Of a stretch of DNA of 33,779 bases, positions 1 to 33,779 are shown piece by piece. The stretch comes from Gammaproteobacteria bacterium (lineage in GTDB: Bacteria > Pseudomonadota > Gammaproteobacteria > GRL18), in NCBI GenBank assembly GCA_026196615.1, contig JAPHSW010000013.1, positions 1 to 33,779 on the forward strand, read 5' to 3'. The notes under the pieces were generated by a model. The model was not told the DNA's origin. It made no database searches and saw only the letters and a program-made list of their open reading frames with translations. The number at the start of each line of letters is the position of its first letter. The stretch's first letter is position 1. A program made the position numbers and the translations under genes.

Positions 1-552
1 AATCTGATGTTCTTCAAAACTTTGATTCAAAGTCGCATTCAGGCTCTTAGCCGATTCTAAATCACGGCCAAAAGGTTTTTCTATAATAATACGCCGCCAG
101 CATCCATCACTTTCTTCTGCCAGTCCAGCTTTGCCAAGTTCGGTTGCTATCACACCAAAAAAGCTCGGGGGTGTAGCCAGATAAAATAAATAATTTCCCG
201 GTGTACCCTGTTCCTTATCAACCTGATGCAGTAAATTTTTTAATTGCTGATAGCTTTGCGCATCTCGAAAATCACCCGGTGTATAATACGCCTTATTGAC
301 ATTTTCATTCCATAATTCCTGGTTAAAACCTTCACCGACATAGGATTGAACTTCATCACTGAGGCTCTGGCGATACGCTTCGCTGTCCATTGCCACACGA
401 TCAGTGCCCACCATCGCAATTTGAGGAGGCAGTAACTCCTGGGCTGCCAGATTAAACAAGGCAGGGATCAACTTGCGCTTAGTTAAATCACCAGCCGCGC
501 CAAAAATAACAATAACTGCAGGTTGTGCTGATGATTTATTTTTTCCACTCAT
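1..552 (-). CDS. zwf: Glucose-6-phosphate 1-dehydrogenase, N-terminal part (cut by window edge)
   Basis: An open frame of 184 codons starts at an ATG at 550-552 and runs off the left edge, so only the N-terminal third is present. The start is preceded by an AAGGA ribosome binding site. The translation opens with a Rossmann nucleotide-binding motif (FGAAGDLTKRKLIPALFNLA, about residues 17-36). Near residue 160 it carries IIIEKPFGRDLESA, the signature that contains the substrate-binding lysine of Zwf. The enzyme oxidises glucose-6-phosphate to 6-phosphogluconolactone with reduction of NADP or NAD, in the cytoplasm, and is the entry to the oxidative pentose phosphate and Entner-Doudoroff routes. 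Its usual partners pgl, edd and eda would lie to the left, outside the window. Confidence 0.95.
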   Translation of the reverse strand, partial: MSGKNKSSAQPAVIVIFGAAGDLTKRKLIPALFNLAAQELLPPQIAMVGTDRVAMDSEAYRQSLSDEVQSYVGEGFNQELWNENVNKAYYTPGDFRDAQSYQQLKNLLHQVDKEQGTPGNYLFYLATPPSFFGVIATELGKAGLAEESDGCWRRIIIEKPFGRDLESAKSLNATLNQSFEEHQI

Positions 553-876
553 GATTCGTTCCTTGATTGTCTGAGGTAATATGGTAGGACTAAGAGATGT
601 ATTGGCAGTGGTTGTATATTATTCATTGTATCCTCAGAAATATCTAAATTAGATCTAACTCAAATTCTGTCTATTTTTATAATACGAATCAAAAACCAAC
701 GATGAGATGGGACAACTTCTGATTTTAACCACAGTCCAAAAGAATAGGCTATTCAATTCTACTTTTCAAGTTCTTAACCTTATACCTGTTCAGAACAGTA
801 AAACATGGCTGAATAATATTAATAAGCAATCCAATTAGAGTGCTCTATGATAATTTTTATCGATTTACTTTATTTA
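553..876. other. Intergenic region between zwf and the TetR gene
   Basis: About 350 bases separate the divergent zwf and TetR genes (553-903 overall). I see no convincing small gene. It must hold the zwf promoter, but I cannot place -35/-10 boxes with confidence. A short perfect inverted repeat, CTGTTC-A-GAACAG, lies at 786-798. It could be a regulator site, but its spacing does not match the E. coli LexA box. The TetR operator at the right end is listed separately. Confidence 0.4.
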
Positions 877-895
877 ATTAGACGATTGGTCTAAT
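877..895. promoter_or_regulatory. Candidate operator of the TetR/AcuR-type regulator
   Basis: A perfect inverted repeat ATTAGAC-N5-GTCTAAT lies 8 bases upstream of the regulator's ATG at 904. The core TAGAC/GTCTA resembles sites of NemR/AcuR-like TetR repressors as I recall them. An AT-rich -10-like stretch (TAATAT, 892-897) overlaps the right arm, so a bound dimer would block transcription of acuR-acuI. No Shine-Dalgarno sequence separates the repeat from the start codon, which suggests a very short or absent leader. Confidence 0.6.
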
Positions 896-903
896 ATATT
901 TAA

Positions 904-1536
904 ATGAGTAATATTTCAACAATAAAACGGCGACGTGGACGTCCTCCAAAAGATCAGACCGGTTTTAATGATACAAAAGAAGCACTGCTTCGATCTGGTA
1001 TGGAACTATTAACTGAAAAAGGATATTCCGCTACAGGTATTGATGAAATACTTCGACAAGTTGGTGTTCCCAAAGGCTCTTTTTATCATTATTTTGGTAG
1101 TAAGGAAGTATTCGGCTTAGAGCTTATTCAGTATTATTCCAGCTTTTTCAGGCACAAGCTTGACAAATTTTTAACTGATCAGAGCCTGTCACCTATTGAA
1201 CGTCTTATCGCATTTTCTGAGGACGCCGTAAATGGTATGGCTCACTACAACTTTAAACGAGGCTGTCTTGTTGGCAACCTCGGACAGGAAATGAGTGCTC
1301 TACCTGAACCATTTCGTGCCCAACTGAAAACAGTGTTTTATGACTGGCAGCTAAAAGTCCAAAAATGTCTGGAAGCTGCTAAAGAAGCTGGACAAATTTC
1401 TGATGACGTAGACTGTCAACAATCTGCTTACATTTTTTGGGTAGGTTGGGAGGGAGCAGTGCTACGAGCCAAGCTGGAACGTTGCCCTGATGCACTAATA
1501 GCATTCTCAAAATTTTATTTAGATAGTCTAAAGTAG
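904..1536 (+). CDS. acuR: TetR family transcriptional regulator, AcuR type
   Basis: This 210-residue protein has a basic, arginine-rich N-terminus (RRRGRPP). A TetR helix-turn-helix follows at about residues 25-71, with the signature VGVPKGSFYHYFGSKEVF. The C-terminal ligand domain has a GCLVGNLGQEMS segment typical of the NemR/AcuR branch. It is followed after 55 bases by an acryloyl-CoA reductase gene, the same pairing as acuR-acuI in bacteria that handle acrylate from DMSP. By analogy it should repress the pair and release DNA when it senses acrylate or another electrophile. The perfect palindrome just upstream is the likely autoregulatory site. The family is certain; the acrylate ligand is inferred from the neighbour. 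Confidence 0.85.
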   Translation: MSNISTIKRRRGRPPKDQTGFNDTKEALLRSGMELLTEKGYSATGIDEILRQVGVPKGSFYHYFGSKEVFGLELIQYYSSFFRHKLDKFLTDQSLSPIERLIAFSEDAVNGMAHYNFKRGCLVGNLGQEMSALPEPFRAQLKTVFYDWQLKVQKCLEAAKEAGQISDDVDCQQSAYIFWVGWEGAVLRAKLERCPDALIAFSKFYLDSLK

Positions 1537-1591
1537 TCATTTATACGGCTAGTAAATTGATGCTCGGACTACACTTATAGAGGAAAGTAAC

Positions 1592-2575
1592 ATGTTTAAA
1601 AGCATTTTGATTAACAAAACTGATTCCGATTATCAGGTTAAGCTGACAGAAATAGATGAATCATCCTTGCCCGAAGGCGATGTGACCGTTGATATTCAAT
1701 ATTCCTCTTTAAATTATAAAGACGCGCTTGCCATTACAGGAAAATCACCCGTAGTTCGCAGATTCCCGATGATCCCTGGAATTGACTTTGCTGGGACAGT
1801 TGCAAGTTCATCTCATCCTGATTTCGATACAGGTATGTCTGTTATTCTCAATGGCTGGGGTGTCGGTGAAGTTCACATGGGTGGTTTTTCACAAAAGGCT
1901 CAAGTAAAAGGTGATTGGTTAGTTCCTCTGCCATCAGCATTTGATTCCAGGCAAGCTATGGCGATAGGAACTGCGGGCTATACAGCAATGCTTTGTGTCT
2001 TAGCACTTGAGAAAAATGGTGTCACACCTGATCAAGGGGAAATTCTCGTCACTGGTGCAACTGGTGGGGTGGGCAGCGTAGCCGTCGCCATTCTTTCAAA
2101 ACTTGGTTATCAGATTGTTGGATTAACAGGTCGACCTGAAGAATCAGACTATGTTATGAGTTTGGGTGCAGCAGAAATTCTAAATCGTTCTGAACTATCT
2201 GAACCAGGAAGACCACTCGCTAAAGAAAGGTGGGCAGGTGTTGTTGATGTAGTAGGTTCGCATGTACTCGCTAACGCCTGTGCAAGTACCAGGTATGGCG
2301 GTGTTGTGACCGCTTGTGGTTTGGCTGGTGGTATGGACTTCCCTGCTTCTGTCGCACCATTTATTTTAAGAGGAGTATCACTAATTGGTGTTGATAGTGT
2401 GATGTGTTCCAAAAACATCCGTCTGGAAGCATGGGAAAGATTAGGGCAAGATCTTGATTTAACCAAACTGGGAAATATTGTTCACGAAATTGGCTTATCC
2501 AAAACAATTGAAGCGGCAGATGATTTACTAGCAGGTAAAATTCGAGGCCGTGTTGTTATAGATGTTAATCAGTAA
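1592..2575 (+). CDS. acuI: Acryloyl-CoA reductase (NADPH), YhdH/AcuI family oxidoreductase
   Basis: This 327-residue protein is a zinc-free medium-chain dehydrogenase/reductase close in length to E. coli YhdH. The N-terminal GroES-like domain has [14 protein letters not shown] at about residues 38-51 and [13 protein letters not shown] near 58-70. The nucleotide-binding fold has [10 protein letters not shown] at 155-164. No zinc-binding cysteine cluster is present. Family members reduce acryloyl-CoA to propionyl-CoA with NADPH in the cytoplasm, detoxifying acrylate. The ATG has a good ribosome binding site (GAGGAAAG). It probably shares a transcript with the upstream TetR gene and ends at the hairpin at 2671-2707. 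Confidence 0.9.
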
Positions 2576-2670
2576 ACATTTTGAATTAAATATCATCAGA
2601 TATAAACACTACAACATATACAAAGAAGTTCACCATTAGAAATAATTTAAATTTTAAATTTAAAATAGTT

Positions 2671-2707
2671 CAGAAAAATATTCATCTTTTACATGAATAT
2701 TTTTCTG
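2671..2707. terminator. Bidirectional hairpin terminator between convergent genes
   Basis: A perfect 15-base-pair stem (2671-2685 with 2693-2707) encloses a 7-base loop. The stem contains A and T tracts on opposite arms, so it can act as an intrinsic terminator in both directions. It lies between the stops of acuI (plus) and the WYL regulator (minus), where a shared terminator is expected. Confidence 0.85.
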
Positions 2708-2725
2708 CACATTTGCATTGGGAGC

Positions 2726-3415
2726 TTATTCAACAATAAACCTTTGTTCATAAGCAATCAAATCATCCAAAGTCTTACCTGATTCATTAGGATAATTTTT
2801 CTGAGATATAGTATGAGAATTAATTCTATCCAGTCGAAAGTTTCTAAATGCCTGTCGAGATTCACACCAGGCTCCAAGAGTCCAGACATTTCCCCAAAAA
2901 AATAAACCCAGAGGCCAGATAGTACGCTTTGACTCTTTCCCATCTGCTCGTCTATAAGTTATAGTCACTTTGTTTCGATGATCCACGGCACTACGCAAAT
3001 CACTCATGGTCGCCGCAACCTCTGTAGAAATTCGTATCATGGGAGAAAATAATCGTGCTTGATCAAGCTTGCCTTTTAGTCCATCAGGTAACACTGTTTC
3101 GACTTTACTCAATGCAGATTGTGCTGCATTCGCCAATTCAGTATCTGACCAGCTCTGAACAATTCGCGCTCCCAGTGACAAAGCAGTTAACTCATTTTGA
3201 GAAAACATTAAAGGAGGCAAGTCATACCCATGTCTGATCACATAACCAACGCCAGCCTCACCTTCAATTGGAACACCAGATGCCATTAAATCCTGCACGT
3301 CTCTATAAATAGTTCTTTCAGAAACTTCAAGTACTTGTGACAGCCAATGCGCAGTAGTCACACGACGTGAACGCAAAAACTGAACAATTTGAAATAATCG
3401 ATCAGCACGCCGCAT
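2726..3415 (-). CDS. YafY-like transcriptional regulator (HTH_11 plus WYL domain)
   Basis: This 229-residue protein starts MRRADRLFQIVQFL. The N-terminal DeoR-type helix-turn-helix (residues 1-55) includes VSERTIYRDVQDL. A WYL domain follows at about 135-205 (VTITYRRADGKESKRTIWPLGL, then WGNVWTLGAWCE and FRNFRLDRI). WYL proteins are cytoplasmic DNA-binding regulators that usually respond to small ligands or nucleic acids. The ATG has a GGAG ribosome binding site. It lies 61 bases downstream of the VOC gene in the same direction, so the two are likely cotranscribed and the regulator may control the palindrome-containing promoter upstream of the VOC gene. The ligand is unknown. Confidence 0.85.
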   Translation of the reverse strand: MRRADRLFQIVQFLRSRRVTTAHWLSQVLEVSERTIYRDVQDLMASGVPIEGEAGVGYVIRHGYDLPPLMFSQNELTALSLGARIVQSWSDTELANAAQSALSKVETVLPDGLKGKLDQARLFSPMIRISTEVAATMSDLRSAVDHRNKVTITYRRADGKESKRTIWPLGLFFWGNVWTLGAWCESRQAFRNFRLDRINSHTISQKNYPNESGKTLDDLIAYEQRFIVE

Positions 3416-3476
3416 TAGTTTTCATTTAACTCCGTAATTGTCCATCTAAACCATTATTCTTCTATCTGATATTCAT

Positions 3477-3872
3477 TTAACAAGAAATCGTATCAACATA
3501 AGTAATCAACATCAAAGAAGCACCCTGAGGATCACTAATGACACAGAATCGTCCGACATCAGGGATGTCTTGCGGTGCCAGCATAATTTTTCCACCCAGC
3601 TCTTCTGCTTGCCTGGCACTGGATTCTACATCATCAACAGTCACATAAGCACCCCACATTGGTGGCATATTACCCGATTCAGGTGGTGTAGCCATGATAC
3701 CAGCGACTTCTTTTCCATCCTTTTTAGCCATAGTATAGTCAATACCATTAGACTCCATATCTTCCAATACCCAACCAAACATTTTTCCATAAAAAGCTTT
3801 TGCCCCATCCACATCGGTAGTCATTAACTCGTTCCAGCTGAAGGCACCATGTTGTTTCATTGCATTACTCAT
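3477..3872 (-). CDS. VOC family (glyoxalase/bleomycin-resistance-like) protein
   Basis: This 131-residue protein has one vicinal-oxygen-chelate fold made of two βαβββ units. The first unit shows WNELMTTDVDGAKAFYGKMFGW and the second shows GAYVTVDDVESSARQAEELGGK, ending in FCVISDPQGASLMLI. Members of this branch include glyoxalase-like and antibiotic-sequestering proteins, and the substrate cannot be read from sequence. It is the first gene of a two-gene unit with the WYL regulator. The ribosome binding site is GAGAGGA. Confidence 0.85.
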   Translation of the reverse strand: MSNAMKQHGAFSWNELMTTDVDGAKAFYGKMFGWVLEDMESNGIDYTMAKKDGKEVAGIMATPPESGNMPPMWGAYVTVDDVESSARQAEELGGKIMLAPQDIPDVGRFCVISDPQGASLMLITYVDTISC

Positions 3873-3909
3873 TGTCGTCCTCTCTTATTATTTAAAGTCT
3901 AAATACTTT

Positions 3910-3940
3910 ATCATAGCCTTCCTGACAGCATGATGTCAGG
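3910..3940 (-). promoter_or_regulatory. Promoter of the VOC-WYL unit with overlapping palindrome
   Basis: Read on the minus strand, a -35 box CTGACA (3934-3939) and a -10 box TATGAT (3910-3915) are separated by 18 bases, upstream of the VOC start at 3872. An inverted repeat with 7-base arms (CCTGACA at 3921-3927, TGTCAGG at 3934-3940) covers the -35 box and part of the spacer. A repressor bound there would occlude RNA polymerase. The downstream WYL protein is the natural candidate. Boxes and repeat are seen directly; the regulator assignment is inferred. Confidence 0.55.
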
Positions 3941-4029
3941 AGAGATGAATAATGAAAAAATAAAGATGTGTTTTTATACTAATTCCAGATTCAAACCCAA
4001 CAGAATATTTATGCAGACCATAAAATCAA

Positions 4030-7000
4030 CTAATTTTCAGTTCTACTCCTATTTATTGACTGATATATTTCATTAGCCAATGTTTCAGAAAGATTTCTCA
4101 GATGACTAGTTTCATTGCCTTCTATTGGAATAACTATTTTTTTACTACTCAAGTGTTTTTTGTCACTTCCAAGTCCGAAGCGAATATGTAATTTATTACC
4201 ATCACGTCGATATAAGCCACTGACATTAATAGCCGATGGGAAAAGATCAACATCTATATAGGCAATATCCAGACTGACAGGATTAAACTTCTCACTTTTG
4301 TTTTTGCTATAATTTTGCTCGCGGAAATAACGCCTAAGATTCTCTGACAAATTCAAGTCATCAATTAAAGTCGTCTCATTAATAAAAACAGGCTTTAATA
4401 AAATAGCTTTCCTAATGGCTAAGGGAACCTGTGTTTGTGCTTTATTATCAAGAAAACCAATACTAAAACTTTCAGACAAACCCGGTGAGGCAATTCGTGG
4501 TCTTTGTATACCACCTATTTCTGTTGCCAGTTCAGGTACCGTATCTGCAACATAATGAATAAGTTGACTGACATCAACCAGTTCATTATCTTTTAATGCT
4601 GCTCCCTTAAATCCTTGCAGCAATGCATATGTCATAAGCCCCTGTTCAAATTGACTTGCTTCATAGCTCACGGCATTGGCTGCACTTCCCATCAGGACAT
4701 GTAAGCCTGTGCGATCTTTCATACGTTCAATAGCCCGTATTTGCCCCGAAGATATTTCCCTTGTTTCAGAAAAAGAATTGGCCAATGAACCTGCGGCACA
4801 GGTATCAAGTAACATGAGCTGCTTTTGAATTGGTGTTGACTTAAGCCAATGTGTTAATTCACTTCCAGAAATCATTAAGTGTTTTACAATTTCAGGATCA
4901 GAAAGATCAATCGTTCCCGCCTCAGCTGTTAAATAATAATATTCATCTTTGATAGATAAGCCATGACCCGCCAGATATATCACTAGAACATCCCATGGTT
5001 TGGCATCCTTCAATTGTTCAAACGCTTCAATAAAAGCTTTTCTTGTAGGGTGAACAGTATTGCTGCCATCTGCTGTGGTTAACAATCTAATATTAACATT
5101 ATCACTACCAAATAATTTTTTAGCACCAAGAGTCAAGGCTTTATTAAAATCAACTGCATCTTTTGCTGCATAGCGTAAATCAATACGCTGCCCCTGATAG
5201 TCAGAGATTCCAGAAATAACAGCCCACAATGTCGGTGTCATATCCTGCGCAATAGCTGGTGGAGTGAACACTTGTCCAACACCTCGACTGGAAAGATAGT
5301 TTTCATCATTATATGCATAAACTTCAACCGTATTTTCTTTTCCAGGAATAAGATATGGGTGATTAGTCAGATCATAGCGAATAGTCATTATCTGGCTGGA
5401 AGTGGGCTCAGCATATTGACGTGCATCCGATGTCACTTCTTTATTATTAACCAAAATAACCACTCGACCAATTCCACCACCTTGATCAGTTAAATGGATA
5501 TTTAATATTTTTTTATTATTTGATTCCCAGGATGTCTTTATTTCAGGGTAGAGTTTTGGATCACTAAAGGCATTAATATTTCTTATAGGTTCAAAGTTAT
5601 ATCCCATCACTTTAGATAATAAAGCTGGTTCATAATAGCGCTGTTTTAATTGTGATAACTGGATAGGCTCCCGACCTATGACCCAATGAAGGCTGGGTAT
5701 ATCACCACCATTTGAAGCATCATAACGCCCCTGTTGATCAACCACAGCCCAGTCACCATCTTTAAAACCAATCACTGAAGCCACATTTTTTTTCAGCTGA
5801 AGATTCCAGATCTGAGTTGTTTGATCAGCTCCTGATGACAATAGATATTTTCCATCATGAGAAAAAGATAGATCAATAATAGTATTGGTATCACTTATGA
5901 AAGATGTTGTTAATTGCTTAGAATCGATGTCCCATAGTTGAATAGTATTATCATTACCAGCAATGGCCAGATACTTACCATCAGGTGAGAACTTAACGCT
6001 ATATATAACCCCTATTGTATTATCCAGTTGAGCAATGATTTTACCCGATTCAATATGATGTATTAATATTTTTGGGTCAATTCCTGCAGAAGCAATCCAC
6101 ATCCCATCAGAAGAAACATCAAGCGTATAAACAGGTTTACTATGTTTATCAAAGCTATGTTTTAATTTTCCTGTAAAGCTATCCTGAATCGAAATTAATG
6201 AACCACTACTACTGATGACCAGCTGACCATTTGGTGTATAAGCAACAGATTCAATACGCTTTTCATGTCTTACCTGCCAGTCTGGATTATTAACTGAGGT
6301 ATTTTCTTTAACTGATTCAAACCATAGCAAACCACTATCATCACCTAGAATAATTCCATTATTATCAGGTGCAAAAAAAATAGATTTTATGCCCTTATCG
6401 GAGCGTTGTATTTCTTTTATAATATTTCCGCTCTTGATATCCCAGATAATGGCTTTACCATCACGAGCAGCAGTAGCAGCCATCGTATTGTCAACAGAAA
6501 AAGCAACTGAACGAACATGATGTTTATGTCCCTTTAAATGATGTACTAGCATTCCAGTATGTAGATCCCAGAGATAGGCTGTATGATCCCAGCTGCCTAC
6601 AAGAAGATACTGATCATTATTTGATAGTGCTATAGAACTTGTCCATCCCGAATTTTTTGCAAATCGCTCTATATTCTTTTGAGCTTGATTATTATAAATT
6701 AATAATTCTTCACCTTTGTTATATAAAATATTATGCTCATCCAGATATACAATATTACGAACAAACTCATTTTTTTTATATTGAAGTGTTCTTATCGCTT
6801 TTTCCTGTTCAATATTCCATAAGCGTACTGAATTATCCTGACTAGTGGACATAAACTGCTTAGCATCTGGAGAAAAAGCTAAAGCAATAATTTTATCTTG
6901 ATGACCAGTATAACTTTTAACCTTCTTTTGTGTTTTGGCATCACTCAACCAGATGTTGTTATCTAAATCTCCGGTAAGAATATACTTCCCATCAGAAGAG

Positions 7001-7755
7001 ATAGCTAAAGCAGAAATACCCGCTGGATGTTGTGAAAAATTTTTGGGTTTGGTACCAGATGCCAAAGAAGTTAATAATGCCCTGTTTTTACTGATCAATA
7101 CAAATGATTTTCCATCTGGAGTTAATTGTATGTCATGTATTTTTCCAGAAGATTGAGCTAAATTTTCTTTTTGTGTAAAGTGTTTAGTATTGAATTGTAT
7201 AGGCCAATATTTGATGTTTTTATCAATAGCGGCTGAAATGAAAAAGCGTTCATCATTTGAAAGGTCAAGTGCTGTTATCTTACCAGCATGTCCCTGATAT
7301 TGAGAAATGATCTCTCCAGTGATGGTTGACCATAAGTATATATTACTATCACTGCCACCACTTAATAACCACTTGCCATCATGGGACAAGGCCAGAGCAT
7401 GGCTGGTTAGCCACTCTTTATTTGTTTTTTTTTTAAATTCCCGGAGTTGTTTTCCTGTTTTAACATTCCATAATCGAATGGTTTTATCCCAACTGCTAGT
7501 AGCAAGATATTCGCCATTGCCAGACAAACTCATGGCAATAACAGGCTTACCATGAAGCAATTGTACTACTAATTCAGGTTTTAATATTTGTGTCTGTTCT
7601 TTTTTTATCTCAGGCTTATTCTTAATCAGTTGAGTATTTAATTGTGAACAGGAAGAAGCCAATATAATTAGAACGAATAAAATGTTTAGAAAAACTAAAT
7701 TAGTATACTCATCAAGCGTTTTATTGATCATCATTTTGTGTAATAAGCAGGTCAT
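4030..7755 (-). CDS. WD40-repeat caspase-like (peptidase C14) lipoprotein, last gene of the CIS operon
   Basis: This 1241-residue protein has a hydrophobic N-terminal segment ending in a lipobox-like ASSC (Cys36), so it may be an envelope lipoprotein; alanine at -3 is less common. About 14 WD40 repeats span residues 70-675, enough for two seven-bladed propellers. A linker and an Ig-like segment (about 730-840) follow, then a caspase-type domain (about 850-1090). The catalytic dyad is visible: His931 in YLAGHG and Cys986 in LLDTCAAGS. The last 130 residues are a domain I do not recognise. The start overlaps the upstream gene by 35 bases. The paired ATGs at codons 8-9 are alternative starts with a shorter overlap, so translational coupling is likely either way. 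No clear terminator follows. Confidence 0.85.
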   Translation of the reverse strand: MTCLLHKMMINKTLDEYTNLVFLNILFVLIILASSCSQLNTQLIKNKPEIKKEQTQILKPELVVQLLHGKPVIAMSLSGNGEYLATSSWDKTIRLWNVKTGKQLREFKKKTNKEWLTSHALALSHDGKWLLSGGSDSNIYLWSTITGEIISQYQGHAGKITALDLSNDERFFISAAIDKNIKYWPIQFNTKHFTQKENLAQSSGKIHDIQLTPDGKSFVLISKNRALLTSLASGTKPKNFSQHPAGISALAISSDGKYILTGDLDNNIWLSDAKTQKKVKSYTGHQDKIIALAFSPDAKQFMSTSQDNSVRLWNIEQEKAIRTLQYKKNEFVRNIVYLDEHNILYNKGEELLIYNNQAQKNIERFAKNSGWTSSIALSNNDQYLLVGSWDHTAYLWDLHTGMLVHHLKGHKHHVRSVAFSVDNTMAATAARDGKAIIWDIKSGNIIKEIQRSDKGIKSIFFAPDNNGIILGDDSGLLWFESVKENTSVNNPDWQVRHEKRIESVAYTPNGQLVISSSGSLISIQDSFTGKLKHSFDKHSKPVYTLDVSSDGMWIASAGIDPKILIHHIESGKIIAQLDNTIGVIYSVKFSPDGKYLAIAGNDNTIQLWDIDSKQLTTSFISDTNTIIDLSFSHDGKYLLSSGADQTTQIWNLQLKKNVASVIGFKDGDWAVVDQQGRYDASNGGDIPSLHWVIGREPIQLSQLKQRYYEPALLSKVMGYNFEPIRNINAFSDPKLYPEIKTSWESNNKKILNIHLTDQGGGIGRVVILVNNKEVTSDARQYAEPTSSQIMTIRYDLTNHPYLIPGKENTVEVYAYNDENYLSSRGVGQVFTPPAIAQDMTPTLWAVISGISDYQGQRIDLRYAAKDAVDFNKALTLGAKKLFGSDNVNIRLLTTADGSNTVHPTRKAFIEAFEQLKDAKPWDVLVIYLAGHGLSIKDEYYYLTAEAGTIDLSDPEIVKHLMISGSELTHWLKSTPIQKQLMLLDTCAAGSLANSFSETREISSGQIRAIERMKDRTGLHVLMGSAANAVSYEASQFEQGLMTYALLQGFKGAALKDNELVDVSQLIHYVADTVPELATEIGGIQRPRIASPGLSESFSIGFLDNKAQTQVPLAIRKAILLKPVFINETTLIDDLNLSENLRRYFREQNYSKNKSEKFNPVSLDIAYIDVDLFPSAINVSGLYRRDGNKLHIRFGLGSDKKHLSSKKIVIPIEGNETSHLRNLSETLANEIYQSINRSRTEN

Positions 7756-8443
7756 AATCCTGACAAATAGAACATTCTAAAATAAGCTCAGCACCTTTTT
7801 GTGGAATCATGAGTTGAACCTTTTCATTCTCCTTAATTACCTTCTTTTCTTTATCAACGCTCTTTCCATCAAATTTAATAAAAGTAAGACTCAAAGGGTT
7901 ACTAATGTTATTTTCACTATGACCAGGTGTCAAAACCGGTTTGATTAACTTAGATCTATCAATTTTTAATTGCGGTTTAATAACTTTGCTATTTGCTAAT
8001 AGTAATTTATTATTAAATTTATTAATTCCACGTGTTGCTTCATTGTTTTTAACACGCTTATATATTAAGGTTAATTGACGACTTGAACTATCAGCTTTGT
8101 TAATTGTAAGCATGCATTTTTTGTTCTCTGTAATCTTTAACCATAAATTTTTATAATCAATTTCACATGGATTAACTTCGTTGGACTTAACAAATGCTTT
8201 GGCAACAAAAAAAACCTCCTCTTTGTCAAATAAATCAATTTCTGGCAAAAGAAATATAAAGAAGTTTTTAAAGCCCGACGACATATCATAAAGCCAACCA
8301 TTTTTATTCTCTATAGTAGTTTTTGCTTTATTTTCTGAAGCTGTTTCTGATTTATCGCTATGCTTCAAGTTTAGCCCAACGACAGAAACATAGACGATAA
8401 ACATAACCCCAAGACCAATGAAAAACTTCTTTTTATTATCCAT
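7721..8443 (-). CDS. Single-pass membrane protein of unknown function in the CIS operon
   Basis: I do not recognise a family in this 240-residue protein. A positively charged start (MDNKKK) and one hydrophobic segment (about residues 7-24) predict an N-in signal anchor, leaving about 215 residues in the periplasm. The rest is lysine- and asparagine-rich, with several β-strand-like stretches and four cysteines (motifs VNPCEID, NKKCML, LECSICQ) that could form disulfides. It starts 12 bases after the PASTA gene and overlaps the WD40-caspase gene. The position suggests an envelope partner of one or both. Confidence 0.75.
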   Translation of the reverse strand: MDNKKKFFIGLGVMFIVYVSVVGLNLKHSDKSETASENKAKTTIENKNGWLYDMSSGFKNFFIFLLPEIDLFDKEEVFFVAKAFVKSNEVNPCEIDYKNLWLKITENKKCMLTINKADSSSRQLTLIYKRVKNNEATRGINKFNNKLLLANSKVIKPQLKIDRSKLIKPVLTPGHSENNISNPLSLTFIKFDGKSVDKEKKVIKENEKVQLMIPQKGAELILECSICQDYDLLITQNDDQ

Positions 8444-8455
8444 AATATTTTCCTG

Positions 8456-9250
8456 CTAATCGGCTTTTTCAAGTTCTCTTTTCAATAATTTATATTGCTG
8501 TACTTTAATAGGCTGTAGAAAAACAGGTGTAGTCATCATGATTTTAACTTTTGTTGAAACCGTTAAATCAACCATAGTTCCTTTTTTAACTTTCTTGGTT
8601 TTATCAGGATCAGGCAATTGAATAACAACGATTTCTTCAGCTAATTTGCTATTATATTGTTTTTTAATTTTTGAAATATCAACTTCCAGACCTGCTTTAT
8701 AAAGTTTATTTAAAGCATCAGATAATTTTAACTTTTCTACTTTAGGATAATTAACATCATTGTTAGGTGGTACAACTGGCTCAGACTCTTGACCAAAAAC
8801 ATACCAGACAACTCCAATAGCAATAAGCAAAGCAACCACAACAGCAATTATCCACCATGGAAAGGGCTTTTTCTCCTCTTTAATTTCCGGAACCACTTCC
8901 ACTTTTTTTACTAAAATCATTTCACTGGTCGTAAAATCATCACCTGGATTTTCTTTAGCATAAATAGTCAGTTTAAATTTATAATCACCCAGTGCCTGTT
9001 CCTTTGGAATATTGATATCAACTTTAACATCTTCTGTTGTTTTACTACCCAAAGTCCAATCTGGGTCAACTTTAATATCAAACCACTCTTTTTGTGCAAT
9101 AGTTTCCTCATTTTCTTCAATATAAATACTGGCTGCGAGTCCAACATCTGCATCAACAATATTGCTTATAGTGAATATAACTGATGCCTTACCGTTATCG
9201 TCACAGGTAAAAGTACGCGAAGCTAATGTAATTTCAACTGGTTTAGTCAT
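8456..9250 (-). CDS. Bitopic membrane protein: Ig-like domain, TM helix, PASTA-like domain
   Basis: This 264-residue protein has no signal peptide. Residues 1-120 look like a β-sandwich of CARDB/Ig type (alternating strands, LGDYKFKLTIYA). A lysine-rich stretch (about 124-128) precedes one transmembrane helix at 132-153 (WWIIAVVVALLIAIGVVWY). The charge pattern places the N-terminal domain in the cytoplasm. Residues 168-235 resemble a PASTA domain (LKLSDALNKLYKAGLEVD, then VIQLPDPD and KKGTMVDLTV), a fold known to bind peptidoglycan or muropeptides. It lies 22 bases after the tail-protein-I gene with an AGGAG site. It could tether the CIS baseplate to the inner membrane and cell wall. The topology is predicted and the tether role is inference. 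Confidence 0.75.
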   Translation of the reverse strand: MTKPVEITLASRTFTCDDNGKASVIFTISNIVDADVGLAASIYIEENEETIAQKEWFDIKVDPDWTLGSKTTEDVKVDINIPKEQALGDYKFKLTIYAKENPGDDFTTSEMILVKKVEVVPEIKEEKKPFPWWIIAVVVALLIAIGVVWYVFGQESEPVVPPNNDVNYPKVEKLKLSDALNKLYKAGLEVDISKIKKQYNSKLAEEIVVIQLPDPDKTKKVKKGTMVDLTVSTKVKIMMTTPVFLQPIKVQQYKLLKRELEKAD

Positions 9251-9272
9251 GAAAATTCTCCTTTAAAGCCAT

Positions 9273-9827
9273 CTAGCCAGTAATTATTTCAAAGTCATAA
9301 GAAATATAGACAGGTTTTTCCTGTTCAATAATTGTTTTTATCAACCTGAGTTGATGTTTGTGTTTCTCTGGGATCTGAACCAGAAAATGAAAATCCTGAT
9401 CTTTTCCATTTTTATTGACACCATCTCTAATTTTTATTTCATTAGAACCCGTTGCAATATTCAAAAACTGGCTCAACCCTTTTTGTGTACCTCGCCACTG
9501 TGATAAATAAGCAGCAGAAAGGATCAGTTCCTGTAAACAATCTCTACTTATAAAATCATTATTATCTGTACTGTCTGAGTCTAAATTATCATGCCAAAGA
9601 CGTTCCAGATCAGTCCAATAGCCCAGGTATTCAATAAATTTTTCTTTAGGTGTCCGACATGGATTAAAAAAATCTTCAATTGTCTCCAACTGCACTTCAG
9701 TATCAACATGCAATAAATGCATAACATCTATTAATACTGATAGAATCGTATTTTCATTATTATTTTTGTCACCCAGTGTCTGAAGAAACACATCAGGTAT
9801 TAGTGCTTCAATTTCAGAGTGATTCAT
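9273..9827 (-). CDS. Tail protein I-like baseplate component
   Basis: This 184-residue protein resembles the phage tail protein I family. It begins with a PDVFLQTLG segment. An N-terminal helical region includes FFNPCRTPKEKFIEYLGYW (about residues 53-71) and is followed by LSAAYLSQWRGTQKGLSQFLNIATG, a pattern typical of P2 gpI-like proteins in phage tails and CIS baseplates. The C-terminal part (FHFLVQIPE, KPVYISYDFEI) is the usual β-rich end. The gene overlaps the end of the baseplate J gene by 14 bases. In related particles this protein sits in the outer baseplate where fibres attach, but no fibre gene follows here. Confidence 0.75.
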   Translation of the reverse strand: MNHSEIEALIPDVFLQTLGDKNNNENTILSVLIDVMHLLHVDTEVQLETIEDFFNPCRTPKEKFIEYLGYWTDLERLWHDNLDSDSTDNNDFISRDCLQELILSAAYLSQWRGTQKGLSQFLNIATGSNEIKIRDGVNKNGKDQDFHFLVQIPEKHKHQLRLIKTIIEQEKPVYISYDFEIITG

Positions 9828-12423
9828 TATCCTGCTCTACTTCAATGACATGTTGATCCGAACAAAACAACCAATTTTTTGGTATAGTGATTTCCTCACT
9901 ATACAAATGACTGGAGCAGTTTTCATAAGTTTCAGCTTGATCTTTACTGAGAAAAACACCTTTTTTTCCTGACATTAACAACATGCCTGTTTTTGGGTTC
10001 GTCACAATAAATTCAGGTTCTCCTAACTTACTAATTGATTCTAAATCCAGTTTTCCATCCATTTCCCGTTTATTCCAGACAGGTTTATTTGAATCCAGAT
10101 CCATGCTTAAAATTCCATGTTTTTCTGAAGCGGCATATATTAATGAATCATTAAAGGCAATTGAATAACAGTTTCCAGCCTGCCAGCCATTTGACATTTT
10201 TACCCAACCTTCATGATCTTCACCTGAAAATGAAATATATCGACGATAACATCCATCCCCCGTACTATTGGGCATTTTTTTCAACAACACCCATAGATAA
10301 CGATGTGGTCCTCGCTTCTGAATCAGAATGGAGGAAACTTCTCCTGAAGACCAAGGAGAGTCCTCATATTTTTTAAAACTATTATCGGCTGTACCATTAA
10401 GAGAAAGATAAACCTGACCGTTATCTTTAGAACTAAAAACTGCGATCACACCACCATCATTACCATCCTGACTGGTTACAATAGTATCAATCTTCAAATC
10501 CGGTTTATTGGTATCAACCAATATTTTTAGAGGTACTGATTCTGTTCCTATTGCATATTCATACAAGGCATCATCAGTCGCAATAAGAAGACAGGGGCCT
10601 GAATGCTTTTCGAGCCATGCAATATCATTGACCTTATTGAATTTTAGTGATTCTTGCTCATTCCAGCTTTCACCACAAGTAAATGAAATATGTATCTGAT
10701 CAGTTTTATTGTTGTCTTTTATAACAACAGCCAATAGGCCAATATTGTCTGCAACTGGAGAAACATTAGCTGGGTAAGGTAAAATTTTTCCTATTTCATT
10801 GTCAAACTCATTAATTTTTTCCCAGCCCCGAGCATTATTCACTGTACGAAAAAGTGATTGTTCAGAACTGGTGTACCATGTGTCAGGTTGATAGTTATCA
10901 ACAGCCAATGCTTTGCAGTGACTTTCTGGGGCAAATGATGCATTTAATTTTAATTGTTCAACAGATACCACTCCAGGCTCAGAAGCAATAATTTTATAGA
11001 TATCCCAGGATTTTAGAGATTGCCCAAAATTCCAGTCTTTTACTGTCCCTGATATAACTTTCGGGCATATGGTTTGATAGAGTAATTGTATAACACGATC
11101 TTTTACTCTTTGGCTATTTTCATTTTTATTAACAATAATTTTACCTGTAATATAAACTGGCTTGTAGCGTACCCAGTTTACTTCACAGGAAATTCCAAGC
11201 GGTTTTCTTTCATCAAGTACCTTTTGAATATTATTCTGTATATTAACTGATTGCTGTGATTTAAGATGATCTAAACTCACAAGATGTTCTTCGCCTACTG
11301 ACAAATTAATATCGGGAACCAATAACACTCCGACAGTTCCAGGCTTTGCAAAACGCCATAATGATGATTTTGTGTAGGCTCTGGTTCGACTAACCGCACC
11401 GGAACTTTGAATGGCTAATAGTTCAAAGTCTCTGGCGGTAACAGCCCGCTTTAGAGAGTTAAGCTGTTGAGGACCTCTCAATAGTGCATTTTCCAGGGTT
11501 TCCATATTTCGTCCACCCACTGCCGCTGTTGTATTTTCGACAGTTAAACCAGGATTAGAATCTTTAAACACCTGTAAAAATCCCTTTGGTACATTACCGC
11601 TATCACCACCACCATGACAATACCATAAAACAATTTCCATACCTTCAGGGGGGATCATGCTATCTGTTTCAATATCATCCTCTAAATTCTGTTTACCAAA
11701 ATGACGATAAGCGGGTGAAAATTGAATATTACCAGTCACTCGATCAACGGTATAAACAAAATCTTTTTTATCTACTCTGGAAAAATCATCTACTTCACGC
11801 CAGATACCAAATTCTTTATTATTGAATTTTATTCGCTGCACAGGATGATGTTTTATCTGCTCACTAATTTCAATAGCAACCACCAAAGTTTCCATTACAG
11901 CATTTGCAGCCACAATGGGACGTTTAGCGGTACGTACAAAAAACCCAGGCTTACCTGTGGTAATGCCTGCATGTTCTCCTCTTACCCACTGACAATGACA
12001 CGCTGGTACACTAACTTCTGTCTCCTGAGCTTTAATTGTGACGTCCTGAGCAACAATAAACACCGGTGGATTATCAATATTATCATTGCGTTTACCAGAA
12101 ACTCTGCTTCCTTTGGCGATCCTAACATCAACGGACTTAGGGCTACTCAGTTTTATTGTCAGTATGGTCTGTGCACAAACCGGCGGCTGAAGTTTTACCC
12201 CAATCATAGCAAGAAATTCAATATAGGCTTTATAAGGCAATTGATTAAGGCGTGTTATCATAAGCTCAGTCATATGAGCAAATGCTTCTAATAAGACGAC
12301 TCCCGGATCACCAGGTGTCAAATCAGTCCACTGCGTATCTTTTTCTTTAATACGTTTTATTGCCGAAGCAAGCAATTCTTCATATTGGCATTCATTTATT
12401 TTTGGGATTTTCAATGAACCCAT
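9814..12423 (-). CDS. Baseplate J-like wedge protein with C-terminal Asp-box/propeller-like extension
   Basis: This 869-residue protein starts MGSLKIPKINECQYEELL, with DLTPGDPGVVLLEAFAHMTE near residues 38-57, the hallmark of putative baseplate assembly proteins of contractile injection systems (Afp11-like). The J-type core continues through about residue 500 (GAVSRTRAYTKSSLWRF). From about 515 onward the sequence changes to repeated β-segments resembling Asp-box/BNR motifs (LFRTVNNARGWEKI, ISFTCGESWNEQ, FLSKDQAETYENC), suggesting a β-propeller of about 350 residues. The core should form the baseplate wedge that triggers sheath contraction. The extension could be a ligand-binding or sensing module. 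The ribosome binding site is AAAGGA. Confidence 0.85.
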   Translation of the reverse strand: MGSLKIPKINECQYEELLASAIKRIKEKDTQWTDLTPGDPGVVLLEAFAHMTELMITRLNQLPYKAYIEFLAMIGVKLQPPVCAQTILTIKLSSPKSVDVRIAKGSRVSGKRNDNIDNPPVFIVAQDVTIKAQETEVSVPACHCQWVRGEHAGITTGKPGFFVRTAKRPIVAANAVMETLVVAIEISEQIKHHPVQRIKFNNKEFGIWREVDDFSRVDKKDFVYTVDRVTGNIQFSPAYRHFGKQNLEDDIETDSMIPPEGMEIVLWYCHGGGDSGNVPKGFLQVFKDSNPGLTVENTTAAVGGRNMETLENALLRGPQQLNSLKRAVTARDFELLAIQSSGAVSRTRAYTKSSLWRFAKPGTVGVLLVPDINLSVGEEHLVSLDHLKSQQSVNIQNNIQKVLDERKPLGISCEVNWVRYKPVYITGKIIVNKNENSQRVKDRVIQLLYQTICPKVISGTVKDWNFGQSLKSWDIYKIIASEPGVVSVEQLKLNASFAPESHCKALAVDNYQPDTWYTSSEQSLFRTVNNARGWEKINEFDNEIGKILPYPANVSPVADNIGLLAVVIKDNNKTDQIHISFTCGESWNEQESLKFNKVNDIAWLEKHSGPCLLIATDDALYEYAIGTESVPLKILVDTNKPDLKIDTIVTSQDGNDGGVIAVFSSKDNGQVYLSLNGTADNSFKKYEDSPWSSGEVSSILIQKRGPHRYLWVLLKKMPNSTGDGCYRRYISFSGEDHEGWVKMSNGWQAGNCYSIAFNDSLIYAASEKHGILSMDLDSNKPVWNKREMDGKLDLESISKLGEPEFIVTNPKTGMLLMSGKKGVFLSKDQAETYENCSSHLYSEEITIPKNWLFCSDQHVIEVEQDNESL

Positions 12424-12441
12424 ACTTATAGTCCTTTTCTA

Positions 12442-12861
12442 TTACATCAATGTTAACGTTAAAACCAGTTCATCATCAATTTCAAGTGAACTAATCTTAT
12501 AACTAAGATTTATGTCCATCTTACTGCTATCCATATCATTACTGCTGGCATCAATACTTGTGATTATTATTCTTGGTTCCCACTGTTCCAGTGCACGAGT
12601 GACATAATGAATAGCCAGACCATGAGTAGTTGCGTCATTGGGCATAAAAGTCAAACGATAAAGTTCACACCCATAGTTCGGTCTCCTAATACGTTCACCC
12701 GGCATAGTTGACAATAGTAAGAGAATCGACTGTCTTATTGCCATAGCACCTTGCACAAGAGCAACTTTACCATCATGGCTACAGGAAAAACCGGGATTAG
12801 ATTTGTCCCAATCAAAATCAGGATGATTAAACTGCAGGGCATTATATTGCTTAACTAACAT
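12442..12861 (-). CDS. gp25/GPW-like baseplate wedge protein
   Basis: This 139-residue protein matches the gpW/gp25 family. GAMAIRQSILLLLSTMPGERIRRPNYGCEL (about residues 38-67) contains the family core PGERI.RP.YG. DATTHGLAIHYVTRALEQWEPRI follows, then a C-terminal strand pair. In T4, T6SS (TssE) and eCIS (Afp9) this small protein joins the sheath to the baseplate wedge. Its ATG begins immediately after the PAAR gene's TAA, so the two are translationally coupled. Confidence 0.9.
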   Translation of the reverse strand: MLVKQYNALQFNHPDFDWDKSNPGFSCSHDGKVALVQGAMAIRQSILLLLSTMPGERIRRPNYGCELYRLTFMPNDATTHGLAIHYVTRALEQWEPRIIITSIDASSNDMDSSKMDINLSYKISSLEIDDELVLTLTLM

Positions 12862-13212
12862 TTATATTTCCACCAAAAGATTTTGACCTGAGCTATTAAC
12901 AGTATAATTAATCGTCCCGGGCGGCACACCATCAGTCAATCCCGTTAATGACTCAAGACAAATAGCTTTGCCCTTGATAAACAATAATTGAGAGTGCCCC
13001 TTTTTCTCATTTATCGTTGTTAAGCATGGCTTTGACCCTCCAGATGCAGGTATAGGACAACCTGCTATGGGTCTGCTTATCAGATCACCTTTTACCAGTA
13101 TGGGAATATTATTAATGGTAACCAGATTTTGTGTTGCAATAATACCCACAATTCCAGTTAAATGATCACATTGCAATACAGCAGTTTGAGTTATTATTTT
13201 CCTGGCCATCAT
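12862..13212 (-). CDS. PAAR-like spike tip protein
   Basis: This 116-residue protein has the pattern of the small PAAR-like tip proteins in CIS operons. It begins ITQTAVLQCDHLTG, then has VTINNIPILVKGD and AGCPIPASGGSKPC, and ends with SLTGLTDGVPPGTINYTV. Cysteines near residues 15, 52, 63 and 85, with His17, could coordinate a metal at the tip. It overlaps the VgrG-like gene by 4 bases (ATGA), and tip and spike must assemble together. No toxin extension is present, so it is a bare tip. Confidence 0.8.
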   Translation of the reverse strand: MMARKIITQTAVLQCDHLTGIVGIIATQNLVTINNIPILVKGDLISRPIAGCPIPASGGSKPCLTTINEKKGHSQLLFIKGKAICLESLTGLTDGVPPGTINYTVNSSGQNLLVEI

Positions 13213-14783
13213 CCTTCCTCAAAGTTGATTCTACTGGCACGAATAGTAACCGTATTACCAGGAGCCTGGATAACAAGCGGACCTTGAGAATTAACCAGCA
13301 GCTCATCATCAGACATGGCAATACGATTTCCTGATAAGGTACTCATCATTGCGGTTTCTTCTTTGAGTTCAAAAGTGGATTCTGACTGGTTGATAAGGCT
13401 TATTTTTTCTTCCTTATCATCAAGCCTCAAGGCCTGACCACCAGGCGTCAAAATTGAATATCGACTCACTTCTCCATCAACAATAATTTCATCGGGCAAG
13501 GCTGTTTCACCATAGAGTCCACCCAGCACAATTGCTTGCTCAATTCGCTCATGCAACATGATAAGTAACACCTTATCATCAATAGCAGGCAGCGCGATAA
13601 TGCCTTTATTATCTCCTGCCCCAGGAATTAACACTTCAAGCCAGTTACTTTCAATATTGTTATAAGTCGGCAAACAGACTTTAACCCTGCCTGTACCTTC
13701 TGGATCAGAAATTTGACTTACAATTCCATAAGTCACCAAAGTTGATTTTGAGCGTTTTTTTAATACCGGCGGTTGACTGGAAAATTCAGTAATAAATCCT
13801 GAAAATGGGTTGATAGAATGTGAAACCTGTGTCAAACGGTATTTTTTCCCATTGTCCAGTGTTAACAGACCTTCTAGCTCGATGTCCATTCCAGGATACA
13901 AGTCGCTGCTGCCTTCAGCCTGGCCAATTACATAATTCCTCATAGCGTTAATTCGCTGAGTTTGAGTTTCTGCCAGCGTTTTTAATTGTTGCTCACTCTG
14001 AGCTGGTTGATCCACAATGCTGGTTTGATAGACCTTGGAACCTCCTGGATTAATTGAAGAAAAATTATTTTCTATCGATTCACTCAAGGAATCTTCCATA
14101 AATAATTTTGTTCGTTGAGGATCCCAGCCAGAAATAAGTGTTTCAATTTCGGCACTGCTATCATGATTTTTTACCACGACTTCCAGTAAGTTTGAACGAT
14201 AGTCAAGCTGTAACGGTGATTGCTCAATAGCTAGTTTGACAAAACTCAATACATTATTATTTAAAGTAAAATACAGACCACTTCTTTCTGATAGTTCTTG
14301 TAAAAACTCAAGACTAGATGATTGATATTGAACCAGATGACTCCACAATGGCCCACTTTCTAAAGCATTAATTTCCACACCATAGCCTGACATCATTTGT
14401 TCAGCAATATCAATTAAAGTCACATCAACAAAAGAACGAACCGGATATTCAAGCGAAAGAAAATATAACTCATCATAAGCAGTTATTTGAATTGAAAACT
14501 CTTGGTCCTTGCTATAGTGATGAGCAAAGGAGGTAATATAACCAGAAAAAATCGGACTTGTGTCACTTTGCACAATAATAACAATTTGACTTCGTTCCGT
14601 TAGATTTATTGCCTGATTTTCATATTGATTTTTTGTCAGAACCAATTGTAATTGACATTCACATGCCATCTGAAAATTATGTTTAATTTTAATTTCAGTA
14701 ATAGTTGTCTCAAGGGTATTATTAATTTTTATACCATCAATTAAAATATCAATTTTCTTATTAAAATTAAGCTGACTGGTCAT
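13209..14783 (-). CDS. VgrG/gp27-gp5-like spike protein (Afp8 type)
   Basis: This 524-residue protein has an N-terminal gp27/phage late control D region (about residues 1-330, including YFLSLEYPVRSFVDVTLIDIAEQMM). A gp5-type OB fold follows (about 348-435: TYGIVSQISDPEGTGRVKVC, then NWLEVLIPGAGDNKGIIALP and DDKVLLIMLH). A short repetitive β-helix needle closes the protein. It would form the trimeric hub and spike carrying the PAAR tip. No C-terminal effector domain is fused. It starts 9 bases after the Afp7-like gene. Confidence 0.9.
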   Translation of the reverse strand: MTSQLNFNKKIDILIDGIKINNTLETTITEIKIKHNFQMACECQLQLVLTKNQYENQAINLTERSQIVIIVQSDTSPIFSGYITSFAHHYSKDQEFSIQITAYDELYFLSLEYPVRSFVDVTLIDIAEQMMSGYGVEINALESGPLWSHLVQYQSSSLEFLQELSERSGLYFTLNNNVLSFVKLAIEQSPLQLDYRSNLLEVVVKNHDSSAEIETLISGWDPQRTKLFMEDSLSESIENNFSSINPGGSKVYQTSIVDQPAQSEQQLKTLAETQTQRINAMRNYVIGQAEGSSDLYPGMDIELEGLLTLDNGKKYRLTQVSHSINPFSGFITEFSSQPPVLKKRSKSTLVTYGIVSQISDPEGTGRVKVCLPTYNNIESNWLEVLIPGAGDNKGIIALPAIDDKVLLIMLHERIEQAIVLGGLYGETALPDEIIVDGEVSRYSILTPGGQALRLDDKEEKISLINQSESTFELKEETAMMSTLSGNRIAMSDDELLVNSQGPLVIQAPGNTVTIRASRINFEEG

Positions 14784-14792
14784 ATTATTTCC

Positions 14793-15398
14793 TTAAACCA
14801 GATAGTTATTGATACCAGTATTTGCATCATTGAATGTCAAATCACTTTCTGACATTGATTTCTGAGTCATTGTTGTTACTTCCTGATTAACATCATCTAC
14901 AGGATAATTATCATCATTAATAAGCTGATTCTGTTCATTTGTTTGAGCAATTTTTATTAATCTCACTCTTAACCAGGAACGTTTGGGGACACCAGAACTA
15001 TCAAAGAGATCAAATCGTTCTGAGATAGAACTAATAACACAGGGTATATTCCAGCTTTTTCCCCATACAAAGCGAGATAAACCCGGTTGATATTCACCGT
15101 CCATTAACGTTGAGTTTTCAGATAAATCCCAAATTGGTTTGGTTAACTCTCTAACATCCTGGCTTTGAATTGTTGAACCTTTTATGGAAATATCAAACAC
15201 TAAATCCAGTTCCAGAACCGTATTTCCACCACCACTAAAAATTAATCCATCATCAGAGGATTTATCAGCATTGATAACCACTGATTTTATAGTTCTTTGA
15301 TGAATCCCCGAGCGTCGTTTAATAACCAGTGTTTCCGGATTAAGCATACAACTAATAAGATGTCCTGTTTTTTCTACTAAAAATGTTACCCGTTCCAT
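14793..15398 (-). CDS. CIS tube/Afp7-like tube-initiator protein
   Basis: This 201-residue protein fits the contractile-injection-system tube protein family that connects inner tube and spike. It begins RVTFLVEKTGHLISCMLNPETLVIKR and shows GGGNTVLELDLVFDIS and VRELTKPIWDLSEN, then FVWGKSWNIPCVISSISERFDLFDSSGVPKRSWLRVRL. Many homologues end in a LysM domain. Here the last 45 residues are polar (QNQLINDDNYPVDD and onward) with no obvious LysM. The start overlaps the upstream 356-residue gene by 13 bases. Confidence 0.8.
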   Translation of the reverse strand: MERVTFLVEKTGHLISCMLNPETLVIKRRSGIHQRTIKSVVINADKSSDDGLIFSGGGNTVLELDLVFDISIKGSTIQSQDVRELTKPIWDLSENSTLMDGEYQPGLSRFVWGKSWNIPCVISSISERFDLFDSSGVPKRSWLRVRLIKIAQTNEQNQLINDDNYPVDDVNQEVTTMTQKSMSESDLTFNDANTGINNYLV

Positions 15399-16456
15399 AA
15401 AACACCTCTGACATCATTATTACCTGGAATTTCTTTTAGCATATAAATATCATCTAAATAGATATTGCTCCACACGTCATCAGGAAGCTCTTGCCAATAA
15501 TCTTTTTGTGTTTCATCAATAGCAAAACACTCATCTCTTTGTAAAAAAATAGTCTTTGCTTCGTCGAATAACCATCCTGTTTTTTGTTCTGGCAGCTGTT
15601 CAAATTTTTCTTTAATAAAATGATCAATTTTTATTTGTTTAGGCCTTTCTTCTTTATAAAAAAAACCTGAAGGGGAGCTTTCAGACCTGTAGTTATCACC
15701 ATAAGAAACACTATGATTATTGTTATCAACATTTATTGTCTGTGTAATATCACTTTTTTTATTAATAATATTTTTTTTATATCCAACAGTCTTTTTTATA
15801 TTTGATTTAATAGTAAATTGACTAGTGTCTTTAATTTGTGACTTATCAGAGCTATCAGAATTATCAACTTCTGACTTGATGCTCATGATTGATAATTCTG
15901 AATCTCTTAGAATTGGCCTCATACGTTTAACTTTACGCACTTTATTATTTTCTTGTATAGACTCTCCAGTATTCAGTCTGCCAGAAAAATGTATTTTTTC
16001 TTTATTTTTATGATGCTCTTTTAATTTCTTAACTTTTTGTTCAGGGATGACTGCTAATTTAGAAAATATCATCTTGTTTCTAAATAGATTTTTCGTAACG
16101 GCTTTATTTTTCTTAGCAGCAAAAACATTTGCTGTAATTATTTTCTGTTGTGTGTTTTTTAAGTTTTCATTTGAGTTATTTTTTATAATACCTTTCCCTG
16201 GCTTCAAATGTTTTCTTATCACATTTTTTATAAAAGAATCTGGATTAAGATGGTTACGTTTGATTAAATTTATCCAATGTTTTGGCGCATTTGAATAATA
16301 CTCATCTAAGGCATTACTTTCTTTATTCAACAAAAAAAATTGTGATACTACAGTGTAAAAAAAGACCACAGTCGTCTTTAATCGATCTACCAGCGTGCTT
16401 AGCATGCTGGTATAGAGATAAGAAAAACGACTCTTATTTTTTTTGTTAAAAAACAT
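15386..16456 (-). CDS. Unrecognised lysine/asparagine-rich protein between tube and Afp7-like genes
   Basis: I cannot assign this 356-residue protein to a family. It begins with lysines, then a helical and partly hydrophobic region (about residues 12-43, TTVVFFYTVVSQFFLL). The middle (about 70-270) is Lys/Asn/Ser-rich, low in hydrophobics and likely disordered. A more ordered C-terminal part follows (about 275-356: KIDHFIKEKFEQLPEQKTGWLF, then a tryptophan/aspartate-rich tail). It starts 2 bases after the tube gene stops and overlaps the next gene by 13 bases, so it is surely expressed with the structural genes. In other eCIS loci this slot usually holds a very small protein. Tape measure, cargo or cargo adaptor, and membrane adaptor are all possible. 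Confidence 0.65.
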   Translation of the reverse strand: MFFNKKNKSRFSYLYTSMLSTLVDRLKTTVVFFYTVVSQFFLLNKESNALDEYYSNAPKHWINLIKRNHLNPDSFIKNVIRKHLKPGKGIIKNNSNENLKNTQQKIITANVFAAKKNKAVTKNLFRNKMIFSKLAVIPEQKVKKLKEHHKNKEKIHFSGRLNTGESIQENNKVRKVKRMRPILRDSELSIMSIKSEVDNSDSSDKSQIKDTSQFTIKSNIKKTVGYKKNIINKKSDITQTINVDNNNHSVSYGDNYRSESSPSGFFYKEERPKQIKIDHFIKEKFEQLPEQKTGWLFDEAKTIFLQRDECFAIDETQKDYWQELPDDVWSNIYLDDIYMLKEIPGNNDVRGVLWNG

Positions 16457-16458
16457 AG

Positions 16459-16911
16459 TTAGTCTCGTTCAAGTCCTTCATGAGCAATAACCATCGACTC
16501 AATAGCAACACCTTGATCCAGGGCATTCAGTTTTGCTGCATTCCATTCACACACCCATGCATTGTGCAAATTATAACGAAAGTACTCCGAACCATCAGGC
16601 TTGAGCATCATAACTGAAATTTCACGACGCTCTACTTCACCCGTGACGCTCGCTGTCAGCCAGTTCCATAATTCAAGTGATTCACTCATTCCCCAACGAA
16701 AAGTAATCTCACTGTATTCAACTCGCCCAGCTAATTTTCTTACTGCCGGTGCACCGCCACCTTCCCTGTAGTCAATTGGTTTAATACGCATTCCAAGCCC
16801 TTCCACTTCTGAGAAGTTGACTTGTATTCCCTGTCCAATATCCACAATAAAATTATAATTACGTATAATCTCTGGTTCGCTTAAAGCCTGGTTGGCTTCC
16901 TGGTCAGCCAT
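16459..16911 (-). CDS. Inner tube protein (gp19/Hcp-like)
   Basis: This 150-residue protein matches T4 gp19-like tail tube proteins. It shows NYNFIVDIGQGIQVNFSEVEGL, then IDYREGG, KLAGRVEYSEITFRWGMSES and LWNWLTASVTGEVERREISV, ending YNLHNAWVCEWNAAKLNAL and IESMVIAHEGLERD. It polymerises into the rigid hexameric inner tube pushed out on contraction. Only one tube gene is present, whereas Afp/PVC-type loci have two. It lies 42 bases after the sheath gene. Confidence 0.92.
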   Translation of the reverse strand: MADQEANQALSEPEIIRNYNFIVDIGQGIQVNFSEVEGLGMRIKPIDYREGGGAPAVRKLAGRVEYSEITFRWGMSESLELWNWLTASVTGEVERREISVMMLKPDGSEYFRYNLHNAWVCEWNAAKLNALDQGVAIESMVIAHEGLERD

Positions 16912-16953
16912 TGCAGCTCTCCTTTTTAATAAATTTTTTCATAGTCAGATGTA

Positions 16954-18165
16954 TTACTCAGACTCTGCTTCACTATCTTCAGTTTCAACTTCTGTACCAC
17001 CCGCCCATTGACCAATCTTAAAGACTATAAATTCTGCGGGTTTAACGGGTGCTATACCAATTTCAATTTCCAGACGACCCGAGTCAATAACGGCCTGAGT
17101 ATTTATTTCACCATCACATTTAACAAAAAAAGCCTGCTCTGGTGTGCTACCCTGTAGCGCACCATCTCGCCATATCAAAGTCAAAAAAGCACTCACATCT
17201 CGGACAATTGATTTCCAGAGAGTTTCATCATTTGGCTCAAAGACGACCCATCGGGTACTCTCACTAATGGATTCTTCTATCATCATAAACAAGCGACGGA
17301 CATTGATATATTTCCATTCACCATCATCCAGAGTTCTTGCACCCCATACTTTAATACCTGTAGTGGGAAAGCTGCGTATGCAATTAACTCCTTTGGTATT
17401 TAGTTCACCCTGCTCACCTGATGTAACAACATAAGACAAGCCTAATGCTCCATTCACTGATTCATTAGCAGGTGCTTTGTGAACACCTCTATTAGCATCT
17501 GTTCTGGCATAGATACCAGCCATAAAACCCGATGGCGGTGCTGTAATAATTTTTTTCTTACGCGAAAGAGGTGCTTGAATTAACAACCAGGGAAAATAAA
17601 ATGCAGCATAGCTGGTGTTCTTTGGCCTGAGGCCAACATTATTTTTTTCTTCAGTTGCTTTTTTTGTACCACTTGTAATGCTTGCAACTGTTTTTAATTG
17701 ATCGATATTAGCCACTTCATCGGGGGAATCCAGTATAGCAATTCGATCTTTTAATTTCTCACAATGATCAATCAGTGCCGTATGTGAAACAGTATCAAAA
17801 TATCCTGGTGCTGCAACCATAGCAATTTCATCAATTGCTTCAAAAGCACATAAACCACTGCGTTGCGCCACATCCCCCATAATTGTTTCATTTTCGGGAT
17901 TATTAACAATGTAACATCGAGTTCCACCATTATTAAAAAAAGAAAAAACAGCCATCGACAAATGAGTGTCATCTCCTCCAGCATTGCTGGCAAACTCTCT
18001 CACAAACTGAGTCCAGTTATTGCAGGCAATTGCTTTATTCAAATTAGCCTTTTTATCAGGTGCTACCCCAATAAAAGCAGCCGTCTGTGTACCAACCATG
18101 CTGATCGGTTTTGAACCCGTTGATACCTCTTGGATATAAACTCCGGGAGTTGCATAACTAGGCAT
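16954..18165 (-). CDS. Contractile tail sheath protein
   Basis: This 403-residue protein starts MPSYATPGVYIQEVSTGSKP, the classic sheath N-terminus, with AAFIGVAP and FFNNGGTRCYIVN following. The conserved C-terminal sheath domain contains PPSGFMAGIYARTDANRGVH, INCIRSFPTTGIKVWGARTL-like segments (here VNCIRSFPTTGIKVWGARTL), YINVRRLFMMIEESI and RLEIEIGIAPVKPAEFIVFKI. It assembles around the inner tube and contracts to drive it forward. It is the only sheath gene here, shorter and simpler than multi-sheath eCIS sets. The tail after residue 390 is acidic. Its start overlaps the DUF4255 gene by 8 bases. Confidence 0.95.
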   Translation of the reverse strand: MPSYATPGVYIQEVSTGSKPISMVGTQTAAFIGVAPDKKANLNKAIACNNWTQFVREFASNAGGDDTHLSMAVFSFFNNGGTRCYIVNNPENETIMGDVAQRSGLCAFEAIDEIAMVAAPGYFDTVSHTALIDHCEKLKDRIAILDSPDEVANIDQLKTVASITSGTKKATEEKNNVGLRPKNTSYAAFYFPWLLIQAPLSRKKKIITAPPSGFMAGIYARTDANRGVHKAPANESVNGALGLSYVVTSGEQGELNTKGVNCIRSFPTTGIKVWGARTLDDGEWKYINVRRLFMMIEESISESTRWVVFEPNDETLWKSIVRDVSAFLTLIWRDGALQGSTPEQAFFVKCDGEINTQAVIDSGRLEIEIGIAPVKPAEFIVFKIGQWAGGTEVETEDSEAESE

Positions 18166-18841
18166 TATTATCCTCCAGTTTTGTCAATGAAATGGTTATT
18201 TCCTGTCCATTATATTTTTCATGTTTGTATGAATATTTCTGATTGTCCGTGCGAGTATAGATGGTAATTATTGATGGTGAAGCCGTAGAAACTTGTCCTA
18301 AATCAAAGCGTCCAGAACGATCTGTCAAAACTGATCGATTACTTAACTCGACTCTGCAGTTTGAAAGAGGTTTATTATTCTGATCCAGTAGAGTGCCAAA
18401 AATAGGACTCATTGGTGTGGTAACAATATTGGGTTGTTGCTCAACCAAAGGTGCTTCTGTTTTTATTCTGGGAATATCAAGTACATAAGTTAATGAAAAT
18501 AAGGGACGAGGAATTATCTTAAACGCTTGCCAATGTTCAATTGGCAGCAAATCAGGTAATAAATTAAAAACAGGATGTTCACCATCTGACAACAATAACT
18601 GAGACATAATATCATGGGCTTGTTCATCAGACTCAGAGCAAATAGTGATAAGGTATTTTAGTTTAATTTGAATAAATAATGGATTCGTATTGCCCATCAT
18701 TTTTTCAAGGGAAGTCAGATATACGCATATTTGATTATTTTTCTCATAATCTTTTGGCGCACAAAACTGGACATCGACACCTTTAACAATATCGTTTAGC
18801 CACTGTTTTATTTGTTCATTAACCTGTCCGATCAAAGCCAT
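18158..18841 (-). CDS. DUF4255 (Pvc16/Afp16-type) tail terminator/cap with extra C-terminal β-domain
   Basis: This 227-residue protein opens the CIS operon. Residues 1-135 match DUF4255: MALIGQVNEQIKQWLND, QICVYLTSLEKMM, IKLKYLITICSESDEQAHDIMSQLLL and FSLTYVLDIPRI. This family caps the end of sheath and tube. Residues 145-222 form a carboxypeptidase-regulatory-like β-sandwich (IFGTLLDQNNKPLSNCRVEL, VLTDRSGRFDLG). The start follows an AGGG sequence at short spacing, so initiation may be weak. Confidence 0.85.
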   Translation of the reverse strand: MALIGQVNEQIKQWLNDIVKGVDVQFCAPKDYEKNNQICVYLTSLEKMMGNTNPLFIQIKLKYLITICSESDEQAHDIMSQLLLSDGEHPVFNLLPDLLPIEHWQAFKIIPRPLFSLTYVLDIPRIKTEAPLVEQQPNIVTTPMSPIFGTLLDQNNKPLSNCRVELSNRSVLTDRSGRFDLGQVSTASPSIITIYTRTDNQKYSYKHEKYNGQEITISLTKLEDNNA

Positions 18842-19303
18842 ATCCCTAATATAATTGCTTCAGACCAACACAATTCCATGATTGGTCGTAACTTAAGTAG
18901 TTACTATATTTAGAAACGATATATTTATATTTGGCTAAGACTGCAACACCGCGTATTTAAAGCTGTGTACATAACCGAAAAGAGTAATTTAATATAGGAC
19001 TATAAAGAAATTTATCCTAATGAATAGTATCTTTGAGAATAAAGTTATTTCAAGGTTCAGCAGGAAAATCTCAATATCATCATCAATATATTAAATAGTA
19101 TACTAAAAAAAAAATAAAACAAAGTAAACATTTCTTTATGTCATATTTTACCTACATTCAATAAATTTTTTTTAATTTGAAATGGAAAAACAAAATAAAC
19201 TTGTTATACTTAACTTAAATTGAAACTATAGTCTGTCTTTTTTCAGACTATAATACAGTTAGCGGTAAACAATATTACACCACACAATCAAGGAGAGATT
19301 CCC
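18842..19303. promoter_or_regulatory. AT-rich divergent regulatory region between the CIS and caspase operons
   Basis: These 462 bases separate two divergent operons and hold no gene that I can support. Near the CIS start are two inverted repeats: GACCAA/TTGGTC (18863-18868 with 18882-18887) and GTAACT-N5-AGTTAC (18888-18904). Near the caspase start is a hairpin-like repeat at 19227-19252. A consensus-like -10 (TATAAT, 19249-19254) lies 50 bases before the caspase ATG, but I find no matching -35 at normal spacing, so an activator or alternative sigma factor is possible. The middle (about 19080-19200) is A/T runs with nothing recognisable. Confidence 0.5.
19227..19252. repeat. Inverted repeat overlapping a possible -10 box
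   Basis: Nine-base arms TATAGTCTG (19227-19235) and CAGACTATA (19244-19252) enclose a T-rich 8-base loop. The right arm overlaps TATAAT at 19249-19254. It could be an operator for the caspase operon or an RNA hairpin in its leader. No T-tract follows on the plus strand, so it is not a good terminator. Confidence 0.5.
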
Positions 19304-22111
19304 ATGTGGTCTTTATTTTCTGCTGTTCCTGTTAAGTTATCCATTATCCTTTTTTTACTTGCCCTTCTTCCTGCATGCTCTGAACAAAGTGATGCTACCA
19401 ATTCCTCTAGCACAAACAAACTATCTAACAATGATTTTTGCAATCTTAACAGTCGTGTAGCTTCTGCTGATGGAAAACATCGCATAGCACTAATTTTAGG
19501 CGTTAGCCAGTATAAAAGTGAAAAAATTAATGATCTAAAAGGCGCTTCAGCTGATGCTAAACGGTTTTATCAATTACTGACAGATGAAGCAGGCTTTCAA
19601 TTCCCTAAGGAAAATGTCTGCATGCTGCTTGATAGCGATGCCAATAAAAAAGCAGTTATTAATGCATTTCAGGAAAGGCTAATTAAGACTGCCAAAAAAA
19701 ATGATATTGTGGTGTTTTACTATGCAGGCCATGGTTCACAAATAACGGATAAAAATAATGATGAACCTGACAATATGGATGAAACCTTTGTACTACATGA
19801 TTCACGCTCTGATGATGTATCAGATTTTATTGATGATGAATTCAACAAGTTACTGAGCCAGCTCTATAAAAAAACTAACAATATTTCTATTTTTCTTGAC
19901 TCCTGTAATTCAGGTACAGCAGCACGTGGTGATTATACGGCTCGTTTTGTCACCCCTCTGATACTTGAATCAGATTATAGTACTCAGCAAAGTCGCGCAG
20001 TAGGTGACAGCACCCCGGAAGAAAACATTGATTCCATGCCAGGCATTGTTTTATTTACCGCAGCCAGTGACGGCACATCAGCATTAGAGCGTTCTGGACG
20101 AGGTATTTTTACCGATGCCTTATTATCCTCTTTTGCTTCTGCATCGGGTTCACCCATGACTTATCTACAAGCCTCAAGAAAAATTCCAGCTCAAATACTA
20201 GCCCAACAAAGCAACCAAATCCCTTATTTTCAAGGTAATCTTGAACAGTTTATTTTTTCAAGTGAACGAATTAAAAAGCCCTTTTCATGGGATATTACAA
20301 AAGTTGTTAAACCTGACAGTAGTAATGGAGTTCATTTAAGTGGTACTCCAATGCCAGGCATGGGTGTCGGAGCAGAGCTTAGAATCTTCCCGGGAAATAC
20401 CAATAAAAAAGATAGTCAGGATATAAAAAATTCAAAAGCCACCATCGTCATAGATACCATGGAAGGCTTAACAGCCAAAGGACATGTCAATACACGAATC
20501 AAGAAAGCAGCGGCGATTCAAGCTGGCGATTATGCAGTACTGGTATCTCCCTCTGATAAGAAAACAATCATTACTGTGTCATTCCGTAATAAAAATAAAG
20601 CGGGTGCAATTCCAGCCCCTATAATCAAAAAAATTACCCATGAACTTAAGAATAATATCAATGCTGGAAAGGTCATTCGTATTGTTCCTGAAAATGGTGA
20701 TTTTGAACTTGCCTATAAACAAGACAAGGGCATTTCAATTATAGGACCGGAAAATAAAATACGGGCACAATTTGTCTCTGAACAGAAGGTTATCCATAAT
20801 TTATGGCAACATGCGAGACATCGTGCTTTATTACAACTGCATGGTGAAGGGGGTAAAGATTTTGTTGATAACCAAACCTTACAAGTGCAATTAATCCCCA
20901 CACAAAAACAAAATAAATGCAGCAACAATAATAAATGGCAACAGGCACCTGCAAATACTAAACAGTTAATCCCTCTTTGTCACAAATGGCAAATTAAAGT
21001 GTCTTACCAGAAATCATCAAAAAATTTACCCAAATTACTCATAGGTGGTGTTATCCAGTCATCTGACGGCAACTCTTTTGGACTTCCTAATGATGGTTCT
21101 ACAATTGCTCTAAGCCCTGGGGAAGAAGTTATTCTACCACGAACATTTATTGGTCAATTACCTCTGGACACTACTGATACCTTAATTATATTTGGTACTC
21201 AGGAAACAAATCCTGTGCACTGGTATCTATTAACCGATATTAACCGCTCAGACACTCGTAACACTTCAAGTCCTCTGCAAACTAAGATTGACCAATATCT
21301 CACTCTGACACGTGGTATAGGCGAAGTCAGCAACAGCGATCCTGACACATCAACCTGGACTATGAGTATTGTTCCTATGAGAGTCGAGGCCAATAGTCGT
21401 TTTCTAAAAGCCAAAAATAATAATTCAGCTTCTGAATTTGACACCAGAGAATATACAATTCAGCAGTTTAATATACTTCCTTATTTGCCAGATAATGAGC
21501 AGTCACCTCTTTACCGGGTTTTACAAACAGCTGATCAACTGGCCAAATCATCTATTAATGATGGCTATCCTTATACACAACATGACTGGAGTCAGGGAAG
21601 TGATGCTAAAAATCTGCAAAAAGGTATCGATTGTTCACGATCAATCTGGTATTCATTTACCCGCTCAGGATTAGACTATAACCGCAAGAATAATTACTTA
21701 ACAACAAAAGAAATGGCCACGGATAATTCACTGATGAATGATGAATTCATCCGTTGTGATAATAAACCATTAGAAATTGGCGATGTGCTTGTTTATCGAG
21801 ATGATACTCGTGGAGATGGTCATACCATTATGGTTATTGATCCACAAAAAAGAATTGCCTGGGGTTCACATGGGTGGGATGGCAGCGGTAAAGCACTTAA
21901 AATTGAACCTGATACCGGCGTTGAATATCAACTTATCAAATACAAAAAAGACTGGCAGCGCTGGGACAGAAAGACCATGTTTAAAAAAGCCTGTTGGCGA
22001 TATAAGCAATTTACTCAAGAAACATCTGCTGACAGCACACTGGCTCATGAAGAAACCAGAGGTTATCAGTCATTAAAAAATTATTGCCAGAGTAAAAAGT
22101 GCGTACCATAG
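19304..22111 (+). CDS. Lipoprotein with N-terminal metacaspase-like and C-terminal NlpC/P60-like peptidase domains
   Basis: This 935-residue protein has a lipoprotein signal peptide with lipobox LPAC (Cys25; serine at +2 favours the outer membrane). A metacaspase/C14 domain covers about residues 50-320, with His143 in YYAGHGSQ and Cys201 in LDSCNSG. The middle (about 330-700) is β-rich; residues around 560-640 resemble DUF4384, often found with caspase domains. The C-terminal region (about 760-870) looks like an NlpC/P60 papain-fold peptidase: Cys777 in GIDCSRSIWYSF, then IGDVLVY, His840 in GHTIMVID and His856 in WGSHGW. NlpC/P60 enzymes typically cut peptidoglycan peptides. The ribosome binding site AAGGAGAG is strong. 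It leads a four-gene unit divergent from the CIS operon. The caspase call is firm; NlpC/P60 is motif-based. Confidence 0.85.
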   Translation: MWSLFSAVPVKLSIILFLLALLPACSEQSDATNSSSTNKLSNNDFCNLNSRVASADGKHRIALILGVSQYKSEKINDLKGASADAKRFYQLLTDEAGFQFPKENVCMLLDSDANKKAVINAFQERLIKTAKKNDIVVFYYAGHGSQITDKNNDEPDNMDETFVLHDSRSDDVSDFIDDEFNKLLSQLYKKTNNISIFLDSCNSGTAARGDYTARFVTPLILESDYSTQQSRAVGDSTPEENIDSMPGIVLFTAASDGTSALERSGRGIFTDALLSSFASASGSPMTYLQASRKIPAQILAQQSNQIPYFQGNLEQFIFSSERIKKPFSWDITKVVKPDSSNGVHLSGTPMPGMGVGAELRIFPGNTNKKDSQDIKNSKATIVIDTMEGLTAKGHVNTRIKKAAAIQAGDYAVLVSPSDKKTIITVSFRNKNKAGAIPAPIIKKITHELKNNINAGKVIRIVPENGDFELAYKQDKGISIIGPENKIRAQFVSEQKVIHNLWQHARHRALLQLHGEGGKDFVDNQTLQVQLIPTQKQNKCSNNNKWQQAPANTKQLIPLCHKWQIKVSYQKSSKNLPKLLIGGVIQSSDGNSFGLPNDGSTIALSPGEEVILPRTFIGQLPLDTTDTLIIFGTQETNPVHWYLLTDINRSDTRNTSSPLQTKIDQYLTLTRGIGEVSNSDPDTSTWTMSIVPMRVEANSRFLKAKNNNSASEFDTREYTIQQFNILPYLPDNEQSPLYRVLQTADQLAKSSINDGYPYTQHDWSQGSDAKNLQKGIDCSRSIWYSFTRSGLDYNRKNNYLTTKEMATDNSLMNDEFIRCDNKPLEIGDVLVYRDDTRGDGHTIMVIDPQKRIAWGSHGWDGSGKALKIEPDTGVEYQLIKYKKDWQRWDRKTMFKKACWRYKQFTQETSADSTLAHEETRGYQSLKNYCQSKKCVP

Positions 22112-22132
22112 GAGCATAGGAGGCCCCACAAA

Positions 22133-23071
22133 ATGAAAACAATATTACATAGTTTAGCTATTTTATTCACGGCTTTTTTATTATTCTCATGTAAGGCAAC
22201 CATACCTGAATTTGAATATGGCTCCAATCCAGGTACAAGTGCTCAAGAGGCACCTCAAAGTCAATACCCGCCAAGAATAGATCGCTTTGAAGCTGATCCA
22301 CAAATGGCAACACAAGGTGAACCGATTACCCTTAGTTGGGAAACACAGCATGCCACCGACGTTCACATTTCTGGCGTTGGAAGAGTGTCCCCTTCAGGTT
22401 CACGTACTATAGCAAGCCCTGGTATTGAGTTACAGGATATTATGTTGACAGCATCTAATGATGGAAATTTTGCTCCTGCAACCGACAAACTTGATGTTCA
22501 ATATACCCTTTTTTCAACAAAGGTTCCTGATGGCTATGCTGGTCCATCAGATAAGCCAATGATAATCATAGGCAATCGAGGAAATATTACCAACACTATA
22601 AACAGGTATAAGCTTCAACCTGTTAATAAATACACCATCAATAAATACCCAAACCTGAAACCATTAACACCTGTGAAACCAGTACAAGCTACCACGCAGG
22701 CAGTAAATGTAAAACCTATGATAGCAACTCCCATGTATTTCAACATGGCACAATTAACAGCACCACAGATAATCAGTCCGAGAAATAATAGTACATTCAA
22801 TCACTACCCCAGAAAATTAACTCTGCGTTGGAAACCAGTAAATAATGCATCAGCATACAATGTTGACATTGACTGCCTGAATTGTTGTGTTGCTGGCAAA
22901 TGGTGTGCTGATGTTGGCAAAAAGTTCAAGCAGGTTAAATCACAACGCAATACTTATTATCAATTTAGTTTTGTTGGCGCCCAACCTGGTCGCTGGAGAG
23001 TTCAGGCCGTTGATAAAAATGGCAAAGCAGGTAAACATAGCCCATGGACAAATTTTAAATTTACCCGATAA
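22133..23071 (+). CDS. Predicted lipoprotein with Ig-like and fibronectin-III-like domains
   Basis: This 312-residue protein has a signal peptide ending in lipobox LFSC (Cys20). Residues 45-125 look like an Ig-type β-sandwich (PRIDRFEADPQMATQGEPITLSWETQHATDVHI). A proline/asparagine-rich linker follows (about 130-215). Residues 218-312 resemble an FnIII-like domain (ITSP-type start IISPRNNSTF, KLTLRWKPVNNASAYNVDI, GRWRVQAVDKNGKAGKHSPW) and include a cysteine cluster (CLNCC and WCADVG). It starts 21 bases after the caspase gene with an AGGAGG site. It may present or restrain the upstream protease on the envelope. Function unknown. Confidence 0.75.
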   Translation: MKTILHSLAILFTAFLLFSCKATIPEFEYGSNPGTSAQEAPQSQYPPRIDRFEADPQMATQGEPITLSWETQHATDVHISGVGRVSPSGSRTIASPGIELQDIMLTASNDGNFAPATDKLDVQYTLFSTKVPDGYAGPSDKPMIIIGNRGNITNTINRYKLQPVNKYTINKYPNLKPLTPVKPVQATTQAVNVKPMIATPMYFNMAQLTAPQIISPRNNSTFNHYPRKLTLRWKPVNNASAYNVDIDCLNCCVAGKWCADVGKKFKQVKSQRNTYYQFSFVGAQPGRWRVQAVDKNGKAGKHSPWTNFKFTR

Positions 23072-23112
23072 CATTTGGTAACACCCAATAACACCCGATA
23101 AAAAAGGAACGG

Positions 23113-23451
23113 ATGATGGATGATTTTTTTACTTCACAGCCAACATTTACACCATTAATGGCAGGAACTTTTACTCTAACTGCCGCTGCAACACTGGCAT
23201 CAGTTTTTGGCTTGCCTGGAAGTATTACTGCAATCACTATCAGTTTTCTTCTGGCAATAGTCATCCGCATAGATAAAAATATTCCTTTATTAAAACGCAT
23301 TGTTTTTTATCTTGTTAATGTCACAACAATCTTCATCGTTGCTATGGGGCTAAACTCAACAGGTATTTCTTTAACTCAAGATAAAGAAGACACACTGATT
23401 GAGCGTGAAGTTGAAAAAGTTGAAAAACCTTTTTTTCACTCATGGTTTTAA
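23113..23451 (+). CDS. Small membrane protein with about three TM helices
   Basis: This 112-residue protein of no recognised family has hydrophobic segments at about residues 13-35, 38-53 and 62-83, then a charged C-terminal tail (EREVEKVEKPFF). The ATG at 23113 follows AAGGAA; a second ATG is the next codon. The short stretch before it contains repeated ACCCGATAA/ACACCCAATAA units (23063-23099). It is cotranscribed with the caspase and lipoprotein genes and could be an inner-membrane partner of that module. Confidence 0.65.
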   Translation: MMDDFFTSQPTFTPLMAGTFTLTAAATLASVFGLPGSITAITISFLLAIVIRIDKNIPLLKRIVFYLVNVTTIFIVAMGLNSTGISLTQDKEDTLIEREVEKVEKPFFHSWF

Positions 23452-23477
23452 CATAAAAATGGCTGGATAAATCACTC

Positions 23478-24134
23478 ATGGAAAACTTAAGAAAACCATT
23501 TTTTTATGCCGCATCAATTTTTCTTGCTCTGGCTCTGCTCATTGAACTATCAAGCGGTATTTTTGATTTTGGTATGAAAATACCTGGTCTGGGTATTCCT
23601 TCTATTGCATTAATCGACAGCCTACTGATCTTTGTTATCTTTATGATGATGCTAAATGTTTGGATTTCACCAGCCTTAATTGGAAAAATCAGTGGTATCA
23701 GTACACTCATTTTTTCTCTGATTATTCTCTTAACGGCCATTGCATTACTTTTTTTTAGCTTATTACAACTAACCTCTCTGATAGCATTGTTGTTAGCCTT
23801 TCCCTTTGGAACGGCAGCTTATTTTGCTACTTTTGCAGGATTTGATCGGGGTGGTGCAGCAGCAACACTTAGCCTGTTAATGACACTTAAGGTTCTTTTT
23901 GCTGTGTTTCTAGTCTTAGCTCAGCAGCGTTTTTTAGAAAATAAAGGGCTGATTTTTTTAATCTTTACCATGTTGATAGTCAATATTTTAGTTGGCTTTC
24001 TGCATGGCTTTCCACCTGGATTTCTGGTGAGCATTATTGATGCGCTTGCAGCCATTATTATCTCAATTATTGCTATTATCTGGTCAATTAATTTTTTTAT
24101 ACGCTCAATACCAGCAATTTTAAAAATCATCTGA
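23478..24134 (+). CDS. Polytopic membrane protein with about six or seven TM helices
   Basis: This 218-residue protein is almost entirely hydrophobic, with helices at about 9-27, 41-63, 72-93, 95-117, 127-147, 155-173 and 182-212. I see no transporter signature or catalytic motif. A loop with FGTAAYFATFAGFDRGGAAAT (about 115-135) is the only polar conserved-looking stretch. It starts 27 bases after the previous gene with a weak ribosome binding site, so coupling is likely. It closes the four-gene caspase unit. A small hairpin (CAATTC-N4-GAATTG, 24135-24150) directly follows its stop region. Confidence 0.65.
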   Translation: MENLRKPFFYAASIFLALALLIELSSGIFDFGMKIPGLGIPSIALIDSLLIFVIFMMMLNVWISPALIGKISGISTLIFSLIILLTAIALLFFSLLQLTSLIALLLAFPFGTAAYFATFAGFDRGGAAATLSLLMTLKVLFAVFLVLAQQRFLENKGLIFLIFTMLIVNILVGFLHGFPPGFLVSIIDALAAIIISIIAIIWSINFFIRSIPAILKII

Positions 24135-24179
24135 CAATTCATGAGAATTGGTAGAAACTGATTCAGCATATACACTACA

Positions 24180-24208
24180 TTGAATTTACATTAGCACTAA
24201 TGTATTAT
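24180..24208 (+). promoter_or_regulatory. Promoter with palindromic operator in its spacer
   Basis: A -35 box TTGAAT (24180-24185) and a -10 box TATTAT (24203-24208) are exactly 17 bases apart. The spacer is occupied by a perfect inverted repeat TACATTA-N4-TAATGTA (24187-24204). The predicted transcription start falls on or next to the ATG at 24215, and no Shine-Dalgarno is present. This looks like a self-repressed promoter of the MarR-type fusion protein producing a leaderless mRNA. Confidence 0.7.
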
Positions 24209-24214
24209 TAAATT

Positions 24215-25447
24215 ATGTCATTTACAATTGAACCAGGACTGGGCGAACTTCTTCGCCATCTTGCAGAACTCACAGACAAAGATGCTGAAAAAAGCTACCA
24301 CTTGTCTAATATCAATTATAGGCCCCGTTATACACCAATTATGCGGGCTTTAGAGCATGGTGTATCAACCGTAACTGATTTTACATCAGCACTTAATATT
24401 ACTCAGGGAGCAGTAAGTCAAACAATTAAACTAATGCTTAACGATGGATTGATTACTCGTCAAAAAGGTACTGATGGAAGACAAACTTTTATTAAACTAT
24501 CAAAGAAAGGTAAAAATCTACTCAAGCAAATTAAGCCTCATTGGACAGCAACCTTTTCAGCAATTGAATCACTTGAGAAAGATATAAAATATCCTCTACG
24601 CCACTGCCTTAGCCAGTCAGTAAAAGCACTTGAAAAGAAACCTTTTCACGAACGTATTCAGCACTTTAAGACGATACATTCTAAATCTAGTACTTCAACT
24701 AACACTGCTCCACAAGATTACTTCCAAACGGGTGGATTAAAATACGCACACTATAGACCAATTTATCCCAATTCCTTGGCAGAATCTCTTGCCTTACTTG
24801 TCGAACATCGAAATTTAGTCCTGGATGTTGGCTGTGGTTCAGGGCAATTAACTGATATTTTAAGTCCTTTTTTTCATCATGTTATTGGTACTGATATAAG
24901 TAATGATCAGTTACATCATGCAACAACTAACAATAATGTCGTCTATAAAAAAGAAAAAGCCGAACAAATTAAACTGGATGATAATACAGTTGATCTTATT
25001 GTCACAGCACAAGCAGCCCATTGGTTTGATTTAGAAAAATTTTATTCAGAAGTACAAAGAATAGCAAAGCCAGGTGCTGCAATTGCTTTAATAAGCTATG
25101 GTGTACCATTTATTGAGGACATGGTTAATTCTATTTTTCAACAAAGTTATTGGCAAGAAATCCATGAATTTTGGCCCAAAGAACGAGAGCATGTCGAAAA
25201 TGGCTACACTAAAATTGATTTTCCATTTACACCTTTACCATTTCCAAATCACTTTATTCAACAAGAAATGAATTTTGATGATTTTACCGGGTATATTTCA
25301 ACCTGGTCTGCTTATGCAAAAGCCAAAAAAAATGGGAAGAAAGAAGTATTTGATGACTTATTTTTTCGCCTTAAGGCAGTTTGGGGAGAGCCGAATAAGT
25401 CTAAAAAAGTAACCTGGCCCATTGCAGTTCGGGCAGGACGTATTTAA
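24215..25447 (+). CDS. MarR-type regulator fused to a class I SAM methyltransferase
   Basis: This 410-residue protein has a MarR-like winged helix at about residues 35-115 (VSTVTDFTSALNITQGAVSQ as recognition helices, then GLITRQKGTDGRQTFIKLSKKG as the wing). A helical linker follows (about 115-160). The methyltransferase domain (about 168-400) has motif I VLDVGCGSGQ at 202-211, an acidic second motif (IGTDIS), and post-I segments (VDLIVTAQAAHWFDLEKF), typical of the type 11 family. It may be a ligand- or SAM-responsive regulator, or a methyltransferase that controls its own gene. The small-molecule substrate is unknown. The upstream promoter contains a palindrome suited to a MarR dimer. Confidence 0.85.
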   Translation: MSFTIEPGLGELLRHLAELTDKDAEKSYHLSNINYRPRYTPIMRALEHGVSTVTDFTSALNITQGAVSQTIKLMLNDGLITRQKGTDGRQTFIKLSKKGKNLLKQIKPHWTATFSAIESLEKDIKYPLRHCLSQSVKALEKKPFHERIQHFKTIHSKSSTSTNTAPQDYFQTGGLKYAHYRPIYPNSLAESLALLVEHRNLVLDVGCGSGQLTDILSPFFHHVIGTDISNDQLHHATTNNNVVYKKEKAEQIKLDDNTVDLIVTAQAAHWFDLEKFYSEVQRIAKPGAAIALISYGVPFIEDMVNSIFQQSYWQEIHEFWPKEREHVENGYTKIDFPFTPLPFPNHFIQQEMNFDDFTGYISTWSAYAKAKKNGKKEVFDDLFFRLKAVWGEPNKSKKVTWPIAVRAGRI

Positions 25448-25449
25448 CA

Positions 25450-25469
25450 TTAGTTTTGACAAAAACTAA
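25450..25469 (+). terminator. Weak hairpin after the MarR-methyltransferase gene
   Basis: A perfect 8-base-pair stem (TTAGTTTT with AAAACTAA) around a GACA loop begins 3 bases after the stop codon. It is AT-rich and no T-tract follows, so it is at best a weak terminator or a 3' stabilising hairpin. Confidence 0.4.
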
Positions 25470-25489
25470 GTACTTCTCAAAATTGAATA

Positions 25490-25731
25490 ATGAATAACAT
25501 AATAAAAAAATTAAAACCTGATCTTTAATACGAACATAAATTTCAAGTACCCTTACCCTTGTCCCAAACTATTCCTTATTTATATCCAGAATCAGTAGAG
25601 TTTATACAAATACCCGAAGTTTTTGCGAGTGGCTATTTAGTTGATTTACTTGAATGGATCTGCATTTAGGTGATTAGGCCTCATATTAATTGGCCTAGAG
25701 AACAAGCTCATGAGATTATTAGAATCATTAA
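25490..25731 (+). pseudogene. Decayed thioesterase (hotdog-fold) gene remnant
   Basis: One frame from the ATG at 25490 reads through two stops (TAA at 25526, TAG at 25667) and still gives a coherent protein. KFQVPLPLSQTIPYLYPESV is followed by FIQIPEVFASGYLVDLLEWI, CI, a stop, and VIRPHINWPREQ. This matches, from memory, the N-terminal half of small thioesterase-like proteins with a PEVFATGYMVGLLEWACI core and a PHLDWPREQ segment. Both stops fit single-base changes at glutamate codons. After about 25705 the similarity fades and the catalytic second half is missing, so it is a non-functional 5' remnant. It shows that this boundary has lost DNA. Confidence 0.7.
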
Positions 25732-25776
25732 TTTGAAAAAAGCCCTAAAACGAAGCATTAGACTTTATTTGGGCAT

Positions 25777-25823
25777 AAAAAAAGCCTGACTTCTTTCACC
25801 TAAGTAATTGAATGTCAGCTTTT
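25777..25823 (-). terminator. Intrinsic terminator of the initiator tRNA gene
   Basis: On the minus strand, 8 bases after the tRNA 3' end, arms AAAAGCTGAC (25814-25823) and GTCAGGCTTTT (25780-25790) pair with a single bulged G. They are followed by a run of seven T (25777-25783). This is a good Rho-independent terminator. Confidence 0.8.
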
Positions 25824-25830
25824 ATCAATT

Positions 25831-25907
<77 letters not shown>

Positions 25908-25920
25908 ACTGATGAAGCGT

Positions 25921-25948
25921 ATTATACGGTCTTTTAATTGATATGCAA
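25921..25948 (-). promoter_or_regulatory. Promoter of the initiator tRNA gene
   Basis: On the minus strand a -35 box TTGCAT (25943-25948) and a perfect -10 box TATAAT (25921-25926) are separated by 16 bases. The predicted start is about 7 bases before the mature tRNA 5' end at 25907, a normal stable-RNA leader. Confidence 0.8.
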
Positions 25949-25972
25949 GTGGTATTTAATAAAAAGGTAATA

Positions 25973-26308
25973 TTATTTTAAATGCTTCTTTAGGTCATAG
26001 TGATAGATAAAACCCGGGAGTGCAAAAACAGCAAACAAACAAAGTGTTATTGAATAGAATTCCCAGTTTTGTGAGAAATTCCAAAACTCCCAAACCTTTG
26101 CATATGCCGCACCATGCAGCTTTGTTTCAAGACCTATGGCTATGGCCATAACGATAATATATAAGAGAAACCATTCAGTAAAACGTAACCAGAAGCTCTT
26201 GTTACTGTCCGCTTTAAGTACTAAAAGAACCTTATCTGTTAGAAAAGGAATATTAGCGGCAATAAGAGTCACAATGAAGAGGATTAGGGTTGCTATTGGA
26301 GTTGACAT
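25973..26308 (-). CDS. DUF2818 family membrane protein downstream of nuoN
   Basis: This 111-residue protein has about three transmembrane helices (residues 5-27, 45-63, 84-104) and the family pattern RFTEWFLLYIIVMAIAIGLE, then QNWEFYSITLCLFAVFALPGFIYHYDL. DUF2818 genes regularly sit at the end of nuo operons in beta- and gammaproteobacteria, so a role with complex I is suspected but unproven. It begins 105 bases after nuoN, with a hairpin in between. Confidence 0.85.
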   Translation of the reverse strand: MSTPIATLILFIVTLIAANIPFLTDKVLLVLKADSNKSFWLRFTEWFLLYIIVMAIAIGLETKLHGAAYAKVWEFWNFSQNWEFYSITLCLFAVFALPGFIYHYDLKKHLK

Positions 26309-26363
26309 AATTAGCTCAGAATTTTGAATTTCTCAACATTAGAGACCTTTCAGAAAAATCCCC

Positions 26364-26387
26364 ACTCTTTCTCTGAAAAAAAAGAGT
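26364..26387 (-). terminator. Possible terminator or attenuator after nuoN
   Basis: On the minus strand ACTCTTT and AAAGAGT arms surround a 10-base loop and are followed by GGGGATTTTT. The flanking CCC and GGGG could extend pairing. The T-tract is short, so read-through into the DUF2818 gene is plausible. Confidence 0.45.
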
Positions 26388-26413
26388 ATTTTGGGAATAG
26401 TTCGATAATAGAC

Positions 26414-27844
26414 TTAAGCAAATGTGCTCATGCACAATGCAATTAATGCTGTTGGATAGAGGCCTATAGCCAGGATTGCTAGACCATTAAAACTCAAGGT
26501 CAAACGAATGTCCATGCTGGCCTGGAGAGGTGTTTCGTCAACTGGCTTATCAAAGTAAACCACTTTAATAACTCGGAGATAGTAAAAAGCACCAATAACT
26601 GATGTGACTACACCGACAACAGCAAACCAGACTAAACCACTATTAACTGCTTCTTGCAATACAGCGATTTTTGCCCAGAAACCAAGAAATGGAGGAACAC
26701 CAGCCATAGAGAACATAATTGCCATCATGACAAAGGCAAACCAGGGACTCTTTTGGTTCAGTCCTTTAAAATCATCAATATTTTCTGCTTCATAACCAGC
26801 GCGGCTGAGCAATACAATCATTCCGAAAGCACCCACACTCATAATCGCATACACAATGGCATAGAACATTGCAGCGCCATAACCTGCCTGAGTTCCAGTT
26901 ACAACACCCATGATAATAAAACCAACATGAGAAATTGTTGAGTAAGCCAGCATTCTTTTTATATTTGTTTGAGCAATGGCAATAATGTTACCAAACACCA
27001 TTGATAGAACAGAAAGGATGATTAAAATCATTTGCCAATCAGCATGCATACCTGCTAAACCATCAACCAATAAACGATACATCATAGCAAATGCGGCAAT
27101 TTTAGGTGCACTGGCAATATATAAAGTCACTGAAGTCGGTGAACCATGATACACATCTGGCATCCACATATGAAATGGGACCGCACCCAGTTTAAACGCA
27201 ACCCCAAGAATGATAAAGACCAGACCGAAGCTCATGACCACACGGTCAGCTCCTGCAACCGCTTTATTAATTGTAGCTAAATCCAATGAACCAGTAACAC
27301 CATAAACCATAGACATACCATAAAGCAGCATACCCGATGCAATGGCACCAAGAATGAAGTATTTCATTGCAGCTTCTGATGCGACAATAGAATCACGTTG
27401 CATAGCAATCATTGCGTACATTGATAAAGATAATAATTCCAGCCCGAGATATACTGTCAGAAAGTTTCCGGCTGAAACCATCACCATCATTCCAAGGACA
27501 CCAAACAAGCCCAGTGTAAAATACTCACCTTTATATATATTACGGTCTTTCAGATAATCTTTCGCATAAATAAACACACCAACAACAATGATACAGATCG
27601 ATATTTTTAAGATGCTGGCCATTGGATCAAGAATGAATGAGCCATTAAATGTGGTAATACTTTGCTCTGAGTAATTTGAAAATGAAAGAAAAGCAGTTGT
27701 AATCAATGCGATTAGAGACAGAACATAGGTAGCACCTCTGCTTTCATCTTTCAAAAACAAATCAATGATCATAATGACACAGACCATAGACAGTAAAAAG
27801 ATTTCTGGCATTGCCGGCATAAAATCAGGTGTTACAAAATTCAT
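26414..27844 (-). CDS. nuoN: NADH-quinone oxidoreductase subunit N
   Basis: This 476-residue membrane subunit is one of three antiporter-like proton-pumping subunits of complex I. It has about 14 transmembrane helices. Typical segments are VYLGLELLSLSMYAMIAM near residues 129-146 with the conserved glutamate, then FKLGAVPFHMWMPDVYHGSP and KRMLAYSTISHVGFIIMG, and the NuoN ending GLNQKSPWFAFVMMAIMFSMAGVPPFLGFWAK. Length is normal. It follows nuoM after 103 bases. Confidence 0.97.
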   Translation of the reverse strand: MNFVTPDFMPAMPEIFLLSMVCVIMIIDLFLKDESRGATYVLSLIALITTAFLSFSNYSEQSITTFNGSFILDPMASILKISICIIVVGVFIYAKDYLKDRNIYKGEYFTLGLFGVLGMMVMVSAGNFLTVYLGLELLSLSMYAMIAMQRDSIVASEAAMKYFILGAIASGMLLYGMSMVYGVTGSLDLATINKAVAGADRVVMSFGLVFIILGVAFKLGAVPFHMWMPDVYHGSPTSVTLYIASAPKIAAFAMMYRLLVDGLAGMHADWQMILIILSVLSMVFGNIIAIAQTNIKRMLAYSTISHVGFIIMGVVTGTQAGYGAAMFYAIVYAIMSVGAFGMIVLLSRAGYEAENIDDFKGLNQKSPWFAFVMMAIMFSMAGVPPFLGFWAKIAVLQEAVNSGLVWFAVVGVVTSVIGAFYYLRVIKVVYFDKPVDETPLQASMDIRLTLSFNGLAILAIGLYPTALIALCMSTFA

Positions 27845-27947
27845 AGTATTTTTACTCTAGTCCTATTTACTATTAGACAATCTAGTGATTAGGTATCGTT
27901 TCTATCGATTTATATTAAAAAGCTAAAAAATTAAAGCAACCGACTCT

Positions 27948-29483
27948 CTAAGGTAACTTTGATACTGATATCTGTGTAACCAAATTATCAATGGTTGCAT
28001 GCATTACTTCCAAAAGAGGCGCTGGATAGATACCAATAATTAAAACTGCAACAGCTAAAATAAACATCATAAAGAATTCACGCCTTGACATATCTTCTAG
28101 ATTTTCAACATTTTCATTAGCAATTGGGCCAAAAACAACGCGTTTAATCATCCATAAGGTATAGGCTGCACCAAGAATCAGGGTAATAGCCGCTAAGAAT
28201 GCATACCAGAAATTCGCTTTAAAAGCCGCCATGATGACCATGAACTCACCAACAAATCCCGATGTTCCTGGTAAACCAGCGTTTGCCATAGCAAAGAAAA
28301 CTGCAAAGGTTGCAAAAGCAGGCATTGTGTTTACAACACCTCCGTAGTCCTTAATCATACGAGAGTGCATTCTGTCATATAAAACCCCCACACTGAGGAA
28401 CATCGCTCCCGAAATGAAGCCATGTGAAATCATTTGTACCATACCACCTTCAAGACCTAACACAACACCTGAAATTGACCCCGTATTATCTGAAATTTTC
28501 CAAAACAAGAAGAATCCGAGTGTTACAAAGCCCATGTGAGAAATTGAAGAATATGCAATTAGTTTCTTCATATCAGCTTGGACAAGTGCCACAAAACCGA
28601 TATAAACAATAGCAATCAAAGATAGAATGATAACTAACCAGTCCAGAGTCATGCTCGCATCAGGTGTTATTGGTAAACTGAAACGCAAGAATCCATAACC
28701 ACCCAATTTCAACATAATAGCAGCAAGAATTACTGAACCACCTGTTGGTGCTTCAACGTGAGCATCAGGTAACCACGTGTGTACTGGCCACATTGGAACC
28801 TTCACAGCAAAGGCCAATAAGAATGACAAGAAAATTAATATTTGTGGTGTTAAAGCCAGAGGTAATTTCTGCAAGTCTTGAATATTAAAAGTACCCGCAC
28901 CATTTACATCAGCAGCATGCATATACATATACAATAGTGAAATCAGCATGAAAACTGAGCCCAGGAAGGTATATAGGAAAAACTTGATAGTTGCATAAAC
29001 GCGATTAGGACCACCCCAGATACCAATAATTACAAACATAGGTATTAATAGTGCTTCCCAAAATACATAAAACAGCATGGCATCCATTGCTGCGAATGTA
29101 CCAATCATCAAGCCTTCAAGAATTAAAAAAGCAGCCATATACTGGGCAACTTTATAAGTAATGACTTCCCATCCCGCAATGATAACAATCACTGTCATAA
29201 ATGTTGTCAAAAGGATTAATGGCATAGAGATACCATCAACACCAATGTGATAATTAATATGAAAACTACTGATCCACGGAATCAGTTCTTCAAATTGCAT
29301 ACTCGCCAGACTGGTATCAAACTGTGTATACAGTGGAATCGACAGTGCTAATGTTGCCAAAGAGACTAATAACGCAAGCACTTTAGCTTCAATGCTGTTT
29401 TTACTTCCAGCTGCCAGCACCAGCATCCCACCGACGATGGGAGTCCAAATCACCAGACTTAATAACGGCAAATTTGAAAACAT
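27948..29483 (-). CDS. nuoM: NADH-quinone oxidoreductase subunit M
   Basis: This 511-residue antiporter-like subunit of complex I has 14 predicted helices. The helix-5 glutamate is in FYVFWEALLIPMFVIIGIWG, VPMWPVHTWLPDAHVEAPTG follows, and the broken-helix lysine region reads ADMKKLIAYSSISHMGFVTL. It translocates protons as part of the membrane arm. Length is normal for NuoM. A 152-base gap, longer than usual for nuo genes, separates it from nuoL. Confidence 0.97.
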   Translation of the reverse strand: MFSNLPLLSLVIWTPIVGGMLVLAAGSKNSIEAKVLALLVSLATLALSIPLYTQFDTSLASMQFEELIPWISSFHINYHIGVDGISMPLILLTTFMTVIVIIAGWEVITYKVAQYMAAFLILEGLMIGTFAAMDAMLFYVFWEALLIPMFVIIGIWGGPNRVYATIKFFLYTFLGSVFMLISLLYMYMHAADVNGAGTFNIQDLQKLPLALTPQILIFLSFLLAFAVKVPMWPVHTWLPDAHVEAPTGGSVILAAIMLKLGGYGFLRFSLPITPDASMTLDWLVIILSLIAIVYIGFVALVQADMKKLIAYSSISHMGFVTLGFFLFWKISDNTGSISGVVLGLEGGMVQMISHGFISGAMFLSVGVLYDRMHSRMIKDYGGVVNTMPAFATFAVFFAMANAGLPGTSGFVGEFMVIMAAFKANFWYAFLAAITLILGAAYTLWMIKRVVFGPIANENVENLEDMSRREFFMMFILAVAVLIIGIYPAPLLEVMHATIDNLVTQISVSKLP

Positions 29484-29595
29484 GAATTAAATACCTTTTT
29501 TCCTAAAACTTTATAATGCTTATTCCAGACAAGCTGGATAAGTTTCTTATATGAATACTTTCATTTAAGCGACTTCAGTCACAATAAGTTTTCTG

Positions 29596-29610
29596 CTGTC
29601 ATTTTGACAG
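29596..29610. other. Small hairpin in the nuoL-nuoM gap
   Basis: A perfect 6-base-pair stem CTGTCA/TGACAG with a 3-base loop lies in the 152-base gap between nuoL and nuoM. It could be an RNA processing or stability element inside the nuo transcript. There is no T-tract, so termination is unlikely. Confidence 0.3.
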
Positions 29611-29635
29611 AAGACAAATTTATATAGACAAAAAA

Positions 29636-31603
29636 CTAAAAGATAACCAGGCCCAATAAACCAATTAAGCCTAGAATCATGACAAATGCGTAATGATATA
29701 AATAACCTGTCTGCACATGTCTAATAATTGATGAGAACCATGCAACACTCTTTGCTGAACCATTAACGACAAAGCCATCAATGATCATGATATCACCAAA
29801 TTTAGATAGGATATTTCCCAAGCCACGAGTACCGCCTGCAATCACTTTTTCATTAAATGCATCAAAACCATATTTATTATCCAAAATGTCATAAATCAGA
29901 CCAAATGAGTTTTTGATCTTACCTGGAAGCTCTGGTTTCTTCATATACAAATACCAGGCCGTCGCTATACCAGCCACCATTAAATAAAACGGTGCTGTCA
30001 TAATACCATGCAGAATCATTGATAATGGACCATGATAACTTTCTTTAAGTTGTCCCAACACATCATGTGCCTGCTGTACAAAAACAACATTATTAAAATA
30101 ATCACCATACAGAACACTCGTGATAGTCATACCACCAATAATTACTGAAGGAATTGCCAATAAAACTAATGGCACGGTCACAACCCACGGAGATTCTTTT
30201 AAATGCTCTTTCGTATGGTGATCCATTCTTTCTTCACCATGGAAAACAATGAAAAACATTCTCAAACTGTAAAGTGCTGTCACAAATACGCCTATCAAAA
30301 CAGCATAATATGCAAAGGTCGAACCGGGGATAGTTGACGCATGAACCGCTTCGATAATACTGTCTTTAGAATAGAACCCTGAAAAACCGGGGAAGCCAAT
30401 CAATGCCAGTGTACCTAAAAGGGATGTCCAGTATGTAATAGGCATGTATTTTTTCAGTCCACCCATTTGACGGATATCCTGAACATGGTGCATACCAATA
30501 ATGACAGAACCCGCTGCAAGGAAAAGCAGTGCTTTAAAGAAAGCATGAGTCATAAGGTGAAAAACAGCAGCTGAATACGCCGATGCGCCTAATGCCACGG
30601 TCATATAACCTAACTGAGAAAGCGTTGAATAGGCAACAACACGCTTAATATCATTTTGAATGATACCCAAAAAGCCCATAAACAATGCTGTGACAGCACC
30701 TATCACTAAAATAAATGATAGCGCTGTTTCTGATAGTTCAAATAAGGGTGACATTCTGGTCACCATAAAGATACCAGCTGTTACCATAGTAGCAGCATGA
30801 ATCAGTGCGGAAATTGGTGTAGGACCTTCCATTGAATCAGGTAGCCACACATGTAAAGGAACCTGAGCTGATTTACCCATCGCACCGACGAAGAGAAGGA
30901 TACAAATTACAGTCATCATTGACCACTCAGTACCAGGGAAAAGTTCAGTAGTTAAATTTGCTTTTGAGCTTGCGGCTGCAAAAACATCAGCATAATCAAG
31001 CGTATTGAAAACCATCAAGATACCAGCAATACCAAGAATGAAGCCAAAGTCACCGACTCTATTGACCAAAAATGCTTTCATATTCGCAAAGATAGCACTT
31101 TCTTTTTTGTAGTAAAAACCAATCAGGAGGTATGAAACCAAGCCAACTGCTTCCCAGCCAAAAAACAATTGCAGAAAGTTATTAGACATAACCAGCATAT
31201 ACATTGAGAAAGTGAATAGTGAGATATAGCTGAAGAAACGTTTGTATCCAGGATCGTCACTCATATAACCAATCGTATACAAATGCACCATCAGTGACAC
31301 AAAGCTCACAACCACCAGCATCATAGAGGTTAAGTTATCAACCAGAAAACCGATTTCAAAACGGATACCATCACTAACCAACCAGGTATAGACTGTTTCG
31401 TTATATATCGGTGCTCCATCAAAGGCAAAATATTTGAATACAAAGACTGCCAGCACGAAGGAAATTGCTACACCTACAATGGTTACAGTATGTGCTACTG
31501 CCCTGCTAATGTAAGCATTAAAGACACCTGCAATAATGGAACCGATAAGCGGAGCCAATACGATGGCGAGATAAACTTGTGAGTCGCTATAATTTTCAAA
31601 CAC
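29636..31603 (-). CDS. nuoL: NADH-quinone oxidoreductase subunit L
   Basis: This 655-residue distal antiporter-like subunit of complex I has the NuoL start region APLIGSIIAGVFNAYISRAVAHT. The conserved helix-5 glutamate is in FFGWEAVGLVSYLLIGFYY. MGKSAQVPLHVWLPDSMEGPTPISALIHAATMVTAG and KRVVAYSTLSQLGYMTVALG follow. The long lateral helix typical of NuoL accounts for the extra C-terminal length. The start codon is GTG at 31601-31603, 4 bases after nuoK, with an AAAGG site. Confidence 0.97.
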   Translation of the reverse strand: MFENYSDSQVYLAIVLAPLIGSIIAGVFNAYISRAVAHTVTIVGVAISFVLAVFVFKYFAFDGAPIYNETVYTWLVSDGIRFEIGFLVDNLTSMMLVVVSFVSLMVHLYTIGYMSDDPGYKRFFSYISLFTFSMYMLVMSNNFLQLFFGWEAVGLVSYLLIGFYYKKESAIFANMKAFLVNRVGDFGFILGIAGILMVFNTLDYADVFAAASSKANLTTELFPGTEWSMMTVICILLFVGAMGKSAQVPLHVWLPDSMEGPTPISALIHAATMVTAGIFMVTRMSPLFELSETALSFILVIGAVTALFMGFLGIIQNDIKRVVAYSTLSQLGYMTVALGASAYSAAVFHLMTHAFFKALLFLAAGSVIIGMHHVQDIRQMGGLKKYMPITYWTSLLGTLALIGFPGFSGFYSKDSIIEAVHASTIPGSTFAYYAVLIGVFVTALYSLRMFFIVFHGEERMDHHTKEHLKESPWVVTVPLVLLAIPSVIIGGMTITSVLYGDYFNNVVFVQQAHDVLGQLKESYHGPLSMILHGIMTAPFYLMVAGIATAWYLYMKKPELPGKIKNSFGLIYDILDNKYGFDAFNEKVIAGGTRGLGNILSKFGDIMIIDGFVVNGSAKSVAWFSSIIRHVQTGYLYHYAFVMILGLIGLLGLVIF

Positions 31604-31607
31604 TGGA

Positions 31608-31913
31608 TTAACCTTTCAATGTATCAAGTTCTTCAACATTAATCGTGCGTTTATTTCTAAACAAGACGACTAAAATCGCTAAACCAATTGCAGCTTCTGC
31701 TGCAGCAACGGTAAGAATAAAGAAAACAAATACTTGCCCTGCTGTGTCATTCAAGAAGTGCGAAAAGGCAATAAAATTGGTATTCACAGCTAAAAGCATT
31801 AATTCAACACACATCAGTAGAATAATGATATTTTTTCTATTAATAAAAACACCAGCCAAACTAATGGAAAAAACAATGGCACCAAGAACTAAAAAATGAG
31901 TTAAAGTCAGCAT
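31608..31913 (-). CDS. nuoK: NADH-quinone oxidoreductase subunit K
   Basis: This 101-residue subunit has three transmembrane helices and two conserved buried glutamates needed for proton transfer, one in [19 protein letters not shown] and one in [17 protein letters not shown]. Length is standard. Its ATG shares one base with the nuoJ stop codon (TAATG), so translation is coupled. Confidence 0.97.
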
Positions 31914-32512
31914 TATTTTCTCTCCTGTGGCTCTAGCTTGATGACACGTAGACGATCTTCACCCTTCACAGCCACCTGCTCTTCAACTTTCTGATGTCTG
32001 GTATTCGGACGACGTCTTAAAGTCAAACTAATTGCAGCAATAATACCAACCAAAAGAATAACTGCAGCAATTTCAAAAGCAAAAACATATTCAGTGTAAA
32101 GAACTTTCCCTAATTCTGAGATATTACTGTAATCAGCTCCATGACGTTCAGGTGGGACGAAATTATGAATATCAAACTGGTTACCACCGACAACAAAATA
32201 AATAATACCAAACATCATAAGTGCAACAGCTACCGCTATAGGTAGATTTTTCACAAAACCAGCTTTCAGTTCAGCCAGATTAACATCCAGCATCATGACA
32301 ACGAATAAGAAGAGCACCATAACAGCACCCACATAAACGATAATCAAAATTACAGCTAAAAATTCAGCTTCTAAAAGTAGCCAAATTGCAGCAGCAGCAA
32401 AAAAAGTCAGTACGAGAAAAAAAGCGGCTCGAACTGGATTATTAACTGTTATCACCATTAAGGCCGAGACGACCATAAAAGTTGAAAAAACATAAAAAAG
32501 GATTGTTTCCAT
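31913..32512 (-). CDS. nuoJ: NADH-quinone oxidoreductase subunit J
   Basis: This 199-residue membrane subunit has five predicted helices. The conserved third helix reads [22 protein letters not shown], the π-bulge helix that moves during coupling. [15 protein letters not shown] near residue 24 is also typical. The polar C-terminal 35 residues are ordinary for the family. It ends at the nuoK start with a 1-base overlap. Confidence 0.96.
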
Positions 32513-32578
32513 AAACTATTCCACGTTGGACAGACTTAAGCCAACTTATTCGTTATTCTTTATTGAGTTATAATCTTT

Positions 32579-32614
32579 GCAATAAGAAGCATCTTAGCGA
32601 TAAGAAGCATCTTC
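32579..32614. repeat. 18-bp tandem duplication across the nuoI stop codon
   Basis: Two adjacent 18-base units (32579-32596 and 32597-32614) differ at only two positions. Read as nuoI codons, the upstream unit encodes EDASYR. The second repeats it but begins with TAA instead of GAA, so the stop codon lies at the start of the duplicated copy and the rest is untranslated. It looks like a recent slippage event. Confidence 0.75.
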
Positions 32615-33082
32615 TGCTCTATCTGCTGCAATTTGTTCTTCGTACTTATCACCGACCGCTAGTAATTTTTCTTTGGTCATAAACAAATCACTTTTTTCTT
32701 CTCCATGGTATTCAAAAATACGTGTTTCCACGATTGAATCTACCGGACAAGATTCTTCACAAAAACCACAAAAAATACATTTTGTCAGGTCAATGTCATA
32801 ACTTTTGGTTCGACGAGTACCATCTTCACGTTCTTCAGATTCAATACTGATTGCCAGAGCAGGACAGATTGCTTCACATAATTTACAGGCAATACAACGT
32901 TCTTCACCATTAGCATAACGACGTTGTGCATGCAGCCCTCTAAAACGATAAGACTGTGGTGTTTTCTCTTCAGGGTATTGAACCGTTATTTTCTTTTTGA
33001 AAAGATAACGCCCTGTTACGCTCAAACCTTTAAAAAGTTCGGCTAAAAACAAGCTGTTAAAAAATTGAGTCAAATGTTTCAA
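32594..33082 (-). CDS. nuoI: NADH-quinone oxidoreductase subunit I (2x[4Fe-4S])
   Basis: This 162-residue ferredoxin-like subunit carries two CxxCxxCxxxCP motifs, [12 protein letters not shown] and [12 protein letters not shown], that bind clusters N6a and N6b and pass electrons toward quinone at the membrane interface. The start [22 protein letters not shown] and end [11 protein letters not shown] are typical of proteobacterial NuoI. It lies 78 bases after nuoH and 81 bases before nuoJ. Confidence 0.97.
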
Positions 33083-33160
33083 CGATCATTCTCCACACAG
33101 GCTTTTTTTACGAAATTAAAAGCCACTAAATTATCTTTTCGTATATTTTTTATCATCCAT

Positions 33161-33779
33161 TTATCCCTTAACAAACCAAGGAGATAATTCTGCATAATAC
33201 ATAATACCAACCACATAAATCCATACGATAGTAATTGGAATAAAGACTTTCCAACCTAAGCGCATGATTTGATCATAACGGTATCTAGGGAAAGTTGCTC
33301 TGAACCAGAGGAACAAAAACATAAAGATTGCAGTTTTACTTAATAGCCAGACAATACTGGAACCAGCAAGAAAGCTTGAACCCAAACCTAGAGCTTCAAC
33401 ACCTTGAAATGGTGATAACCAGCCACCCATGAAGAGTAATGCTGCCAGAATAGAAATCAAAATCATATTGGCGTATTCAGCCAGGAAGAAAATGGCAAAT
33501 AAAATACCAGAATATTCAACATGGAAACCTGCAACAATTTCTGATTCGCCTTCAGCGACATCAAATGGAGCACGGTTTGTTTCAGCAACACCAGAAACAA
33601 AATAAATAACAAACAGAGGCATTAGTGGCCACATATACCACCCAAGAATACCACTACCACTTTGTCCCATGACTATTTCACCAATATTGAGACTTCTGGC
33701 AGCCATTACGACACCAACCAATGCAAAACCCATAGCAATTTCATAGGAAACAACTTGAGCTGCTGTTCTTAATGTACTC
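33161..33779 (-). CDS. nuoH: NADH-quinone oxidoreductase subunit H, C-terminal part (cut by window edge)
   Basis: The frame runs in from the right edge without a stop, so only the C-terminal 206 residues or so are present; an internal Met at 33733 is not the start. The conserved quinone-chamber loop reads [24 protein letters not shown], followed by FFLAEYANM, both characteristic of Nuo[19 protein letters not shown] near the end is the invariant C-terminal motif. NuoH anchors the peripheral arm and forms much of the quinone site. Confidence 0.97.

Follow-up and report, generated by a model that had tools for sequence, protein, structure and literature searches.

We analyzed a window of 33,779 bases (the whole stretch of DNA considered here) in which a plus-strand gene at 19304..22111, read from an ATG start, encodes a protein of 935 residues. 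We term this protein CaspNlpC, since it is predicted to combine an exported caspase with an NlpC/P60-like domain. Its hydrophobic N-terminus is followed by a Peptidase_C14 domain, a middle region without family and the NlpC/P60-like C-terminal domain. The Peptidase_C14 (caspase) domain spans residues 60-313 (19481..20242) and is the sole domain of the protein above its Pfam cut-off (E=6e-24, 85.5 bits against 21.4). A preliminary description of this DNA had proposed a caspase dyad of His143 and Cys201 and a second catalytic set of Cys777, His840 and His856. All five residue numbers are right on the 935-aa translation, and the dyad is confirmed: His143 (19730-19732) lies in YYAGHGSQ and Cys201 (19904-19906) in DSCNSGT, and both residues, in AGHG and DSC contexts, are found in 9/9 CaspNlpC sequences. 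The caspase domain is a predicted protease.

The proposed two-domain order was found elsewhere. Nine full-length CaspNlpC sequences, including that of the window, represent approximately six lineages from Gammaproteobacteria and Desulfobacteraceae, and all keep the order of domains. The closest homologues, which form a family with the window, are L039, L040 and L041 (identities of 73, 67 and 66%), while more distant homologues come from two Desulfobacteraceae MAGs (L042 and L043, 44%) and two Methylomonas (L044 and L045, 47%). The G260 protein is 46% identical to that of the window. CaspNlpC is rare, being present in 4/24 genomes of the family, 2/369 of the class and 1/398 of the phylum, counts that all include the window's own genome. 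In the family of G260 it occurs in 1/40 genomes, G260 itself.

The first 25 codons (19304..19378) encode a hydrophobic stretch that ends in the lipobox-like LPAC, with Cys25 as its cysteine. CaspNlpC had been described as a lipoprotein, of which the export-type N-terminus stands. However, the sequence LLPAC, followed by Ser, places a Pro at position -2, which breaks the strict lipobox pattern used for scoring N-termini. A hydrophobic export-type N-terminus is present in 9/9 CaspNlpC sequences and a strict lipobox in two of them (L040 and L041). Near misses are LPAC (window and L039), TAGC (L042 and L043) and QAGC (G260). The start of both Methylomonas proteins resembles a signal peptide and has no convincing lipobox. 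Export of CaspNlpC is well supported by these N-termini, and lipid anchoring is likely for most of the sequences, but is not uniform.

The middle region (residues 321-723, 20264..21472) belongs to no family, and a Pfam scan of residues 322-724 at E<=0.5 gave nothing in 5/5 sequences. Arg715, invariant in 9/9 sequences, lies directly ahead of the C-terminal domain and is one of ten always-basic positions within residues 205-770. Since orthocaspases cleave C-terminal to basic residues, as the abstract of PMC6426788 describes, Arg715 is a possible candidate for a caspase self-processing site.

The C-terminal domain covers residues 724-905 (21473..22018), with putative catalytic residues Cys777 (21632-21634), His840 (21821-21823) and His856 (21869-21871), and is followed by a long conserved extension at the end of the protein. 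The assignment to NlpC/P60 in the preliminary description is supported by PHROG and hhalign, but not by Pfam, where NLPC_P60 reaches 15.1 bits (E=0.024) against a cut-off of 23. The same model stays under its cut-off in 6/6 sequences scanned, the top homologue scoring 21.2 bits. DUF4846 is also sub-threshold on the window C-terminus (16.0 bits), and the homologue C-termini give NLPC_P60, DUF4846 and Amidase_5, with CHAP and Amidase_6 in addition for L040, all sub-threshold. DUF4846 may itself be a further NlpC/P60-like wall domain, according to passages of a review of papain-like enzymes (PMC10318531).

Comparison with phage proteins gave stronger matches. The profile phrog_1015, annotated as "tail protein with lysin activity", matches 3/3 C-terminal domains (E of 3.3e-8, 4.6e-8 and 8.6e-7), and a tblastn search of the domain against phages recovered 12 Bacillus phages at ~26% identity (E of 8e-3 to 9e-3). 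Among these Bacillus phage relatives, the SIOphi and 000TH009 proteins match NLPC_P60 at E=3.7e-18, and the phage relatives of the domain match CwlO, Spr/MepS and LytE in the PDB. A profile of the orthologous C-terminal domains, searched against PDB sequences, gave nothing up to E=10. We aligned eight orthologous C-terminal domains, six of which were left after filtering, to seven phage NlpC/P60 domains by hhalign and obtained a score of 55.0 (E=3e-8, probability 95), with Cys777 and His840 placed on the catalytic Cys and His of the phage domains. As controls, reversing the alignment gave 13.1, shuffling its columns 60 times never gave more than 20.2, and the caspase and middle regions of CaspNlpC itself scored 16.2 and 15.7. 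By these comparisons, the C-terminal domain is a divergent NlpC/P60-like relative, beyond chance, and is predicted to be a peptidoglycan peptidase.

The three putative catalytic residues differ in their conservation. Cys777 and His840, for which conservation had been set as a check, are invariant in 9/9 CaspNlpC sequences, as are His143 and Cys201, while His856 is present in 8/9 and replaced by Met in G260, such that the proposed triad holds in its first two members and is not universal in its third. In NlpC/P60 enzymes the third catalytic position is a polar residue, His, Asn or Gln. The register of His856 with a phage Gln comes from an alignment with shortened phage sequences and from reading by eye; both hhalign and a full-length MAFFT alignment place a gap at the His856 position opposite the phage domains, and, when full-length phage sequences are included, MAFFT displaces the residues that follow His840. 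Relative to the distant homologues, the C-terminal domain shares 59-64% identity, the caspase domain 49-53% and the middle region 36-41%, which makes the C-terminal domain the most strongly conserved part of the protein.

We used AF2 to model the C-terminal domain. An alignment of eight orthologues alone gave a model with a pLDDT of 49 and no meaningful fold match. A second alignment, of the orthologues together with 17 shortened phage sequences, gave a best of five models with a pLDDT of 59 and pTM of 0.63, the other four reaching 39-50. In the best model Cys777 begins a helix and His840 sits on a strand that follows. Foldseek of this model gave no match at E<=0.001, with an unrelated GreA-like protein at rank 1 and NlpC/P60 entries at ranks 2, 4, 5 and 7 (E of 0.5-1.1). 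VIA-align, which re-scores Foldseek's own candidates and for which Z under 8 may mean little, gave a Z of 10.0 for a phage endolysin and 7.4-8.1 for CwlO, MepS and Spr. The top 34 matches were mostly NlpC/P60 or other papain-like wall hydrolases, mostly at Z of 5.6-8.6. A papain-like C-terminal domain thus agrees with a model of moderate confidence that is partly circular, because phage relatives stood in its alignment; on the expected fold the structural evidence is mixed, and the orthologue-only model was uninformative. We use the label NlpC/P60-like and make no assignment to PF00877, because the domain falls below the Pfam cut-off and the model is partly circular.

The domain resembles CwlO, MepS/Spr, LytE and RipA in the modeled placement of Cys where a helix begins and in the order of Cys then His, and shares with NlpC/P60 endopeptidases a GD motif ahead of the His strand. 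It differs from these endopeptidases in scoring below the family cut-off, in its long conserved C-terminal extension and in its fusion to a caspase. The weak Foldseek matches of the best model also include RipD, a non-cutting peptidoglycan binder by its PDB title, which provides a model for a domain that binds peptidoglycan without cutting and would make CaspNlpC a wall-tethered caspase. The third catalytic residue, not being universal, is in keeping with such a role. However, Cys777 and His840 are retained in 9/9 sequences and lie inside the most conserved region, and we regard a binding-only domain as very improbable.

We compared the surroundings of CaspNlpC with known systems. The operon of a contractile injection system (CIS), a phage-tail-like machine, fills the minus strand between positions 18841 and 4030 and combines genes for sheath, tube, baseplate and spike. 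CaspNlpC diverges from this operon across 462 intergenic bases. The first gene of the operon encodes a Pvc16-like protein (18158..18841), with a weak, sub-cut-off CarboxypepD_reg match; its homologue in L044 has a weak match to Pvc16_N, also below cut-off. There follow, all on the minus strand, the tail sheath (16954..18165, Phage_sheath_1C, E=2.4e-19), the tail tube (16459..16911, Phage_T4_gp19, E=3.5e-35), a tube/spike-adaptor protein (14793..15398, CIS_tube, E=1.7e-13), a spike/hub protein of gpD and gpV type (13209..14783, Phage_base_V, E=1.9e-16, and Phage_GPD, E=5.5e-15), the baseplate wedge gp25 (12442..12861, GPW_gp25, E=1.8e-21), baseplate J (9814..12423, Baseplate_J, E=1.8e-10) and a tail protein I-like protein (9273..9827, TIGR02242, E=9e-9 at 35.5 bits and sub-cut-off, and Tail_P2_I, E=9e-4). 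Sheath, tube, gp25, baseplate J and spike genes are shared with Afp, PVC, MAC and the Anabaena CIS. An AAA ATPase gene is a core gene of extracellular CIS, and none was found among the operon proteins scanned (for the WD40 protein described below, among the best 25 matches listed). The operon also encodes a PASTA protein (8456..9250, E=5.9e-7) with one transmembrane stretch read from the sequence, and a second exported caspase (4030..7755) with a strict lipobox, WD40 repeats and a C-terminal caspase domain (AGHG and DTC).

Downstream of CaspNlpC on the plus strand lie a 312-aa lipoprotein with a strict lipobox and a sub-cut-off BiPBP_C-like C-terminus (22133..23071), a 112-aa membrane protein with two hydrophobic segments and a conserved FF-x-x-WF end (23113..23451), and a 218-aa multi-pass membrane protein (23478..24134) that is also near the CIS in G260 and G149. 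The 112-aa gene also adjoins CaspNlpC in Desulfobacteraceae L042. We considered the 112-aa protein as a known holin and rejected this, as it had no Pfam match above cut-off and no PHROG match. The locus of the window additionally encodes a 240-aa protein that begins with a hydrophobic helix. Shared regulation of CaspNlpC and the CIS operon was likewise rejected, since promoter-like sites numbered four against a mean of 4.1 in shuffles. One terminator-like hairpin was found on the minus strand at 19254-19225, compared to 0.2 in shuffles, and a search for Rfam elements at the locus found none besides tRNA.

The same type of CIS adjoins CaspNlpC in 6/6 loci with enough flank (the window, L039/L072, L042, L044, L045 and L070+L071; L043 and L040 were left out), in three arrangements. 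CaspNlpC is divergent from the CIS in the window and in L039, which shares a contig with L072 in genome G012 and has the gene order of the window. It is co-directional and upstream in L042, L044 and L045. In L042 it is followed on one strand by the 112-aa protein, Pvc16-like protein, sheath and tube, and the ORF sizes of L043 repeat those of L042. In the Methylomonas loci a large TPR-CHAT protein, a caspase, the Pvc16-like protein, sheath and tube follow, with genes assigned by Pfam in L044 and by ORF position and tblastn in L045. In G260 (L070/L071) it is co-directional and downstream, sitting after the CIS and the 218-aa gene. Two contigs are short, L040 with 3,975 bases and L041 with 7,855 bases. 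No CIS gene was found in L041 by tblastn; in its genome, G021, a window-type sheath starts another contig (162 positions, E=3.7e-97), as would be expected of the same arrangement broken across contigs. The genome of L040, G019, which is fragmented into 640 contigs, has no window-type sheath (best match E=1.3e-60, of another type and on another contig) and may count against the linkage.

Further export-type proteases accompany these CIS loci. In addition to the WD40-caspase of the window, G260 has a caspase with a lipobox, Methylomonas L044 has a Sel1-caspase with a lipobox and a TPR-CHAT protein whose start may be a TAT signal (TAT_signal in Pfam, sub-cut-off), and Desulfobacteraceae L042 has a TPR-CHAT protease with a lipobox. 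That linkage is kept across three arrangements argues for a functional tie to the CIS, and judged from gene content the CIS neighborhood is the strongest clue to the likely function of CaspNlpC. Alternatively, CaspNlpC could be a device for cell death or phage defence in general and only happen to share a defence or mobile neighborhood with the CIS. The caspase part does match the PADLOC caspase model (E=1.5e-16), and the fragmented G019 assembly has the gene with no window-type sheath detected. However, the linkage persists in two phyla as well as in the three arrangements, a plasmid search gave no match, and a viral collection searched with orthologue patterns held no close relative, only distant phage tail lysins. 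We consider a general device distinctly improbable.

CaspNlpC is an accessory to this type of CIS. A sheath at E<=1e-20 was found in 40/369 class genomes drawn, and a window-type sheath (E<1e-150) in four of the 369: G000, G149, G357 and G363. The sheath contig of G357 is short. In G149, an assembly of 40 contigs with a listed completeness of 100%, the window-type sheath occurs without CaspNlpC and without a detected caspase; thus a related CIS dispenses with CaspNlpC. G363 (L107) has no CaspNlpC and encodes a caspase-PEGA protein, the C-terminus of which is 54% identical to the 312-aa lipoprotein of the window, a fusion that ties this lipoprotein to a caspase. A caspase match was found in 17/39 other sheath-bearing class genomes. 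We rejected the idea that caspases generally accompany sheaths, since only the G260 match lay <=30 kb from a listed sheath match, in a scan that was incomplete: many assemblies are fragmented, a second G260 caspase (E=7.1e-15) was missed, and the G363 caspase, found by tblastn and hmmscan, was absent from it.

We propose, with a probability of roughly 0.45, that CaspNlpC is an exported caspase and NlpC/P60-like peptidase that serves the release or firing of one CIS lineage. The C-terminal domain would cut stem peptides in the peptidoglycan of the producer itself. It would be freed or activated by the caspase, which would act on CaspNlpC itself or might be switched on by a further exported protease of the locus, of caspase or CHAT type. 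Opening of the wall would then let particles assembled in the cytoplasm leave, or let an envelope-docked CIS fire. Enzymatic activity, cleavage and lysis by CaspNlpC are what we infer from this architecture and setting. The preliminary description had likewise suggested that proteolysis could be coupled to wall cleavage and lysis, but had not noticed the CIS neighborhood. A wider proposal, which we put forward tentatively as possible, is that the CIS lineage has an envelope protease network with a caspase-gated peptidoglycan peptidase as its executioner, a built-in, caspase-controlled means of releasing or firing a phage-tail-like weapon without endolysin control of the phage type.

Two other roles in the wall may be weighed against release or firing. 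CaspNlpC could act as a local gate, with the producer's wall loosened at the site of CIS docking, the cell surviving and the caspase limiting or timing the process. The several membrane and envelope proteins of the locus (PASTA, 240-aa, 112-aa and 218-aa) would be expected of a docked CIS; however, no homologue of a known docking component was identified, and passages of PMC8213781 and PMC10598620 state that extracellular CIS particles are released through lysis of the producer. We judge a local gate to be somewhat unlikely. The other role is on the target cell, where the domain would act on the wall during injection in the manner of a tail lysin. Hub hydrolases of this kind are built into the baseplate. 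The closest profile relatives are Bacillus phage tail lysins, and the hub-hydrolase of diffocin (8v3w) has such a fold. The phrog_1015 tail lysins of SIOphi type, the best profile match at ~25% identity, are phage structural proteins, and the two that were scanned had no caspase match, unlike CaspNlpC. The export-type N-terminus in 9/9 sequences, the caspase domain in front and, in the window and L039, a CaspNlpC gene oriented divergently from the structural operon speak against this role, which we find improbable.

The preferred reading, a caspase-controlled peptidase for CIS release or firing, has partial precedent. Amidase_2 has another fold than NlpC/P60. Metacaspase and Amidase_2 domains on one chain were reported in four sequences, with a proposed role in cell death (Asplund-Samuelsson et al. 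2012, PMC3501461), and as in CaspNlpC a caspase-type protease and a peptidoglycan hydrolase share one chain. The fusion of a caspase and a wall hydrolase is thus not new as a kind. The available text of that paper mentions no CIS link, and its main text has neither "NlpC" nor "P60". The pairing of a caspase with an NlpC/P60-like domain and its link to a CIS were not found in the open-licence PMC literature searched, and neither "caspase" nor "NlpC" occurs in the main text of four CIS papers, among them PMC8213781, PMC8894136 and PMC10598620.

CaspNlpC is a real, conserved and divergent envelope protein with two predicted enzymes, and its CIS setting adds to its interest. CaspNlpC and the CIS locus are both carried by Methylomonas (L044 and L045), a genus with cultured strains. 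For the exit of CIS particles other than tailocins, or the passage of a cytoplasmic CIS through the wall of its producer, lysis is the only route given in the consulted passages of PMC8213781, PMC8894136 and PMC10598620; among these systems, the Anabaena CIS is thylakoid-anchored, according to PMC8894136. A CaspNlpC tied to one CIS lineage would open the question of CIS exit to direct testing and would place bacterial caspases in a concrete pathway.

The caspase–NlpC/P60-like protein CaspNlpC is accompanied in two phyla by a membrane protein of 112–136 residues (window 23113–23451, forward strand; 10605–11015 in the Desulfobacteraceae locus L042), whose C-terminal end, FF-x-x-WF, is conserved. 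Family searches gave nothing over a cut-off. In the Methylomonas locus L044, Phage_lysozyme and MlaD-like genes (6157–6963 and 7022–7774) lie immediately upstream of CaspNlpC.

The contractile injection system (CIS) operon of the window ends with a second caspase gene (4030–7755, reverse strand), encoding a protein with a strict lipobox, WD40 repeats and a C-terminal caspase domain with AGHG and DTC motifs. This WD40-caspase is retained in G012, a genome of the same family, at 61% identity. The operon also encodes a 356-residue protein without family (15386–16456, reverse strand), weakly conserved in the G012 locus L039 (40% over 89 residues). Elsewhere, the CIS loci L071 (8161–11296) and L108 (1053–5433) contain tandem pairs, with two sheath-like and two tube-like genes.

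The window's own genome holds at least eight caspase domains, and NLPC_P60 had no match there at E ≤ 0.001. Further caspases with Ig-like or PEGA parts, absent from the genome-wide PF00656 scan results, adjoin related CIS operons (L107:48–2570 and L070:12707–14677).

In the window, Pfam identified respiratory complex I subunits (three antiporter-type, chain 4L and chain 6) and DUF2818 at 25973–32512 on the reverse strand, an ordinary chromosomal setting.
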